Shown piece after piece: positions 1 to 64,000 of a stretch of DNA of 64,000 bases. The notes under the pieces were generated by a model, which was given only the letters and a program-made list of their open reading frames with translations, made no database searches and had not been told where the DNA came from. The position numbers and the translations under genes are program-made. Origin of the DNA: Ketobacter sp. (GTDB lineage Bacteria > Pseudomonadota > Gammaproteobacteria > Pseudomonadales > Ketobacteraceae). Position 1 is the stretch's first letter. Every line of letters begins with the position of its first letter. Where the stretch lies: positions 62,001 through 126,000 of the forward strand of contig NZ_RCHN01000007.1 in assembly GCF_003671495.1 (NCBI RefSeq), written 5' to 3'.

Positions 1-118
1 GCCCGTGTACATACAGCATGGGCAGAAAGCCTTCGGTGGTTTCCAGCAGCTCACCGGACTCATCCAGAATGCGGATGTGCAGGGCCACCAGTTTGTTGTT
101 CTGGATGCGGTCGCTCAT
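1..118 (-). CDS. FKBP-type peptidyl-prolyl isomerase, SlyD-like (partial, N-terminus only)
   Basis: The minus strand opens with ATG at 118 and stays open to the window edge, giving 39 residues. The visible part contains VALHIRILDE, then GELLETT, and ends in P-x-L-Y-V-H-G. That is the first strand and the P-x-x-Y-x-H-G turn of SlyD-type FKBP domains. Such proteins catalyse proline isomerisation and act as chaperones; many also bind metals through a C-terminal tail, which lies outside the window. The upstream neighbour (226-804) is on the same strand, but a terminator at 172-199 separates the two, so this gene probably has its own promoter. Family is fairly clear; the exact paralogue cannot be decided from 39 residues. 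Confidence 0.7.
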   Translation of the reverse strand, partial: MSDRIQNNKLVALHIRILDESGELLETTEGFLPMLYVHG

Positions 119-164
119 GCCAATGGACGCTCTTCAAGAGATTCTAAAAGACCTGAACAAGCTT

Positions 165-200
165 ATAAAAAAGGGCGATCGAATTCGCCCTGTTTTTTTA
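165..200. terminator. Bidirectional-looking rho-independent terminator
   Basis: A 7-bp stem (172-178 with 185-191, arms AGGGCGA and TCGCCCT) has a six-base loop. On the plus side it is followed by seven T. On the minus side the complement of the A-run at 167-172 gives U residues as well. It sits just past the end of the minus-strand DUF1569 gene (stop at 226), so it most likely ends that transcript and insulates the SlyD-like gene. Confidence 0.75.
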
Positions 201-225
201 GCCTGATACTGCGCGTGGCGTCAAC

Positions 226-804
226 TCAGTAGGTCAGGCTGGAGAAGTGGTCCGCCATGTGGAAGGCATTGGCCAGTTCCCACTCCCGGTAATTCAACTT
301 TCCATAGGCGAAATGGGGGAACAGCTCACCGGTGAAGCTCTGGAAATCGCTGATGGCGTTACGGATGCGCTCAAAGGCTTCCGGCAGGGGGCCATCGTCG
401 GCGATTTCCGGGCCGGGCACTGGTGCGCTCAGGTTGTGGCTCATATAGCCCTGGGCCACGAAGGCCTGGAAGGCAATGTACTGAACGGCCTGTTGCGCCG
501 GTGGGTCGGTTTCCGGAAAACCGAACATGGCGCCTTCGCAGGTCTTGGCCAGGTGGTTGAGTACCTTGTACAGGCTCCACTCCTGTTGCATTTCCAGGGT
601 GTCCAGGTTGTTTTCAATCTGGGCCAACTCGATCAGGGCTTCATTCAGGTCGCCAAAGCGCAGGCCCCGGCCGTTGTTGCTGCAGCCGGACAGGGTGCCC
701 AGGCCGGCTGCGGCGGCCACACCGACAGACAGGCGCAAAAAGGATTTTCGGCTCATGGTGGTTGGCGCGGGAAGTTCTCCTAGGCCGTTGTTTTTATTGT
801 TCAT
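226..804 (-). CDS. DUF1569 family lipoprotein, Tat-like signal
   Basis: 192 residues. The N-terminus has a short polar stretch, then MSRKSFLRLS, a hydrophobic run and the lipobox L-S-G-C, so a lipidated protein is expected. The S-R-K-x-F-L pattern resembles a twin-arginine signal in which the second Arg is Lys. The rest is helical and matches DUF1569, a DinB-like four-helix family; the C-terminal H-M-A-D-H-F-S-S-L is typical. The role of the family is unknown to me. A second ATG at 756 starts exactly at MSRKSF and could be the true start. The gene is followed by a strong terminator and looks like a single-gene unit, divergent from the CorA gene. Confidence 0.6.
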   Translation of the reverse strand: MNNKNNGLGELPAPTTMSRKSFLRLSVGVAAAAGLGTLSGCSNNGRGLRFGDLNEALIELAQIENNLDTLEMQQEWSLYKVLNHLAKTCEGAMFGFPETDPPAQQAVQYIAFQAFVAQGYMSHNLSAPVPGPEIADDGPLPEAFERIRNAISDFQSFTGELFPHFAYGKLNYREWELANAFHMADHFSSLTY

Positions 805-943
805 GTCTCACTCTCTACAGGCTTGGTCCAATGGGGGAAGAACGGTTGTGACAGCTCTGATGATGGATTATAAAGGTGGCCATGGACAAAAAGCGCCCGT
901 CCATAGGGATGGGTAGTTTTGATAGATTGATAAGGCGATAGGC

Positions 944-1909
944 ATGATTCGAACCCAGTGGTTGAAAGACGGAGCAGTACAGGCAGGACACGAGGAGCTG
1001 ATCAGCCGCTGGCAAAGTGAAGGCGGTACCATCTGGATCGACCTGGAGGGGGAGGATGAAGCGCAGGAGAAGGCCTTTCTCACCGGGTTGGGCTGCCATA
1101 TCCTGGCGGTGCAGGATGCCCAGCGCCAGCGGCATCCTCCCAAGTACGAGGATTTCGAAACCAATACCTTCGTGCTGTATCGTGGCTTTGAGCGCTTTGA
1201 CCAGGACATCAATGTCCGTCACGTGCAGGTGGCGTTTTTCATCGGCACCAACTTCCTGATCAGTCGTCGCAACGGCACTTCCTTCGGGGTGGAGAAACTG
1301 TGGAACGTGGTGGAGGATGTGCAGCGTTATCTGCCCACCCCGGCCATTCTGTTCACCCGCATCGTCAATCAGTCCCTGGGTGAGTACATCAAGCGCATGC
1401 TGGAGTTGGAGGACAACATCAGCCGCATGGAAGACGAAATGCTGGACGACCCCACCGACCAGTTGATGCAGCGCTTTGTGTCCTATCGTTCCCGCCTGCG
1501 CAAGTTAAACCGGGTCTTCAGTTATCATGAAAAAGTGTTTGCGGAAATTCTGAAGGAGCCCACCGAGATCCTGGATATGTCCAATTCCGCCATCTATCAC
1601 TCCATGCAGGATGTGTACGACAAGTGTGAGCGGTTGGACAGCCTGGGCACGCTGTATTACGAGCAGTGCGGCGATTTGATTGAAGGTTATATCTCGTTGA
1701 CGTCGCACCAGCTGAACAAAACCATGCAGGCGCTGACGGTGATTACGGCGATTTTTGTGCCGCTGGGTTTGTTGTCCGGAATCTATGGGATGAACTTCGA
1801 ACACATGCCGGAACTGCACTCCCGCTACGGTTACTATATCCTGCTGGGTGTGATGGCGACGGTGGCGATTACGTTGCTGGCGTTCTTCCGTCGCCGGCGC
1901 TGGTTGTAG
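944..1909 (+). CDS. CorA/ZntB-family divalent cation transporter
   Basis: 321 residues, normal length for the family. The N-terminal two thirds form the cytoplasmic alpha/beta and long-helix funnel. The C-terminus has two membrane helices. The signature Y-G-M-N at about residues 281-284, followed by F-E-H-M-P-E-L, is the CorA pore loop, and the protein ends in a basic tail RRRRW as CorA proteins do. It should work as a pentamer in the inner membrane and move Mg2+, Co2+, Ni2+ or, in the ZntB branch, Zn2+. The E-x-M-P-E-L loop is common to Mg2+ and Zn2+ members, so the metal cannot be assigned from sequence alone. It stands alone and ends 6 bases before the convergent gene at 1916. Confidence 0.9.
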   Translation: MIRTQWLKDGAVQAGHEELISRWQSEGGTIWIDLEGEDEAQEKAFLTGLGCHILAVQDAQRQRHPPKYEDFETNTFVLYRGFERFDQDINVRHVQVAFFIGTNFLISRRNGTSFGVEKLWNVVEDVQRYLPTPAILFTRIVNQSLGEYIKRMLELEDNISRMEDEMLDDPTDQLMQRFVSYRSRLRKLNRVFSYHEKVFAEILKEPTEILDMSNSAIYHSMQDVYDKCERLDSLGTLYYEQCGDLIEGYISLTSHQLNKTMQALTVITAIFVPLGLLSGIYGMNFEHMPELHSRYGYYILLGVMATVAITLLAFFRRRRWL

Positions 1910-1915
1910 ATTCGG

Positions 1916-2230
1916 TTAGTCTTCGTGTTTGCGGGCGTAGGCCAGCAGCTCTTCTGCCACTTTTTCCCGAATGGCGTTCTGGTCATCGGGATCAAGGCCG
2001 TATTTTTCCGCCAGAATGGTGAAGTCCTCGGCTTTCAGGGAGACCGTGAGCCGGGGGCGCAGGGGCTTTTTATTATAGGGTAAACCCAGAATCTTGCGGA
2101 TCTGGTCCGGCGGATTCAGATTGCTGTCCAGCGCCGCCTGCTTGATCACGCGCTGCGCCTCCGCCGATACATCAAAGGCCACCTGGACGGCTTTGATGGC
2201 CTGCTTCTCTTTTTGCCAACGTTCGTTCAT
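1916..2230 (-). CDS. Hypothetical protein, 104 aa, downstream of the PspA unit
   Basis: I do not recognise this family. It is a soluble, charged, mostly helical protein without signal peptide or membrane segment. The first half is helical with AEAQRVIKQAAL, the middle has a basic linker with K-K-P-L-R-P-R, and the second half is an acidic helix ending in KHED. The N-terminal part loosely resembles a ribbon-helix-helix or plasmid-partition accessory protein, which is inference only. The gene follows pspA on the same strand. The 104-base gap contains a hairpin and three 11-bp repeats (2258-2308), so it may be separately controlled. Confidence 0.65.
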   Translation of the reverse strand: MNERWQKEKQAIKAVQVAFDVSAEAQRVIKQAALDSNLNPPDQIRKILGLPYNKKPLRPRLTVSLKAEDFTILAEKYGLDPDDQNAIREKVAEELLAYARKHED

Positions 2231-2257
2231 GCTGTTACCTGTTTACCACGCAAAAAG

Positions 2258-2308
2258 CGCGATACCGCACGCAGTGGTATCGCGTTGGTATCGCGTTGGT
2301 ATCGCGTT
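2258..2308. repeat. Three tandem 11-bp repeats plus an inverted copy
   Basis: GGTATCGCGTT occurs three times head to tail at 2276-2286, 2287-2297 and 2298-2308. CGCGATACC at 2258-2266 is the exact inverse complement of the first nine bases, so the first repeat can form a 9-bp hairpin with a nine-base loop. It lies between the end of pspA and the start of the 104-aa gene. It may act as a transcript-end hairpin for pspA or as a binding array for the next gene. No T-run follows the stem directly. Confidence 0.7.
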
Positions 2309-2334
2309 AAGAATGCCGTAATCCGTTTTCAGGA

Positions 2335-3024
2335 TTACTGTTTGCCAGCTTTGATCCGGGCCAGGATGTCAGCCGCTGATGCGGTTTCCCCTTTGATGCC
2401 CGCTTCTTCCAGTTTGCTGTCCAGGTCGTTACCGGCGAATTCCTTGTCCAGCAACTCGCCGGCTTCCAGTTGATCCTGTTTCAGTTCCTGGCGGGCTTTG
2501 ATGCGCTCCAGGGATTCCCGTGCCGTGTTCAGGGTGGAGTTGTTGGCCGCCACGTTTTCCACCACCTGCTCTGTGGCTTTCTGCACACTCTCAGTGGTGC
2601 GCACGATGGACAGCTCGCGCTCGTGATCGGCAATCAGCTTCTCGGCTTTTTTGATGTGGGCTTTCAGCTGCTCCACCTGGCCGGTCAGGCGCGCCACAAT
2701 GGCATCCTGCTCCCGCTTTTCGCCTTCAAAGGTGGCGATCTTGCCGGCCACTTCCAGGGCCAGAGCCTCATCGCTTTGATCCAGGGCTTTGCTGGCATAG
2801 CCTTCGTGGGTGCGGATATCCTCCACCAGCTTGCTGACCTTGCGTTCTGCCTGCATCTTGCGGGCCATCACTTCGGTCAGATTGGTTTTGGCCTGCTGGA
2901 TACTGTTCTTGGCGTCGATGATTTCCTGCTCGAAAATGCGGATGCCATTGGAGTCCACGATGGCATCGCCCATTTCCCGTACGCCGCCACGCAGTGCAGT
3001 CCAGATTTTGTTTAGTACGCTCAT
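2335..3024 (-). CDS. PspA/IM30 family membrane-stress protein
   Basis: 229 residues, nearly all long helix, the usual length of PspA/Vipp1 proteins. The N-terminus (MSVLNKIWTALRGG, then ALVDS-like and E-Q-E-I-I-D-A) is the amphipathic membrane-binding helix and first coiled coil. The protein ends in a short helical domain rich in Ala and Glu. PspA/IM30 proteins are structural relatives of ESCRT-III; they polymerise on damaged inner membrane. No pspB, pspC or pspF is nearby. The partner upstream is a DUF2170 (YjfI) gene 23 bases away, so this matches the E. coli YjfJ context rather than the classical psp operon. Expression is likely governed by the palindromes at 3475-3642. Confidence 0.92.
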   Translation of the reverse strand: MSVLNKIWTALRGGVREMGDAIVDSNGIRIFEQEIIDAKNSIQQAKTNLTEVMARKMQAERKVSKLVEDIRTHEGYASKALDQSDEALALEVAGKIATFEGEKREQDAIVARLTGQVEQLKAHIKKAEKLIADHERELSIVRTTESVQKATEQVVENVAANNSTLNTARESLERIKARQELKQDQLEAGELLDKEFAGNDLDSKLEEAGIKGETASAADILARIKAGKQ

Positions 3025-3047
3025 GTTGTGTCTCCGGTCTGTGTTCG

Positions 3048-3455
3048 TTAAATCAGGTATTCTTCCAGGGCTTCCAGTGCGTCGTAAGCATTGGAGGCCA
3101 GGGTGATCAATTCTTTGCAGGTGTCGTTAAAGCTGCTGCTGGTGGCCATGGCACCGAACACCACGTAATAATCTTCTACAATGGCAAAGGAGCTCAGTGG
3201 CATGGCCACGTTCAGCTCCAGCATGGTTTTGTTCAAATCGGCCATCCGTTGCGGCTGGATTTCCGATTGCTTGCACAGGTACGTGATGCACAGAATCTGG
3301 GTATCGGTGATGGTGACGAAAATGGGCATGGCATCCAGTTCCGACACGATCACCTGCAGCACCTCCTGTTCGCCCTGAATGGGTAAGCAGTTAAAGGTGT
3401 GCCCTTCGTAATTCACCTGCCCCAATTGAATGGTGAGTTCCTGGATTTGGGTCAT
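3048..3455 (-). CDS. YjfI/DUF2170 family protein
   Basis: 135 residues from the chosen ATG at 3455, which has AAGGAG ten bases upstream. An in-frame ATG at 3479 would add eight residues but lies inside an operator palindrome and would place the ribosome site within the protein, so I reject it. The sequence is a small alpha/beta fold with L-D-A-M-P-I-F-V-T-I and V-E-D-Y-Y-V-V-F-G-A motifs. DUF2170 (E. coli YjfI) is repeatedly found next to PspA-type proteins. Its biochemical role is not established to my knowledge; an adaptor or regulator of the PspA polymer is plausible inference. First gene of the minus-strand unit, followed by pspA. Confidence 0.8.
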   Translation of the reverse strand: MTQIQELTIQLGQVNYEGHTFNCLPIQGEQEVLQVIVSELDAMPIFVTITDTQILCITYLCKQSEIQPQRMADLNKTMLELNVAMPLSSFAIVEDYYVVFGAMATSSSFNDTCKELITLASNAYDALEALEEYLI

Positions 3456-3474
3456 CGTTGCTTGTCTCCTTTTT

Positions 3475-3642
3475 GACATATTATGTCGATAGGGTTAAGG
3501 TTAGACCTGCCTGACATATCATGTCAAGCAAATCTGTCTAACCGGATAAAACCTTGCTATCGTTGCGTCTCTTTGAGGCAGGATTATAACAACATCAATC
3601 TTGACATATTATGTCTAAGCGTCTAGTTTGACATAATATGTC
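3475..3642. promoter_or_regulatory. Four-copy operator array GACAT-N3-ATGTC in a divergent promoter region
   Basis: Perfect 5-bp inverted arms with three-base centres occur at 3475-3487 (centre ATT), 3513-3525 (ATC), 3603-3615 (ATT) and 3630-3642 (AAT). Copies 1 and 2 lie at the promoter side of the minus-strand DUF2170-pspA unit. Copies 3 and 4 lie before the plus-strand YqiJ-flotillin-AAA unit. Copies 2, 3 and 4 each contain TTGACA, a -35 hexamer, in the direction of the gene they face. A dimeric regulator bound here would therefore block or reset both promoters together. No regulator gene is visible in the neighbourhood, and I cannot name the family from the site. Confidence 0.8.
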
Positions 3643-3659
3643 TGCTGTCGGGGATTTAA

Positions 3660-4310
3660 ATGGAAGCATTCATTTCTAATATTTTTCACTATCCTACTGT
3701 TTTTTTTACGATTTTATTGGCGGTTATCACGCTCTATTGGGCCGTTGCTGCGCTGGGGCTAATTGAGCTGGACGTGTTGGACTTAGATGTCGATTTCGAC
3801 GCGGATCTGGATGTCGAAGGCCTTACAGGAATAGCTGGGTTAATGGTTACTCTCGGGTTAACTGGCGTACCTTTTACGATAGTCCTGACACTGCTGGTGT
3901 TGCTTGGCTGGTTCATTAGTTACTTTGTGGTCCATTTGTTCTTCTTTTGGGGGTATGGCACTTTCATGACGTACCTTGTGGGTACTGCGCTTATCCCTGT
4001 TGCAATAGCGGTATCAATCCCTGTAACGGCGGCTTTGATTCGGCCGCTGAAACCACTGTTTAAAAAGGCCTATGCGCCGGTACCGGAGAAAGTATTGCTG
4101 GGGCGCCCTTGCAAAGTGCGTTCTACGCGAGTGGATGAAAACTTTGGCGAAGCGACCGCAGATTTAGAAGGAGCAAGTCTAATACTTAAAATCAGGGCTG
4201 AAGCTAATAACAAAATTAAAAGAGGCGATATGGTGGTGTTAATAGAACACTATCCGGAAAACAACACCTACTGGGTTGTGCCCGAGCACGAATTTAATTC
4301 GAATCACTAA
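3660..4310 (+). CDS. YqiJ-like inner-membrane protein (OB-fold, NfeD-like partner of flotillin)
   Basis: 216 residues. Membrane segments lie around residues 8-35, 58-90 and 95-120, with an acidic stretch of alternating D and V (about residues 38-53) between the first two. The C-terminal 80 residues are a beta-rich soluble domain with G-R-P-C-K-V-R and K-R-G-D-M-V-V-L, typical of the OB fold in NfeD/YqiJ proteins. E. coli YqiJ is encoded directly before the flotillin YqiK, and the same order is seen here, with 38 bases between the genes. It likely tethers flotillin oligomers at the membrane. Upstream lie operator copies 3 and 4; the ribosome site is only GGGG. Confidence 0.82.
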   Translation: MEAFISNIFHYPTVFFTILLAVITLYWAVAALGLIELDVLDLDVDFDADLDVEGLTGIAGLMVTLGLTGVPFTIVLTLLVLLGWFISYFVVHLFFFWGYGTFMTYLVGTALIPVAIAVSIPVTAALIRPLKPLFKKAYAPVPEKVLLGRPCKVRSTRVDENFGEATADLEGASLILKIRAEANNKIKRGDMVVLIEHYPENNTYWVVPEHEFNSNH

Positions 4311-4348
4311 TCACGATACTCTCCAATAAAATAAGAGGAATACATGCT

Positions 4349-6418
4349 ATGGAAATGGTCATGCCCTTTCTGGTTGGCTTTGCAATAATAGTTCTAGGAG
4401 TAGTTGCTGTACTGGCGTTGTTCAAAGCCTTTTATATCAAGGTTGATCAGGGTAATGCGTTGATCGTGAACGACATGTCCAGATCGCCAAAGGTGTACTT
4501 CACTGGTGCCATGGTGCTGCCAGTGATCTACAAAAAGGAAATCATGAAGATTTCCGTCATCACCCTGGAGATTGATCGCCGGGGCAAGGATGGTTTGATC
4601 TGTCGCGACAACCTGCGGGCTGACATCAACGTCGCCTTCTACTTGCGGGTGAATGAAACCGCCCAGGACGTGTTGAAAGTGGCGAAAGCCGTGGGTGTGG
4701 ATCGAGCTTCGAACAAAGATGCGGTGAACGAGTTGTTCAACGCCAAGTTCTCCGAAGCCCTGAAAACCGTGGGTAAGAAAATGGAGTTCCTGGAGCTGTT
4801 CGAAAACCGCATCCAGTTCCGTGATCGCATTATTGAGGTTATCGGCGAAGACCTGAATGGTTACGTGCTGGAAGACGTGGCCATCGATTATCTGGAACAA
4901 ACGCCGAAGTCGGCACTGGACCCTCACAATATCCTGGATGCGGAAGGTATTCGCCGCATCACCGAAGTCACCGCCACCCAGAACGTGGAAACCAATCGCC
5001 TGGAGCGGGACGAAGAGCTGGAAATCAAGCGTAAGAACGTCACCACCAAAGAGGCCATGCTGGAGCTGGAGCGTCAGCAGGCGGATGCGGAAGCCCGCCA
5101 GCAGCGTGAAGTGGAAAGCCTGCGCGCCCGTGAGGAAGCGGAAACCCTCAAGGTCAAGGAAGAGGAACGCCAGAAGTCTGAGTCGGCCCGCATCACGGCG
5201 GAAGAGGCCATTGCCATTGCCGAAGAAAACAAAATGCGTCAGGTGGAAATCGCTGGCAAGAACCGCGAACGTGCGGTGGCCATTGAGCATGAGAAAGTGG
5301 AAAAAGCCCGTCAGCTTGAGGTGGTGAACCGCGAGCGGGAAGTTGAACTGCAAACCATCGAAAAAGAAAAGGCACTGGAAGAAGAGCGCAAGATCATCGC
5401 CAATACCATCAGCGAACGCATCGCCGTTGAGAAGAAAGTGGCAGAAGAGGAAGAGCGCATCAAGGATGTTCGCACGATCTCCGAAGCGGAACGTCTGAAG
5501 CAGGTGAAAGTGCTGGATGCGGAAGCCGATGCCCAGGAAGACCTGGTGAAACAGGTGAAGAAAGCGGAAGCCGAAGAGATGATGGCCAACCACCGGGCGA
5601 AGGAAATCAATGTGATCGCCCAGGCGGAACTGGAAGCAGCGGCCAAGCAGGCGGAGGCCCAGATCAAGCGTGCCGAAGGCACCCAGGCGGAAGAAGCGGC
5701 CATGGGTCTGGCCCAGGCCCGCGTGCAGGAAGCCAAAGCGGTGGCGCTGGAGAAAGAAGGCGTGGCCAAAGCCAACGCCGATCAGGCGCAAGGTATCGCC
5801 CGTGCCCGTGTTATTGAAGAGCAGGCTGCGGCCAACGAGAAACAGGGTCTGGCGGATGCCCGGGTGCTGGAAGAAAAACTGCAGGCCAAGGCCCGTGGTG
5901 AGAAAGAAATCGGCATGGCAGACGTGGCCATCATGGAAGGCAAGCTGACTGCGCAGGCCAGTGGTGATGAGGCCATCGGTCGTGCCGCTGCGGTGGCAGA
6001 GCGTGAGAAAGGCCTGGCCACTGCCCAGGTCATCCGTGAGAAGGCGCGTGCTGAAGCGGAAGGTCTCACTGACAAGTTCGAAGCCATGAACAATATGAGT
6101 CCGGAAGCCCGTGACTTTGAAGAATTGCGCATGCGCCTGGATCTGGCGTTCCAGGAAGTCATGGCCACCATCGAAGCCAATAAGGACATCGCCAAAGATC
6201 AGGCGGAAGTGCTGTCGGCGGCTCTGGAGAAAGCGAAGATCGAAATCGTGGGCGGTGAAGGCGATTACTTCAACAGCTTTGCCAAAGCCCTGTCGGTGGG
6301 CAATGCCATCAATGCGGTCACCGGTAAGAGCCCCATGATTCAGCAGGCGTTGAACAAGCTGATCAATCTGGGTGGTGAAGAAAAAGCCGTTGCAGCGGAT
6401 TCCCCGAAAGAAGCATAA
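4349..6418 (+). CDS. Flotillin family protein (YqiK-like)
   Basis: 689 residues, longer than E. coli YqiK. One membrane helix covers about residues 4-27. A band-7/SPFH domain follows (to about 200, with Y-I-K-V-D-Q-G-N-A and L-R-A-D-I-N-V-A-F). Then comes a very long coiled coil, about 220-600, full of E-A-E-A and R-A-R repeats, and the flotillin C-terminal helix ending near 670. Flotillins assemble into large rings or cages in membrane microdomains. GAGGA at 4335-4339 sits ten bases before the chosen ATG. It is the second gene of the plus-strand unit and lies 15 bases before the AAA gene. Codon and base use look like those of the neighbours. Confidence 0.93.
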   Translation: MEMVMPFLVGFAIIVLGVVAVLALFKAFYIKVDQGNALIVNDMSRSPKVYFTGAMVLPVIYKKEIMKISVITLEIDRRGKDGLICRDNLRADINVAFYLRVNETAQDVLKVAKAVGVDRASNKDAVNELFNAKFSEALKTVGKKMEFLELFENRIQFRDRIIEVIGEDLNGYVLEDVAIDYLEQTPKSALDPHNILDAEGIRRITEVTATQNVETNRLERDEELEIKRKNVTTKEAMLELERQQADAEARQQREVESLRAREEAETLKVKEEERQKSESARITAEEAIAIAEENKMRQVEIAGKNRERAVAIEHEKVEKARQLEVVNREREVELQTIEKEKALEEERKIIANTISERIAVEKKVAEEEERIKDVRTISEAERLKQVKVLDAEADAQEDLVKQVKKAEAEEMMANHRAKEINVIAQAELEAAAKQAEAQIKRAEGTQAEEAAMGLAQARVQEAKAVALEKEGVAKANADQAQGIARARVIEEQAAANEKQGLADARVLEEKLQAKARGEKEIGMADVAIMEGKLTAQASGDEAIGRAAAVAEREKGLATAQVIREKARAEAEGLTDKFEAMNNMSPEARDFEELRMRLDLAFQEVMATIEANKDIAKDQAEVLSAALEKAKIEIVGGEGDYFNSFAKALSVGNAINAVTGKSPMIQQALNKLINLGGEEKAVAADSPKEA

Positions 6419-6433
6419 AGGCAGGGACGGTCA

Positions 6434-9400
6434 GTGACAGACGTGAGTCAGGCAGCCAGCGCCACACAAGGCATGAAACAAAGTACGGAACAGGTTGAAT
6501 CGGCGGTGGCCCAGGGCACCGCCTACGAAGTCATTCGCAAGCGCCTGGCGGATCAGGGTAACCGTCTGGAAGCCCTGGCCAATCAACTCAATCAGGCGCG
6601 CCTGCAGGAGTTCGGTTCCACCGAGTTGAGCATCATCGGCCGCACCCGAGTGCGCACCGATAACAACTGCCTGGCCCGGGATATTGTACGGGTGGGCGAT
6701 TACCTGCTGTTTGGCTACAACGTCTTTATCGGACTCAAACAAACCACCTCGGTGGCGGATGTGTTTTCCCTCTATCGGTTGGTGGAAGGGGAAGACGCGC
6801 TGGACATGGAGCCGGTGTCTGCCCAGAACACGTTTCTGGGAGATGCCCGGTTTCAGTCCGATTTCAATGAGCTGTATACCTATTACAAGAACACCTCGCT
6901 AACCCAGTTACGGGTCAAGGAGGGGCGTCTGCTGGCGGCGTTCCAGATCGGCGAGCGGTTGACGGATATTCGCGTCTTCCGCTGGTCGGTATCGGCGGAT
7001 GGTTCACAGATTGAGTACATTGATAACCGCGGCGAGCGCGACATTGAGCTGCCGCCGGCGTGGGATTTCCAATGGCGCGAGGTGGATCGGGAAGCCATTG
7101 TCGACGGTCGCCATCCCCATGTGAATATCCTCGATACCTTATTCGTGGATACCATCGCCGGCGACCTGACCATCAAGGTGGAAAACAACACCCGCAGTGG
7201 TAAAGGCATCTATGCGGAGCCGGTGGACGATCCCAATCAATCCCTGGATGACGCGGATTTCCTGTTTGCTGAGATCGGCCAGCTGATTCTGTTGCGCATC
7301 AAGCCCTATCAGGAAGAGCGCTGGCGCCACCTGGTGTTCAATCGCCTGAACCAGTCTGTGGTGCGCATTGACGCCATCGGTGACAGTTGCCAACAGTTGC
7401 CGGAGGATCACGGCATAGTATTTCCCGGCGGTTATTACCTGCAGACGGGGGAATACAAAACCTTTGATGAACCGCATGAGGGCCTGCGCTTCCGTCGTGC
7501 CATTCGCTCCCCCAACGGCGAGGATGTGCTGTACGTGCACTACCAGGCGGAAACCGGTGTGGTGGCCCTGTATCCTTACAATATGATCGAGAAGGCCCTG
7601 CGCAATCCGGTCTATGGCCATGGCTACGGCCTGTTTGAAGATGGCCGCATGGTGGTGTTCTCGGCCGACGAGGAACCCACCCGTGTGCATCCCATGCAAA
7701 TCTGGCAGTCGCCGTTTTTCAGTGACGTTCACGCCAGCCAGGCGCAACAGTCCCAGAGTTTTTACGGCCGGATTGGCAACGCGGAACTGGTGCGGGGTAT
7801 TTCGGATTTGTTCAGTGTGGTGCAGCTGATCCGCAGCCCCAATGCGGCGTCGGCCCATTATCACGAGTTGTGCAAATACGCCTCCCGCCTGTTTGATCAG
7901 TATTACTGGTTGTCGGACGCCTCCTTGGCGGAGACCCATGACATCCTGAAGGCCATCATTGAGTCCGGCGAGCTGGTGCTGGATGAATATGAAAAAGTCC
8001 AGAGTATCCGCAAGAGTTCCCAGAAAGCGTTGCAGGATGCCGAGCAATCCGTGGCGGCGCTGATCAAACGGATGCAGCCGGACGCCTGGACCACACCACA
8101 GCCCTTCATGAATGCCATGCTGGGCATTCGCAAGCTGCGGGGCCACCTGCTGACCATCCTGGATTACCGCTACATCAACCAGGAACGGATTCGGGAACTG
8201 GATGGCGAGTTGGAGCAGCAGCAGGACGCCATTGCAGCGCGCACCATTGATTTTCTGGCGGAGGAGCAATCCCTGCAGCCGTTCTACGATGATCTGGAAC
8301 ACCTGGAAAAGCAGGTGGCAGACACAGACATCAAATCCGAGCTGGCGCCTTTGCTGGAGAAACTGGCGACCCTCAGTGATGGGCTGGATGCCCTCACCGA
8401 AACCGTCAGCGCCATTACCGCGGCGGAGGCCACCGTCCGCACCGCCATCATCGAACGCATCTCCACCCTGTTTGCCCATTTGAACCAGGCCCGTGCCCGC
8501 ACCCAGAACAAACTGAAGAGCCTGGGCTACAACGAGGCCCTGGCCCAGTTTTCCGCCCAGTTCAAACTGTTGTCCCAGAGCATGACCAGCGGCCTGAGCC
8601 TGTCCACCTCGCCGGATCGCTGCGACCAACAACTGGCCAAACTGATGAATCAGTTGCAAGAGCTGGAAAGCCAGTTCGGGGAGTACGATGAATTCCTGGC
8701 GGACATCCTGGAAAAGCGGGAAGAGATTTTTGAATCCTTTGAATCCCACAAGCAGGGTCTGTTGGATGAGCAGCAACGCCGGGCGCAAACCCTGCACGAT
8801 GCCGCCAAACGCATCATCGACGGTGTCCGCAAGCGCAGTCAGAAATTCAAGACCGAAGAGGAACTGAACACCTTCTTCAGTTCCGATCCGCTGCTGAACA
8901 AGCTCAAGCAGTTGTCACAGCAATTGCGTGAACTGGATGATGCGGTCAAAGCCGATGATGTGGACGCCCAGTTAAAAGGGGTGAAAGATCAGGCGGTGCG
9001 CTCCCTGCGGGATAAATCTGATATTTATGAAGACGACGGCAAGGTCATCAAGCTGGGGCCGCGCCATCGTTTCAGCGTCAACACCCAGGATCTGGATTTG
9101 ACCCTGCTGCCCCGGGGTGAGGAACTGTATTTTCATTTGTCGGGCACGGATTTTTATGAAGCCTGTGACATCGAAGGGCTGCAGGGCACCCAGGCTTACT
9201 GGAATATGGCCATGGCTTCGGAGTCCGAACAGGTCAGTCGGGCGGAATATCTGGCTTATTCGGTATTGCGGGCGGCGGAACGCCATCAGGAAGCGCTCTC
9301 CATCACACAATTGATGCAGGCGCGCAACCAGCGGGAAGCGCTGATGGAGCTACTGCGCCAGTACGCTGAACCCCGTTATAAAGAGGGCTATGAGCGGGGC

Positions 9401-11731
9401 ATCCACGACCACGATGCGGCGCTGATCCTGGAACGCCTGTTGCCCCAGTATGAGCTGGCGGATCTGTTGCGCTTTGATCCTTTGGCGCGGGCCTGGGCCA
9501 CACTGTACTGGGCGCAAACCCAGGACCAGGATGAGCAGAAGCAGTGGCCCATGCGGGCCCAGTCTGCCGTGCAGATGTCCAACCTGTTTGGCAGCGATCG
9601 GGCCTTCAACGAGTTGTGGCTGGAGGTAGGTGAGCAGCTGCAGGAATTCCTGCAACAGCAGGGTGTCGCGGGGGCGGAGTCATTTGCCCGGCGCAGCGCC
9701 CGTTACCTGATCCTGGAACTGGCCAAACCGATGTTGGAATTTTCCGTGACCCGGGCCAGCCAGACGTTGATGGAAAGCCTGCAGCGGGCGTTGAAACAAG
9801 CCAATGCCCAGTCGGTGTTTGAAGACAATATCCGCGCCTTGCAGGGAACGCCGGGCAAGGCCTGGCGTTATGTGGAAGGGTGGCTCAGCGCCTGGTTGCA
9901 CCAGCAGGAGGATCAATCCCTCCACGCCTTCATTCCTGAGGCGGTGGTCCGCATCCTGGTGGATGGCCGCCTGGCCTGGAAACCCCGCGAGTTGAATCTG
10001 GAGCTCACGGTGGACGGTTTGCTGTCGTCCCATGCCAATATTGAACAGGGCAGCCTGACAATGCGACTGGATGAATTCCTGCTGCGTATGGAGCAGCACC
10101 AGACGGTGGTGGTGCCGGCTTACCAGCGCTATCAGGCGCAGCGCCACCAGGCTGTGGAAACCGAGAAAAAACGCTTGCGCCTGGATCAGTTCAAGGCGCG
10201 GCCGTTGTCCTCGTTTGTGCGCAACAAACTCATCAATCAATCCTATTTGCCGCTGATCGGTGACAACCTGGCCAAGCAGATGGGGACGGTGGGCGATAAA
10301 AAACGTTCTGACTTGATGGGACTGTTGATGATGATCTCGCCCCCCGGCTACGGCAAAACCACGTTGATGGAATACGTGGCCAATCGTCTGGGTCTGATCT
10401 TTATGAAGATCAACTGTCCATCGTTGGGGCATGAAGTGGATTCCCTGGATCCGCAGCAGGCGCCCAATGCGACCGCCCGCCAGGAATTGGAAAAACTGAA
10501 TCTGGGTCTGGAAATGGGTAACAACGTGATGTTGTATCTGGACGATATCCAGCATACCAATCCCGAGTTTCTGCAAAAATTCATTTCCCTCTGTGACGGG
10601 ACCCGGCGCATCGAAGGCGTATGGAAAGGGCAAACCAAAACCTACGACATGCGCGGTAAAAAATTCTGCGTGGTGATGGCGGGGAACCCCTACACAGAAA
10701 GCGGCGAGCTGTTCAAGATTCCGGACATGCTGGCCAACCGGGCCGACATCTATAACCTGGGTGACGTCTTGAGCGGCACCGAAGAAGTGTTTGCCCTCAG
10801 CTACATTGAAAACAGCATGACTTCCAATCCGGTGCTGGCGCCGTTGGCCACCCGCGACATGGCGGACTTCTATCTGTTTGTGGATATGGCCAAGGGCCGG
10901 GCGGTGAATGAATCCGAATTCAAGCACCCCTATTCCGCCGCCGAGAGCCGCGAAATCGTTGAGACGCTGAAAAAATTGTTCCTGGTGCAGGCAGTGGTGT
11001 TGAAAGTGAATCAACAATACATCGAATCCGCCGCCCAGGACGAACGCTTCCGTACCGAGCCACCGTTCAAGTTGCAGGGCAGTTACCGCAATATGAACAA
11101 ACTGGCGGAGAAAGTGACGCCGGTTATGACCGCCGATGAACTGGAGGCACTGCTCAATGATCATTATCTGGGGGAGGCGCAGCTGCTGACCACGGGAACC
11201 GAAGCCAACCTGCTCAAGTTAAAAGCGCTGCGCGCAGTGCTTACCGCCGAGGAAGCGCAGCGTTGGGAGGCCATCAAACAGGAATTCCGTCGCCTGAAGC
11301 AGATCGGTGGCGACGACGCCGATGTGGGCGTGCGGGTGGTGTCGCAGTTGAATGCCATGTCCCAGGGCATTGAAAAAGCGGTCACGGCCCTGTCAGCCCG
11401 TGCGGAATTGCCTGCCTCCGCGAATAACGATGGCTTGCAGCAATCCCTGCAGTCCATCGCCGACGCCATGGCCAACATGACCACCCACGTGGAGGTGGTC
11501 AATCAGCCGGTGCCGGGCATCGACCTGTTGCTGCAGGGGTTGGTCTCCACCCTGGAAGGCAGCATCTTTCCGCTGGTGAAGGCCATGGACGGCAAAATCG
11601 ACCTGGATCTCAAGACCCATCACAAAATGGGTGCCATACTGGAACAATTGCGCACGTTGGAAGCCAGCATGTTGCGGTTGAAGCATACCACCCGAGGCAG
11701 TAGCGGCAACACTGCGGGGCCGGGGGAATAG
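6434..11731 (+). CDS. Giant AAA+ ATPase with N-terminal 'DNA repair ATPase' region
   Basis: 1765 residues from a GTG start at 6434. The N-terminal ~450 residues are beta-rich with repeated short units, like the region annotated as DNA-repair ATPase in long bacterial homologues. Residues about 500-1000 are helical and coiled-coil rich. The AAA+ domain is near residues 1250-1550: Walker A P-P-G-Y-G-K-T-T at 1303-1310, Walker B L-Y-L-D-D at 1367-1371, and sensor-1 Asn 1418 in A-G-N-P. An arginine-finger candidate lies in L-A-N-R-A-D. The C-terminus is again helical. The repair label is an inherited annotation; the fixed context with flotillin, YqiJ and PspA suggests membrane or polymer remodelling instead, which is inference. 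Confidence 0.85.
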   Translation: MTDVSQAASATQGMKQSTEQVESAVAQGTAYEVIRKRLADQGNRLEALANQLNQARLQEFGSTELSIIGRTRVRTDNNCLARDIVRVGDYLLFGYNVFIGLKQTTSVADVFSLYRLVEGEDALDMEPVSAQNTFLGDARFQSDFNELYTYYKNTSLTQLRVKEGRLLAAFQIGERLTDIRVFRWSVSADGSQIEYIDNRGERDIELPPAWDFQWREVDREAIVDGRHPHVNILDTLFVDTIAGDLTIKVENNTRSGKGIYAEPVDDPNQSLDDADFLFAEIGQLILLRIKPYQEERWRHLVFNRLNQSVVRIDAIGDSCQQLPEDHGIVFPGGYYLQTGEYKTFDEPHEGLRFRRAIRSPNGEDVLYVHYQAETGVVALYPYNMIEKALRNPVYGHGYGLFEDGRMVVFSADEEPTRVHPMQIWQSPFFSDVHASQAQQSQSFYGRIGNAELVRGISDLFSVVQLIRSPNAASAHYHELCKYASRLFDQYYWLSDASLAETHDILKAIIESGELVLDEYEKVQSIRKSSQKALQDAEQSVAALIKRMQPDAWTTPQPFMNAMLGIRKLRGHLLTILDYRYINQERIRELDGELEQQQDAIAARTIDFLAEEQSLQPFYDDLEHLEKQVADTDIKSELAPLLEKLATLSDGLDALTETVSAITAAEATVRTAIIERISTLFAHLNQARARTQNKLKSLGYNEALAQFSAQFKLLSQSMTSGLSLSTSPDRCDQQLAKLMNQLQELESQFGEYDEFLADILEKREEIFESFESHKQGLLDEQQRRAQTLHDAAKRIIDGVRKRSQKFKTEEELNTFFSSDPLLNKLKQLSQQLRELDDAVKADDVDAQLKGVKDQAVRSLRDKSDIYEDDGKVIKLGPRHRFSVNTQDLDLTLLPRGEELYFHLSGTDFYEACDIEGLQGTQAYWNMAMASESEQVSRAEYLAYSVLRAAERHQEALSITQLMQARNQREALMELLRQYAEPRYKEGYERGIHDHDAALILERLLPQYELADLLRFDPLARAWATLYWAQTQDQDEQKQWPMRAQSAVQMSNLFGSDRAFNELWLEVGEQLQEFLQQQGVAGAESFARRSARYLILELAKPMLEFSVTRASQTLMESLQRALKQANAQSVFEDNIRALQGTPGKAWRYVEGWLSAWLHQQEDQSLHAFIPEAVVRILVDGRLAWKPRELNLELTVDGLLSSHANIEQGSLTMRLDEFLLRMEQHQTVVVPAYQRYQAQRHQAVETEKKRLRLDQFKARPLSSFVRNKLINQSYLPLIGDNLAKQMGTVGDKKRSDLMGLLMMISPPGYGKTTLMEYVANRLGLIFMKINCPSLGHEVDSLDPQQAPNATARQELEKLNLGLEMGNNVMLYLDDIQHTNPEFLQKFISLCDGTRRIEGVWKGQTKTYDMRGKKFCVVMAGNPYTESGELFKIPDMLANRADIYNLGDVLSGTEEVFALSYIENSMTSNPVLAPLATRDMADFYLFVDMAKGRAVNESEFKHPYSAAESREIVETLKKLFLVQAVVLKVNQQYIESAAQDERFRTEPPFKLQGSYRNMNKLAEKVTPVMTADELEALLNDHYLGEAQLLTTGTEANLLKLKALRAVLTAEEAQRWEAIKQEFRRLKQIGGDDADVGVRVVSQLNAMSQGIEKAVTALSARAELPASANNDGLQQSLQSIADAMANMTTHVEVVNQPVPGIDLLLQGLVSTLEGSIFPLVKAMDGKIDLDLKTHHKMGAILEQLRTLEASMLRLKHTTRGSSGNTAGPGE

Positions 11732-11808
11732 TGCCCTGGAGCTAGGGGCTGCTTTCCAGTAGAGTGCAATGCAGGTGTTTTCATTAACCAGGTGACGAGA
11801 GAGTCCGG

Positions 11809-13674
11809 GTGGAATCCAATTTTATTCTGAGCTTTGCCATGGTCGGCCTGCTGGGTCTGGTGTGTCAGTGGGTGGCCTGGCGGCTGCGCTTGCCGGCCAT
11901 TTTGTTTTTGCTGCTGACCGGCATTGTGGTGGGGCCGGTGGCCGGCTGGCTGAATCCGGACATGATGTTCGGCGACATGTTGTTTCCGCTGGTGTCCATG
12001 GCGGTTGCCATCATTCTGTTTGAAGGCAGCCTGACCCTGAAATTCAAGGAAATTCAGGGCATGGAATCGGTGGTGTGGCGTATCCTCAGTTTTGGTCTGG
12101 TGGCCAGCTGGGTGAGCATTTCGGTGTTCACCAGTTGGCTGTTGGACATGGACTGGCACCTTTCCCTGCTGTTTGGGGCCCTGGTGGTGGTCACCGGTCC
12201 CACGGTGATTGTGCCCATGTTGCGCTCGGTGCGCCCCAATGCTCGCATCACCAATATCCTGCGCTGGGAAAGCATCCTGATTGATCCGCTGGGGGCGCTG
12301 CTGGCGGTACTGGTGTTTAATTTCATCGTGGCGGAATCCACCGGTGGCAATGAATGGCTGGCGGTGATGCTGGTGTTTTTCAAGATCCTGGTGATTGGCA
12401 GCGCATTGGGCTGTGGAGCCGGTTATATCTGCGGCTGGCTGCTGCGCAACGATGTGATTCCCAACTACCTGCACAATGTGTTTGTGTTGATCTCCGTGCT
12501 GGCCGTGTTTGCCTTGTCCGATACGCTGGAACACGAATCCGGGCTGCTGGCCGTGACCATGATGGGGATCTGGCTGGCCAACATGCGCGGGGTGGAAACC
12601 GAAAACATTCTCGACTTCAAGGAAAGCCTGAGCATCCTGCTGATTTCCGGCCTGTTCATTATCCTGGCGGCGCGGGTGAACCTGGATGACCTGGCGGTGT
12701 TGAGCTGGCAGGCCCTGGCCATCCTCGGCTTTATTCACTTTATTGCCCGCCCCCTGAAGATCATCAGCGCCACCCTGGGCACCTCCATCACCTGGCAGGA
12801 GAAAACCCTCATTGCCTGGATCGGGCCCCGCGGCATCATCGCGGCGGCGGTGTCGGCGCTGTTCGCCTTGCGCCTGTCCCAGCTGGGCTTTGAGAATGCG
12901 GATCTGCTGGTGGCCCTCACCTTCGTGGTGATCATCGGCACGGTGGTGTTCCAGAGCCTCACCGCCAAGCCCCTGGCCACCTGGCTGGGTGTGGTGGAAC
13001 AGGCGCCCCGCGGCCTGCTCTTCATTGGCGCCAACCAGGTCTCCCGCACCATCGCCAAGGAACTGAAACGACTGGGCTTTGATGTGATGCTGGCGGACAG
13101 CTATCGCAACAACGTGCGCCAGGCCCGTATGGACGGTCTGAAGACGTTCCACGGCAACCCGGTGTCCCGACTGGCGGAAAAAGAACTGGATCTGGTGGGC
13201 ATTGGTCGCATGCTGGGGTTGTCCCAGAACGACGACCTGAACTTGCTCGCGGTACAACGCTATACCCGTGAGTTTGGCAAGAAGCGGGTGTACGCGTTGC
13301 CCACGCAAGCCAGTCTGCGCAAGAGCGAACGGGAGACCGTGTCCGAGGAACTGTCCGGTATCGCGTTGTTCTCAGAGGACGCCACCTACAGCAAGTTGGC
13401 CAGTCTGGTGGCCCAGGGCGCGGAGATGCGTACCACCAATATCAGCGAAGAATTCACCCTTGAGGATTACCTGGAGAAATACGGCAGCAAGGCGATCCCG
13501 ATGTTTGTGCTGGACCCGCGCAAACAGTTGACCATCCTGTCCGGTGCGCCCACCCGCGAGCAGGTAACCCCCGGCTCACGCATTGTGGCGCTGGTGAAAG
13601 TGGAGCGGGTGGTGGAAAAAATCGAAGAGAAAAAGCAGGAAGCCAAGGGGGCGGATAAAGCCGCGGAGAAGTGA
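11809..13674 (+). CDS. Na+/H+ antiporter of the CPA family with C-terminal RCK/TrkA domain
   Basis: 621 residues starting at GTG 11809. About twelve membrane helices fill residues 1-390. T-G-P-T-V-I-V-P near residue 125 and W-E-S-I-L-I-D-P near 155 correspond to the ion-binding helices of CPA antiporters. From about residue 400 there is a nucleotide-binding RCK fold (L-F-I-G-A-N-Q-V-S-R-T-I-A), then a TrkA-C-like region and a charged Lys/Glu tail. It should exchange Na+ or K+ for H+ across the inner membrane, gated by NAD(H) or a nucleotide on the RCK domain. It follows the AAA gene by 77 bases and may have its own promoter. Which cation it prefers cannot be read from the sequence. Confidence 0.88.
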   Translation: MESNFILSFAMVGLLGLVCQWVAWRLRLPAILFLLLTGIVVGPVAGWLNPDMMFGDMLFPLVSMAVAIILFEGSLTLKFKEIQGMESVVWRILSFGLVASWVSISVFTSWLLDMDWHLSLLFGALVVVTGPTVIVPMLRSVRPNARITNILRWESILIDPLGALLAVLVFNFIVAESTGGNEWLAVMLVFFKILVIGSALGCGAGYICGWLLRNDVIPNYLHNVFVLISVLAVFALSDTLEHESGLLAVTMMGIWLANMRGVETENILDFKESLSILLISGLFIILAARVNLDDLAVLSWQALAILGFIHFIARPLKIISATLGTSITWQEKTLIAWIGPRGIIAAAVSALFALRLSQLGFENADLLVALTFVVIIGTVVFQSLTAKPLATWLGVVEQAPRGLLFIGANQVSRTIAKELKRLGFDVMLADSYRNNVRQARMDGLKTFHGNPVSRLAEKELDLVGIGRMLGLSQNDDLNLLAVQRYTREFGKKRVYALPTQASLRKSERETVSEELSGIALFSEDATYSKLASLVAQGAEMRTTNISEEFTLEDYLEKYGSKAIPMFVLDPRKQLTILSGAPTREQVTPGSRIVALVKVERVVEKIEEKKQEAKGADKAAEK

Positions 13675-13695
13675 GCCAGGCGTGGCCCACGCCCC

Positions 13696-14880
13696 CTAGG
13701 GCATGAAAACGAAGCGGGCCGGCGCGGTCTGCCGAATCAAATCCCCGTGCTGATCCAGGGCGTTCACCTGCCAAAGGTAGGTGGCGCCGGGCTTCAACTG
13801 ATCCAGTAACGCGGCGGACAGCACTGTGCCGGTTCTGGGGGCCGGAATCAGCAGGCGGCCCACATACTCCCCCGAAGTCACACTTTCTTTCCCGTTCTCC
13901 TGGCGCAATACCAACTCGTAGATCACCGTATCGGCCGTTGCCGGCCAGGTCAGTTGCGTGCTGGCAGAGAGAGAGGCCGGTGTCTGGATGGCGGAGGTCT
14001 GCTGGCTGTCGGCAATGACCTGATATTCCAGGGTACTGCTGAGTTGCTGGTTGGGGCACAGGTTGGCGGGAGTGGCCTGCACGGTCTCAAGGGATTCCAG
14101 GGCACAAAAACGCAGCACGTGGTGACCGGTTTTGATCGTATCCAGCTGCGGGCTCAGCAGCCAATCCTTTCGGCCCTGCTGCAGGTCTTTGTTGACTTGC
14201 GCCAGCTCTTGATACACCAGTTGGCCGCTGCCGGGATCGATGGTGCCCAGCTGCCAGCTGCCCTGCAATTGACCCTGGCCGGAATAGATGATGCCCAGCT
14301 GCGCCTGCAACGGTAAGCCCTGGCTGATCTGGCTGCGAAAACGTTGGGGTTTGAAGCTCAGTTCCAGATTGTGAATGGCCAGAGGCACATTCAGGGTGAC
14401 GGCGTTCAGGCCCATGTCCTTGGTGGCCAGCAGGATGCTGACGCTGGCTTCGCTGGTGGAAGGCTTCTCGCTGCCGGTGCTGAACTGGCGGGTGTACTGC
14501 AGTTTTCGATAGCCCAGTTCCAGCCACTTGCGGGCTTCCTCTGCGGTGATGATCAGGGCTTCCTCAAAATGCAGGGGGCCTGCGCCTTCGCTGTCGTTAA
14601 AGGGGGTGACCTGGGTTTTCAACACGGTGCTGGTGGCGGCATCCTTCAGCACGCCCTGGGGGGAAAAGGCACCGGTGTGGTGAGCGGGGGTGGTGGACAC
14701 AATCCAGCGCACCTGAATGGTCCGGCCTTCCTCCACCAGCACCCGGGCCTGCTTGGGGTTGCTGCTGGCTCCGATCAGGGACGCCTGGGCAACACTGCCG
14801 CAGAGCACCATCAGCAGTGTCAATACGGTGCAATGGAGGGTAACCCTCGCGGTGGCGTAGCGGCGTGGTGAACAAAACAT
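13696..14880 (-). CDS. Secreted hypothetical protein with C-terminal fibronectin-III-like domain
   Basis: 394 residues. A signal peptide (residues ~15-33, cleavage after A-Q-A) sends it to the periplasm or beyond. The mature part is beta-rich. Residues 300-394 look like a fibronectin type III domain: T-W-P-A-T-A-D-T-V-I-Y-E-L-V-L near its start and G-A-T-Y-L-W-Q-V-N-A-L-D near its end. The N-terminal half, with an early V-R-W-I-V strand, could be another immunoglobulin-like domain. I do not recognise a named family. It converges with the antiporter gene; a short hairpin at 13679-13693 lies between the two stops. No partner gene is obvious. Confidence 0.6.
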   Translation of the reverse strand: MFCSPRRYATARVTLHCTVLTLLMVLCGSVAQASLIGASSNPKQARVLVEEGRTIQVRWIVSTTPAHHTGAFSPQGVLKDAATSTVLKTQVTPFNDSEGAGPLHFEEALIITAEEARKWLELGYRKLQYTRQFSTGSEKPSTSEASVSILLATKDMGLNAVTLNVPLAIHNLELSFKPQRFRSQISQGLPLQAQLGIIYSGQGQLQGSWQLGTIDPGSGQLVYQELAQVNKDLQQGRKDWLLSPQLDTIKTGHHVLRFCALESLETVQATPANLCPNQQLSSTLEYQVIADSQQTSAIQTPASLSASTQLTWPATADTVIYELVLRQENGKESVTSGEYVGRLLIPAPRTGTVLSAALLDQLKPGATYLWQVNALDQHGDLIRQTAPARFVFMP

Positions 14881-14976
14881 CCCTATCTCCGGTTGGTGTA
14901 AACGCTGGGGGCAGAGTCTACCGAAGCCAGCTATGGGAGAGAAGGGGACAGGGTAACAGAATATGAATGCAGCGGC

Positions 14977-15867
14977 TCAATGGTCATAGTAGCCGGAAGC
15001 GGCAACGCCGCTGTTTTCCATCTGGGCCGCCAGGTCGTCAAAATCCAGCTCACTCAGCCCCACGTACACCAAAAGGTCTTCGCCGATGGCCTCCCATTCG
15101 TGGTCCTGTTCACTGTTGCCCAGGGTTTGGGGCAGACCACACAGGTGTTCTGCCATCTTCAGAATCGCCAGCAGGGTTTTGCGGCCGTGGTCATAGCTGC
15201 TGGCCCGGTGCCGGAAGATGTTCTCCACGCTGTGGTGCTCGGCGATCACGTCGCACAGGTCCGCCGGCAAGCCCCAGGATTTTGCCACATAGTAGCCAAC
15301 CACCGCGTGGTTGGTTTTCAGGTACTGGTTCTCCACGTCGATGATGCGGGGGTTGGGTTGGGAATAGGATTCCTCCAGCACCGCCTGGTAGTTATCATGG
15401 GCGCGGTACAGCAGGGGCACCCCGCAGTTATGGAACAAGCCCACGCAATAGGCTTTGTCACCGGCCTTGTAACCGATGGCCCGGGCCAGGGTGGCGGCGG
15501 CGTTGGCGATGTCCAGGGCGCTGTCCCAGAAGCTGCTGAGGGCCACAATGGTTTCATCATCCATCTGGCTCTTGATGGAGAGGCCTTCCATGATGCGCAC
15601 GATGGTGGGCAACCCCAGAATCTGCACCGCCTGTTCAATGGAGGTCATGCGGCTTTTCATGCCGAACAGGCTGGAGTTGACCACTTTGAGAATGGTCCCG
15701 GACAGGCCCACATCCTGGCTGATGAGTTTGGCAATCCGATCCAGGTCCGGGTTGGGCATGGCCTGTTCCATGTGGATGTCCACAATCACCTGGGGCTGTG
15801 GGGGAACCGTTATACCACGCAGTATTTTGGCAATGTGCTCGTCGTCCAGTATGGGAGTGGAGGTCAT
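14977..15867 (-). CDS. HDOD domain signalling protein
   Basis: 296 residues from ATG 15867; a TTG at 15888 would extend it by seven residues but has no better ribosome site. The whole protein is one HDOD domain, a relative of HD phosphohydrolases that usually lacks catalysis. Typical parts seen are L-I-S-Q-D-V-G-L-S-G-T-I-L-K-V-V-N-S, then I-E-Q-A-V-Q-I-L-G-L, V-G-L-F-H-N-C-G, and A-E-H-H. The H-N-C-G replaces the H-D of active HD enzymes, consistent with a signalling role. HDOD proteins are linked to c-di-GMP, motility and stress control. It is divergent from rlmI. Confidence 0.88.
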   Translation of the reverse strand: MTSTPILDDEHIAKILRGITVPPQPQVIVDIHMEQAMPNPDLDRIAKLISQDVGLSGTILKVVNSSLFGMKSRMTSIEQAVQILGLPTIVRIMEGLSIKSQMDDETIVALSSFWDSALDIANAAATLARAIGYKAGDKAYCVGLFHNCGVPLLYRAHDNYQAVLEESYSQPNPRIIDVENQYLKTNHAVVGYYVAKSWGLPADLCDVIAEHHSVENIFRHRASSYDHGRKTLLAILKMAEHLCGLPQTLGNSEQDHEWEAIGEDLLVYVGLSELDFDDLAAQMENSGVAASGYYDH

Positions 15868-15962
15868 TTCGGTATAATCCGCGGCCAACTTATTATTAAT
15901 CAGTTTAGCAGCCGGCCAATGATGCTCCAGTTGCTGGACAATTAGACTGTGGAGCCGTTCCT

Positions 15963-17168
15963 GTGTCCGAAGCCAACCTGCCCCGTATCCGTTTGAAAGC
16001 CAAGGAGGAGCGCCGGATCAAGAGCGGCCATCTGTGGATCTTCAGTAATGAAGTGGACACCGGCCATGGGCCATTGCAGGGGCTGGAGCCCGGGGCAGAG
16101 GTGATCTTTGAAGAGGCCTCCGGCAAGCCCCTGGGGCGGGGTTATGTGAACCCCCATTCCCTGATCTGTGGCCGCCTGCTGACCCGGGACTGGAAACGCA
16201 AACTGGATCAGCGCTTTCTCGAAACCCGCCTGCAGCAAGCCCTGGACCTGCGGGAGCGGGTCTATCCTGAGCCCTATTATCGTCTGGTGTATGGCGACAG
16301 TGATGGGCTCTCCGGGTTGGTGATTGATCGCTTCGGTGATCACCTGGTGGTGCAGGTGAATACCGCCGGGATGGAACGCCTGCTGCCCATGCTGCTGCCG
16401 GCCCTGGACGTGGTACTGCAACCCAAAGGCGTTTTGCTGCGCAATGACAGCCCCCTGCGGGAACAGGAAGGCCTGACTCTGGACGTGCGTGTCGCCAGTG
16501 GAGACTGGCCGGCTGCCCTCTGCCTGCAGGAAAACGGGGTGCCCTTCCAGGCCCATGGGGAAACCGGCCAGAAAACAGGCTGGTTCTACGACCATCGGGA
16601 AAACCGACGGGAGTTGATGCGTTGGGTAAAGGGCCAGCGGGTGTTGGATGTGTTCTCCTACATCGGTGGCTGGGGGCTGCAGGCCCTGGCAGCCGGGGCG
16701 GAAACGCTGACGGCGGTGGATGCCTCGGAGCAGGCCCTGGACCAGCTGCAGGCCAATGCGGAACAGCAGGGCGTGGCGGACCGGGTCACCAGTTACGAAG
16801 GTAACGCCTTCGACGTACTGCAGGCACTGTTGGAGCAGGGGGAGAAATTCGACGTGGTGGTGCTGGACCCGCCCGCTTTCATCAAGCGCAAAAAGGATTA
16901 CAAGAACGGTCTCAGCGCTTACAGCAAGCTCAACAACCTGGGTCTGCGTCTGCTGGAGAAAGATGGCCTGCTGGTGTCGGCCTCCTGCTCCATGCACCTG
17001 CCCGAGCAGGCGCTGCTGGATACCGTGCGGGCCACTGCCCGGCACGTGGACCGGCATGCCCAGCTGGTCTATCGCGGCAGCCAGGGGCCCGATCACCCGG
17101 TTCACCCGGCCATTCCGGAAACCCACTACCTCAAGGCGTTGTTCTTCCGGGTCAATCCGGCGCTGTAG
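15963..17168 (+). CDS. rlmI: 23S rRNA (cytosine-C5) methyltransferase RlmI
   Basis: 401 residues from GTG 15963. A PUA domain occupies about residues 5-80 and an EEHEE linker follows. The Rossmann methyltransferase domain has V-L-D-V-F-S-Y-I-G-G-W-G near 223 for SAM, L-D-P-P-A-F near 303 and S-A-S-C-S-M-H near 339, whose Cys is the expected catalytic residue. RlmI methylates C1962 of 23S rRNA in E. coli; the same role is likely here. Its last 17 bases overlap, tail to tail, the end of the imelysin-like gene on the other strand. Confidence 0.9.
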   Translation: MSEANLPRIRLKAKEERRIKSGHLWIFSNEVDTGHGPLQGLEPGAEVIFEEASGKPLGRGYVNPHSLICGRLLTRDWKRKLDQRFLETRLQQALDLRERVYPEPYYRLVYGDSDGLSGLVIDRFGDHLVVQVNTAGMERLLPMLLPALDVVLQPKGVLLRNDSPLREQEGLTLDVRVASGDWPAALCLQENGVPFQAHGETGQKTGWFYDHRENRRELMRWVKGQRVLDVFSYIGGWGLQALAAGAETLTAVDASEQALDQLQANAEQQGVADRVTSYEGNAFDVLQALLEQGEKFDVVVLDPPAFIKRKKDYKNGLSAYSKLNNLGLRLLEKDGLLVSASCSMHLPEQALLDTVRATARHVDRHAQLVYRGSQGPDHPVHPAIPETHYLKALFFRVNPAL

Positions 17169-18192
17169 GGCGGGTTTCGATGCTTTCCAGTGTCAGGTCG
17201 GACGCCTGAATCGCGGATAAGCGCTCAATCAACTCCGGGGCCGGTGTGGTTTCCGACAACCCATCCAAGCTGACCCCGGGAAGCAACCCGTTTTGCAGCC
17301 ACAGGATCACCTGCGTCCGTAACGCCGGGTTCTCCGGTGACTGCGACAAACCGGTTAGCAGTGCCTGCAGCTGCTGCTCTTGCCAGGCGCTGAAGTCCTC
17401 TCCGGAAGCGGGCATGCCCCCGTTCTGCCAGCTGCCCGCCAGGGCCTGGCAGTCCGCCGCCAGCAATTCCAGGGTCAGAGCCAGCAGCCGTCTGCGCCGA
17501 TTGTTGGGGTGTTCCTCGATCGGCAGGTCGGTGGTGCTGTCCTCCCACAGGTCCGTTGCCTGGTAATCGCTGAGGGGGCGAGGTGGCAGGTCGGGATTGC
17601 CCCGCGCTGCACTCCAGGATTCACCCCACAGCAGAAACGCCACCACGTCGAAGCCGGTGCTGACCTCGGTTTCGTCGGTGATGCCGTGCTGCTGGCGCAG
17701 GGTTTCGGCGTCCAGGGGCAGGCTGGCGTCGTTGACGATGCCGCTGTAGGGGTATTCCTGCACGCTGTCGATAAAGCCGGGCATGGTCAGGGGGTTGCCC
17801 AACCGGCTGTGGGCCTCCGCCAGCAGGGCCTCCTGTTCCGCACTGGCGGCCTGCAACACGGTGCTGGTCTGATACAGGTCAAAGCAGCGCTGCCAGTGGG
17901 CTTTGAGCGCTTCCAGTCCACTGGCGTCGGTTTGCTCCAAAAATTCGTTGCCCTGGGCCAGCAGTTCCGCACTGCAGGTTTCCAGTTCAGTGAACAGATT
18001 TTGGGTGCCCTGGCGGAAGTGTTCCAGAGTGGCCAATTGCCCGGCGGTGATGGGGCTTGTCTCTACCACCGGGGCGACGGTGGGGCTGGGTTCGGGGGGT
18101 GGCTCGGGGTCGTCGCAGCCGTTCAGGAAGACGCTGCCCGCCACCAGGCTTGCGGCAACCGCAAGCCGGATCAGTCGCGCAGGCTGATGCAT
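17152..18192 (-). CDS. Imelysin/M75-like lipoprotein with a degenerate motif
   Basis: 346 residues from ATG 18192, which has GAGG eight bases upstream; a GTG at 18222 would add ten residues before the signal peptide and is less likely. The lipobox is F-L-N-G-C. A proline-rich linker leads into an all-helical domain. The motif G-F-D-V-V-A-F-L-L-W-G-E aligns by eye with the imelysin core G-x-H-x-x-E-F-L-L-W-G, but His and Glu are replaced by Asp and Ala. Imelysin proteins such as EfeO-related ones are linked to iron uptake; loss of the motif suggests that metal binding has changed or been lost. It overlaps the HAD gene upstream by 22 bases, so the two are probably co-transcribed. Confidence 0.7.
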   Translation of the reverse strand: MHQPARLIRLAVAASLVAGSVFLNGCDDPEPPPEPSPTVAPVVETSPITAGQLATLEHFRQGTQNLFTELETCSAELLAQGNEFLEQTDASGLEALKAHWQRCFDLYQTSTVLQAASAEQEALLAEAHSRLGNPLTMPGFIDSVQEYPYSGIVNDASLPLDAETLRQQHGITDETEVSTGFDVVAFLLWGESWSAARGNPDLPPRPLSDYQATDLWEDSTTDLPIEEHPNNRRRRLLALTLELLAADCQALAGSWQNGGMPASGEDFSAWQEQQLQALLTGLSQSPENPALRTQVILWLQNGLLPGVSLDGLSETTPAPELIERLSAIQASDLTLESIETRPTAPD

Positions 18193-18827
18193 GGCCAACC
18201 TCGCTGTCGGGCTTCGGCGCACAGGCGCTCGTCGCCGTCCACCACCACCGGATGAGTCACCGCCTGCAGCAGGGGCAGGTCATTGATGGAGTCACTGTAA
18301 AACCAGCTGTTGTCCAGGCTGTGATCCGTCGCCGCCAGCCATTGCTGCAGGCGGGTCACTTTGCCGTCCTGGTAGCAGGGGGTGCCGACGATGCCCCCGG
18401 TATAGCGGTCATCGACGATCTCGGGGTCGGTGGCCAGGATGTCATCCACCCCCATGGCCTGGGCGATGGGCCGCGTAATAAAGCCGTTGGTGGCGGTAAT
18501 GATCAATAGATAGTCACCCTGGGCGCGGTGCCGGGCCAGCAGGTCGTCCGCCTTCTGCAAGCGCATGGGGGTAACGTATTCCGCCATAAACTGCTGGTGC
18601 AGGTCGCTCAACTCCTGGCGGGTAAAGCGTGTCAGAGGTTCCAGGGCGAAAGCCAGGTACTCCAGGATGTCCAGCTTGCTCTGTTTATAGAGTTCGTAGA
18701 AATGGTCATTCTGCTTGCGATAGAAGGACGCATCCACAATGCCCTTGTCCACCAGGAATTCCCCCCAGGCGTGATCGCTGTCGCCGTTCAAAAGGGTGTT
18801 GTCCAGATCGAAAATGGCCAGGCTCAT
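18171..18827 (-). CDS. HAD-IB family phosphatase (SerB-like, histidinol-phosphatase-type)
   Basis: 218 residues from ATG 18827, where homologues begin (M-S-L-A-I-F-D-L-D-N-T-L); an ATG at 18851 would add eight. Motif I is D-L-D-N-T, with the first Asp as nucleophile. Motif II is I-I-T-A-T-N-G. The last motif, Y-S-D-S-I-N-D-L-P-L-L, binds Mg2+. The cap after motif I is helical. The enzyme should remove phosphate from a small molecule. The position beside rppH and ptsP is the one of the Pseudomonas PA0335-like phosphatase, often annotated as histidinol-phosphatase; the substrate is not proven here. Confidence 0.85.
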   Translation of the reverse strand: MSLAIFDLDNTLLNGDSDHAWGEFLVDKGIVDASFYRKQNDHFYELYKQSKLDILEYLAFALEPLTRFTRQELSDLHQQFMAEYVTPMRLQKADDLLARHRAQGDYLLIITATNGFITRPIAQAMGVDDILATDPEIVDDRYTGGIVGTPCYQDGKVTRLQQWLAATDHSLDNSWFYSDSINDLPLLQAVTHPVVVDGDERLCAEARQRGWPCISLRD

Positions 18828-19017
18828 AGTCAGTTCACTTGTTGGCAGCAAAGGATGGGCGCCAGTTTATCAGGCTGCTTAGGCCTAATAAACGCTGCAT
18901 ATCGCCACATGCCTTTAAAAGTTTAGAAAAATCAAACAAATAGTTCTATAGTTATAAGATGTTGACGGGCGCTCTGTGCGCCGGTGCTGGATGAATCCCA
19001 GTTGTACCGACGGGCAG

Positions 19018-19040
19018 ACTAGGGTATTTATAATCCTAGT
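19018..19040 (+). promoter_or_regulatory. Candidate -10 element flanked by an inverted repeat, before rppH
   Basis: TATAAT lies at 19029-19034, 27 bases before the rppH start. It is framed by ACTAGG (19018-19023) and CCTAGT (19035-19040), a perfect 6-bp inverted repeat. The best -35 candidate, TTGTAC at 19002-19007, is spaced 21 bases away, which is too long for a strong promoter, so the assignment is tentative. The repeat might be an operator or a 5' hairpin of the transcript. Confidence 0.4.
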
Positions 19041-19060
19041 GAAGAATTGGAACCATAAGC

Positions 19061-19573
19061 GTGATCGATGAGGACGGATTCAGGCCGAATGTCGGGATCA
19101 TTCTGGCGAATACCCGTGGGCAGGTGTTGTGGGCCCGGCGGGTGGGTCAGGATGCCTGGCAGTTTCCTCAGGGTGGGATCGCGGAGAACGAAACGCCGGA
19201 ACAGGCGCTGTACCGCGAACTGCATGAGGAAATCGGTTTAAAACCTGAGGATGTGCGGGTGATCAGCTCCACCAAGGGCTGGCTCCGGTATCGTCTGCCC
19301 AAGCGTTTTCTGCGGTACCGCAGCAAACCGTTGTGTATTGGGCAAAAACAGAAGTGGTTTTTGCTGATGTTGACCGGCTGCGAAAGCCGGGTCAGTTTTG
19401 CCTTCGGTGATCCACCGGAGTTTGATGACTGGCGCTGGGTAAGTTATTGGTACCCCTTGAACCAGGTGGTGTCGTTCAAGCGGGAAGTGTACCGCAAGGC
19501 GCTCAAAGAGCTGGCCCCGTCCCTGCATTCCATGGCAGCGGAAGCGGGAGACAGCAAAACAATTAGAAATTAA
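19061..19573 (+). CDS. rppH: RNA pyrophosphohydrolase RppH
   Basis: 170 residues from GTG 19061. The Nudix box [20 protein letters not shown] matches G-x5-E-x7-R-E-x2-E-E, continuing into I-G-L. The start [14 protein letters not shown] is classic for RppH. It removes pyrophosphate from the 5' end of triphosphorylated mRNA, which starts RNase E-dependent decay. The last residues after L-A-P-S are a weakly conserved tail. It is followed by ptsP 119 bases downstream, the normal order in pseudomonads. Confidence 0.95.
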
Positions 19574-19692
19574 TAACAAATTTTAACCGGGAATGTGGTG
19601 GCCGGTGTAAGTCCGGTTGGACCTGGATGGCCAAGGAACAGGGCACGCCAGGGGGCGTACTGGGAAGGACCGTCGGCTGCGAGAGCTTTTCT

Positions 19693-22002
19693 ATGCTGGA
19701 AACCTTAAGACGTATAGTACAGGAGGTGAATTCCGCTCCGGATTTATCCTCTGCGTTGAACGTGATGGTGGCACGGGTACGTCTTTCCATGGGCACCGAA
19801 GTGTGCTCAATCTATCTGCTGGATCACAGCGCCAACCGCTATATCCTGATGGCCACCGAAGGCTTGAAAAAAGAAGCGGTGGGTATGGCCACCCTGCATT
19901 TCTCCGAAGGTCTGGTGGGCCAGGTGGGGATGCGGGAAGAGCCCATCAACCTCGACGACGCCCCCAGCCATCCCAAATTCCGTTACCTGCAGGAAACCGG
20001 CGAAGAGCCGTTCCACTCCTTTCTGGGTGTGCCCATCATTCATCATCGCAAGCTGCTGGGCGTCATCGTGGTGCAACAACGGGACCGGCGCCGTTTCGAT
20101 CAGGAGGAGGAAGCCTTCCTGGTAACCCTGTCGGCCCAGCTGGCCGCAGTGGTGGCCCATGCGGAGGCCACCGGCGCCATCGACGGCATTTTCGGCAATA
20201 CCATGGGGGGCGTCACCACCAAGTTTGACGGCGTGGTGGGCTGTATCGGCGTGGCCATCGGCACCGCCTTTGTGGTGTACCCGGCGGCGGACTTCAAATC
20301 CGTGCCGGACCGGCCGGTGAAGAACATCCGTAAAGAATTGAAAGCCTTCAATGATGCCCTCAAGCGGGTGCGGGCCGACATCCGCGCCCTCAGTGAGAAA
20401 GCCTCCCTGACCCTGCCGCCGGAAGAGCAGGCCCTGTTCCAGGTTTATGAGCGCATGCTGGACGACAACGCCCTGGCCGGGGAAATCCGCACCCACGTGC
20501 AGGGCGGCAACTGGGTGCAGGGTGCGCTGCGGGAAGTGGTGATGAAGCACGTGGCGGCGTTTGAAGCCATGGAGGATTCCTATCTGCAGGCCCGGGCCTC
20601 GGACGTGCGGGATCTGGGGCTGCGTATCCTGGCCTATCTGCAGGAAGCCAAAACCCTGAGCGCCCCCATTCCGGAGCGGGCCATCGTGGTGGGGGAGGAC
20701 ATCACGCCCACCATCTTTGTGGATATCCCCCGCGAGCGCATTGCCGGCATCGTCTCCCTGCACGGTTCCAGCAACAGTCATATGTCCATTGTGGCCCGCT
20801 CCCTGGGCATCCCCACCGTGGTGGGGGTGGGGGAATTTCCCCTGTTCCGCCTGGAAGGGCTCAACCTGATTGTGGACGGCCATCGCGGCGAAGTGATTGT
20901 GCAGCCAGGGCCGGAGGTGTTGCGCCAGTACCAGGCCATCATCAGCGAGCAGGCGGAGCTGTCCAAGGAACTGGAGTCGGTGACTGACCTGCCCTGCGAA
21001 ACCACCGACGGCCATCGCATCAACCTGTTTGTGAACACCGGCCTGATGGCGGATGTGAATATCTCCCTGCAGCGCGGTGCGGAAGGTGTGGGTCTGTACC
21101 GCACGGAAATTCCGTTCATGGTGCGGGACCGATTCCCCAGTGAACTGGAACAGATGGAAATCTACCGCCAGCAACTGGAGGCGTTTTACCCGGCGCCGGT
21201 GACCATGCGCACCCTGGATGTGGGCGGCGACAAATCCCTGCCCTACTTCCCGATTCAGGAGGACAATCCGTTCCTGGGCTGGCGCGGCATTCGTGTCACC
21301 CTGGATCATCCGGAGATTTTCCTGGTGCAGATCCGCGCCATGCTGTGGGCCAGTGAAAGCCTGGACAACCTGCGCATCATGTTGCCCATGGTCAGCTCGG
21401 TGATGGAAATCGACGAGGCCATGCACCTGATTCACCGGGCCTATCTGGAGGTGCTGGAAGAAGGTGCCCATGTGCAGATGCCGGAAGTGGGGGTGATGAT
21501 TGAAGTACCGGCGGCGGTGTACCAGATCCAGGATTTTGTGCAGCAGTGTGATTTTCTGTCGGTGGGCAGCAATGACCTGACCCAGTACCTGCTGGCGGTG
21601 GATCGCAACAACCGGCGGGTGGCCAGTCTTTACCAGGCGTTCCATCCCTCGGTGCTGCGCGCCCTGAAACACATCATTGACGCGGCCAAAGCCGAGGGTA
21701 CACCGGTGTCCATCTGCGGTGAAATGGCGGGTGACCCCTGCTCGGCCGTACTGCTAATGGCCATGGGCTATGAAACCCTGAGTATGAGTGCCACCAGCCT
21801 GCTGCGGGTAAAATGGGTGTTGCGCAAAGTGGGTATGGACGCGGCCCAGGAGTTGTTGGCCCAGGTCTGGAAAATGGACAATGCCGCGGTGATCAAAAGC
21901 CATGTGGATCTGATGCTGGATCGGGCCGGCCTGGGTAATTTCATCCGTCCCACCCTGTTTCAGGGCACTTCCTCCCAGGAACCCAAGGTCCAGGCCCGCT
22001 AG
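19693..22002 (+). CDS. ptsP: PTS-Ntr enzyme I (phosphoenolpyruvate-protein phosphotransferase PtsP)
   Basis: 769 residues from ATG 19693, where the family starts with M-L-E-T-L-R-R-I-V-Q-E-V; an upstream in-frame ATG at 19627 would add 22 residues without similarity. A GAF domain covers about residues 1-160. The enzyme I part follows: swivel domain with H363 in S-N-S-H-M-S-I as the phospho-His, then the PEP-binding barrel with R-T-E-I-P-F, R-T-L-D-V-G-G-D-K and C-G-E-M-A-G. It passes phosphate from PEP to NPr, the nitrogen branch of the PTS, tied to K+ and nitrogen signals through the GAF sensor. The rest of the branch is not in the window. Confidence 0.95.
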   Translation: MLETLRRIVQEVNSAPDLSSALNVMVARVRLSMGTEVCSIYLLDHSANRYILMATEGLKKEAVGMATLHFSEGLVGQVGMREEPINLDDAPSHPKFRYLQETGEEPFHSFLGVPIIHHRKLLGVIVVQQRDRRRFDQEEEAFLVTLSAQLAAVVAHAEATGAIDGIFGNTMGGVTTKFDGVVGCIGVAIGTAFVVYPAADFKSVPDRPVKNIRKELKAFNDALKRVRADIRALSEKASLTLPPEEQALFQVYERMLDDNALAGEIRTHVQGGNWVQGALREVVMKHVAAFEAMEDSYLQARASDVRDLGLRILAYLQEAKTLSAPIPERAIVVGEDITPTIFVDIPRERIAGIVSLHGSSNSHMSIVARSLGIPTVVGVGEFPLFRLEGLNLIVDGHRGEVIVQPGPEVLRQYQAIISEQAELSKELESVTDLPCETTDGHRINLFVNTGLMADVNISLQRGAEGVGLYRTEIPFMVRDRFPSELEQMEIYRQQLEAFYPAPVTMRTLDVGGDKSLPYFPIQEDNPFLGWRGIRVTLDHPEIFLVQIRAMLWASESLDNLRIMLPMVSSVMEIDEAMHLIHRAYLEVLEEGAHVQMPEVGVMIEVPAAVYQIQDFVQQCDFLSVGSNDLTQYLLAVDRNNRRVASLYQAFHPSVLRALKHIIDAAKAEGTPVSICGEMAGDPCSAVLLMAMGYETLSMSATSLLRVKWVLRKVGMDAAQELLAQVWKMDNAAVIKSHVDLMLDRAGLGNFIRPTLFQGTSSQEPKVQAR

Positions 22003-22035
22003 GTTGCTCCCCGGGGCTTCACAGCCCTGTGCGCT

Positions 22036-24939
22036 TTACAGTCCGGCGGCGGAATGGGGCCCCTGTTGCGGGGGCAACAGCCGGGTCAGCTTTTCCTCCA
22101 GTGCCTGGTAGCCCAGGGGCTTACACAGAAAATCATCCATCCCTGCCTGTTCTGCTTTGTGTTTGTGCTCGGACAACACGTGGGCCGTCAGGGCGATCAC
22201 CGGCTTATGGGATTGCTGCAGTTTGGCCTCCTGCTGGCGCAACAGACGAGTGGCTTCGTAGCCATCCATCACCGGCATTTCACAATCCATCAACACCGCA
22301 TCGAAGCGATCGTAATCCCGCAGCAGGTCAAGGGCATGACGGCCATTGTCTGCCAGTTCGTACTCCAGGCCCAATTTATCCAGCATTTTGGACACCACCA
22401 TCTGGTTGACCTGGTTGTCCTCCGCCACCAGTACCCGGTGCCGTTGGACCGGGGTCGGATGAACGGGTTCCGGGGAAGGGCTGTCCAGGCGCCCCCGGTG
22501 GAGATCGCTGAGGGTATCCCGCAGTTGTTTCCACATCACCGGTTGCTGGATCACGTGCTGCACGCCGGCGGATGTCAGCTCAAGCCGCTCCGGGCGCGGC
22601 CGCATCGGTGCCAGCAACAGGCGTCGGCACTGGCGGGCAAGCCCCTGTTGCTGCAGCCGGCGTAATCCATCCAGGCCGCTGGCGTCCGCCAGCTGATGCC
22701 CGATCAAGAGCACGGTGTCGGCATCGTCCGCAGTGGCCTGGCAATGGCGGATCAGCTCCCCGGTCGTGGACGCGGTCAGCAGCGTCACGCCCTCCTGCCG
22801 GGCCTGGCGTTGCATCACTGCCAGGAACGCCTCTGAGCGGTCGGCCAGGATCACCCGATACTGGCGGACGGCCTCCCGTTGTGGATTGTCCTGGGGCGTG
22901 GTCGGGGGGGCGGCAGGTGCTTGCAGCAGGGGGATGTGGAAGCGAAAGCGGCTGCCATGACCTTCCTGGCTGTCGACACTGATCTGGCCGGACATCAGTT
23001 CTACCAGGCGCTGGGAAATGGTCAGCCCCAGGCCGGTGCCACCGAACTGGCGGGTGGTGGTGGAGTCCGCCTGCACAAACGGATTGAACAGGTTTTTGCT
23101 GATGGCGGCGGGGATGCCGATGCCGGTGTCTTTGACCTCAAATTGCAGCTGGGGGCTCTCCTGGTCGATCACCGATACGGTCACGGTGACCGCACCGTGT
23201 TGGGTGAATTTGAAGGCATTCCCCAACAGGTTAAGCAGGATCTGTCGCAGTCGGGTGGGGTCACCCAGCACCCGGTTGGGCACCCCTTGCTGCAATTCCA
23301 CCAGAAACGCCAGCTGTTTGCGCTCGGCGCTGACGAAAAACACCGATACGCACTCCAGCATCAAGGTTTCCAGCTCAATGTCGATCTGTTCCAGATGCAT
23401 CTTGCCGGCGGAAATCTTGGAGTAATCCAGCACATCGTTAATGATGTTGAGCAGGGCTTTGCCGGAGCTGTTGATGACGTTCAGGTATTGCTGTTGCTGA
23501 GGGTTGAGTTCCGTATCCTGCAGCAGTTCCGCCATGCCCAGCACACCGTTCATGGGGGTGCGGATTTCGTGGCTCATGGTGGCCAGGAATTCGCTTTTGG
23601 CCCGGCTTTCGGCTTCTGCCTCGATGATTTTCTTTTGCGAGTTCAGTTCCTCCACCTGGGCGTTGAATTCCACTTTGAGATAACGTTCCCGCTCTTCCCG
23701 CGCCAGCTTCTCGTTCTCCAGGGCCAGCTTCTGGGCTTCGTATTTTTTGCGTCGCTCCTGATTGATGCGGTCTGCCAGGGCGAACGAGAGCAGGATCACT
23801 TCCATCATGGAGCTGATCTGCATGGAGTTCTCGGTGAAAAAGTTGCGCGGCACGATGCCCACTTTGTTGAGGGAGATAATGATGCTGGCCACCATCAGGG
23901 AGCCGTAGGCCAGCACATAGTAACGGGCTTCGCGCAGCCCGCGGTAGAGGGTGTAGCCGCCGGAGAGGAGGGCGCTGACGCAGGCGGTGAGCCCCACCAC
24001 AATGGCAAACAGGATGGCAAGCTTGTAGGGCATCAGGAAGGCGCTGAGGAATACCATTACATAGAGGATCGCGTGGGCCAGCAACAGGCGATAATAGCGG
24101 GGGCTGTTCTTCTTCAGGTGCAGCAATGAGATGGTGAAGGCGCAGGCGAAGATGCCGAAGAATCCCAACGAGGCCACCAGAGCCCACTGGTTTGCCCGCG
24201 GCAATGTGGGCCACAAATACTGATAGCCAAAGCCGTGCAACGCCGCCATAAACAGGCCGATGCCGGTGACCGACAGGGCGTAGTAGATGTAGGAAGGGTG
24301 GCGTACGGTGATGAAGATAAACAGGTTGTAGAGAATCATCACAATCAGCATGCCGAAATACAGGCCATGGCCCATCAGCGTGTTCTGGCGGGCTTTGTAA
24401 AATGCGTCCCTTTCCCACAGGTACAGGGGCACCTGCACGGAGCTTTCGGTTTCCACCCGCAGCAGAAACCGGCGTTCCTCGCCGTCGGCCAACGGCAGTG
24501 GAATGGCAAAATTGTGATGGTCCAGGGGGCGCTGGTGAAAGGGCAGGGTGTCCCCCAGTTGCAGCGGCTGTGATGGCTTGGGGCCGCTCACTTCGTACAG
24601 GGTCACGTGATCCAGAATGGGGTATGCGATTTCCAGCAGCCCGTCAAAGGCAGCGCCACTGCGGTTCTGAAGGGTGAAGCGAAACCAGTAGGGCGTGGTA
24701 TCAAAGCCGAACGCCGGGATCGGCGTCTGCACCCCTTGCCAGGCGGACTCCGGCAACGCCTGGACGGCCTCCCAATCCAGCGTGCCCGATTCATCCCGAT
24801 AGACGCTGACGGCCGTTGCCAGGTTGAATTGTTCCTGGTGGGGGGATTCAATCAACAGGGGCGCCGCGGCCCAGGTCGGAGTCCATGGCAGCAGACACAA
24901 CAACACCATTCCCCATAGGTGGAACCTGAGTCTCGGCAA
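22036..24939 (-). CDS. Hybrid sensor histidine kinase, 7TMR-DISM type
   Basis: 967 residues. Signal peptide to about residue 25, then an extracytoplasmic 7TMR-DISM ligand domain (about 35-165) and seven membrane helices (about 185-395). A coiled coil leads to HisKA with H457 in M-S-H-E-I-R-T-P, then the ATPase domain with D-T-G-I-G-I and G-G-T-G-L-G-L. Two receiver-like domains follow. The first (about 690-810) has I-G-H where the phospho-Asp should be, so it is a pseudo-receiver. The second (about 830-955) has D885 in [10 protein letters not shown] and looks active. The output partner is not encoded next to it. It converges with ptsP, 33 bases apart. Confidence 0.9.
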
Positions 24940-25025
24940 CTTTGTCTCCGTGGAATGAGTTCAACCTTTTAAATATAGTCCATGGACGCTCTGTAAGGGG
25001 CGGTAAAGGCGTTGGTCTAGTGGAT

Positions 25026-25811
25026 TTAGGCTGTTCCGGTTTGCTGCGGTGTAAAGCAGTAATCCCGCCTGCCGCTGAGGCGGCCCTGGTCATCCCAATC
25101 CCATTCGATGAACTCGATACGGCCATCCAGGTGTTGCAGCAGCAGGGTGCTGCAACGGGTTCCGTAACCGTAGGCGGGGGCTTCGATAAAGCGTGAGGAC
25201 AGCAGCCTTTCCCAGTGGGGATCGACGCCGGTGTCCGGCAGCAGGGCCTCCGGGGCCGGTTGCCGATGGTTCAGGATCGCCAGCAGGTCGTCTGCATGCA
25301 GTGTGTGCTGGTGTGCCAGGTAGTCCGCCAGCGCCTGTTTGCCAGAGACCAGTTTGGGCCAGGGCGTGTTGAGGGTGCCGTTACTGACCCCGTGGACACC
25401 GGCGGGCAGTGACGTGATCCCCGGTTGCCGGTTGGAGTGATAGAGCAGTTGGCCGCCATCGCCACAGAGCAGGTTGAAGCCGTTGTAGCGCTCTCCCTGG
25501 AGTTGCGCCAGGTAGTCTCCGGGCGTGGCCTGCCCGCGGAGAAATCCGGTTACCAGATGGCCCCGGCTGATGGCGTCGGTGAGTTCCGGCCGGCGACCGT
25601 CGCGCACGTTGGTGAGGGCGGCAAAACGCCCCTGACGGGTCACCCCCAGCCAACTGCCGCCGGCGCTGAGATCCTGCCCGGCCAGCAGCTGCGGGGCTTC
25701 CGGCCAGAAGCCCGCGGGCCGGGTGGGACGGGCAAAGTATTCATCCCGGTTGGCGGCCACCACCAGGGGGTAATCCGGGTGGGCGTTGAGGGCGATCAGA
25801 ATCAGACACAT
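25026..25811 (-). CDS. NRDE (TANGO2-like) family protein
   Basis: 261 residues. The N-terminus begins M-C-L-I-L-I-A-L and carries the family tag A-A-N-R-D-E-Y-F-A-R-P-T. Further conserved stretches are G-G-S-W-L-G-V-T and F-A-A-L-T-N-V-R-D. The fold is of the N-terminal-nucleophile type, and Cys2 may be the nucleophile after Met removal. In animals TANGO2 is linked to haem or lipid handling; the bacterial role is not settled. It is divergent from lgt and seems to be a single-gene unit. Confidence 0.88.
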   Translation of the reverse strand: MCLILIALNAHPDYPLVVAANRDEYFARPTRPAGFWPEAPQLLAGQDLSAGGSWLGVTRQGRFAALTNVRDGRRPELTDAISRGHLVTGFLRGQATPGDYLAQLQGERYNGFNLLCGDGGQLLYHSNRQPGITSLPAGVHGVSNGTLNTPWPKLVSGKQALADYLAHQHTLHADDLLAILNHRQPAPEALLPDTGVDPHWERLLSSRFIEAPAYGYGTRCSTLLLQHLDGRIEFIEWDWDDQGRLSGRRDYCFTPQQTGTA

Positions 25812-25945
25812 GGTTTAGAAAGCCGTTGATTGGTGTACACTAGGGCCCCTGCTTAATTGCCTCAGTGGGCCGGCCAGCAGCTGAACATATAATAGCCCAC
25901 AGCAAACTCATTTTCGTTGATCGCATTTTAAAAAGGAATCCCGCC

Positions 25946-26746
25946 ATGTTGATGTACCCGGAAATCGATCCGGTGGCGATCCAGTTGGGCCCGTTGAGCG
26001 TGCGCTGGTACGGCATCATGTATTTGATCGGTTTTGCCTCCGGTTACTGGTTGCTGGCCCGCCGCGCCCGCCAACCCAATTCAGGCTGGACCGTGGAACA
26101 GGTCAGCGATGTCATCTTTTACGGTGCCCTCGGGGTGATCCTGGGCGGGCGCATCGGTTACGTGATCTTCTATAATTTTTCCGCTTTCCTCAGTGATCCC
26201 CTGATCCTGCTGAAAGTGTGGAACGGCGGCATGTCCTTCCACGGGGGCTTTTTGGGGGTGATGCTGGCCATGTGGTTGTTCGCCCGCAAGTACCGGAAGA
26301 ATATCTGGGACATCCTTGATTTCGGTGCTCCTATCGTGCCCATCGGGTTGGGGGCCGGACGCATCGGCAACTTCATCGGCGGTGAGCTGGTGGGGCGTAC
26401 CACCGATGTTCCCTGGGGCATGGTGTTTCCCCATATAGACAATCTGCCCCGTCATCCCTCACAGTTGTATCAGGCAGCATTGGAAGGCGTGGCGTTATTC
26501 TGCATACTGTGGTTCTTCTCCGCTAAACCGCGGCCACGTTATGCGGTATCCGGCCTCTTCGCCCTGTTCTACGGCATTTTCCGCTTCGGGGTGGAATTCG
26601 TACGGCAACCGGATGGCCACATCGGCTTTGTGGCCTTGAACTGGCTCACCATGGGACAGATCCTGTCGCTGCCCATGATCGCGGTGGGGCTGATCCTGTT
26701 GTATCTGGCCTATGGCAAACGTAACGGAAAGCAAACGGCATCATGA
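25946..26746 (+). CDS. lgt: Prolipoprotein diacylglyceryl transferase Lgt
   Basis: 266 residues from ATG 25946, preceded by AAAAGGA; a longer frame from 25865 has no family similarity. Seven membrane helices are expected. The signature [14 protein letters not shown] is complete except for Gly in place of the usual Asn, and S-V-R-W-Y-G near the start is also typical. Lgt attaches diacylglycerol to the Cys of prolipoproteins in the inner membrane, and so serves the many lipoproteins in this window. Its stop overlaps the thyA start by four bases (ATGA). Confidence 0.95.
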
Positions 26747-27576
26747 AACAATACCTTGATCTTCTGCGCCTGATTAAAGAGACGGGCGTGACCAAAAGTG
26801 ACCGCACCGGCACCGGCACCATCAGTTTGTTCGGGCATCAAATGCGCTTCAATCTGGCGGAGGGGTTTCCCCTGGTGACCACCAAGAAGGTGCATCTTAA
26901 ATCCATCATCCATGAGCTGCTGTGGTTCATTCGGGGCGAAACCAATATTGCGTACCTGAAAGAAAACGGCGTCTCCATCTGGGATGAGTGGGCCGATGAA
27001 AACGGCGAGTTGGGTCCGGTGTACGGTAAGCAGTGGCGTTGCTGGGAAGCGGGTAACGGCGCGGCAGTGGATCAACTGGGGCAATTGATCGATGAGATCA
27101 AACGCAATCCGGATTCCCGGCGCCTGGTGTTGAGCGCCTGGAACCCGGCGGTGCTGCCGGACGTGAGCAAATCGCCCAGGCAGAATGCGGCGGAAGGCAA
27201 ACAGGCCCTGCCGCCCTGTCATTGCCTGTTCCAGTTTTACGTGGCGGACGGCAAACTCTCCTGCCAGTTGTACCAGCGCAGCGGCGATGTGTTTCTGGGC
27301 GTGCCGTTCAATATCGCCTCCTACTCGTTGTTGACTTTGATGGTGGCTCAGGTGTGTGGCCTGCAGCCGGGGGACTTTGTGCATACCTTCGGTGATGTGC
27401 ATCTGTATCTGAACCACCTGGAACAGGCAGAACTGCAGCTGTCCCGCGCGCCCCGCCCCCTGCCTACCATGAACATCAATCCGCAGGTTACCTCCCTGTT
27501 TGATTTCGTGTATGAGGATTTTGAATTGGTGGGTTACGATCCCCATCCGCACATCAAGGCACCGGTGGCTATTTAA
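26743..27576 (+). CDS. thyA: Thymidylate synthase ThyA
   Basis: 277 residues. The catalytic Cys is in [17 protein letters not shown] at the start and D-V-H-L-Y-L-N-H near the end are typical. It makes dTMP from dUMP with methylene-tetrahydrofolate, and the next gene, folA, recycles the dihydrofolate formed. The protein is about 13 residues longer than the 264-residue E. coli enzyme. The extra residues lie just before the catalytic loop (around [13 protein letters not shown]). It is translationally coupled to lgt by a four-base overlap. Confidence 0.96.
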
Positions 27577-27591
27577 GAAGGGGGGTACGTT

Positions 27592-28098
27592 ATGATTTCC
27601 CTGATCGTGGCCAAGGCCGACAACGGCGTGATTGGCCTGGACAACAAAATGCCCTGGCACATACCGGCGGAGCTGCAGTACTTCAAAGCCCGCACCCTGG
27701 GCAAGCCCATCATCATGGGTCGGAAAACCTTTGACTCCCTGGGGCGGGTGCTGCCCGGGCGCCCCCATGTGGTGATCAGCCGCAGTCCACTTTCACTGCC
27801 GGAAAACTGTTACCCGGTGCAATCGCTCGATGCCGCCATCAGCACCGCTCAGCGCCTCAACCGTGAGCATGCCCCGGAACAGGATGAGGTGGTGGTGATC
27901 GGTGGCGCTGAAATCTACCGGCAGGCGCTGGATCGGGTGGATCGTCTCTACATCACCGAAGTACACCTGTCCCCGCAAGGGGATACGTTTTTTCCTGAAT
28001 TGAATCCCGATGACTGGCAGGAGATCGAACGCGAAGATGTTCCCGCCGGCACCGACTCTGCAATTGCGTACAGCATTGTGACCTATCAACGTAACTAG
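27592..28098 (+). CDS. folA: Dihydrofolate reductase FolA
   Basis: 168 residues, the usual size. N-G-V-I-G, then P-W-H-I-P-A-E-L-Q-Y-F-K with Glu in the place of the E. coli Asp27 proton donor, then G-R-K-T-F and G-G-A-E-I-Y. It reduces dihydrofolate to tetrahydrofolate with NADPH. It lies 15 bases after thyA, with which it forms the dTMP cycle. A ribosome site (AAGGGGGG) sits just before ATG 27592. Confidence 0.95.
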   Translation: MISLIVAKADNGVIGLDNKMPWHIPAELQYFKARTLGKPIIMGRKTFDSLGRVLPGRPHVVISRSPLSLPENCYPVQSLDAAISTAQRLNREHAPEQDEVVVIGGAEIYRQALDRVDRLYITEVHLSPQGDTFFPELNPDDWQEIEREDVPAGTDSAIAYSIVTYQRN

Positions 28099-28112
28099 CA
28101 CGACGATACGAA

Positions 28113-30998
28113 ATGTTTAAAAACCTCTTCAAACCCAAATGGCAGAGCGCCAAACCGCAGGTGCGTATCCAGGCCCTGCAAAATCTGAACGTGAGCGATG
28201 AAAACGACTTTCACATCCTTGAGCTGATGGCAAAAGGCGATGTGGAGAATGACGTGCGCCTGGCGGCCATGAAGCGGATTCCCCAGCGGGAAAAACTGCT
28301 GACCCTGATCAAACAGGAGAAAGACAGCGGCGTGCGCTTTGCCGCCATCGAACATTTGATTTCGGTGTTGTCGGATAACGCTAGCGGACTGGACCCGGTG
28401 GTGCGGGACATGGTGCGGGAGCTGGACAGCCATGCCCTGGCGGCCATTGTGGAGCAGACCCAGAGCGTCGAGCTGGGAACACTGGCCCTGGCGGCCATCG
28501 CCGATGAAACCGTGCTGGAAGCCTACGCGGTGAAATTGCCCCTGGCGCAGATGCGGCAGGCGGCCGCGGAACGCCTGCACAGCGAGGATGTGCTGGAACG
28601 GGTGATCAAGGCCAGTAAAGGCAAAGACAAATCCGTGTGGCGCATCTGCAAGGACAAGCTCAATGGCCTGCGGGCGGAACAGCAGCAGGAAGCCTCCATT
28701 GAGCAGCAGATAGCAGAGCTGTGCCAGAACCTGGAAACCCTGTCCCGCCTGCCCTATGACAATCTGTACGGCCCCAAGCTGGAGCACCTGCAGAAACAAT
28801 GGCAGCGCATGCAACACCATGCGGACAACGAAGCGGTGCAGCGCTTCAATCGCGCCTACGCCCTGTGCAAGGCCACCATTGATGACATTCACAACGAACA
28901 GGATCGCCTGGCGGAAGAAACCCGGCGCCAGCGGGAAGCCCTGCAGGAACGCATGGCCGCCTGCGAACAGCTGGAAGAAGCGGTGCGCCAGCTCAGTTCC
29001 ATTGCGGTGCTGCAGCCGGGGGATATTCCTGCCCTGCAGGCGCTGTTGAATACCCAGAAAACCCGTTGGGAGGAAGCCGCGGCGGTGGTGGAGCCGGCCG
29101 CGGATGAACGCAAGCGTTTCAGTCGCATTCATGGCTTGTTGCAACGGGCGCTGGATGCGGTGCGCAGTCTGAGCGAACGGGAGCAACGCATCCGCGACAG
29201 CGCCACGGCAGTGCTGGATTTGCAGGAGGCCACCATGGCCACCTTGCAGCAAAAGCAGAAAGATCTGGAAAAGTCCCTGGGCGACTTGAAGTGGCCGGAA
29301 GAGCTGGCGTGGCCGGAATCGTTGAAACTGCACCAGCAGGCCCTGGATCATTTCGGCCGTTTGCAAACCAAAGCCAAGGCCATGGAAGAAGAGGCCATTC
29401 ACAACATCCGCTCCATGTTCAATGAACTCGCCAGCGAGATCGAGCAGGGTCATTTGAAACCCGCCAACCGCTTGCTGAAAGAAGCCAGCCAGCTGGTGAA
29501 GCACCTGCCCATCAAAGTGGCCTCTGGCTACCAGAAAAAGCTGCGGGAACTCACGGTGCAGGTGAATGAGCTGCGGGACTGGCAGGGCTTTGTCGCCACC
29601 CCGAAGAAAGAAGAGCTGATCACAGAGATGGAAGCGCTGGTGGAGGCCGACCTGGACCCCCAGGCCCTGTCCAATAAAATTCGCCGGCTGCAGGACGAGT
29701 GGCGCAGCCTGGGGGAAGCGGACAAGGGCCGCAACAAGGAATTGTGGGAGCGCTTCAGTGCCGCCGCCGACAAAGCCTATGAGCCCTGTCGCGGCTATTT
29801 CGACAAACTTTCGGAAGTGCGCCAGGCCAATCTGGAAAAACGCAGCAGCGTCTGCGATCAGCTGGACACCTATCTGCAGCAGTACGATTGGGAGCATGCG
29901 GACTGGAAAGCGGTGAACGAAGTCTATGAAACCGCCAAGAACGAGTGGCGCCTGTATACGCCGGTGGAACGCAAGGAAGGCAAAAAAATCCAGGAGCGTT
30001 TTAACGGTTTGCTGGATCAGCTGCGGGAGCGTTTACACGGCGAGTTTGAACGCAATAAAGCCCGCCGCGAGCAACTGATTGAGGCGGTGGAAGCACTGGT
30101 GGAATTGGACAGCCTGGCGGACGCCATCGAACAGGCCAAGGGCCTGCAGCGGGACTGGCGGGCGGTGGGCCTGGTGGCGCGGCGGGATGACGCCCGCCTG
30201 TGGAAGCGGTTCCGTGCCGCCTGTGACCGGGTGTTTGAGCGCCGTGATCAGCAGCGCGAAGAATTCCAGAAAGAACGGGAACAGAACCTGGTGCACGGGG
30301 AACACCTGTGTGAACAGATCGAGCAACTGGCGGAAGGGGATGTCACTGATGTGGCCGCCGTGCGCCAGGAATTCCGGCAGTTGAAACAGCGATTCCAGGA
30401 TCTGGGGGGATTACCCCGGGAGCAGCAGGATGGACTCAAGGCCCGTTATCAGCAGGTGTGTGCCCAGTTTGAGGCGGCCCTGCTGAGTGCGGAAAGCGCA
30501 TTGCGGCAGCAGGGCTTCAAGGAGTTGTGGCGCCGCGCCGCACTGTGCGATGAGCTGGAAGACACGTTGTTGAACTCAGCCCAGGGGGAGCCGTTCGAGG
30601 GGGCCCCGGAGGCGGAATGGAACAGCGAGCAAAACCTGCCGGCGGATGCGGAAACGCTGCTGCAGACCCGTTATGAGCAGGTGCTGGCCGCACTGCAGGG
30701 GGGGGACCGACCCTCTGCCGAGGCGTTGGACCGCAATGGCGCGCGTTTGCATGAGCTGTGTCTGAAGCTGGAAATCGCTGCCGGCGTGGAGTCCCCCGCG
30801 CAGGATCAGGCGCAGCGTATGGCCTTGCAGATCAACCGCTTGAATGATGGCTTGACCCATCGCAGTGAAGCGGTCAGTAGTCGCCAGCTGATCGAGCAGC
30901 TACAGGTGGAGTGGGCGGGCATCGGCCCGGTGCGCAGTGCTGACCGGGAGCAGTACGGCAAGCGCTTCCGTCAGGTGTTGTCACAGGCTCTGGATTGA
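28113..30998 (+). CDS. DUF349 repeat protein
   Basis: 961 residues, soluble, almost all helical. The first ~180 residues look like HEAT-type helical pairs. After that the sequence is made of repeated DUF349 units of about 70-75 residues, each with a W-R-x-x-G or L-x-x-x-W core and a K-x-L-W-E-R-F-like element; clear units start near residues 510, 585, 660 and 740. DUF349 proteins are found in many Proteobacteria and Actinobacteria; their role is unknown to me. It follows folA by 14 bases and may share its transcript. A run of eight G lies at 30698-30705 inside the gene. Confidence 0.8.
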   Translation: MFKNLFKPKWQSAKPQVRIQALQNLNVSDENDFHILELMAKGDVENDVRLAAMKRIPQREKLLTLIKQEKDSGVRFAAIEHLISVLSDNASGLDPVVRDMVRELDSHALAAIVEQTQSVELGTLALAAIADETVLEAYAVKLPLAQMRQAAAERLHSEDVLERVIKASKGKDKSVWRICKDKLNGLRAEQQQEASIEQQIAELCQNLETLSRLPYDNLYGPKLEHLQKQWQRMQHHADNEAVQRFNRAYALCKATIDDIHNEQDRLAEETRRQREALQERMAACEQLEEAVRQLSSIAVLQPGDIPALQALLNTQKTRWEEAAAVVEPAADERKRFSRIHGLLQRALDAVRSLSEREQRIRDSATAVLDLQEATMATLQQKQKDLEKSLGDLKWPEELAWPESLKLHQQALDHFGRLQTKAKAMEEEAIHNIRSMFNELASEIEQGHLKPANRLLKEASQLVKHLPIKVASGYQKKLRELTVQVNELRDWQGFVATPKKEELITEMEALVEADLDPQALSNKIRRLQDEWRSLGEADKGRNKELWERFSAAADKAYEPCRGYFDKLSEVRQANLEKRSSVCDQLDTYLQQYDWEHADWKAVNEVYETAKNEWRLYTPVERKEGKKIQERFNGLLDQLRERLHGEFERNKARREQLIEAVEALVELDSLADAIEQAKGLQRDWRAVGLVARRDDARLWKRFRAACDRVFERRDQQREEFQKEREQNLVHGEHLCEQIEQLAEGDVTDVAAVRQEFRQLKQRFQDLGGLPREQQDGLKARYQQVCAQFEAALLSAESALRQQGFKELWRRAALCDELEDTLLNSAQGEPFEGAPEAEWNSEQNLPADAETLLQTRYEQVLAALQGGDRPSAEALDRNGARLHELCLKLEIAAGVESPAQDQAQRMALQINRLNDGLTHRSEAVSSRQLIEQLQVEWAGIGPVRSADREQYGKRFRQVLSQALD

Positions 30999-31002
30999 TG
31001 TC

Positions 31003-31038
31003 AACGCTAACGGGGTCCTCTCTGGCCCCGTTAGCGTT
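31003..31038. terminator. Convergent-gene hairpin, 13-bp perfect stem
   Basis: AACGCTAACGGGG (31003-31015) pairs perfectly with CCCCGTTAGCGTT (31026-31038). The loop is ten bases, and two more pairs (one G-U) can form inside. It lies between the stops of the plus-strand DUF349 gene and the minus-strand lipoprotein, so it can serve both. There is no T-run on either side, so it may work as an mRNA end stabiliser or with Rho rather than as a simple intrinsic terminator. Confidence 0.6.
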
Positions 31039-31045
31039 GGTGTGA

Positions 31046-31399
31046 TCAGGAAGTCAAACCCAGATCCTTGCGGATGCGGGAGCAGGAGCTGCTCATGATG
31101 GAGAACAGGGACTGCTCGTCGCTTTTCACCACCACGTTTTCAATCACTTTATTGCGAATGGACAGGGTCACTGAGCACTCTTTGGCGCTCATGCCTTTTT
31201 CCCGGTCCAGATAAACCCAGACCATGGCCCCGGAACGGGTCTCGTCACGCTTGTTGGGCAGGCCCAATTTCTTTTCCACGTACTCCACCGGCTTGCCGGT
31301 CAGGTCCGTTACGATAGGATCATCCTGAGGATCAACCACAGAACTACTGCAACCGCTCAGCAGTATCCCCGCTGTGGTGAGTGCAATTAGGGTCTTCAT
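31046..31399 (-). CDS. BamE/SmpA-like small lipoprotein
   Basis: 117 residues. Signal peptide with lipobox L-L-S-G-C. The mature region has D-L-T-G-K-P-V-E-Y-V-E-K-K-L-G-L-P, a pattern shared with the SmpA/OmlA (BamE) fold, in which a short helix packs on a small sheet. Two more Cys (in K-E-C-S and S-S-C-S) could form a disulfide. The true BamE of the assembly machine is usually encoded beside fur, so this is more likely a relative than BamE itself. It forms its own unit, facing the DUF349 gene. Confidence 0.6.
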   Translation of the reverse strand: MKTLIALTTAGILLSGCSSSVVDPQDDPIVTDLTGKPVEYVEKKLGLPNKRDETRSGAMVWVYLDREKGMSAKECSVTLSIRNKVIENVVVKSDEQSLFSIMSSSCSRIRKDLGLTS

Positions 31400-31493
31400 G
31401 AAACTCCCTCTTGGTGCTTTTGTTATGGACGTTGTGAAGTGAACGCCGGGTACTTGTTGTTGTTTTGGCTATTTGATCAAAAGGAGGGGGGGT

Positions 31494-31512
31494 AGGCAAG
31501 CATCCCTTGCCT
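31494..31512 (-). terminator. Weak hairpin after the PilZ gene
   Basis: AGGCAAG (31494-31500) and CTTGCCT (31506-31512) form a 7-bp stem with a five-base loop, 20 bases beyond the stop of the minus-strand PilZ gene. On the minus strand the stem is followed by a C-rich stretch and then TTTT, so termination is possible but not strong. Confidence 0.35.
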
Positions 31513-31531
31513 GCAGTTACGTTAAGCTGTG

Positions 31532-31885
31532 TTAACGGATACTTTCCAGCCAGCTGCTGATGGCCGGTACGGATGCCTCGTCCAGCTCAATGCCCACCAG
31601 GTAGGTGTCCCGTTCAGTGGGTTGAATCCAGCGCACGATGCCGCTGATCAGGGTACGGTCACCGGCGTCCGAATTGATCCAGAGGGCGATTTCTGCACGC
31701 TCGAGCACCGCAAAATCCAGTTCCACCTGCAGGCCGGTGTGGGAGGCATTGATGGCGTTGGCGGTAGCCGGTTCCACCATACTGATCTGGTGGGAGGAAA
31801 TGGACTCGATGAAGAGCGTGTCCTCGATGGGGGAGCGGGGGGCGCTGCGGCGTTCTTCGTGGCTGGACTCATTGTGGTTGGACAT
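31532..31885 (-). CDS. PilZ domain protein (c-di-GMP binding)
   Basis: 117 residues, a single PilZ domain. The R-x-x-x-R switch is E-R-R-S-A-P-R near residue 11, and the second motif is N-A-S-H-T-G near 47, close to the usual D/N-x-S-x-x-G. The following strands (V-R-W-I-Q and Y-L-V-G-I-E-L) fit the barrel. Such proteins bind c-di-GMP and pass the signal on by contact; the partner cannot be seen here. It lies 50 bases downstream of the kinase gene stop side by side on the same strand, but in front of it in transcription is a sensor kinase gene end, so a shared transcript is possible. Confidence 0.82.
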   Translation of the reverse strand: MSNHNESSHEERRSAPRSPIEDTLFIESISSHQISMVEPATANAINASHTGLQVELDFAVLERAEIALWINSDAGDRTLISGIVRWIQPTERDTYLVGIELDEASVPAISSWLESIR

Positions 31886-31935
31886 AGGGCTATCTCGTTG
31901 TTTTTTTGTCTATTGTGCAGGCTTAAGCATAGACC

Positions 31936-33966
31936 CTAAACCGGCAGGGAGACAGAGAATTCCACCCCCCGTCCATCCGCCAGATTCGCCGCTCGCACCT
32001 GCCCGCCGTGGGCTTCGGCGATCAGGCGCACGATATATAGCCCCAGTCCCAGGTGAGGGGCGTCGCCTTTGCGGCCGCCGTCGCGGCGGGACACCAGGGA
32101 GTCGAACAGCTGTTGGCCGAGGCCCGCCGGCAGCTGCGACCCCTCATTCCGCACCCACAGCTGCCAACGCTGTTGTTGTTGCTCCAGTCCCAGGCCGATG
32201 CGGCCCCCGGCCGGGGTGAAGCTGCGGGCGTTATCCACCAGTTTGTCCAGCAGTTGTGCCATCAGCTCGGGGCTGCCTTCCACGGGTGCGCTGGGGGGGC
32301 TAATGACGCAGTAAAACTCGTGCCCGGGGTAGGTGTCCCCATAGGCGCGGGTCAGGTCCTGCAGCAGGGGCACCAGATCAAAACGGCTGCGCTCACTGTG
32401 CTGGATGGTCTGTTCCACCCGGCTTGCCTCACTCATGGCGGACAGGATCTGGCGCAGGCGTTCAATGCCTTCTTCCGCCCGCTGCAGATAGGGGGCGTTG
32501 TCCGCCTGGGTCTGGGCCAGCTCGAGGGAGGATTTGACGATGGCCAGGGGGGTACGCAGTTCGTGGGCCAGCTTGCCGTTGAGGGTTTCCAGGTAGTCCG
32601 TATAGCCCCGTACCCGCTGCAGCAGATCCTGGTAACTGCGGGAAAGGTCACCGATTTCATCGGCCCGCTGGGAGGCGGCAAAGGGCGCTACCCGGCCGTC
32701 CGGGCTGATGGCCTGCCGGGCCGCCTGATTGAGCCGGCGGATGCGCCAGGACAGGCTGCTGGCAAACAGCACCAGGATCAGGATCACCAGCACCAGCACT
32801 CCCAGAGTGAGGGTGGTGACCCGGCGCAGGGCCTCGTTGGTCAGGCTGATCAGGGCCTCCCCGGTCTGGGACAGCAGCAGGTAGCCCAGCAGGTTGCCTT
32901 CATGCAGCAGCGGCTGGCTCACCAGCAGGGCGGACTGTTGTCGCTCCGGCAGCTGGTACCAACCGGCCTGAGGCCGATGCTGGAGTTGCAGGCTGTCCAG
33001 CTGAAAGCGGTCCTGGCTGGCGCTGAGTTCTTCCTGGGCCAGGGGCCAGGGCTGCTGGCTGCCACTGGGGGTCAGCAGGTCGATCAAAAGCCGATAGAAG
33101 CGGCCCAGGCCCTGGTTGAGCAGGTTTTCCGGGTCGGTGGGGGGGGGAATGTCCACCGGGTGGGAGACCCAGTCCTGCTGTGGGGACAGGGGCCATCCCG
33201 CCGGACTCAGGACCACGGCGTCCAGCTCCTCAGTGCGCTGAGCCTGCAGCAGGGGGGCCAGAGCCGGCAGCGGCTTGAGCCAGAAATCCCCCCAGCCCCG
33301 CTCCGGTTGCAGGGTAGTGGCCACCCGCTGTGCCGGGCCGCTGGCGTCGGCCTGGTAAAATTCCAGCACCAAGTGCGAGAGCAGGTCCTGGGCCGCGACA
33401 CTGAGCTCCACATTAAAGCCGTCATGGGTTTCCTGCCACCAGACCTGCATGTCCTGCATGGGGTGCAGCCTCTTTTGCTGGCGGAACCATTGTTGTGCCT
33501 GCAATTGCCCGGGGCCGCTGGTGAACAGTACCCACTGCCGCTGCACCTGGCCATCGTGGGTGGTGAAGCGCAGGTGATCGCTCCGGTCGAATTCAAGCCC
33601 GGGGTTGAAGTAGTGAATGCGGGGCGTCTTCACCTGGGCGAACAGGTACAGGCGTTCCCCGAACAGGGCCTGCTGCAAGCGGATACCGGGAGCCAGGGTG
33701 TGCACCGGGTGGCTCTGCCAGTCGTCGCCGTAGCCGTCCACCTGCACCGGTTGATAGCGGCGGGGGGTGTAAAACACAGCACCCGGCAAATTGGCGGGCA
33801 GCTCGCTGGTCTGTACCAGCTGACCCAGCACACCGGCTTGCTGCTGCAGGGCCTGGCGCTGGCTTTCCCGCAGCGCCTGTTCCATTTCCCGGGCGTAATG
33901 GCAACCGGCCCAGGGCAACAACAGGGTGGTGAGGGAAACCAGCAGCAGCTGGGTGCGCAGTCGCAA
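31936..33966 (-). CDS. Sensor histidine kinase resembling the proteobacterial dedicated sortase system kinase
   Basis: 676 residues. One N-terminal membrane helix, then a periplasmic domain (about 35-385). Its first part, with V-D-G-Y-G-D-D-W and L-Y-L-F-A-Q-V, resembles a CBM9/DOMON-like carbohydrate-binding fold. A second membrane helix (about 385-405), a HAMP-like linker, HisKA with H468 in L-A-H-E-L-R-T-P, and an ATPase domain with L-G-L-G-L-Y follow. This layout is that of the kinase named for the proteobacterial dedicated sortase system, paired with the regulator three bases upstream. No sortase gene is in the window. A run of nine G (33139-33147 on the plus strand) encodes three prolines and is a possible slippage site. 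Confidence 0.8.
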   Translation of the reverse strand: MRLRTQLLLVSLTTLLLPWAGCHYAREMEQALRESQRQALQQQAGVLGQLVQTSELPANLPGAVFYTPRRYQPVQVDGYGDDWQSHPVHTLAPGIRLQQALFGERLYLFAQVKTPRIHYFNPGLEFDRSDHLRFTTHDGQVQRQWVLFTSGPGQLQAQQWFRQQKRLHPMQDMQVWWQETHDGFNVELSVAAQDLLSHLVLEFYQADASGPAQRVATTLQPERGWGDFWLKPLPALAPLLQAQRTEELDAVVLSPAGWPLSPQQDWVSHPVDIPPPTDPENLLNQGLGRFYRLLIDLLTPSGSQQPWPLAQEELSASQDRFQLDSLQLQHRPQAGWYQLPERQQSALLVSQPLLHEGNLLGYLLLSQTGEALISLTNEALRRVTTLTLGVLVLVILILVLFASSLSWRIRRLNQAARQAISPDGRVAPFAASQRADEIGDLSRSYQDLLQRVRGYTDYLETLNGKLAHELRTPLAIVKSSLELAQTQADNAPYLQRAEEGIERLRQILSAMSEASRVEQTIQHSERSRFDLVPLLQDLTRAYGDTYPGHEFYCVISPPSAPVEGSPELMAQLLDKLVDNARSFTPAGGRIGLGLEQQQQRWQLWVRNEGSQLPAGLGQQLFDSLVSRRDGGRKGDAPHLGLGLYIVRLIAEAHGGQVRAANLADGRGVEFSVSLPV

Positions 33967-33969
33967 GCG

Positions 33970-34674
33970 TTAATCCCCCAGGCCCGGCTGATGCCAGCGG
34001 TAACCCATGCCGTATACGGTCTGGATGGCGTCGAACGCGGGGTCGATCTGGTTGAACTTGCGGCGGATGCGCTTGATGTGGGAGGTGATGGTGTTGTCGT
34101 CCAGCACCACGCTGGCGGCGTCCATCAGCTGTTGCCGGTTCTTCACGTGGCCGGGGTGTTTTACCAGGGCGTGGACGATCCAGAACTCAGTGAGGGTCAG
34201 GTCCAGGGGCTGCTCCTGCCAGCGGGCGTGGAAGCGGTCCAGGTCCATCAGCAGCGCACTGCGCTGCAGGCGGTTGTCCTCCTGGCGGGGCTGGTTCAGT
34301 GCGTCCAGGCGGCGGAACAGGGCCGTGATGCGGGCGGACAGGTGAGGCAGGCTGATGTCCTTGGTCAGGTAGTCATCGGCCCCCAGCCGCAGTCCGGAGA
34401 TGGCGTCCAGCTCGCTGTCGCGGGCGGTCAGGAACAGAATCGGCAGGTGCGGGGCCATTTGCCGCAGCTCCCGGCACAGATCAAAGCCCCCTTCAATTTC
34501 ATCCTGCAGACCGATGTCAATCACAGCCATGTCCGGCAGCCGCTGCCGCAATCCGGCCAGGGCGGCGGGACGGGAGTCATAGGTGCTGATGTCATAGCCC
34601 TGGCTTTGCAGGAACATTGTGTAGTTTTCGCGGATGGCGGCTTCGTCTTCGATCAGTGCAATGTGTTTGGCCAT
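33970..34674 (-). CDS. OmpR-type response regulator, sortase-system-like
   Basis: 234 residues from ATG 34674 with GAGG close upstream; the longer frame from 34770 lacks family similarity. The receiver domain has E-D-E at its start and D53 in V-I-D-I-G-L as phosphorylation site, then F-L-T-A-R and Y-L-T-K-D. The C-terminal winged helix ends in V-Y-G-M-G-Y-R-W. The acidic loop D-E-I-E-G-G after the phospho site is longer than usual and agrees with the regulator of the dedicated sortase system. It is the first gene of a two-gene unit with its kinase, which starts three bases after the stop. Confidence 0.85.
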   Translation of the reverse strand: MAKHIALIEDEAAIRENYTMFLQSQGYDISTYDSRPAALAGLRQRLPDMAVIDIGLQDEIEGGFDLCRELRQMAPHLPILFLTARDSELDAISGLRLGADDYLTKDISLPHLSARITALFRRLDALNQPRQEDNRLQRSALLMDLDRFHARWQEQPLDLTLTEFWIVHALVKHPGHVKNRQQLMDAASVVLDDNTITSHIKRIRRKFNQIDPAFDAIQTVYGMGYRWHQPGLGD

Positions 34675-34861
34675 AACCTCGGTTACCCAATGGGGTTGCT
34701 GTTGCAAGGGTGGATGGCCTAAGTGTACCTCAGTCCTCCCGGGGCGGGAGTGCCTGCCACAATTCATCATAATTGATCAGTGCCTGGGCACGGGTTCGGC
34801 CTGCCCTGGCCACACCGGCGCCGTTTACTGAAGCGGAATGCAATGTCTTCAGGAGTGAATC

Positions 34862-35029
34862 ATGAAGTGGGAAACCCGGCCGCGCTGGCGCAATGAATGG
34901 TATACCACGGTGCTGTTGCTGGCGCTGTTGGTGTTTGGATTACGGGCGCTGGATCAGCACCGCGACGTGCGGGTGGCGGTGCCAATGTGTGTGATGGAGA
35001 TTGCCCCGGATCAGGACAGGCCCTGCTAA
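34862..35029 (+). CDS. Small single-pass membrane protein, 55 aa
   Basis: ATG 34862 to TAA 35029, with a good ribosome site (CAGGAG, 8-9 bases upstream). The product begins M-K-W-E-T-R-P-R-W-R-N-E-W, a basic and Trp-rich stretch, followed by one membrane helix (about residues 15-30, T-T-V-L-L-L-A-L-L-V-F-G-L) and a polar C-terminal tail with two Cys (P-M-C-V-M-E and R-P-C). The positive-inside rule places the N-terminus in the cytoplasm. It is divergent from the response regulator gene and stops six bases before the convergent lpoB-like gene. I do not recognise a family. The strong ribosome site and membrane-like composition support a real gene. Confidence 0.6.
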   Translation: MKWETRPRWRNEWYTTVLLLALLVFGLRALDQHRDVRVAVPMCVMEIAPDQDRPC

Positions 35030-35035
35030 GGTCGC

Positions 35036-35632
35036 TCAGATGCCGTAGACGATGCTCTTCTCGCTCTTCAACAGCTCCTGCTGCTGTTGCCAGATGTATT
35101 GCCCGCTGTCCTGGTCCAGCAGTTTCAGGCTGACCCGGTAGAAGGTCTTTTTCTGCTTCGGCTCGGTGCGGATGACGTTGCTGATTTCCCCCACCAGCAA
35201 ATAGTCGGCGTCCACGGCGGTGGCCAGGGATTCGCCGCTGGTGGCGTCTTCAAACAGCTGGTAGAGGCTGCCTTTCCAGCGCTCGCTTTCCTTAGCCATG
35301 GCCCCCTGGTCCGCAAAGCGGAAGCGGTTCGCCTTATTCAGTTCGTTCATCAACTGGCCATTGATGGACGCCAGATCCACTTTGTCATAGGTGAAGTTGA
35401 TCAGGCCGAACACCGCCAGCTTGGGGCGGGAGCTTTTGGTGGCCTGCTGGACCTGTTCATCCGCCAGCATGGCTTCGAGCATGGCCACGGCGCTGTTGCT
35501 GATGGCGTCGTCCTTGACCTCTTTCTGGACGGTTTTGGCGGCGGGAGTGTCGTCGTATTTAACGGTATTGGTGCAACCTTGAAAAATTAGGCTAGCCAAC
35601 ACCAGGCTGCCCATCATGAGTGTTTTATTCAT
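35036..35632 (-). CDS. lpoB: Penicillin-binding protein activator LpoB-like lipoprotein
   Basis: 198 residues. Signal peptide with lipobox I-F-Q-G-C. The conserved core has K-L-A-V-F-G-L-I-N-F-T, I-N-G-Q-L-M-N-E-L-N, F-R-F-A-D and A-D-Y-L-L-V-G-E-I-S, as in the LpoB domain. In E. coli LpoB sits in the outer membrane and reaches through peptidoglycan to activate PBP1b. The linker before the domain is short here. It may alternatively be one of the LpoB paralogues found in aquatic Gammaproteobacteria. It appears to be a single-gene unit. Confidence 0.8.
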   Translation of the reverse strand: MNKTLMMGSLVLASLIFQGCTNTVKYDDTPAAKTVQKEVKDDAISNSAVAMLEAMLADEQVQQATKSSRPKLAVFGLINFTYDKVDLASINGQLMNELNKANRFRFADQGAMAKESERWKGSLYQLFEDATSGESLATAVDADYLLVGEISNVIRTEPKQKKTFYRVSLKLLDQDSGQYIWQQQQELLKSEKSIVYGI

Positions 35633-35770
35633 TTCCGCCCTCTGCTTATTCTTTTTGGCTCTACAACGTCCTAGTGTCTACCGATTCAGTGCTTCAATCA
35701 AGAGCGCCCGCCCTCGCTGTGCCCAATAAACTGGCGAATATTCAGCTTGTCTACCATATTTAAAGAACCT

Positions 35771-35784
35771 GATTTGATCAAATC
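35771..35784. promoter_or_regulatory. 14-bp perfect palindrome upstream of the Ig-like lipoprotein
   Basis: GATTTGATCAAATC at 35771-35784 reads the same on both strands. It lies 80 bases before the start of the Ig-like lipoprotein gene and about 140 bases before lpoB, in the 231-base divergent gap. It could be an operator; it does not match FNR or CRP spacing. The rest of the gap shows nothing I can assign. Confidence 0.4.
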
Positions 35785-35863
35785 TCGACCAGGGATGGTC
35801 AGGATCTTTCGCTGGCGGAGCGCCTCATAACAAGCACAAGTGAACGTAACGAGTCCCACCTTT

Positions 35864-38800
35864 ATGAAGCAGTTTTCAATTCCCAAATTCCTGATCGGAT
35901 GTACCTTGCCGGCGCTGTTGATGCTGGCCGGTTGTGGCGGCGGCGGTGGCGGTGACGCCTATGAACCGCCGGCCCTGTCCCACGGTGTGATCTTCACCTA
36001 CCCTCTGGATGGCCAGACGGATGTGCCACTGGGCACGCGGTTTTATGCCACCTTCAGTCGCAATGCCAGTGCCGCGGCGGTGGCGGCCGCCTGCAGTGTG
36101 GACGGCAGCGGCAATGTCAGTGGCCACTTCTGCCTGATCGGACCCGGCAACTCGGTGGTGCCCATCGCGCCCAGTGTCAGTGGTGCGGTGGTGCAGTTCG
36201 AAACCGATCAGCTGCAGCAGGGCACCCGCTACGAGCTGTATGTCTCCAGTGCAGTGATCGGCGGCGGTGCCTCCAACCTTTCCATCAGCTCGCCCCTGGT
36301 GACCTTCCTCACCAGCCGCACCGACCCGGTACCGAGTGTGGCGCCCACGGTGACCGCCATTAACGGCGAGGACCCGGATGTCTATTCCACCATCCTGCCG
36401 TCACCCCCTGAGCCCCGCTACCCCATGATGGACTTCTCCACCATCCGGGTGGAATTCAGTGAGCCCCTGGATGAGAAAACCGTACGCATTGACGCCACCG
36501 ATGTGGCCAACAGCCCCTTTGCCTTTGTCAGTGTGGACGGTGCTACCGAAACCCTGGTGCCCGGTTCGCTGGTGGTGCGCAAGCAGCACATCAGCTTTGA
36601 TCCGGAGTCAGACCTGACTCCCGGCACCACCTACCGCCTGCGCCTGAACGCCGGCATCACTGACCTCAATGGTGAAACCGTGAATCCGGTGACCTTTGAG
36701 ATGGTGCCCGAGGATTCCAACAGCTGCGGTTGCGTCATCACCCAGCGCTTCAATACCACGGCGGCCTTTGGTGAGGCCGGCTTTCCCCAGACGTCGCGGC
36801 TGACCGGGCGCCCGCTCAACGCCATCGACCTGTATTCGCCCCTTATCGGCAGCAATGACATCAATCTGAGGGATGCCACCCTGGAGGCGCGCCTGGCCGA
36901 TCCCAGTGCCTTTGGCGGCCTGATTCCGTTTGTGATTCGCAAGGGCGCCTCGCTGCCCATCACCGGCCTGGACCTGGCGTTGGGTGGCGCGGTGCCCGCC
37001 AACCTGCAGACCGGGGACATCACCGCCAGTTTCATCACCGATGTGACCGGCTATATGGATCGCAATCCCTATCGGCCCTACAGCACCCAGGTGGATGACG
37101 CCAAGTCGCCGGTGTTTGTGTACCTGATTTTCGATCTGGCACTCACCAGTGCAGACCCCACCGGCAATGCGGTGCTGAACCAGACCATTCCCCATATCCA
37201 GGCCACCGGTACCGCCCGCATCAGCGACGGCACCCTGTACATCGAAAGCGTGCGCACTCTGGAGATGGATCTGCTGGGCCTGGATCAGGCCCCCGCTCAT
37301 CTGGTGTTGGGCATCCAGTCTGACCTGGTGTCCGTGCCGGAGCCGGACCTGACCGCCCCGGTGATCACTGCGGCCTACCCCGCCAGCGGCAGTACGGATT
37401 TCCCGGTGGGGGACGAGTTGTCGCTGATCTTCAGCGAACCCATCAACAATGCCGGCGTGGACCCCCAGGATGAGATCGTGCTGACCAATGTCACCGATGG
37501 GGGAGCCGTGCCTTTCCAATTGGCCTGGGACGGCAGCACCGTGCTGCTGCAACCCAATACGCCCCTCAGCTACAACAAGCAGTACCAGATCAGCCTGGGT
37601 GCTCTGGAGGATCTGTCCGGCAATGGGCTGTCCCTGGATGTGGGGGACGCCACCGGCGGCAGCGGGGTGATCACCTTCAACACGGAAAACCCGGGTGCCA
37701 CCAGTGTCGGCCCCATGGTGACCAGTATCTATAACGGTGCCGCCTGTAACCTCACCGGTGGCGACGCGAATTTTGCCGGGCGCTGCGTGGGTGGCAACTC
37801 CGGGGATGAGCGCTACCTGCCTTTCACCCTGCCGTCGGATGGTCATCTGGAAGTGTATTTCACCCAGCCCATGAATGCCTCTACCCTGGTGCTGGGCAGC
37901 GCCTGTGGCAGCGGTGCGGTGCGCATTGAAGAACTGAGTGGCGGCAGTTGTGTGGGGGTGGTGGAAGGCTCCCTGATCGCCGACACCCGCAGTTTCACGT
38001 TCACGCCCACCCAACCCTGGAGCGAAGGTACCCAATACCGGGTAACTCTGGTACCGGGGGGCAATACCAGCTGTGATGCCGGGGAAATCTGCGGCAGCAA
38101 CGGGCGCCCCTTGAATCCCGACCCCCTCAATGGTGGCCGGTCCGGGGACGCCGGTGGCGGCAACATCGTCAACACCTTCACCGCCGTGGCGGCCAACAAC
38201 GATGTCTTTTTGCCCCTGCAGTTACAGCCCTACACCGACCTCAACGGCAATGGTTTTGTGGACGGCAGCGAAACCGGGCACAGCGAGAACAGTGCCGGGG
38301 TGGTGATTGTGCCCCTGGACCTGGACGGCATCACCAACGGCATCATTACCCGCGCTGAGTTCCTGGATCAGCCCGGCGGCAGCGTGATTCCCCAGGCCAA
38401 CATCTACCTCAGCGGTGCCTTGCCGGTCACCGTGGGGGAACCGGAACCCCTCGCCATTGATGGTGCTCTCTGGGGCATGACCTTGACCGGCGACAGCCAG
38501 ATTCCGGTGCAGGTGCATCCCGGCATCCTGTATGGCACCTCCATTACCATGGATTCCTCCGCCCGGGTGCTGGGGATTACCATTCCCATCGCCGATGTGG
38601 AAACCGGGCTCAGCATCCTGCGCCTGCGGCAATCCGGTGGCGAGCCGGTGACCGGTTACATTGTGCAGGAGGCGGGGGAGGACCAGCCCCAGTTTATTGC
38701 CCAGCTCGACCTGTATATGGATGCCCCGGACATGGAGATCGAGGTGGATATTCCATTACTGGGCGGCCTGATTGCAGTGAATCACAACCTGCACAGCCTG

Positions 38801-38998
38801 CCGCTGACGGCCATCGTGAAGGGACCCATTACCTTCCTGGAGGACGGCCGCATCCTGATCGAACAAATAAATGTCGGCGCCATCGAACTGGTGATCAACG
38901 TCTCCTCCATCGCGGGCAACGGCGCCATCAAGATGGCCATTGAGGCCAACGCCATGCAGTTGCGATTAATCGGTAACCCACTCAAAGGCCGCAAATAA
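35864..38998 (+). CDS. Large lipoprotein with bacterial Ig-like (SbsA/Big_5) domains
   Basis: 1044 residues from ATG 35864; an in-frame GTG at 35840 precedes a poorer signal start. The lipobox is L-M-L-A-G-C, followed by seven Gly. At least four Ig-like domains of the Big_5 type are seen, each opening with a pattern such as F-T-Y-P-L-D-G-Q-T-D-V-P or Y-P-A-S-G-S-T-D-F-P-V-G-D and containing I-F-S-E-P. The C-terminal third is beta-rich without a clear family. It is probably anchored in the outer membrane and may face outward. The OmpW-type gene follows after ten bases, so the two are likely made together. Confidence 0.75.
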   Translation: MKQFSIPKFLIGCTLPALLMLAGCGGGGGGDAYEPPALSHGVIFTYPLDGQTDVPLGTRFYATFSRNASAAAVAAACSVDGSGNVSGHFCLIGPGNSVVPIAPSVSGAVVQFETDQLQQGTRYELYVSSAVIGGGASNLSISSPLVTFLTSRTDPVPSVAPTVTAINGEDPDVYSTILPSPPEPRYPMMDFSTIRVEFSEPLDEKTVRIDATDVANSPFAFVSVDGATETLVPGSLVVRKQHISFDPESDLTPGTTYRLRLNAGITDLNGETVNPVTFEMVPEDSNSCGCVITQRFNTTAAFGEAGFPQTSRLTGRPLNAIDLYSPLIGSNDINLRDATLEARLADPSAFGGLIPFVIRKGASLPITGLDLALGGAVPANLQTGDITASFITDVTGYMDRNPYRPYSTQVDDAKSPVFVYLIFDLALTSADPTGNAVLNQTIPHIQATGTARISDGTLYIESVRTLEMDLLGLDQAPAHLVLGIQSDLVSVPEPDLTAPVITAAYPASGSTDFPVGDELSLIFSEPINNAGVDPQDEIVLTNVTDGGAVPFQLAWDGSTVLLQPNTPLSYNKQYQISLGALEDLSGNGLSLDVGDATGGSGVITFNTENPGATSVGPMVTSIYNGAACNLTGGDANFAGRCVGGNSGDERYLPFTLPSDGHLEVYFTQPMNASTLVLGSACGSGAVRIEELSGGSCVGVVEGSLIADTRSFTFTPTQPWSEGTQYRVTLVPGGNTSCDAGEICGSNGRPLNPDPLNGGRSGDAGGGNIVNTFTAVAANNDVFLPLQLQPYTDLNGNGFVDGSETGHSENSAGVVIVPLDLDGITNGIITRAEFLDQPGGSVIPQANIYLSGALPVTVGEPEPLAIDGALWGMTLTGDSQIPVQVHPGILYGTSITMDSSARVLGITIPIADVETGLSILRLRQSGGEPVTGYIVQEAGEDQPQFIAQLDLYMDAPDMEIEVDIPLLGGLIAVNHNLHSLPLTAIVKGPITFLEDGRILIEQINVGAIELVINVSSIAGNGAIKMAIEANAMQLRLIGNPLKGRK

Positions 38999-39008
38999 GG
39001 AGGCGAGC

Positions 39009-39923
39009 ATGAATAGGTTAATGTCACCCGCCTGTTTGGCGGTAATGTTGGCGGCCATCAGCAGTGGCCCGGTGGTGGCGGCCGTAGAGCAACCGGTTGC
39101 GGACCAGAGTGAAGGCCAGATTGAGGACCAGGCCAATTACTGGGACCGTTTTAAAACCAAGACGCTGGGTCTGGAAGCGGGTGCCAAACCCTTCTATTTG
39201 CGGGCCGGATACACCTCGTTGCAACCGGATTCCTCCAGCGACGAGGTGAGCCTGGACGTGCCCTCGGATTCGCCCACCACGTTGGCCATCAGCAGCGGCC
39301 CTATTGAGGGCTCCGGGGCATCGGTGAATCCGGTGAGCTTCCCCTCGGCCATTGTAGGTTATCGCCTGCCCTGGGATCGGGGCCAGTGGTCCATCGAAAC
39401 CATCCTGGCGCTGCCCTTTACGGTGGAGTTTGAGGCGGAAGGGACCCTCAAGGACGAATCCATCGCCCCCTATGCCCTGGGCAATATACCCACCGGGGTG
39501 GAGCCACTGGGCTCCGAGTTCGGGGAAAGCAAGGTGTTGCCGCCGGTGGTGACGGTGGTTTATCGCTTTCTGATGGACAAACCCCTGCGACCCTACATCG
39601 GCGGCGGCCTGTCTTATATGATCACCTACGATGCCGAGGTTACCAATCCGGTGCTGACGGCGGTGGGGGAGCCGGAACTGGAGATCGACGATGTGCTCGG
39701 TTATGTGGTGCAGGGGGGGGTGGAGTACAACTTCTATAAGGACTGGTGGGTGAACTTTGATGTGAAGTTCATCGGCGGCCTGGAAGCCGAAGCCACGGTG
39801 AAAAATATCTGGGTGGAGACGCCGGACCTGCCCACCTACAGTCCGGCGGAAGTGGGGGATGCCAGTGTCAATGTGACGGTGGACCCCTGGGTGTATCACA
39901 TTGGTGTGGGGTTCGACTTCTGA
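39009..39923 (+). CDS. OmpW family outer membrane beta-barrel protein
   Basis: 304 residues with a signal peptide cleaved near V-V-A-A. The mature barrel shows alternating strands, with P-Y-I-G-G-G-L-S-Y and a final W-V-Y-H-I-G-V-G-F-D-F, the aromatic C-terminus required by the Bam machine. OmpW barrels are eight-stranded pores for small hydrophobic molecules. The protein is longer than the usual 200-220 residues because of an N-terminal acidic segment and longer loops. AAGGAGG lies over the stop of the lipoprotein gene, so translation is probably linked. Eight G in a row at 39713-39720 fall inside the gene. Confidence 0.82.
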   Translation: MNRLMSPACLAVMLAAISSGPVVAAVEQPVADQSEGQIEDQANYWDRFKTKTLGLEAGAKPFYLRAGYTSLQPDSSSDEVSLDVPSDSPTTLAISSGPIEGSGASVNPVSFPSAIVGYRLPWDRGQWSIETILALPFTVEFEAEGTLKDESIAPYALGNIPTGVEPLGSEFGESKVLPPVVTVVYRFLMDKPLRPYIGGGLSYMITYDAEVTNPVLTAVGEPELEIDDVLGYVVQGGVEYNFYKDWWVNFDVKFIGGLEAEATVKNIWVETPDLPTYSPAEVGDASVNVTVDPWVYHIGVGFDF

Positions 39924-40024
39924 CCGGGAAACTAACCTGTCACGACTCCGCATCATAAATCAGTATAATGGGCACAGTTTCTATTCGATTCTGTAGCAAG
40001 CCATCCCCGTGATACAAGGAAGCT

Positions 40025-43000
40025 GTGCCCGTGACCACCCTGACCGCCCGTCTCAAGCAACTCAGCTGGAAACACCTCAGCTGGCAACAGTGGACGCTCG
40101 TCGCCCTGGTTCTGTTCTACCTGCTCTACATCGCGCTGTCCTACCTGTACCTGCCGGGCAAGCTCAAGCAGGTGGTGGAAACCGACGTGGCGCAACAGGT
40201 GGGGCGCGACATTACGGTGGAGCGCTTTGAGTACAACCCCTTCGATTTGTCGCTGCGGGTGTTCGGCCTCTACGTACCGGATAAACCGGATGCGCCTTTG
40301 CTGGCCTGGGACCAGTTCTATGTGAATTTCACCCCCTGGGGCTCCCTGTTCGGTTGGGAAATCAAACTGGAAGCCGTGCAGTTGGACAAGCCGGTGGTGA
40401 ATCTGGATAAAACCGGTGACCGCTTCAATTTCAGTGACATTCTGGAACGGTTCGCGGCGACTGAAGACAGCGAGGAGCAGACGGCGGAGGAAGCGGCGTC
40501 CGCGGACAGCACCGGTATTGCCCTGGAAATTTCCCGCACCGCCATCAATGACGGGTTCTTTCGTTTCACGGACTTCAGTGGCGCGCAGCCGGCTCGCAGC
40601 GAAATGGATAACGTCACCATTGAACTCTCTGACCTTTACCTGGCTACCGGTGATGAACACCTGAACCCGTTCAATATCACCGCCGCCATTCCCGGTGGTG
40701 GAGCCCTGAAAATGGCGGGCCAGTATCGGGTGGATCCCCTGCTGGTGGAAACGGAACTGGATGCCAGTGGTGTGGAGCTGAAGGAGTTCAGTGACTTTGT
40801 CACCAACGTGATTCCCATCAAAGTGGCGGATGGCCAGTTGGCGCTGAACGGCGCGCTGGCAGTACAACAGCAAGGCGAAGAGGTGGCGGTGACCGCCAGG
40901 CTTGAGCAACTGAGCGTGACCGATCTGGCGCTGGATGATCGCACTCTGGACCCACCCATGGCCCGGGTCTCCGCCATCACCCTTGGCGGAGTGGAATTCG
41001 ATTTGCTGCAACAACGCCTGACGATCGCCAGTGTACGGGTGGACGGCCCGGTGCTGCATCAGTGGCTGGATGAAAACGGCAAGCCCCGCTTTGAGCACCT
41101 GCTGGTGCAGGAAGTGGTGGAGGAAAATATCGAGCAGCAGGCACCCGCGCATCAGCAGGAGGAAAGCGCGCCCTGGAGCGTGGTGGTGAACAGCCTGGCG
41201 TTGGCCGAGGGCGAGTTTTATTTCTCCGACAAGAACCCGGGCATCACCCAGAGTCACAGCGTTACCGCCCTGACTGTGGAGCTGCAGAACCTGACCCTCA
41301 CCGAAGGGGAAACCGTACCGGTGTCCGTGAGCGCACGTCTGGACCAGCAGGGGGAATTAACGGTGGAGGGCAGCATGACCCTGGTGCCGTTCAAAATGCA
41401 GCTGAACTACGGGCTGGCGAACCTGCCGTTGCCAGCGTTCTCCGAATACGTTGAGCTGGGAACCTATTTGCGCATCGAGAAAGGTGCGTTGCAGTTGGAA
41501 GGCAATATCGCCCTGGATACTGAGGGTGACATGCCCATCCAGTCGCAACTGGCGCTGACGGTGGACGGGTTTCAGGCGGAGGATACCCGCACCGGCAAGC
41601 CGGTGGTGCAGTTTAAACAACTGCAATTGCAGGACATGAATCTGGATACCCAGGCCCGCAATGTGCAGGTGGGCGGCCTGGTGCTGACGGAGCCCAACCT
41701 GCTGCTGGCGATCGACGCGGAAAAGCAAATGAACTGGGCCACCATCACCAAGCCTGCAACCTCGGGGAGTGGAGAGGCTTCGACCGAAGACACCGCGCCG
41801 GACACCAACGAATCCAACCCGGACTGGCAGTACCGCATTACCAAGGTGGAAATCCTCAACGGCCTGACCCGGTTTGAAGACCGCAGTCTGTCACCGGTAT
41901 TCAAAACCGGCCTGCACAATCTGGATTTCAAGCTGGACACCGTGGCCAGCGACGGTACACAGCCGGTGCCGTTTTTCCTCACCAGTAAAATTGATCGTTA
42001 TGCGCCGTTCAGTGTGAAAGGCACCCTGGACCCCATTGCCCAGCAGCCGGGATTTGAATTCAAAAGTACTTTGAAGGGTTTGGAAATGCCGGCGCTGTCA
42101 CCCTATTCCGCCCAGTTCATTGCCTACAACCTGCAAAGCGGAAAACTGAACCTGGATCTGGATTACTCGCTGCATAACAGCAAGCTCAAGGGTGGCAACA
42201 AACTGGTGGCGGATCAACTGTACCTGGGGGAGGAAGTGCCCAATGATGAGGCCATCGATGCGCCGGTGGCACTGGGTCTGGCCTTGTTGCGCGACGTGAA
42301 CGGTGTGATTGACCTGGATGTGGGTGTGGCCGGCGATCTGGACGATCCCGGTTTCAATGTGTCCGGGATTATTCTGAAAGCCTTTATTAATGTGCTGGTG
42401 AAAGCCGCGACCTCGCCATTCCAGTTGTTGGGGTCTCTGGTGGGCAGCGGTGAGGACATGGGGGCCATTGATTTTGATGCCGGCTTTGCCACGCTCACGG
42501 CCGAAAATCAGACGCGCCTGGAGCAATTGGTGGAAGCCCTGGCTCAGCGCCCGCAGTTGGTGGTGACGTTCAGTGGGGCTGCCTCCCCGCAGGAGGATAC
42601 GCCCATGCTGAAGAAACTGCGCATCCAGGAGCGGGTGGCTGAGGTCCGTAAAATGTCCCTGGAGGAGTTGCGGGAAGAAGCCGGTGATCAGGACTGGTGG
42701 ACTGTACGGGCCAACCGCCGGGCCATCGAAAACCTCAATGACGAGTTGAAGCTGGCGGATGAGTCCGCGCGGGAGGATGCGTTGCAGGCCGCGCAACCGG
42801 ACTTGAAAGGCGATGCGCTGGAGGCCGCCGTGTACCAGGGGATGTACGAGGACGTGGCGGCACAGCAGAACATCACCAATACCGACCTGTTGGCGCTGGC
42901 GGATCGCCGGGCCCTGGCCATCAAGCAGCATCTGGTGGATGTGTTGCAACTGGATCACGCGCGGGTCACCGTGAGCAAAAGCCGCAGTGGGGATTTAAAG

Positions 43001-43036
43001 GGGCGGGTGGTGAATCTGGGGCTGGATGCACGATGA
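40025..43036 (+). CDS. DUF748 (AsmA-like) envelope protein
   Basis: 1003 residues from GTG 40025, with AAGGA five bases upstream; GTG 40031 is an alternative. An N-terminal anchor helix (about 24-45) is followed by V-E-T-D-V-A-Q-Q-V-G-R-D-I-T-V-E-R, the start of the AsmA/DUF748 fold, and a long row of beta segments, probably a bridge-like periplasmic groove. The C-terminal ~150 residues, with L-V-V-T-F-S-G and R-A-L-A-I-K-Q-H-L, resemble an OmpA-type module. AsmA-like proteins are implicated in moving phospholipid to the outer membrane; for DUF748 this is inference. Its stop overlaps the next start by four bases. Confidence 0.82.
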   Translation: MPVTTLTARLKQLSWKHLSWQQWTLVALVLFYLLYIALSYLYLPGKLKQVVETDVAQQVGRDITVERFEYNPFDLSLRVFGLYVPDKPDAPLLAWDQFYVNFTPWGSLFGWEIKLEAVQLDKPVVNLDKTGDRFNFSDILERFAATEDSEEQTAEEAASADSTGIALEISRTAINDGFFRFTDFSGAQPARSEMDNVTIELSDLYLATGDEHLNPFNITAAIPGGGALKMAGQYRVDPLLVETELDASGVELKEFSDFVTNVIPIKVADGQLALNGALAVQQQGEEVAVTARLEQLSVTDLALDDRTLDPPMARVSAITLGGVEFDLLQQRLTIASVRVDGPVLHQWLDENGKPRFEHLLVQEVVEENIEQQAPAHQQEESAPWSVVVNSLALAEGEFYFSDKNPGITQSHSVTALTVELQNLTLTEGETVPVSVSARLDQQGELTVEGSMTLVPFKMQLNYGLANLPLPAFSEYVELGTYLRIEKGALQLEGNIALDTEGDMPIQSQLALTVDGFQAEDTRTGKPVVQFKQLQLQDMNLDTQARNVQVGGLVLTEPNLLLAIDAEKQMNWATITKPATSGSGEASTEDTAPDTNESNPDWQYRITKVEILNGLTRFEDRSLSPVFKTGLHNLDFKLDTVASDGTQPVPFFLTSKIDRYAPFSVKGTLDPIAQQPGFEFKSTLKGLEMPALSPYSAQFIAYNLQSGKLNLDLDYSLHNSKLKGGNKLVADQLYLGEEVPNDEAIDAPVALGLALLRDVNGVIDLDVGVAGDLDDPGFNVSGIILKAFINVLVKAATSPFQLLGSLVGSGEDMGAIDFDAGFATLTAENQTRLEQLVEALAQRPQLVVTFSGAASPQEDTPMLKKLRIQERVAEVRKMSLEELREEAGDQDWWTVRANRRAIENLNDELKLADESAREDALQAAQPDLKGDALEAAVYQGMYEDVAAQQNITNTDLLALADRRALAIKQHLVDVLQLDHARVTVSKSRSGDLKGRVVNLGLDAR

Positions 43037-43809
43037 GCGGAAGCCTCCATGTGAGCGGGGATTGGGTGTTGCTGCGGGGGCTGGTGCGCCAGCAGAAACA
43101 CTGGGAACAGTTTCCGGCGCGCTTTGCTGAAGCCTTTCCAGAGGCCCGGGTTCACACCCTGGATCTGCCGGGCAACGGTGTCCTTTGTGATCGCCCCAGT
43201 CCGCTGACCGTGCGGGAGATGATGGAATCGGCCCGGCAGCAACTGCAGGTGCGTGGAATCATGGGGCCGGTGAACCTGCTGGCCATTTCCCTGGGGGGCA
43301 TGGTGGCCATCGAATGGATGCACCGTCACCGCCAGCAGGTCACCAGCGCCGTCATCATCAATTCCTCCCTGCGCGACGCCGGCACCCTGTTTGATCGACT
43401 GCAGCCGGCCAACTACCCGGCCATCCTGAAAAACCTGCTGCTGCAGCGTGACCCGTATTCCCGGGAAAAACTGATCCTGGACATCTCCAGTAACCTCTAT
43501 CCCCACAAAGCCGCGTTGGCGCGCAAGTGGACAGAATACGCCACCACCCACCCCACCCGTCGCCGCAATGCCCTGCGCCAGTTGCTGGCGGCAGCGCGCT
43601 ATGCGGCCCCACGGCGGCGCCCCCACGATCGTGTACTGGTGCTGAACAGTGCCCGCGATCGCCTGGTGAATCCGGTGTGTTCTGAGCGCATGGCCCGGCG
43701 CTGGGATTGGCCCCTGCGCACCCATCCCCGGGCTGGCCACGATCTGCCGCTGGACGACGGCCCCTGGATTCTGCAGCAGATCCGGCACTGGCTGACCGAC
43801 ACTGCCTGA
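43033..43809 (+). CDS. Alpha/beta hydrolase, BioH-like fold
   Basis: 258 residues. The fold and triad are visible: nucleophile Ser in A-I-S-L-G-G, Asp in N-S-A-R-D-R-L-V-N-P, and His in R-A-G-H-D-L-P. The oxyanion region near the N-terminus is the weak L-L-R-G-L-V-R, and D-L-P-G-N-G precedes the cap. The cap is basic and helical. Substrate is unknown; the similarity to BioH is only of the fold, and no biotin genes are near. It starts within the last codons of the DUF748 gene (ATGA overlap), so the two are coupled. Confidence 0.8.
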   Translation: MSGSLHVSGDWVLLRGLVRQQKHWEQFPARFAEAFPEARVHTLDLPGNGVLCDRPSPLTVREMMESARQQLQVRGIMGPVNLLAISLGGMVAIEWMHRHRQQVTSAVIINSSLRDAGTLFDRLQPANYPAILKNLLLQRDPYSREKLILDISSNLYPHKAALARKWTEYATTHPTRRRNALRQLLAAARYAAPRRRPHDRVLVLNSARDRLVNPVCSERMARRWDWPLRTHPRAGHDLPLDDGPWILQQIRHWLTDTA

Positions 43810-43961
43810 AATTCCACCGAAAGTTTGCCATAACGGGTAAAAAATCACGTTCCGGTTGTGATGTCGCCGACTTGGCGCATCGCAATGGCTCCTCTATGCT
43901 GATGAACGTGTCAGAGCTTGATGCCGTGATCTGCCCGCAATACGGTTCTTTGTTGTCTGCA

Positions 43962-43983
43962 CAGGGATTGCGCAGAATCCCTG
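43962..43983. promoter_or_regulatory. Inverted repeat before the muramidase-holin cassette
   Basis: CAGGGATT (43962-43969) and AATCCCTG (43976-43983) are perfect inverses six bases apart, 52 bases before the muramidase start. The site could be an operator or an RNA hairpin. The remaining part of the 225-base gap (43810-44034) shows no gene I can support. Confidence 0.45.
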
Positions 43984-44034
43984 CCAGTTAAGTCATCGTC
44001 CACCTGTGGAAAATGCTCTTGATAGGGAAGCCAG

Positions 44035-44577
44035 ATGAACATGATTGAAGACATGATCGATGCTGTCCTGATACGCGAAGGCGGCTACGTCGATCACCCC
44101 GCAGACCGCGGCGGTCCCACCAATTTTGGTATCACCCAGAAAACCCTCTCCCGTTATTATGGCCGCGCTGCCACCGTCGATGAAGTTAAACACCTGTCCC
44201 GGGAAGTGGCCGAGGAAATCTATCGGCGCAATTACTACAAAGGTCCCGGCATTGATACGCTGCCGGACCTGATCCAGCCATTTATTTTCGACTCCGCCGT
44301 CAATCATGGTCCGCGGCGTGCCATCAAGTTTTTACAGAACGTGTGCAACCAGGCCGGTTATCGCCCCCTGCTGTCGGTGGATGGCGCAGTGGGCCCCAAT
44401 ACCCGCCGCGGTGCGGAGTGGGCGTTACGGGAAATGGGCACCGTATTGTTGGATGCCCTGATCGAGGAACGACGCAATTTTTACCTGTTGATTGTGGAAG
44501 CCAATCCTTCACAGCGGGTATTCCTCAAAGGTTGGATGAACCGGGTGAACGAATTCAGTGATCAGGAGATAGTGTGA
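44035..44577 (+). CDS. Glycoside hydrolase family 108 muramidase (endolysin type)
   Basis: 180 residues. The hallmark E-G-G-Y-V-D-H-P-A-D-R-G-G-P-T-N-F-G-I-T lies near the N-terminus, with E15 as catalytic acid. The second part holds the peptidoglycan-binding 3 domain (V-D-G-A-V-G-P-N-T-R, then F-L-K-G-W-M-N-R). The enzyme cleaves the glycan chain of murein. There is no signal peptide, so it needs a holin to cross the inner membrane, and a holin gene follows at once (TGATG overlap). Related enzymes occur as phage endolysins and as secretion activators such as ZliS. No integrase, capsid or tail gene is present nearby. Confidence 0.9.
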   Translation: MNMIEDMIDAVLIREGGYVDHPADRGGPTNFGITQKTLSRYYGRAATVDEVKHLSREVAEEIYRRNYYKGPGIDTLPDLIQPFIFDSAVNHGPRRAIKFLQNVCNQAGYRPLLSVDGAVGPNTRRGAEWALREMGTVLLDALIEERRNFYLLIVEANPSQRVFLKGWMNRVNEFSDQEIV

Positions 44578-45197
44578 TGGCATGGTGGAGCGCGATAGGC
44601 GATATATTTACCGGCGGCAAGCAGGTGGCGGAAGTCTTTGTGGAAAACAAGGAAGCCAAGGGGCAGCGACAACACGACGAAAAAATTGCCGACATTGGTC
44701 GGGACATGGCGTCTCTTAACCAGTTTGCCGCGGAATTCCAGGGGCGGCAGAAAGGTGGCTCTTGGGATTCCTTTGTGGATGGACTGAACCGACTGCCCCG
44801 ACCGTTGCTGACGTTCGCCATCATCAGCTTCTTTGTGTTGGCGCCACTGTTCCCTGAGCGCTTTTTTCAGATTGCCAAAGCCTATGAGGTGATGCCGCCA
44901 GGGTATTGGGCGCTGCTCAGCGTGATCATCGGATTCTATTTTGGCGGTCGTATGCAACTCAAGTCGCAGGATTTCACCATCAAAAAATCCGCCGTGGTGA
45001 CCGCTGCCAAGGAGCTGGTGGCGATCAAGAAAGAGTTCCGCCAGATTGAAGATGAGCTGGAGCCCATGGAATCCAAAATCTATGACATTGCGGTGATGGA
45101 AGGTAAGAAAACACCGAAAAACAAAGTGGTGGAGCAATGGCTGAAAGGGCGCAAAAGCGCGGCGCCTGATCGTAGCGGTGAGTTGGTTGGGGGGTGA
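44577..45197 (+). CDS. Holin of the three-helix (GTA holin-like) family
   Basis: 206 residues from ATG 44577, with AGGAG upstream inside the muramidase gene. The N-terminal 75 residues are soluble (W-W-S-A-I-G-D-I-F-T-G-G-K, then charged helices). Two clear membrane helices lie near 80-102 (F-A-I-I-S-F-F-V-L-A-P-L-F) and 113-130 (A-L-L-S-V-I-I-G-F-Y-F-G-G-R), and the C-terminal 70 residues are cytoplasmic and basic. This resembles the GTA_holin_3TM family, which lets the partner muramidase reach the wall. The soluble tail is longer than in small holins. It overlaps both neighbours by one base (TGATG), a sign of coupled translation. Confidence 0.75.
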   Translation: MAWWSAIGDIFTGGKQVAEVFVENKEAKGQRQHDEKIADIGRDMASLNQFAAEFQGRQKGGSWDSFVDGLNRLPRPLLTFAIISFFVLAPLFPERFFQIAKAYEVMPPGYWALLSVIIGFYFGGRMQLKSQDFTIKKSAVVTAAKELVAIKKEFRQIEDELEPMESKIYDIAVMEGKKTPKNKVVEQWLKGRKSAAPDRSGELVGG

Positions 45198-45721
45198 TGA
45201 TGGCTGGTTTGAAGACACCCAGAGTGGCCGTTGCGGCGGTTGATGATGGGGCACTCCGAACGGTGGGGTACTTGGCTAAGGTGTCCGGGTTTGAAGGGGA
45301 TGCGGTTATTGTAAGGCCCAAGGTTACCAAGAATGATGGAGTCAAAACCGTTTGGTGCAAAGTGTCTTGTGATCGTTATCGCGATGCCTATGTGGCCGCC
45401 ACCGGGCAAAAAGAAGGTGAGGGTATTCAGCCTCTGGATGATAACAACAATGTGTTTGCGTATTGTGCAGATGTGGATCACGTTTACCCGCGGAGCTGGG
45501 CCAGGCAGAACGGTTATGATGACTATTGGTTGATGTTGTACCCGGTCATGGGGAACGTCAATCGCAGTGCCGGTGCCAGTATCGAGAAAAACGGGTTCAA
45601 GCACTATTCCTCGCGGCAAGTTCCGGCCCATGGCATTATTTGGGCGGTGGATTATCAAATCATGAAAATGTTGAATCACCCGGTCTATGAAGAGAAAGCA
45701 GCGGTCAAATTGTTTAAGTGA
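45197..45721 (+). CDS. Conserved-looking protein of unknown function with DxDH and NRSAG motifs
   Basis: 174 residues from ATG 45197; the next codon, ATG 45200, is better spaced from the GGGGGG before it. There is no signal peptide or membrane helix. The central part reads C-A-D-V-D-H-V-Y-P-R-S-W-A, followed about 30 residues later by Y-P-V-M-G-N-V-N-R-S-A-G-A. A D-x-D-H box followed by an Asn-rich loop resembles a His-Me finger (HNH) nuclease core, but the metal ligands are incomplete, so this is weak inference. It is coupled to the holin gene by TGATG. If exported by the muramidase-holin pair it could be a cargo; it may equally regulate them. Confidence 0.6.
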   Translation: MMAGLKTPRVAVAAVDDGALRTVGYLAKVSGFEGDAVIVRPKVTKNDGVKTVWCKVSCDRYRDAYVAATGQKEGEGIQPLDDNNNVFAYCADVDHVYPRSWARQNGYDDYWLMLYPVMGNVNRSAGASIEKNGFKHYSSRQVPAHGIIWAVDYQIMKMLNHPVYEEKAAVKLFK

Positions 45722-45907
45722 CGCCGGAGAGTGGGCTTGCTGTTTTTGCCCGCTGCCGGTTGCGCGAAGCCTTCCACTCAAGTAACAATGATGCGGCTAG
45801 TGGCATCGCCTTCTGTTTGTTCAATATTTTGAAGCTGCCTGCGTTCAGCGCGATATAAAAAAACAACAAAATAAAACAGCAAAATATAAAAACAAAAGGA
45901 CCCTGTT

Positions 45908-47371
45908 ATGCGATTGCCCAATGCGCTGACCCCTCTGTGCGGCTGGCTTGTCCGGCTGTTGTGCGTTATCCCGTGCGTTATCCTGTGCTTGTTGCCCGCT
46001 CCGCTGCTGGCCGCGGTGCCGGATGCGGTGCTGACGCCAATCCCTCACGACGCCGGAATCAAACAACGCCCTTTCATCACCTCAACCCTGGATCTGGCGG
46101 CCTACGGTTACCTGGAAGAGGAATTCATCATGTCCGGTACCGGGCACTACTATGAAGCGGATGGGCGTTGGCGGAGGGATGGCCAGTGGAATGTGGCCAT
46201 CAAAGCGGAGCGGGATTATGCCACCCGCTTATTGGTGCGACGCCCGGCAGACCCAGAACAATTCAATGGCATCGTGGTGGTGGAGTGGTTCAACAATACC
46301 GCCTTCATGGATGTGGATGTGATCTGGGCCCAATCCCACGATGAGCTGTTGCGGGAAGGCTATGCCTGGGTGGGGGTCAGTGCGCAGTTTTTCGGGGTCA
46401 ACATGTTGAAGTCCTGGGATCGGGAACGTTACGGCACATTGCGGCTGCCCAACGATGGGCTTTCCTACGATATTTTTTCCCAGGCCGGGCGTGCGGTAAA
46501 ACAACAATCGGCGCAGCTGCTGGGCGGCCTGACGGTGAGCGGCGTTATCGGCGCTGGGGAGTCGCAGTCGGCCATTCGTTTAACCACCTATGTGAATGCG
46601 TTCCAAGCGGACGCGGTGGACGTGTATGACGCCATGCTGCTGTATTCCCGTTTTTTCTCAGCGGCGCCGCTGCAGGCGGGTATCACCCTGGCCGCGCCGT
46701 CGCGGGCTTTTATCCGTGACGACAATCAGCTGAAAATTCTGCAATTTGAAACGGAGCAGGATGTGTTTATGTTCCTGTTCCGCCTGGTGCGTCAGGACGA
46801 CACGGACTTTTTGCGCAGTTGGGAATTGCCCGGCGCTTCTCACTACGATGAGTACGGTGTCAGTACCTTGTTGCCGCAATACCAGCGGGATTTTCCTGCC
46901 CTGTCGAATATTGCCCTGGATTGCCGCAATGACCTGAACCAGGTGCCCCAGCATTATGTGGTGAACGCGGCACTGTCCCATTTGCGGCGCTGGGTGTTGA
47001 CCGGGGAGGCGCCACCGCAGTCACCCCGTATCGAATACCAGCGCTGGCAGGTGGTGCGTGATGATCATGGCAACGCCACCGGTGGTATTCGCTTGCCGGA
47101 GCTGGAGGTGCCCACTGCCACCCACAACTACGCCAATTACGGTGCGCTGGGCAGCGCCGGCAATGTTCTGGTGAATTCCTTTGCTTGCCCGTTTCTGGGG
47201 AACACGGTGCCCTTTACGCAGGAGAAATTAAAGACGCTCTATCCCAGTCGGCAGGATTACGTGACGCAATACGTTGCCGCGGCGGACGCAGCACGGGCAG
47301 CCGGGTTTCTGTTGGCGGCGGATTACGAAGAGGCGGTGGCGAAAGCCCGGGCGTTTGATTTGCCCTGGTGA
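45908..47371 (+). CDS. Secreted alpha/beta hydrolase domain protein (Abhydrolase_10 type)
   Basis: 487 residues. A signal peptide ends near P-L-L-A-A-V. The sequence matches the long alpha/beta hydrolase domain family found in many hydrocarbon- and steroid-degrading bacteria: F-N-G-I-V-V-V-E-W-F-N-N near residue 115, and the nucleophile elbow G-A-G-E-S-Q-S-A near 220. The acid and base are probably in the second half, with H-Y-D-E-Y-G and C-P-F-L-G-N. The substrate is unknown, probably an ester. AAGGA precedes the ATG, after an A-rich leader of about 45 bases (45855-45900). It faces the MpaB-type gene. Confidence 0.8.
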   Translation: MRLPNALTPLCGWLVRLLCVIPCVILCLLPAPLLAAVPDAVLTPIPHDAGIKQRPFITSTLDLAAYGYLEEEFIMSGTGHYYEADGRWRRDGQWNVAIKAERDYATRLLVRRPADPEQFNGIVVVEWFNNTAFMDVDVIWAQSHDELLREGYAWVGVSAQFFGVNMLKSWDRERYGTLRLPNDGLSYDIFSQAGRAVKQQSAQLLGGLTVSGVIGAGESQSAIRLTTYVNAFQADAVDVYDAMLLYSRFFSAAPLQAGITLAAPSRAFIRDDNQLKILQFETEQDVFMFLFRLVRQDDTDFLRSWELPGASHYDEYGVSTLLPQYQRDFPALSNIALDCRNDLNQVPQHYVVNAALSHLRRWVLTGEAPPQSPRIEYQRWQVVRDDHGNATGGIRLPELEVPTATHNYANYGALGSAGNVLVNSFACPFLGNTVPFTQEKLKTLYPSRQDYVTQYVAAADAARAAGFLLAADYEEAVAKARAFDLPW

Positions 47372-47436
47372 GTTCAGATGGGATGGTGCAGGACCCGTCC
47401 CTGGGTCACAGATTGCAACTGGCGATGGGCAGGTGC

Positions 47437-48348
47437 TCAGCGCAGGGGCAGGCCCTTGTTCAGGCGGCGGCGGAAATCCCACATCAAAGCCAGTCCCGGC
47501 AGCTGACGCAGGCGTCGGGGCATGGCGTTGTTGACGGTGGCCAGTACCTTGATGACGCGCTGGAAGCGGCGCTGCTCTTTTGGCCCCCAGGGCAGGTCCA
47601 TTTGCGCCCGGATTTTCGGATGCAGGAAGCCGGTGGTCATCAGTTTGGCGAAACCGCCCAGGGTTTTGTGGGTGATGGGGCTCAGGAAGCTCAGGTCCAC
47701 CAGCTGCATCAGCCAGTTTTTAACGTCGTCCGGGATCACCAGGGTGTCCAGGGTTTCGTTCCAGTAGACCCAGAAGGCATCAATGTCTTCGGGCCACATG
47801 TCGGGGCGCACCTGCAGGGTGGTGCCCAGCGGTTTGGCGAATTCATAGAAGCGGGCCTGGTCGGCTTTTGACATGGGGCCACGCAGTTTTTCATAAACAT
47901 CAATGTGACCCCAGAACAGGCAGGCGGCAACCCATAATTGCAGGTTGGGGTCCAGTCCCCGGTATTTGATGGGGGAGGATTCCGTGGAGGTCACCTGGGC
48001 GTGGGCTTCGTTAATGGCACGACGATAGGCCAGTTTTTCTTCGGAGGTGCCATAAAAGGCGACCGACAGGTAGCTCAGGGTGGTGCGGGCGCGCTTGATG
48101 GGGTGCAGCAGGATGGAGCCGGATTCCACCCGGCTTTCCATAACGCCGTGGCCAACACCGGGGTAAGCCAGTTGCATAATAGTGTTGGCGGGGCCGCTGA
48201 GCAGGCCGATGCTGTCGATGCAGCCGGGGATCGCGCGGTCCAGTTCTGCGGCGGAGTGCTCTTCCCACTGGCTCTGAATAGGCTGTTTCTTGCTGCCGGA
48301 TTCCGGCGTCTCGAGGGCGTTTTCCAGTTTTCGTGCGGCAGAATTCAT
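47437..48348 (-). CDS. MpaB/latex-clearing-type oxygenase (DUF2236)
   Basis: 303 residues from ATG 48348; a GTG at 48360 would add four. The DUF2236 core is visible: L-S-G-P-A-N-T-I-M-Q-L-A-Y-P-G-V-G-H-G, then V-A-A-C-L-F-W-G near 145, and R-R-L-R-Q-L-P near the C-terminus. Proteins of this family bind b-type haem through a conserved His and include the oxygenases MpaB and Lcp. The substrate is unknown here. It is divergent from a TetR regulator, with a palindrome in the 79-base gap, so it is probably that regulator's target. Confidence 0.82.
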   Translation of the reverse strand: MNSAARKLENALETPESGSKKQPIQSQWEEHSAAELDRAIPGCIDSIGLLSGPANTIMQLAYPGVGHGVMESRVESGSILLHPIKRARTTLSYLSVAFYGTSEEKLAYRRAINEAHAQVTSTESSPIKYRGLDPNLQLWVAACLFWGHIDVYEKLRGPMSKADQARFYEFAKPLGTTLQVRPDMWPEDIDAFWVYWNETLDTLVIPDDVKNWLMQLVDLSFLSPITHKTLGGFAKLMTTGFLHPKIRAQMDLPWGPKEQRRFQRVIKVLATVNNAMPRRLRQLPGLALMWDFRRRLNKGLPLR

Positions 48349-48369
48349 AATCTTGCTCACTGTTATGAC

Positions 48370-48389
48370 GGTTTAGGGTATCCTAAACC
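48370..48389. promoter_or_regulatory. Palindromic operator between the MpaB-type and tetR genes
   Basis: GGTTTAGG (48370-48377) and CCTAAACC (48382-48389) are perfect 8-bp inverses with centre GTAT. The site lies 22 bases from the start of the oxygenase and 38 bases from the start of the TetR gene. Size and symmetry are as expected for a TetR dimer site, so autoregulation together with control of the oxygenase is likely. Confidence 0.75.
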
Positions 48390-48427
48390 AAGCATATATT
48401 CAGAAAAACTCGGATATTGAAGGGTGG

Positions 48428-49123
48428 GTGAGAGCACACTTGAGCAAGAAGCAAACACTTGATTTACAATATAAAAAAGAGCCAAAACAGGCCCGTGCCA
48501 AGGCCACTTGTCACGCCATAATCCAAGCAAGTGCTCAGGTTTTGGAGGAGGAGGGCTACGCCGGTTTGACCACCAACGGCATTGCGGAGCGGGCCGGGGT
48601 CAGCATCGGCTCGGTGTATGAGTACTTTCCCGGCAAGGAGGCCATTGTGGCGGCGGTGGCCACCCGGCTGGTGGAAAGCATGCTGGCGAAGATGCAGGCG
48701 GCCCTGCAGCACGCCGAGACCCTGGCGCTGGAAGAGGCCATGCGTACCTGGATCTACAGCCTGTACGGCATCTCGCGGGAGGAGCACCGGCTGTTGAAGG
48801 TGTTGTTGTTCCAGGTGCCGTTTATCTATCAGGTGCCGGCGGTGGCGGGCATGCGCACGGAGTTGTTCCGGCTGGCGCTGGTGGGGGCCAGCAAGACCCG
48901 GGAGCAATACCTGATCCAGCTGTCGCGGGAATCCCTCTATCTGATCACCACCATGACCGGTGCCACCCTGTTGCAGATGGCGTTGATGCCGCCCCCCGGC
49001 CTGAATCTGAATGCAGTGCTGGACGAGTTGACGCAGAAGATGTTGCAGTGGTTGTATCAGGTACGGGATGAAAACAGCGCCCAGGCCAGTCCGTCCCTGG
49101 GCCAGGATTCCACGGTTTCTTGA
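48428..49123 (+). CDS. TetR family transcriptional regulator
   Basis: 231 residues from GTG 48428. The helix-turn-helix is at about residues 23-70: A-I-I-Q-A-S-A-Q-V-L-E-E-E-G-Y-A-G-L-T-T, then I-A-E-R-A-G-V-S-I-G-S-V-Y-E-Y-F, all standard. The C-terminal ligand domain is helical and divergent, so no ligand can be named. The operator at 48370-48389 lies between it and the oxygenase gene. The metal exporter gene that follows starts 16 bases after the stop and could be on the same transcript. Confidence 0.9.
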   Translation: MRAHLSKKQTLDLQYKKEPKQARAKATCHAIIQASAQVLEEEGYAGLTTNGIAERAGVSIGSVYEYFPGKEAIVAAVATRLVESMLAKMQAALQHAETLALEEAMRTWIYSLYGISREEHRLLKVLLFQVPFIYQVPAVAGMRTELFRLALVGASKTREQYLIQLSRESLYLITTMTGATLLQMALMPPPGLNLNAVLDELTQKMLQWLYQVRDENSAQASPSLGQDSTVS

Positions 49124-49139
49124 TCGAAAAGGGTTCGAA

Positions 49140-50069
49140 ATGCATTCACATGGGCACCATCACCATCATGGCCATAACCACGGCCATCATCATACCGGCC
49201 AGGACAGCAGTGACCGGCGTATTGGCATCGCCTTTTTCCTTAACCTGATCTTTGCAGTGATAGAGTTTGTGGGGGGCTGGCTCACCAACAGCACCGCCAT
49301 TATGGCGGATGCGGTGCACGATCTGGGGGACAGCCTGTCCATCGGCAGTGCCTGGTTGCTCAACCGCATGGGCAAGCGTTCGGCGGATGATGAATTCACC
49401 TATGGCTACCAGCGCTTGTCCCTGTTTGGCGCGTTGCTCAATGGGGTGGTGCTGGTGGCCGGGTCCATCTGGGTCTTGAGCGAGGCATTGCCCCGCCTGA
49501 TGGACCCGGTGATGCCAGTGACCGAAGGCATGCTGGCCCTGGCGGTGCTGGGGGTGGCGGTGAACGGGTACGCCGCGTATCGGCTCAGTGCCGGCACCAC
49601 CCTCAACGAGCGGGTGCTGAACTGGCACCTGATGGAGGATGTGTTCGGCTGGGTGGCGGTGCTGGTGGTGGCGCTGGTGATGCAGTTTGTGGACTGGCCG
49701 ATCCTCGATCCGTTGCTGTCCATCGTCTTCACCCTGTTTATTCTGCTGAACGTGGCGCGTTTGCTGTGGAGCACCGGCAAACTGTTTTTCCAGGCGGTGC
49801 CGGATGCGGCGCTGTTGACCCGGGTGCGGGAGACCTTGGTGGCCACTGCCGGGGTGGACAGCGCCCATCACCTGCATCTGTGGTCCCTGGACGGTGAGCA
49901 CCACGTCCTCACCGCGCACCTGGTGCTGGCGGACAGCGTCAGTGTCGCCGCGCAGTTGCAATTGAAGGCGCTGCTTGCGGAGCGGCTGGCACAGTTCAAT
50001 CTGGCCTACACCACGCTGGAGTTTGAGTTTGCCGACGAAGCCTGTCGCGACCAGGCTGGTAAAACCTGA
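49140..50069 (+). CDS. Cation diffusion facilitator metal exporter (CzcD/ZitB-like)
   Basis: 309 residues from ATG 49140; a longer frame from 49068 overlaps the tetR end and lacks similarity. The N-terminus is M-H-S-H-G-H-H-H-H-H-G-H-N, a metal-binding tail. Six membrane helices follow, with the zinc sites A-D-A-V-H-D-L-G-D-S in helix 2 and W-H-L-M-E-D-V-F-G-W in helix 5. The C-terminal cytoplasmic domain holds A-H-H-L-H-L-W-S-L-D-G. It should export Zn2+, Co2+ or Cd2+ against protons. It converges with the AraC-type gene, 30 bases apart. Confidence 0.93.
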   Translation: MHSHGHHHHHGHNHGHHHTGQDSSDRRIGIAFFLNLIFAVIEFVGGWLTNSTAIMADAVHDLGDSLSIGSAWLLNRMGKRSADDEFTYGYQRLSLFGALLNGVVLVAGSIWVLSEALPRLMDPVMPVTEGMLALAVLGVAVNGYAAYRLSAGTTLNERVLNWHLMEDVFGWVAVLVVALVMQFVDWPILDPLLSIVFTLFILLNVARLLWSTGKLFFQAVPDAALLTRVRETLVATAGVDSAHHLHLWSLDGEHHVLTAHLVLADSVSVAAQLQLKALLAERLAQFNLAYTTLEFEFADEACRDQAGKT

Positions 50070-50099
50070 CCAGACGGAGCCGGTTACCATGAATTGGGC

Positions 50100-51134
50100 T
50101 CAGGAATTATCACGGGTTTGCCGATACTGGCTGGGGGTCTGGCCGGTCCACTGCCGAAAGGCCCGGGTAAAGTTGGCCGGGTCCTGGTAGCCCAGCAGGG
50201 TGGCCACCCGCTGGATCTCCAGATTGCGATCGTCCAGCAGTTGGATGGCGTCCCGGCGCTTGGCCTCTTCCAACAGAGCTTTGAAGTGAGTGCCTTCCTC
50301 CTCCAGTTTGCGGCGCAGGGTGCGGGCGGTCATGTTCAGGCGCTGGCTGATGTCCTCCAGGGTGGCGTAGCCTTCCGGACCATAGACCATTTCCTGCCGC
50401 ACTTTTTCCCGCAGCACATAACCGCTGTCGTTGAGGAGGGCTTCTTCCCGCTGGCATTGCTGGATGGCGAACTGTAAACCGGTGGGGTTGTGCATGGGCA
50501 AGCGCTTCTGCATGAGCTCGGTACGAAAACGGAACTGATTGGCGGGCATATCAAAGTGTACGTTGCCCAGCAGCGCGCGGATTTTGTCGGCATAGGCGGG
50601 TGGCGGGCGCTGGAACCAGATTTCCATGTCCTCCTCCCGGGCAGCCACCAGCAGTTGAAAGCCGCGGTGAAAGCTGGCCATGGTGGATTCATAGCTGAGA
50701 TGGTCCAGCGGCGCTGGCAGTGGGAATACATGGTTCAGATCCAGCACACATTGGGGCGCTTCGGTGCTGAGGGACACGTTGACCGCACGCCCCAGCAGAT
50801 TCCAATAGCGGATTAACAGGCTGGCCGCCTGTTCCAGGGTTTCGCTGCAGAGTAAGGCATAACCCAGGTTGCCATAGGCGGTGGGGGGCAGGCGCAGGCC
50901 GATGTCCACCCCCAGGCTGTCGTCTCCCAGGGCCTGGATGATGGCGTTCACCAGATCCCGCAACTGCAGAAACGACAACTCCGGGTGGGGCTGCTGGGGC
51001 AGGGTGGCGGGTAATCCGGCCCGGGACAGCACCATGGCAACCTCCAGGCCCTGGGCCTGGGCGTATTCCAGATACACCCGGGGAAACAGGGCGGGAACCG
51101 GCTGTTGTTCCCAGTTGTGCTTGCGTTTGGTCAT
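50100..51134 (-). CDS. AraC family transcriptional regulator (OruR/ArgR-like sensor domain)
   Basis: 344 residues. The N-terminal ~190 residues form the arabinose-binding-like domain of the OruR type (G-Y-A-L-L-C-S-E-T-L-E-Q-A near residue 90). The C-terminal 100 residues hold the two helix-turn-helix units: L-E-D-I-S-Q-R-L-N-M-T-A-R-T-L-R-R-K-L and V-A-T-L-L-G-Y-Q-D-P-A-N-F-T-R-A-F, then W-T-G-Q-T-P. The SDR gene upstream on the same strand is 140 bases away and is a plausible target. The effector is unknown. Confidence 0.92.
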   Translation of the reverse strand: MTKRKHNWEQQPVPALFPRVYLEYAQAQGLEVAMVLSRAGLPATLPQQPHPELSFLQLRDLVNAIIQALGDDSLGVDIGLRLPPTAYGNLGYALLCSETLEQAASLLIRYWNLLGRAVNVSLSTEAPQCVLDLNHVFPLPAPLDHLSYESTMASFHRGFQLLVAAREEDMEIWFQRPPPAYADKIRALLGNVHFDMPANQFRFRTELMQKRLPMHNPTGLQFAIQQCQREEALLNDSGYVLREKVRQEMVYGPEGYATLEDISQRLNMTARTLRRKLEEEGTHFKALLEEAKRRDAIQLLDDRNLEIQRVATLLGYQDPANFTRAFRQWTGQTPSQYRQTRDNS

Positions 51135-51274
51135 GTTCTTATTGTCGTTATTCAGTGTCTGGATGCAGTTTGATCACTGTAACAGCAGCGCAGGCGCAGT
51201 CCTATGGCCTCTGATGACAAGCAAGGCCAGGTTCCGGCGCCTACCCACAACGAACGAGCAACAAGGCCGTGGGT

Positions 51275-52090
51275 TCATTCCCGCAGCATGATGCGGCCCA
51301 CCAGGTTGGAGAAACCCTGGGGAAAGGTGCGGGTCAGCAAGTCCAGCACATAGGCGTCCTTACCCACCAGCAGACGCTCTTTGTTTTTGAGGATGCCGTT
51401 GATGATGATGCGGGCGGCCTGGTCGGCGGTGGTGCCGGCGATTTTCTCAAAGCGGGCGGCAGCCTGTTCCTTGCTGAGCTTGGGGGAGAGGGGTTTGACG
51501 ATGCGGCTGTTGCGAACGATGTTGGTTTTGATGCCGCCGGGGTGCACGGAGGTGATGTGGATGTTGCTGTCGCGCAGTTCCTGGATCAGGGTTTGGTTCA
51601 AGGCTTTCACCGCGTGCTTGGCGCAGTTGTAAGGGCCGTTGCTGGGAAACGGAAAAAATCCGTTCACACTGGATATGTTGACGATGTGACCTTCCGGCCG
51701 CTGGCGCAGGTAAGGCAGGAACGCTTTGGTGCCATACAGCACGCCATAAAACACAATATCGAAAACCCAGTTGAAGTCGTCGTAGTTGAGATCCTCAATC
51801 AACCCCTGTGAAGCCACCCCTGCGTTGTTGATGATCACATCCACACCGCCATGGGTTTGCACCACGGCTTCTGCCCACTGATACACCTGCTCTTTGTTCG
51901 CCACATCCACGGCATGGGTGGAGACCCGGGTGCCGGCGGGCAGGCTGTCGACGGTTTCCTGCAAGCCCGCTGCATTCACATCCGCCAGGGCGAGAATGGC
52001 CCCTTTCGCCGCCAGTTCCTGGGCCAGGGCGCGACCGATGCCGGAGGCGGCACCGGTGAGGGCCACCACTTTTTGGTTCAGTGATTTCAT
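51275..52090 (-). CDS. Short-chain dehydrogenase/reductase
   Basis: 271 residues, one classical SDR domain. The cofactor motif is T-G-A-A-S-G-I-G, then N-N-A-G-V. The active site is Ser in N-I-S-S-V-N-G and Y-N-C-A-K, and P-G-G-I-K-T-N follows. The Asp after the second strand (L-A-D-V-N) points to NAD(H). The C-terminal part with R-T-F-P-Q-G-F is like SDRs that often sit beside hydrolases and monooxygenases in alkane or steroid gene sets. The substrate is not known. Confidence 0.92.
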   Translation of the reverse strand: MKSLNQKVVALTGAASGIGRALAQELAAKGAILALADVNAAGLQETVDSLPAGTRVSTHAVDVANKEQVYQWAEAVVQTHGGVDVIINNAGVASQGLIEDLNYDDFNWVFDIVFYGVLYGTKAFLPYLRQRPEGHIVNISSVNGFFPFPSNGPYNCAKHAVKALNQTLIQELRDSNIHITSVHPGGIKTNIVRNSRIVKPLSPKLSKEQAAARFEKIAGTTADQAARIIINGILKNKERLLVGKDAYVLDLLTRTFPQGFSNLVGRIMLRE

Positions 52091-52176
52091 GCTCTTTTCC
52101 TGTCTGTTTTGTTATGCCGTCGTACTTTAAAGACAGATGGCGCGCCAGAACAGGGGGTGAGCGGACATTTGGCTTG

Positions 52177-54051
52177 TCATTTGGGGACGGCCTGTTGCAG
52201 GTAGGCCCGCCAACCCTGTAATGCGGTGATGTCCTCTGCGCCTGCCAGGCCATAGGGTTCACAGATGAAACCGCTTTCCCAGCGCCCGTCCTGCAATTGC
52301 ACTTTGCCGATGCCCAGGGGGGCGGGGATTTCGGCCACAAAGCTGCCGAAGTGTTGCATGGGGACCTGCCACACCTCCACCGGGATGGCGACACCGCCGC
52401 TGTCCACCCGCACCATGCCGGGACGATAGGGCGGTCCACCGGCCAGGGCATAGAGTTTATAGCAGGGGGCCGAGTGGGTGGCTTCCAGCAGGGTTGCACC
52501 CCGCTCGGTGAGCTGCCAGTTCAAGGGCAGGCCATCCAGGTGGGCACCGCACACCACTACGTTGATGGTGGCGGGCGCCGGTTTGAGGGAGCGGGCCGGG
52601 CGCAAGGGGATGGCTGTGGCCCCCAAAGGGAGTGCCGTGGACTGCTGCAGTGCTGCCGCCAGGGACAACAGGCGCTTGTCCTGCAGGGCCGAGTGAAAGA
52701 GGGTGATGCCGAAGCCGACGCCGTTGCCATAAAAGCCCGAGGGTACTGCCACCGCGCTGCAATCCAGCAGGTTCATGAAATTGGTGTAATAGCCCAGGTT
52801 GCTGTTCAGCTGAATGGGGTTGTCCAGCACCTCTTGCACGGTATAGATGGTGCCGTTGGTGGGGATCACCACCGCGTCCACTTTGGCCAGTTCCTGGCGG
52901 GCCTGTTGGCCGTACGCCTGCAGTTGGTACTGGGCGCGGAACGCATCCAGTGCGCTGGGTTTGCTGCCGCCGCCGATGATGGTCTGGATGACCGGCAACA
53001 TGGATTCCGGCGAGCGCTCGATCAATGGCTGGGTGGCCAGGTAGCGTTCTGCCACCCAGGGGCCTTCGTAAAGCAGGCGGGCGGCGCTGGCAAAGGGCTC
53101 GAAATCCAGCTCCACCAGAGTGGCGCCGATGGCTTCCAACTGCTTCAGGCCGGCGGCAAACAGCGCCTGTGCTTCTGCGTTGCCGAAAAAATTCAACTGG
53201 GAGGCCGCCGGTACGCCGATGGTTGGGCCAGAGGTTTCGGCGGAGAAATAGCGCTTGCCGTTTTCGTAAGGGTTGGGTCGGGAAAAGGGATCCTCCCCAT
53301 CAAATTGCGCGGCCACATCGAACACCGTATTGGCGTCCTCCACCGTCAGTGCAAACACGGTGATGCAATCCAGGCTGCGACAGGCGGGTACCAGGCCGCG
53401 GGTACTGAACAGGCCTTTGCTGGGCTTCAGCCCCACGATGTTATTGAGTGAGGCGGGTACCCGGCCGGAACCGGCGGTGTCTGTGCCCAGGGAAAAACTC
53501 ACCAGGCCGCGGGCCACGGTGACGCCGGAACCGGAACTGGAACCGCCGGAGAGGTAGTCCGGATTCAAAGCATTGTGGCAGGGCCCCCAGGGCGCGGGGG
53601 AGCGTACACCCACCAGTCCGGTGGCGAACTGGTCCAGGTTGGTTTTGCCCAGGGGAATGGCGCCGGCCTGCAACAGCAATTGCACTACAAAGGCATTTTC
53701 CTGCGGTGTGTAGGTGAAATCCGGGCAGGCGGCGGTGGTGGGGACGCCGGCCAGGTCGATGTTGTCCTTGATGGCAAAGGGAATGCCGTACAACGGCAAG
53801 TCGTCCACGGTTTTGCCTGCCAGATTCACCAGGTAAGATTCCAGTTCTGCTTCACTGAGCAGGTGAATCCACACCGGGTTGGTCTGGTTGTAGGCAGCGT
53901 TGGCGCTGCGCAATTGTTGCAGCAGCTGCGCCGGTGTGAAGTCCCCGTTGCGATAATGTTGCTGCAGTCCGCTGATGGTCAGGTCTATGGTCTTCAAGTC
54001 TATGGTCTTCAGGTCTATGGTCGTCATATCTCTGCTTGTAGGTTCCGGCAT
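52177..54051 (-). CDS. atzF: Allophanate hydrolase AtzF
   Basis: 624 residues. The amidase-signature domain covers about residues 30-460 with the triad K95 (F-A-I-K-D-N), S171 (S-G-G-S-S-S-G-S-G) and nucleophile S195 (T-D-T-A-G-S). The C-terminal ~150 residues form the domain that completes allophanate breakdown. It turns allophanate into ammonia and CO2. It is the last gene of the guanidine operon, 14 bases after the carboxylase. The N-terminus has three tandem T-I-D-L-K/T units coded by 15-bp repeats (53981-54025), which look like a local duplication. The start at 54051 has GGAG eleven bases upstream; ATG 54027 is the alternative. Confidence 0.93.
   Translation of the reverse strand: MPEPTSRDMTTIDLKTIDLKTIDLTISGLQQHYRNGDFTPAQLLQQLRSANAAYNQTNPVWIHLLSEAELESYLVNLAGKTVDDLPLYGIPFAIKDNIDLAGVPTTAACPDFTYTPQENAFVVQLLLQAGAIPLGKTNLDQFATGLVGVRSPAPWGPCHNALNPDYLSGGSSSGSGVTVARGLVSFSLGTDTAGSGRVPASLNNIVGLKPSKGLFSTRGLVPACRSLDCITVFALTVEDANTVFDVAAQFDGEDPFSRPNPYENGKRYFSAETSGPTIGVPAASQLNFFGNAEAQALFAAGLKQLEAIGATLVELDFEPFASAARLLYEGPWVAERYLATQPLIERSPESMLPVIQTIIGGGSKPSALDAFRAQYQLQAYGQQARQELAKVDAVVIPTNGTIYTVQEVLDNPIQLNSNLGYYTNFMNLLDCSAVAVPSGFYGNGVGFGITLFHSALQDKRLLSLAAALQQSTALPLGATAIPLRPARSLKPAPATINVVVCGAHLDGLPLNWQLTERGATLLEATHSAPCYKLYALAGGPPYRPGMVRVDSGGVAIPVEVWQVPMQHFGSFVAEIPAPLGIGKVQLQDGRWESGFICEPYGLAGAEDITALQGWRAYLQQAVPK
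53981..54025. repeat. Three tandem 15-bp repeats in the atzF start
   Basis: Units of 15 bp lie at 53981-53995, 53996-54010 and 54011-54025. They differ at only two positions (G/A at base 2, T/G at base 13). On the minus strand they code for three in-frame T-I-D-L units, so a gain or loss keeps the reading frame. Confidence 0.8.
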
Positions 54052-54065
54052 AACGGCGTTGACTC

Positions 54066-57000
54066 CTAATCCTGCTTTAAAATCAAAAGGGGTTGTCCGG
54101 CATTGACCTGCTGTCCTTGCTGCCGGTTGAGGGACACAATGGTGCCGCTCTCCGGCGCAACCACATCAATCTCCATTTTCATGGATTCCAATACGCAGAC
54201 CACATCACCGGCGGCCACATGATCGCCGGCTTTGACGTTCCACTGCCAGAGGTTGCCGGCCACGTGACTGTCGATGGCGACGCAGCCTTCCTCCAGAGTA
54301 TGTTCCTCTTCGGCAAGGTCGTGGCCGACACTGGCAGAATCGAAATGGAACTGGCCGCTGTCGATCCAATGCTGCAGTTCGGTTTCGAAGGCCGCATCCC
54401 GCTGCTGCACGAACTCATCGATGCTGCTTTGGTTGTCCGCCAGGAATTGCTGGTATTGCCTGAGGCTGAATTCCGTTTCCTCAATTTTCAACGGGTACTG
54501 ACCGCGGGGAAACTGGTGACGGATGGTTTGCAGTTCTTCGGCGCTGACTTCGTAGAACTTGATCTGGTCAAAGAAGCGCAGGAGCCAGGGTTGCTCGAAC
54601 TCCGGCGTTTTGCGATAGCGGTTCCACATCTGCAAAGTGCGGCCCACGAACTGATAGCCCCCGGGGCCTTCCATGCCGTACACACACAGATAAGAGCCGC
54701 CGATGCCGACGGAGTTTTCCGCGGTCCAGGTGCGGGCGGGATTGTATTTGGTGGTCACCAGGCGGTGGCGTGGGTCCAGTGGTGTGGCCACCGGCGCCCC
54801 CAGGTACACATCCCCCAGTCCCATCACTACATAGTGAGCATCAAACACAATGCGTTTGACCGCCTCGATGTCCTGCAGTCCATTGATGCGGCGAATGAAC
54901 TCGATGTTGCTGGGGCACCAGGGTGCGTCCTTGCGCACGGACTGCATGTACTTCTCGATGGCCAGTCGGCAGGCTTCATCGTCCCAGCTCAAGGGGATGT
55001 GGACGATGCGGGAAGGTACCGTCAGATCGTCGTGGCGTTGCAATTCCTGTTCGGCGGTTTTCAGAATCTGCACCAGCTCCGGCAGCGGTAATTGCAGGCT
55101 GTCGTAGTGAATCTGCAGGGAGCGGATGCCCGGTGTGAGTTCCTGCAGCGCCGCCAGTTTCGGATTGCTCTGTTGGTGTTCCTGCAACCACAGCATCAGG
55201 GTGTGGGCCAGAAAGCGCAATTCGATATCCAGTTTCTGGGGGCCGTACTCCACCAGCAGGTATTTGTCACCGGCCGGTCGATACACCACTTGCACGCCGT
55301 TGTCGTCGGCACTCAGTTGGTCATAAACCGGATTCAACTCAGCCAGTGTTGCCACCGGTGGTTGAAACGGTTGTGCTGCCAGCGTTGCAATCTGCGCCTG
55401 TTGCGCCAGCTCCATACGATGGGCGGTGTCCTGGGTGACGGGAATAAATTGCAGTTTGTCCCCGGCTTTGAGCTGGCCCAATTTCCACAGGTCGGCGGTG
55501 ACCACCGTGGCCGGGCACACAAAGCCTCCCAGAGAAGGTCCGTCCGGCCCCAGTATCACTGGCATGTCGCCGGTGAAATCCACGGTGCCGATGGCGTAGG
55601 CGTTGTCGTGGATGTTGGAGGGATGCATGCCGGCTTCGCCACCGCTGCTGCGGGCCCATTGGGGTTTGGGTCCGATCAGGCGCACACCGGTGCGGCTGGA
55701 GTTGTAGTGCACTTCCCAGGTGGCAGCAAAAAAAGTGGTGATGTCTTCTTCGGTGAAAAAGTCCGGTGCCCCATGCGGGCCATAGGTGACGTGCAACTGC
55801 CAGTGATTGCTGATGACGGGTTTGATGTCCGCGTCCAAGGTTTTGACGGCAACCGGGTGATCCGGCTGCAACAGATGCAGAACATCCCCACTGCGCAACG
55901 CCCGCCCGCTGAATCCGCCGAACTGACCCAGGGTGAAGGTGGCGCGGGAGCCCAGGTAAAGATTGCCGTCCAGCCCTCCGGCTATGAGCAAATGGGCGCG
56001 GGCACCGGCACCCTGTACCTTACCCATCTTCAATACCTGCCCGGCCTGTACCGCCTGCACCTGCCAGTTGGGCAGGGGTTGGTTGTCCAGGGTAGCATCC
56101 AGCGGCGCACCGGTAATCACAATTTGAGTGGCGCAATTGAATTGCAGCGTGGGCCCATTGACGGTAATTTCCAGGCCGGCGGCATCCTGCGGGTTACCCA
56201 GCATTTCATTCCCCAGACGGAAGGAATAGCCGTCAAACGGGCCGGAGGGGGGCACACCCACATCCCAGTAACCGGTTCGACCGGGATGATCCTGAATCGT
56301 GGTCAGGGTGCCGGGCATGATCACATCCAGGGTGCCTGGCTGATAGGCCAGGTCATTCAGGTAGCGGGTGTGGATGCGGCCCTGTTTGAAAACGTCGGTG
56401 TGCAGAATGGTTTGCACATAATCCATATTGGTCTCGATGCCCTGGATGGTACAACGTTGCAGTGCAGCGTCCAGATCGGCAATGGCCTGCTCCCGGGTGT
56501 CGGCCCAGGTAATGACTTTGGCCAGCATGGGATCAAAGAAGGGAGAGACTTCCAGCCCGGCACTGATCCAGTGGTCAATGCGCAGGTGCTTGCCGTCCGC
56601 TGCCGGCAATTCCACCGCCGACAGCAACCCCGCGCTGGGTTGGAATTGCTTGTGGGGATTTTCGGCATACACCCGGGCCTGCAATGCATGGCCTTTGGGA
56701 TGCAAGTCAGCCCCCAGAGTGGGCAAAGGGGGCAGGTCACCTGCGGCCAGTTGCACCATCCATTGCACCAGGTCCACACCATACACCTGTTCTGTCACGC
56801 CGTGTTCCACCTGCAGGCGGGTGTTCACTTCCAGAAAATAGAATTTCGCTGCGGCCTGATCGTAAATGAATTCCACGGTGCCGGCATTGCGGTACTGCAC
56901 CGAAGCCACCAGGCGTTTGGCCACCTCATGTAATGTGGTACGTATGTCGTCACTCAGATTGGGGGCCGGGGTTTCCTCCAGGACTTTCTGGTTGCGCCGT

Positions 57001-57692
57001 TGGGCGGAACAATCCCGCTCCCCCAACGCCAGGGCATTGCCGGCGCCGTCGCCGAACACCTGCACTTCGATATGGCGGGCGTGCTCAATGTACTTTTCCA
57101 GAAATACACCGTCGTTGCTGAAGTTGTTGGCACTCAAACGTTTGACGCTGTCGAAGGCTTTCTCCAGTTGAGAATCGTTGAAGCAGGTTTGCATGCCAAT
57201 GCCGCCGCCACCGGCGGTACTCTTCAGCATCACCGGATAGCCGATGCGGTTGGCGGCCTGCAGGGCCTGGTCAAGCGAGGTCAACAGATCCGTACCCGGC
57301 AACAGGGGGACATCACTTTGCTGCGCCACTTCGCGGGCGGTGTGCTTGAGGCCGAACACCCGCATCTGGTCGGCGGTGGGGCCGATGAATGCGATGCCGT
57401 TGGCCTCGCAACGTTCCACAAATTCCGGGTTTTCGCTGAGAAAACCATAGCCCGGGTGCACTGCATCCACCCCTTCCCGGGCGATGATGTCAAACAGCTT
57501 ATCCTGATTGAGGTAGGTTTCCCGCGCTGTGCCGGCACCCAAACTCACGGCAGTATCGGCCTGCAGCACATGCAGGGAATCGGCATCGGCCTCGGCATAC
57601 ACGGCTACGGAATGAATGCCCATCTGTTGCAGGGTGCGGATAACGCGGACCGCGATGGCACCACGATTAGCGATCAGTACTTTGTTCAACAT
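54066..57692 (-). CDS. Biotin-dependent guanidine carboxylase (annotated family: urea carboxylase)
   Basis: 1208 residues in one chain. Biotin carboxylase at 1-450 (I-A-N-R-G-A-I-A-V-R at the start, K-S-T-A-G-G-G-G-I-G-M for ATP). The carboxyltransferase follows as the AHS2/KipA part (about 455-770, with Q-D-H-P-G-R-T-G-Y-W) and the AHS1/KipI part (about 790-1060). The biotin carrier is at the C-terminus, with K1172 in E-S-M-K-M-E-I. The family carboxylates urea or guanidine. A guanidine-I riboswitch heads this operon and two DUF1989 partners are present, so guanidine is the likely substrate; the product, carboxyguanidine, needs the next enzymes. Substrate choice within the active site must be checked by alignment. 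Confidence 0.9.
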   Translation of the reverse strand: MLNKVLIANRGAIAVRVIRTLQQMGIHSVAVYAEADADSLHVLQADTAVSLGAGTARETYLNQDKLFDIIAREGVDAVHPGYGFLSENPEFVERCEANGIAFIGPTADQMRVFGLKHTAREVAQQSDVPLLPGTDLLTSLDQALQAANRIGYPVMLKSTAGGGGIGMQTCFNDSQLEKAFDSVKRLSANNFSNDGVFLEKYIEHARHIEVQVFGDGAGNALALGERDCSAQRRNQKVLEETPAPNLSDDIRTTLHEVAKRLVASVQYRNAGTVEFIYDQAAAKFYFLEVNTRLQVEHGVTEQVYGVDLVQWMVQLAAGDLPPLPTLGADLHPKGHALQARVYAENPHKQFQPSAGLLSAVELPAADGKHLRIDHWISAGLEVSPFFDPMLAKVITWADTREQAIADLDAALQRCTIQGIETNMDYVQTILHTDVFKQGRIHTRYLNDLAYQPGTLDVIMPGTLTTIQDHPGRTGYWDVGVPPSGPFDGYSFRLGNEMLGNPQDAAGLEITVNGPTLQFNCATQIVITGAPLDATLDNQPLPNWQVQAVQAGQVLKMGKVQGAGARAHLLIAGGLDGNLYLGSRATFTLGQFGGFSGRALRSGDVLHLLQPDHPVAVKTLDADIKPVISNHWQLHVTYGPHGAPDFFTEEDITTFFAATWEVHYNSSRTGVRLIGPKPQWARSSGGEAGMHPSNIHDNAYAIGTVDFTGDMPVILGPDGPSLGGFVCPATVVTADLWKLGQLKAGDKLQFIPVTQDTAHRMELAQQAQIATLAAQPFQPPVATLAELNPVYDQLSADDNGVQVVYRPAGDKYLLVEYGPQKLDIELRFLAHTLMLWLQEHQQSNPKLAALQELTPGIRSLQIHYDSLQLPLPELVQILKTAEQELQRHDDLTVPSRIVHIPLSWDDEACRLAIEKYMQSVRKDAPWCPSNIEFIRRINGLQDIEAVKRIVFDAHYVVMGLGDVYLGAPVATPLDPRHRLVTTKYNPARTWTAENSVGIGGSYLCVYGMEGPGGYQFVGRTLQMWNRYRKTPEFEQPWLLRFFDQIKFYEVSAEELQTIRHQFPRGQYPLKIEETEFSLRQYQQFLADNQSSIDEFVQQRDAAFETELQHWIDSGQFHFDSASVGHDLAEEEHTLEEGCVAIDSHVAGNLWQWNVKAGDHVAAGDVVCVLESMKMEIDVVAPESGTIVSLNRQQGQQVNAGQPLLILKQD

Positions 57693-57746
57693 ATCGATTC
57701 ACTTACGGGTCGTCCCGTTATCGGTTGCTGAAGCAGGTCGTCCTGT

Positions 57747-57774
57747 TCAGGGTGAATACGTCAGGGTGAATACG
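57747..57774. repeat. 14-bp direct repeat between carboxylase and DUF1989 genes
   Basis: TCAGGGTGAATACG occurs twice in tandem at 57747-57760 and 57761-57774, in the 82-base gap just past the DUF1989 stop. It looks like a slippage duplication; the two units leave the flanking genes untouched. Confidence 0.7.
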
Positions 57775-58413
57775 TCAGTTCCAGATCAGTACTTCGACGG
57801 GTGTGGGGTTGTACCCGTTACAAGGGTTGTTCAGTTGCGGGCAATTGGAAATCAGTACAATCACGTCCATGGCGGCGGTCATCTCCACATACTTGCCGGG
57901 AGCGGAAATGCCATCGGCAAAGGTCAGTCCGCCTGCTGCCGTCACCGGCACATTCATAAAGAAATTGATGTTGTGGGTGATGTCCCGTTTGGTCAGCCCC
58001 AGCTCTTCGTGTTCGGCGATGGCCAGCATCCAGCTGTCGCGACAGGCATGCATGCAGCGCTTCTCCAGATCATAGCGAACCGTGTTGCTCTCGGTGGCAC
58101 AGGCGCCACCCAGGGTGTCGTGCCGGCCACAGGTATCCGCCACAATGGTGAGCATTTCATTGCCGAGATTGGACAACAGTTTTGTCCCGGCGGTGAGATA
58201 GACATTGCCCTGCTCGCGAATGGTATCCATGGCGCTGTAGCGCTCCGACACATCGTTCGCGTTGTAAAACAGGGTGTCTGCGGCCTGGTTGCCTTCCAGA
58301 TCCAGAATGCGAAAGGTTTGTCCAGCCTCGACCACCTTGAGAAAATAATCCCCCGCTGGAACCACTTCACTGAAAATGGCCGCGGCGGCCTGTTTTTCAC
58401 TTTCTACGATCAT
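57775..58413 (-). CDS. DUF1989 protein, carboxyguanidine deiminase subunit (annotated: urea carboxylase-associated protein 2)
   Basis: 212 residues. Conserved stretches are [24 protein letters not shown], and near the end [14 protein letters not shown]. The Cys and His in these blocks could bind a metal. In guanidine-using bacteria two DUF1989 proteins together (CgdAB) remove ammonia from carboxyguanidine and give allophanate. Which of the two here is A and which is B I leave open. The gene lies between its paralogue (12 bases upstream) and the carboxylase. Confidence 0.85.
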
Positions 58414-58425
58414 GATGCCGATCTC

Positions 58426-59142
58426 CTAGCGAAAAAAATGATAAAGGCGATTGTTTTCAAAACCGCGCCGGTTTTCCGGGCGGAAGTTCAGGCAGTAATC
58501 GTCGTCGGCCACTGCTGCTGAGGGCAGCAGTTCGCAATGCACTGGCTTGTAAGGATACTCGCTGGCCGGGTTCAACGGGTGTGGGCAGCTGTGCATGATC
58601 ACCAGGGTATCCATTTCAAAGCGCAGGGTGATCTGGGCGCCGGCCTGGGCAGCAGCCGTATCCAGGCTCAGGTTGCCGCTGTCGTCCACCACGACTTTGC
58701 TGAACAGGTTGAGGTTGGACGCCAGATCCTTACCGTTCAAACCGTATTTGGCCAACTCCACCAGAAAGCTGTCGTAGCCATTCTGATGCCATTCATTGCG
58801 GGCTGCCTGGTAATCTTTTTCGCCCCATTTTTTTGCAGTCATCTCTTTGTTGGTGTTGCCGCAGACGGTGTCGTGCCAGCCGAAACTGTCTGCGGTGATG
58901 GAGCAGAAAATGCGACCCATATCGGAATACAAGCAGTTGCCACGGGTGAGTTTGAAGGTGTGCTGGCACTTCAGGGTGTCCGGCGCGTTGTATTTTTCCA
59001 GCAGGTCTTCCGGGTTATAGAACATCATCCCCAGGTTGGCGCCACCTTCCACATCGGTCAGGCGCAGGCTGGCGCCGCGGCGCACCCGCAGGGACCAGTG
59101 GGCGGCGGCTGGCAGGGTGTATTGATACAGGGGTTCCGTCAT
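58426..59142 (-). CDS. DUF1989 protein, carboxyguanidine deiminase subunit (annotated: urea carboxylase-associated protein 1)
   Basis: 238 residues, paralogue of the next gene. It shares the blocks L-R-L-T-D-V-E-G-G-A-N, I-T-A-D-S-F-G-W-H-D-T and M-H-S-C-P-H-P-L-N-P. The extra C-terminal ~25 residues are rich in Asn and Arg. It should form the deiminase with the other DUF1989 protein. The start codon overlaps the stop of the ABC ATPase gene by four bases (ATGA), so translation is coupled to the transporter. Confidence 0.85.
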   Translation of the reverse strand: MTEPLYQYTLPAAAHWSLRVRRGASLRLTDVEGGANLGMMFYNPEDLLEKYNAPDTLKCQHTFKLTRGNCLYSDMGRIFCSITADSFGWHDTVCGNTNKEMTAKKWGEKDYQAARNEWHQNGYDSFLVELAKYGLNGKDLASNLNLFSKVVVDDSGNLSLDTAAAQAGAQITLRFEMDTLVIMHSCPHPLNPASEYPYKPVHCELLPSAAVADDDYCLNFRPENRRGFENNRLYHFFR

Positions 59143-59948
59143 GATGAGACTCCACTCAGTTCTGGTTCGTCCTGGGCGGCGTTGTGCTGCTGCAGGGATT
59201 CACGGATTTTTTCGCTGGCTTTCTGGTCCACCGAGCCCACCGGCACGTCGTAGGTGATGCGGGCGCCGAACGCCCCAGGGTGGTGGGGATCAATGCGATC
59301 CTTGTCGAACACCCACAGTCGGGTGCCGAGATAAAAGCCTTCTTTCAGATCGTGGGTGATCATAAAAATAGTGAGCTTGTAGCGCCGCCACAGCTCCAGC
59401 ACCAACTGGTGCATGTCGGCACGGATGCCGGGGTCCAAAGCACCGAAGGGTTCATCCAACAGCAGGATGCGGGGCTTCTTGATCAGGGCCTGGGCGATGG
59501 CCAGGCGTTGCTGCATACCGCCGGACAGTTCGTGGGGATACTTGTTGGCCGCAGCACTCAGTCCCACTGCCTCGATCATGGTGAGTGCTTCCTCGATGGC
59601 CTGCTTTCTGGCGCGGCCAAACAAGCGAGACAGGAACCGGCTCTTTTCGAATTCCCGCGCCAGCACCACGTTTTGCAGCACCGTCATATGGGGGAACACG
59701 GAATAACGCTGGAACACAATGCCTCGCTGGGCATCCGGTTCATAGCGCAAAGGTTCGTTAGCCACGGTGATCAGGCCCCGGCTGGGTGCCTCTGTGCCCA
59801 GCAGCATTTTCAGGAACGTGGTTTTGCCGCAACCGGAGGCGCCAACGATGGTGATGAACTCGCCTTCTTCCACCGTGCTGTTGATGCGTTCCAGCACCAC
59901 CTGATCGCCGTATTCCTTCCACACGTTTTTGATGTTGATGTAACTCAT
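59139..59948 (-). CDS. ABC transporter ATP-binding protein (TauB/SsuB-like, guanidine or urea uptake)
   Basis: 269 residues from ATG 59948, the start used by the family (M-S-Y-I-N-I-K-N-V-W); the longer frame from 60050 overlaps the permease gene. Walker A is G-A-S-G-C-G-K-T-T, the signature is L-S-G-G-M-Q-Q-R, and Walker B is I-L-L-L-D-E-P-F-G-A-L-D. It powers uptake with the permease two bases upstream. The C-terminal tail after H-D-L-K-E is longer than in TauB, with about 60 residues before the stop. Confidence 0.92.
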   Translation of the reverse strand: MSYINIKNVWKEYGDQVVLERINSTVEEGEFITIVGASGCGKTTFLKMLLGTEAPSRGLITVANEPLRYEPDAQRGIVFQRYSVFPHMTVLQNVVLAREFEKSRFLSRLFGRARKQAIEEALTMIEAVGLSAAANKYPHELSGGMQQRLAIAQALIKKPRILLLDEPFGALDPGIRADMHQLVLELWRRYKLTIFMITHDLKEGFYLGTRLWVFDKDRIDPHHPGAFGARITYDVPVGSVDQKASEKIRESLQQHNAAQDEPELSGVSS

Positions 59949-59950
59949 GA

Positions 59951-60778
59951 TCAGGCTCTCTCCGGTGTCTGGTCGTGGAACCAGGGGTATAACCACTGGG
60001 AGAGTTGGCGCAGTGCGTAATCCACCGCAAAGGCCAGCAGGGTGATCCACAGTACATAGGGCAGGATCACATCCATGGAAAGGTAGCGCCGCACCAGAAA
60101 TATCCGGTACCCCAGACCGTCGGTGGAGGCAATGGCCTCGGCGGCAATCAGGAACAGCCAGGCGGCCCCCAGGGACAGGCGGACACTGGCGATCAGGCGC
60201 GGCATCACCTGGGGCAGTACCACCCGCACGATGATCTGCCAGGTGTTGGCCCCCAGGGTCTGGGCTTTGATGATCTGCTCGCCGGGGATTTCCAGCACCC
60301 GCTGCTGCATGTCGCGGATCAGAAACGGTGTGATGCCGATGGCAATCAACACGATTTTGGACGCTTCACCCAGGCCGAACACAATGAACAGGATGGGTAA
60401 GATGGCCATGGGTGGCACCAGGGAAATGGCGGTGATCAACGGTGACAGGTTGGCGCGCACAAAAGGAATGGTGCCATTCAGCACACCCAAGACCAGGGCG
60501 ATCAGGGCGCTCACCCCGACGCCGACGGCCAGCCGCTCCAGGCTGCTGATGGTGTCCTGCCAGAAGACATATTCTCCGCTGCGCTTGCTGGGCTCAAAGG
60601 CCAGCCGGTTCATGGCTTCCGCGATGCTGCTGAAGGCGGGTAACAGTTTGTCGTTGGGGTTTTCCGCCAGTCGGGCATTGGACGCGCCGATGTACAGAAT
60701 CACCAAAATAAAAAACGGAATGATGCCCAACAGCCAGCGAAACGGCCGGGTGGGATGTTGATTGATAAGCTTCTTCAT
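59951..60778 (-). CDS. ABC transporter permease (TauC/SsuC-like)
   Basis: 275 residues with about six membrane helices. The ATPase-contact loop is at about 180-200: E-Q-I-I-K-A-Q-T-L-G-A-N, a variant of the EAA motif, followed by I-V-L-P-like V-V-L-P-Q-V-M-P. One permease only, so it should act as a homodimer. It lies between the binding-protein gene and the ATPase gene; a hairpin at 60844-60863 separates it from the former and probably lowers its expression relative to the binding protein. Confidence 0.9.
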   Translation of the reverse strand: MKKLINQHPTRPFRWLLGIIPFFILVILYIGASNARLAENPNDKLLPAFSSIAEAMNRLAFEPSKRSGEYVFWQDTISSLERLAVGVGVSALIALVLGVLNGTIPFVRANLSPLITAISLVPPMAILPILFIVFGLGEASKIVLIAIGITPFLIRDMQQRVLEIPGEQIIKAQTLGANTWQIIVRVVLPQVMPRLIASVRLSLGAAWLFLIAAEAIASTDGLGYRIFLVRRYLSMDVILPYVLWITLLAFAVDYALRQLSQWLYPWFHDQTPERA

Positions 60779-60843
60779 GTGGAACCCCAGCGTACGGTCA
60801 GTGGTGCGTTGGTGGTTGAGCCTGCGGTGTTGACGGTAAAGGC

Positions 60844-60863
60844 GGGGTGCCGGAAGGCACCCC
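60844..60863 (-). terminator. Intercistronic hairpin after the binding-protein gene
   Basis: GGGGTGCC (60844-60851) and GGCACCCC (60856-60863) form a perfect 8-bp stem with a four-base loop, 20 bases beyond the binding-protein stop. Only a short T stretch follows on the minus strand, so it is more likely an attenuator or 3'-end stabiliser than a full terminator. Such a structure would keep the binding protein in excess over the permease. Confidence 0.6.
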
Positions 60864-60883
60864 TTTAGCGATACCCGATGGCG

Positions 60884-61939
60884 TTACAGCTTGCCGTCTG
60901 CAGCCATTTTCAGGTAAGTCGGATCAAAGCGCAGCTTGATGTTGCCCTTGTCACCATAAACACCGGCGGGGGTTTCGATGCCGATGAAGCCGGCGTCGGC
61001 GGCGCCTTCGCCCAGCAGACCGTGATCAAAGGAAAATTCCGCCACGTACTTCATGGTGGTTTTCAACTGGTCGCTGGTGGTAAATGCAACGGCATCGGCA
61101 GGCGTGTAAAACATTTTGGTGGAGGCCAGTTGGGCCTCGTAACCGGCCAGGTCGGTGCCGGAGGCTTTGCCCATGAATTCACGGGCGGCCTTGCCCGCGT
61201 CGCTGTCGGCACTCATGGTGGCCATGATTTCGTACCAGGCGCCCACCAGGGCCTTGCCGAACTTGGGATTGGCTTTCAGGGTGTCCGTGTTCACCACCAT
61301 CAGATCGATGATTTCGCCGGGAATCTGGGAGGAGTCGAATACCTTGGTGCTGTTGGGCATGCCCACGATTTCGCTGAGCAGCGGGTTCCAGGTCACCACG
61401 GCGGTGACATCGTCGGTGGTGTACGCGGCCACCATGTCTGCGTCGGAGGTGTTCACCACTTTCACGTCTTTTTCTGCCATGCCCACGGATTCCAGACCCC
61501 GCGCCAACAGATAATGGGATACACTCAGCTCCACCAGGTTAACGGTCTGGCCTTTGATGTCCTTCAGGCTTTTTTTGCCTTTCAACACCACGCCGTCGTT
61601 ACCGTTGGAGAAATCACCCACCACCAGGGCGGTGGAATCCACACCGCCTGCAGCGGGAATGGTGAGGGCGTCCATGTTGGTCATGGTGCAGCCGTCGTAC
61701 TGGCCGGCGGTGTACTGGTTGATGGATTCCACGTAGTCGTTGATTTGCACGACTTCAATGTCGATGCCGTATTTGTCAGCCCATTTTTTTACAATGCCTT
61801 TTTGGGCACCGTAATCCCAGGGCATCCAGCCGACGTAGATGGACCAACAAACTTTGAATGAATCTTTGGCGTTGGCGAGGGGAGCAAAGCTCAGCAGAGC
61901 AGCGAAAATGCAGAGTGCAGCGGTGACACGGTGGATCAT
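60884..61939 (-). CDS. ABC transporter substrate-binding protein (annotated family: putative urea binding protein; likely guanidine)
   Basis: 351 residues. A signal peptide ends at A-N-A. The mature protein is a type-2 periplasmic binding protein of the NMT1/TauA class, with V-C-W-S-I-Y-V-G-W-M-P-W, C-T-M-T-N-M-D-A-L-T and V-V-T-W-N-P-L-L-S. The family is known as a urea carboxylase-linked binding protein. Since its leader carries a guanidine-I riboswitch, guanidine is the better guess for its ligand. AGGAGG at 61946-61951 lies six bases before ATG 61939, a strong ribosome site. First gene of the operon. Confidence 0.92.
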   Translation of the reverse strand: MIHRVTAALCIFAALLSFAPLANAKDSFKVCWSIYVGWMPWDYGAQKGIVKKWADKYGIDIEVVQINDYVESINQYTAGQYDGCTMTNMDALTIPAAGGVDSTALVVGDFSNGNDGVVLKGKKSLKDIKGQTVNLVELSVSHYLLARGLESVGMAEKDVKVVNTSDADMVAAYTTDDVTAVVTWNPLLSEIVGMPNSTKVFDSSQIPGEIIDLMVVNTDTLKANPKFGKALVGAWYEIMATMSADSDAGKAAREFMGKASGTDLAGYEAQLASTKMFYTPADAVAFTTSDQLKTTMKYVAEFSFDHGLLGEGAADAGFIGIETPAGVYGDKGNIKLRFDPTYLKMAADGKL

Positions 61940-61980
61940 GGTTAACCTCCTGAGGGTTACACGTTTTTATCACAGAGGAG

Positions 61981-62158
61981 TCAATGGCTTCTTGGCCATG
62001 CTTGCCTCCCGGGCTTTTGTCCCGCCGTGTAACCTCGTGCGGCTATTGCGGATTGAAGTTTGTCAATCGCATAGTGCCTGAGGTCGACAGCTCTCGGACC
62101 AGTCACCAGTTCATAAGCAATGCCATGAAATCTGATCGGAACCCTAGCTGTCCATTGA
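61981..62158 (-). promoter_or_regulatory. Guanidine-I (ykkC) riboswitch
   Basis: Read on the minus strand, the conserved blocks of the class appear in order: CTAGGGTTCCG (62147-62137), GGTCCGAGAG (62100-62091), ACACGGCGGGA (62030-62020) and CAAAAGCCCGGGAG (62019-62006). The closing helix P1 is TCAATGG (62158-62152) with CCATTGA (61987-61981). It ends 42 bases before the start of the binding-protein gene. A hairpin, ATGGC-loop-GCCAT (61999-61984), would compete with P1, and the leader at 61963-61955 can pair with the aptamer core at 62034-62026. No U-run follows, so control of translation is more likely than termination. Confidence 0.93.
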
Positions 62159-62235
62159 TATAGCGCCAGATTGTAGTCAGAGCCAACAGCAAGATCAAGA
62201 TGCCATTGATTCCTCTGAAATGGTCAATAGTGGAA

Positions 62236-62252
62236 TAGCAAGGCCTGTGCCA
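62236..62252 (-). promoter_or_regulatory. Sigma-54 (-24/-12) promoter of the guanidine operon
   Basis: The minus strand reads TGGCAC-AGGCC-TTGCTA from 62252 to 62236, with GG at 62251-62250 and GC at 62239-62238 in the required spacing. This is the sigma-54 consensus almost letter for letter. The transcript would start near 62226, giving a leader of about 287 bases with the whole riboswitch inside. Confidence 0.85.
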
Positions 62253-62315
62253 CTGCTGGAAAAGCCAAGATCTGCTCTGCAAGCGCTTGATTTGAAGAGG
62301 ATTCGATAAAACAGC

Positions 62316-62362
62316 TGCGCCCCGCTGGTGCGCCTGATAGCGGGGTGCGTGCTATTGGTGCG
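62316..62362 (-). promoter_or_regulatory. Two NtrC-like enhancer sites
   Basis: On the plus strand, TGCGC-N7-GTGCG at 62316-62332 and TGCGT-N7-GTGCG at 62346-62362 follow the NtrC pattern TGCAC-N7-GTGCA. They are 30 bp apart, about three helical turns, and lie roughly 90-135 bp upstream of the predicted start, the normal enhancer position. Together with the sigma-54 promoter they suggest activation under nitrogen limitation. The remaining part of the 499-base gap (61940-62438) shows no gene. Confidence 0.65.
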
Positions 62363-62438
62363 GAACGGTTGGTGCCGAACGCTGGGTACAGGTCTGCTGT
62401 CCGCTGGTTTGAGCGTTATAGGTTACTCGATGGTTGCC

Positions 62439-62810
62439 CTAGGCGCCGATTTCCTTCTTGCTGGTGGAGCGGATGGCAAACACCAGGATGGCGCTCACCG
62501 GGTTGAAGAACGGAATGATGTTAATGATGCCAATGATTAAGAGCTGGGTGAGGTTGCGGTTGACGATGGCGTAGTGCAGCCAATAACAATACCCAATGGC
62601 GAACACGGCCACGCCGACAAAATACAGTATCGGCAGATTCTCTGCCGCACCGCTGGCGCCTTGCACAATCAAAAACACAGCCACCAGGCCGGTCAGAACC
62701 CAGTTCAATCCCAGGTAAATTTTTCTCCAGATACCCAGGCTTGAAAACGTCATTTCAAGCGCGGTGTCGTGAATCAGCGTGGAATCCGGTTGCTCGTAAA
62801 CATTTGCCAT
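62439..62810 (-). CDS. Small membrane protein, 123 aa, unknown
   Basis: 123 residues from ATG 62810, which has GGAGAG upstream; a longer frame from 62957 overlaps the neighbouring gene and lacks membrane-protein character. Three to four hydrophobic helices: about 31-50 (I-Y-L-G-L-N-W-V-L-T-G-L-V-A-V), 60-80 and 85-115, with a short basic C-terminus S-T-S-K-K-E. No family is recognised. It follows the larger membrane protein on the same strand, 43 bases downstream, so the two may form an operon. Confidence 0.65.
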   Translation of the reverse strand: MANVYEQPDSTLIHDTALEMTFSSLGIWRKIYLGLNWVLTGLVAVFLIVQGASGAAENLPILYFVGVAVFAIGYCYWLHYAIVNRNLTQLLIIGIINIIPFFNPVSAILVFAIRSTSKKEIGA

Positions 62811-62853
62811 GGTGTCTCTCCTGTTATGAAAATCGGGACATTGAACAATGTCT

Positions 62854-64000
62854 TCATGAATCGGTAGGGCTGGCCGGCAGCTTCGCACGCAAGGCTTTGA
62901 TGAAGCGGTCGTCGCCGGACTCTTCCGTGGACAGGTACAGCAGAAAATCACTGCCATCTTTGCGCTGCACGCTGATGACCGTATTATCGGTGCCGCTGCC
63001 CCGGGTCACATCAATGGTGTCGATGTCATCAAAACTGGCGGTTTCACTCTGGATCGTTCCATCCTGCTCGCGCCAGTAGGAAAACACATGTCGCTGGGTG
63101 ATGCCGTTGCCGTCTTCCATAACCGAGAGGAAGCCGTCGCTGTAGAAATACTGGATCTCATCGCCGGGTTTGACCACGCCGACCCGCTGCATGCGTTTAA
63201 TGTCCGATTGCCACAGTCGGTCTCCGGAAATAACCGCAGCATTGGGAATGAAGCCCAGATCCGAACTCTGAATCAGGAGCAGCAACGGCACCGACAACAG
63301 TGCCAATAAGTAATTGTGCACCCGCCACCGGGAAGCATGGTGCAGGGCGTCCGGATTTTCACGGTTGATGAACTGGATGTAATTGGCCAGCGGCATGCAA
63401 ATGAAGGCCGATAACAACAGGCCGGCCATCCACCAGCGGCTTTCATTCATCAGGATCACGGCCCCCAGAAACGCCAGCGCCAGCACAATGGCGATGGCCT
63501 GGTTGGGCAGGTGCGATTCAGCATGGCGTGCTGCGTTGTCTTTTTTCAGGTACTGCCACAGGTTGTAGTACCAGAAACTGTAGAAGAAGGCCCGTGGCAG
63601 CGGCATGATGGAACTCTGTTGTTGCTGACGGATGTAGTGAAAGTTGCGGTAGAACCAGTACATGGGATATAGGCCGAAGGTGATAACCCACATGCCAATG
63701 AATTTGCCCGGCTGCACCGGGTAAAAATAGGCCTCGCCCTGGAAGGGGTGACGGCGTTGTTCCAAACGCCACAGCAGGAACACCACAACATAGGCCCCCA
63801 GATAGCCGAAGATGATGGTGCTCTGATCCAATGTCTGCCACCAGGCCAGCCCGCTGCTATCGGTAGACTCGGTTGCGGCAGGGGTGGCGGAGTAATTCTG
63901 GAAGATGCCGTATCCCAGGTAATCCTGCACCCGTTGCAGTGCCTCCCGGTATTCCCGATAGTCGGCTGCTGCGACAAAATCGGTGTTGCTTTGATAGTGG
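62854..64000 (-). CDS. Multi-pass membrane protein (partial, N-terminus beyond the window)
   Basis: The frame is open to the window edge: upstream of the GTG at 63930 it continues in sense codons (D-Y-R-E-Y-R-E-A-L-Q-R) up to 63999, so the gene is cut. At least 381 residues are visible. About six membrane helices are present. The region G-M-W-V-I-T-F-G-L-Y-P-M-Y-W-F-Y-R-N-F resembles the DUF4234-type motif. The C-terminal ~100 residues are soluble and beta-rich, possibly a PH-like domain. The function is unknown. The small membrane protein follows on the same strand. Confidence 0.65.
   Translation of the reverse strand, partial: HYQSNTDFVAAADYREYREALQRVQDYLGYGIFQNYSATPAATESTDSSGLAWWQTLDQSTIIFGYLGAYVVVFLLWRLEQRRHPFQGEAYFYPVQPGKFIGMWVITFGLYPMYWFYRNFHYIRQQQQSSIMPLPRAFFYSFWYYNLWQYLKKDNAARHAESHLPNQAIAIVLALAFLGAVILMNESRWWMAGLLLSAFICMPLANYIQFINRENPDALHHASRWRVHNYLLALLSVPLLLLIQSSDLGFIPNAAVISGDRLWQSDIKRMQRVGVVKPGDEIQYFYSDGFLSVMEDGNGITQRHVFSYWREQDGTIQSETASFDDIDTIDVTRGSGTDNTVISVQRKDGSDFLLYLSTEESGDDRFIKALRAKLPASPTDS

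Follow-up and report, generated by a model that had tools for sequence, protein, structure and literature searches.

PspA belongs to the ESCRT-III superfamily, and in the classical Psp system it relays the state of the membrane to PspF. A gene neighbourhood combining CesT/Tir-PspA with band-7/flotillin, YqiJ and AAA+ genes has already been described, together with a proposed ESCRT-like assembly, in the main text of Ravi et al. (2024, PMC11237479), which also records shorter flotillin-YqiJ-AAA+ operons; neither the cluster nor the analogy is thus new, and that main text mentions no operator or regulon. In P. aeruginosa, the bac cluster PA3732-PA3729 has an osmotic-shock and biofilm phenotype (PMC2587700, PMC10948618). 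It resembles the locus studied here in its DUF2170-PspA pair, PA3730 and the SPFH protein PA3729, and differs in its putative sigma-54 site and in that the AAA+ protein is unnamed in the bac papers (PMC2587700, PMC10948618).

The window analysed here, 64,000 nucleotides of a Ketobacter sp. genome (contig NZ_RCHN01000007.1), holds the same five families as the neighbourhood of Ravi et al. side by side, and differs from it by a divergent layout, by the gene for a predicted ribbon-helix-helix (RHH) protein, RHH104, and by four putative operators. While the operon itself is known, the link between regulator and operator and the candidate regulon that follows from it are, against the open-access literature searched, new.

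The locus and its divergent control region

The features of the locus, in window coordinates, are:

1916..2230, minus strand: RHH104, 104 aa, predicted tandem ribbon-helix-helix protein and candidate dedicated regulator (homologues in 10 loci; model)
2335..3024, minus strand: PspA/IM30 (YjfJ-type), ESCRT-III superfamily (PF04012, PspA_IM30, 2.9e-38)
3048..3455, minus strand: DUF2170/YjfI (BacA-type, CesT/Tir-like), likely start ATG 3455 (PF09938, 2.6e-37)
3475..3487, no strand: putative operator 1, GACATATTATGTC (palindrome search, as for operators 2 to 4)
3513..3525, no strand: putative operator 2, GACATATCATGTC, one mismatch
3603..3615, no strand: putative operator 3, GACATATTATGTC
3630..3642, no strand: putative operator 4, GACATAATATGTC, just before YqiJ
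3660..4310, plus strand: putative YqiJ/YuaF-like membrane protein (synteny; profile family adjoining flotillin in 71/73 loci)
4349..6418, plus strand: flotillin (SPFH, YqiK-type; Band_7 over cut-off, N-terminal fragment)
6434..11731, plus strand: AAA+ protein, 1765 aa (Pfam DUF3686 2.3e-202, AAA 5e-7)
10196..11233, plus strand: AAA+ core, about residues 1255-1600, predicted MoxR-like (model, structure comparison)
11809..13674, plus strand: CPA1-type cation/proton antiporter (PF00999, 3.1e-40), 77 bp past the AAA+ gene

The sequence-only reading had named PspA, DUF2170, YqiJ, flotillin and the AAA+ protein, and all five are present as open reading frames with Pfam support or, for YqiJ, by synteny. 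Its gene positions stand, with two corrections. The DUF2170 frame was first called at 3048-3479(-), but its start at 3479 falls within an operator, and since the ATG at 3455 is preceded by an AAGGAG ribosome site (AAAAAGGAG), the latter is the better start. In addition, the RHH104 gene at 1916-2230(-), directly behind pspA, had been overlooked; it belongs to the locus as its sixth gene. The N-terminal fragment of flotillin exceeds the Band_7 cut-off in Pfam (28.4 against 23.6 bits), the Flot match of the C-terminal fragment being sub-threshold. The YqiJ-like protein of the window, OB-fold domain included, has no Pfam match, and its tentative assignment rests on synteny and on a weak YqiJ_N match in a homologue from another locus (L016).

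This gene order is repeated in dozens of genomes, a conservation that exceeds chance. The antiporter also lies behind the AAA+ gene in two near relatives (L017 and L094) and is a possible operon tail of the AAA+ arm; its position parallels that of nhaA, a regulon target elsewhere. Of the classical psp genes that had been called absent, pspC was looked for with Pfam and not detected, either in the window or near the other two pspA genes of this genome (L004-L006). The third pspA of this genome (L005:7875-9380) adjoins a response-regulator gene. A known defence system was rejected because PADLOC returned weak coiled-coil matches only. An Rfam scan of positions 1-16000 found nothing, scans of the locus for sigma-70 promoters and terminators did no better than shuffled sequence, and NCBIfam gave only a weak similarity to BacA.

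The control region shared by the two arms, to which the sequence-only reading had drawn attention, proved the most informative part of the locus. The 13-bp palindrome GACATAWTATGTC occurs in four copies between the PspA and flotillin arms and in none of 100 shuffles; the sequence-only reading had not noted these repeats. The 5.3-Mb genome has just one further copy with up to one mismatch, some 150 bp upstream of an htpX-like gene (G000:C13:228676, L015:1502; one mismatch), a label given by sequence, Pfam having been run on the htpX of another genome only. Across 1.88 Mb of 82 related loci, all matches to GACATNNNATGTC precede genes of this system. All four divergent loci carry RHH104 and four sites each, with two apiece in L027, L087 and L089, where the arms are co-directional.

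RHH104 and its candidate regulon

The predicted model of RHH104 consists of two strand-helix-helix units (pLDDT 70). VIA-align ranks 1-10 (Z 4.2-6.9) are, by our reading, all RHH or RHH-like, headed by F-plasmid relaxosome chains, which we take to be TraY, single-chain Arc and AvtR (Z 6.0-6.9) and including two DndE entries and MazE. Foldseek gave no significant match with the model, Pfam recognized RHH_1 weakly and in one family member only, and a profile search of the PDB returned nothing useful. The comparison suggests that RHH104 folds as a tandem ribbon-helix-helix protein, with modest model confidence.

The palindrome goes with the RHH104 gene. An even sample of 398 genomes across the phylum contained full-length RHH104 in 21, and exact sites were present in 19 of these 21 versus none of 24 genomes lacking it (45 scanned; Fisher 9e-11), while a reversed-pattern control gave zero matches in all 45. 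One of the two exceptions, G297, has no exact site and carries two degenerate sites before DUF2170; the other, G338, has an incomplete contig. Among genomes encoding DUF2170, sites were found in 19/20 with RHH104 versus 4/30 without, and within a single family in 5/5 versus 1/7. DUF2170 as the carrier of the site was rejected, as 26 of the 30 genomes with DUF2170 and without RHH104 have no site. The four that do have one site each: in G404 it precedes DUF2170, RHH104 being undetected in an assembly that is 57% complete, and in G388, G179 and G509 it lies by unrelated genes, at the rate expected by chance (about 0.15-0.23 per genome). From this co-occurrence we infer that RHH104 binds the palindrome.

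We sorted the 77 exact sites by hand, with Pfam backing the label for examples from every main class and the remainder assigned by sequence and operon similarity:

33/77: before the DUF2170-PspA operon
8/77: before NfeD/SPFH pairs
7/77: between a glnE-like gene and a lipoprotein/DUF350/spermidine-synthase operon
6/77: before htpX
5/77: before PspA-PspC
4/77: before nhaA
2/77: before prohibitin-like SPFH genes
1/77: before YqiJ-flotillin-AAA+, unlinked from RHH104 (G139)
11/77: others, including AIM24, an ion channel, an RND membrane-fusion protein and an RpoH-like sigma factor

The sites stand near start codons, as would fit repression. Of the 44 sites outside the DUF2170 operon, 33 precede the named target classes, and the set looks like a candidate inner-membrane stress regulon, apparently undescribed, in which RHH104 would be the DNA-binding protein. 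A search of the open-access literature found no known RHH/Psp/htpX regulon, and the motif appeared once, in an unrelated plant paper. In our view it is somewhat more likely than not that Gamma- and other proteobacteria possess a hitherto undescribed regulon for inner-membrane integrity, with RHH104 as its master regulator. This regulon would bring together PspA, both YjfJ-type and in classical PspA-PspC, with SPFH/NfeD scaffolds, flotillin-AAA+, HtpX, NhaA and polyamine genes, and the activity of RHH104 would depend on PspA and DUF2170, which share its operon.

Both arms, PspA and flotillin-AAA+, carry a site in G139, although the two are unlinked there. The same operator stands before the PspA-PspC operon of this genome (L124:5447-6996), so that its psp operon may answer to the RHH regulator rather than to PspF. 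A single in-frame TGA, close to the start of the gene, splits the AAA+ gene of G139 (L009:5417-10510). The flotillin-AAA+ operons of G330 and G275 have no site, and this operon is therefore not always part of the regulon; most AAA+ loci, those of Pseudomonas among them, have no RHH104 and must be under some other control. The shared module is thus not regulated in the same way everywhere. The sigma factor gene behind a site in G330 (L128:8644-9541) encodes sigma-70 regions 2 and 4 and is RpoH-like, and in two species membrane proteins of 120-126 aa lie behind the operator (L169:3569-3931, L181:4062-4442).

Partners and clade of the AAA+ protein

From 84,980 species we took the best 80 of at least 558 AAA+ loci and scanned them with profiles of the proteins encoded in the window. 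Counting loci with enough flanking DNA among these 80, whose frequencies lean towards near relatives since they are the closest, the AAA+ gene is adjoined by flotillin in 74/76 and accompanied by YqiJ in 71/73, PspA in 52/71 and DUF2170 in 51/71. The conserved membrane-remodelling system that had been proposed is supported by these counts, although PspA is a less steady partner than flotillin. Gene neighbourhood links the giant AAA+ protein with flotillin and YqiJ. Partial distance correlations over 49 complete loci (AAA-flotillin 0.62, AAA-YqiJ 0.49, PspA-DUF2170 0.46, AAA-PspA -0.25) were read as two submodules.

In the even 398-genome sample, DUF2170 was present in 8/8 AAA+ genomes versus 50/398 overall (hypergeometric 4e-8). 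Among 17 AAA+ genomes picked for a locus without PspA or DUF2170, seven encode DUF2170 elsewhere, and ten lack it genome-wide, namely one Thiotrichaceae MAG and nine enterobacterial genomes (Limnobaculum, Pragia, three Providencia, Enterobacteriaceae B14, two Xenorhabdus and Proteus). In these nine, PspA is also absent at the AAA+ locus. The length of the C-terminal tail of the AAA+ protein does not cleanly track the presence of PspA.

The AAA+ protein comprises DUF3686 (residues 45-491), a helical middle including DUF7902 and the C-terminal AAA+ core, in which Walker A (1302-1311) and Walker B (1365-1372) are nearly invariant. Pfam found neither an MIT domain in its 1765 residues nor a protease domain. 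The core was modelled with 47 homologues, at a mean pLDDT of 72 that drops to low values in places near the P-loop. After Walker B the model shows a helix and then, ahead of the sensor-1 strand, a beta-hairpin (about 1393-1404); in model numbering, the hairpin strands are 204-208/211-215 and the sensor-1 strand 223-226. The classical AAA clade, Vps4 included, is not known to have such a pre-sensor-1 hairpin. NorQ/CbbQ occupy VIA-align ranks 1-10 (Z 9.2-10.5, rmsd 4.6-5.9, 211-228 residues aligned), with archaeal Vps4 at Z 7.7; in Foldseek, RuvB, ClpX, ClpB-type domains and NorQ rank first. A PDB profile search, which returned mostly the P-loop of p97-like proteins, was uninformative on clade. 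With moderate certainty, the model thus places the core as MoxR-like and not Vps4-like.

A two-module reading and its relation to known systems

We believe, with a probability of about two in three, that the locus is best explained as two modules under one RHH104 switch, with the AAA+ protein working at a flotillin/YqiJ scaffold. The first module would consist of DUF2170-PspA and the tandem-RHH protein, the second of YqiJ-flotillin and the giant MoxR-type AAA+ protein. RHH104 would bind the four copies of the palindrome and most likely repress both arms. PspA may coat the damaged inner membrane, and together with DUF2170, since all three are encoded together, it may relay the state of the membrane to RHH104, much as PspA informs PspF in the classical system. 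Membrane damage, the presumed inducing signal, would sequester PspA/DUF2170 and so relieve repression. Once expressed, flotillin and YqiJ would assemble into a scaffold at the membrane, and the AAA+ protein would remodel client proteins on it.

The Vps4 role is one of two that the sequence-only reading had suggested for the AAA+ protein. In such a bacterial ESCRT-III/Vps4 analogue, the AAA+ enzyme would take PspA polymers apart and flotillin would anchor the system in the membrane. Such a role would suit the membership of PspA in the ESCRT-III superfamily, the association with PspA in 52 of 71 loci among the best 80 of at least 558 and the presence of DUF2170 in all eight sampled AAA+ genomes, and ESCRT-like roles are proposed in the main text of Ravi et al. 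(2024, PMC11237479). The pre-sensor-1 hairpin and the better MoxR fit do not support it, however; the AAA-PspA partial correlation is not positive, and nine enterobacterial genomes keep the AAA+ protein without DUF2170 and without PspA at the locus. We consider this analogue improbable. The alternative offered alongside it, an AAA+ protein that acts on the flotillin assembly or together with it, is the better fit. Overall, the earlier interpretation is partly supported. A further explanation resembles FtsH-HflKC: the AAA+ protein would extract or refold membrane proteins inside an SPFH cage, and PspA would be a separate response sharing regulation only. It draws on the association with flotillin (74/76 of the same best 80 loci), on AAA-flotillin as the strongest partial correlation and on the candidate regulon, which takes in htpX and SPFH genes, but Pfam finds no protease domain and the AAA+ clade differs from that of FtsH. 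We give it a little less than even odds; it is compatible with the two-module reading and differs by denying any cooperation between PspA and the AAA+ protein.

Another factor, e.g. a widespread regulator, could bind the palindrome while RHH104 merely travels with DUF2170-PspA; binding by RHH104 is deduced from co-occurrence, the G404 site precedes DUF2170 with RHH104 undetected in its 57% complete assembly, and one locus (L020) has sites before pspA and no RHH104 beside it, as far as the locus extends. Against this, sites are absent in 26 of 30 DUF2170 genomes without RHH104, and within one family six of seven genomes without RHH104 have none whereas all five with it have them. We find this explanation unlikely.

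For a known but unexplained operon, the two-module reading supplies a candidate dedicated regulator and a clean 13-bp site that make its function testable, and the link between RHH104 and the operator would yield a regulon, a list of candidate genes and a reporter that can be induced. It places Psp, SPFH/NfeD and HtpX, which are usually studied apart, in one response, and it redirects the ESCRT/Vps4 analogy for the AAA+ protein to MoxR-type remodelling at flotillin scaffolds.

Unlike the classical Psp system, the window and L004-L006 gave no PspC match beside pspA. The likeness to Vps4/ESCRT-III lies in PspA as a member of the ESCRT-III superfamily; the predicted AAA+ core differs by its pre-sensor-1 hairpin and MoxR-like fold, and its steadiest partner is flotillin. 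The MoxR family (NorQ, CbbQ) provides the best structural neighbours of the core, which is here fused to DUF3686 in a 1765-aa chain. The Pseudomonas loci that we compared are co-directional and without RHH104, whereas the window is divergent and has it. The spermidine-synthase operon of group 2 in the main text of Ravi et al. (2024, PMC11237479) ends in an RHH factor, and the order DUF2170-PspA-DUF4178-RHH is also found in G139 and others; that factor had no assigned site in the main text, whereas the RHH protein described here is linked, by co-occurrence, to a palindrome and to distant targets.
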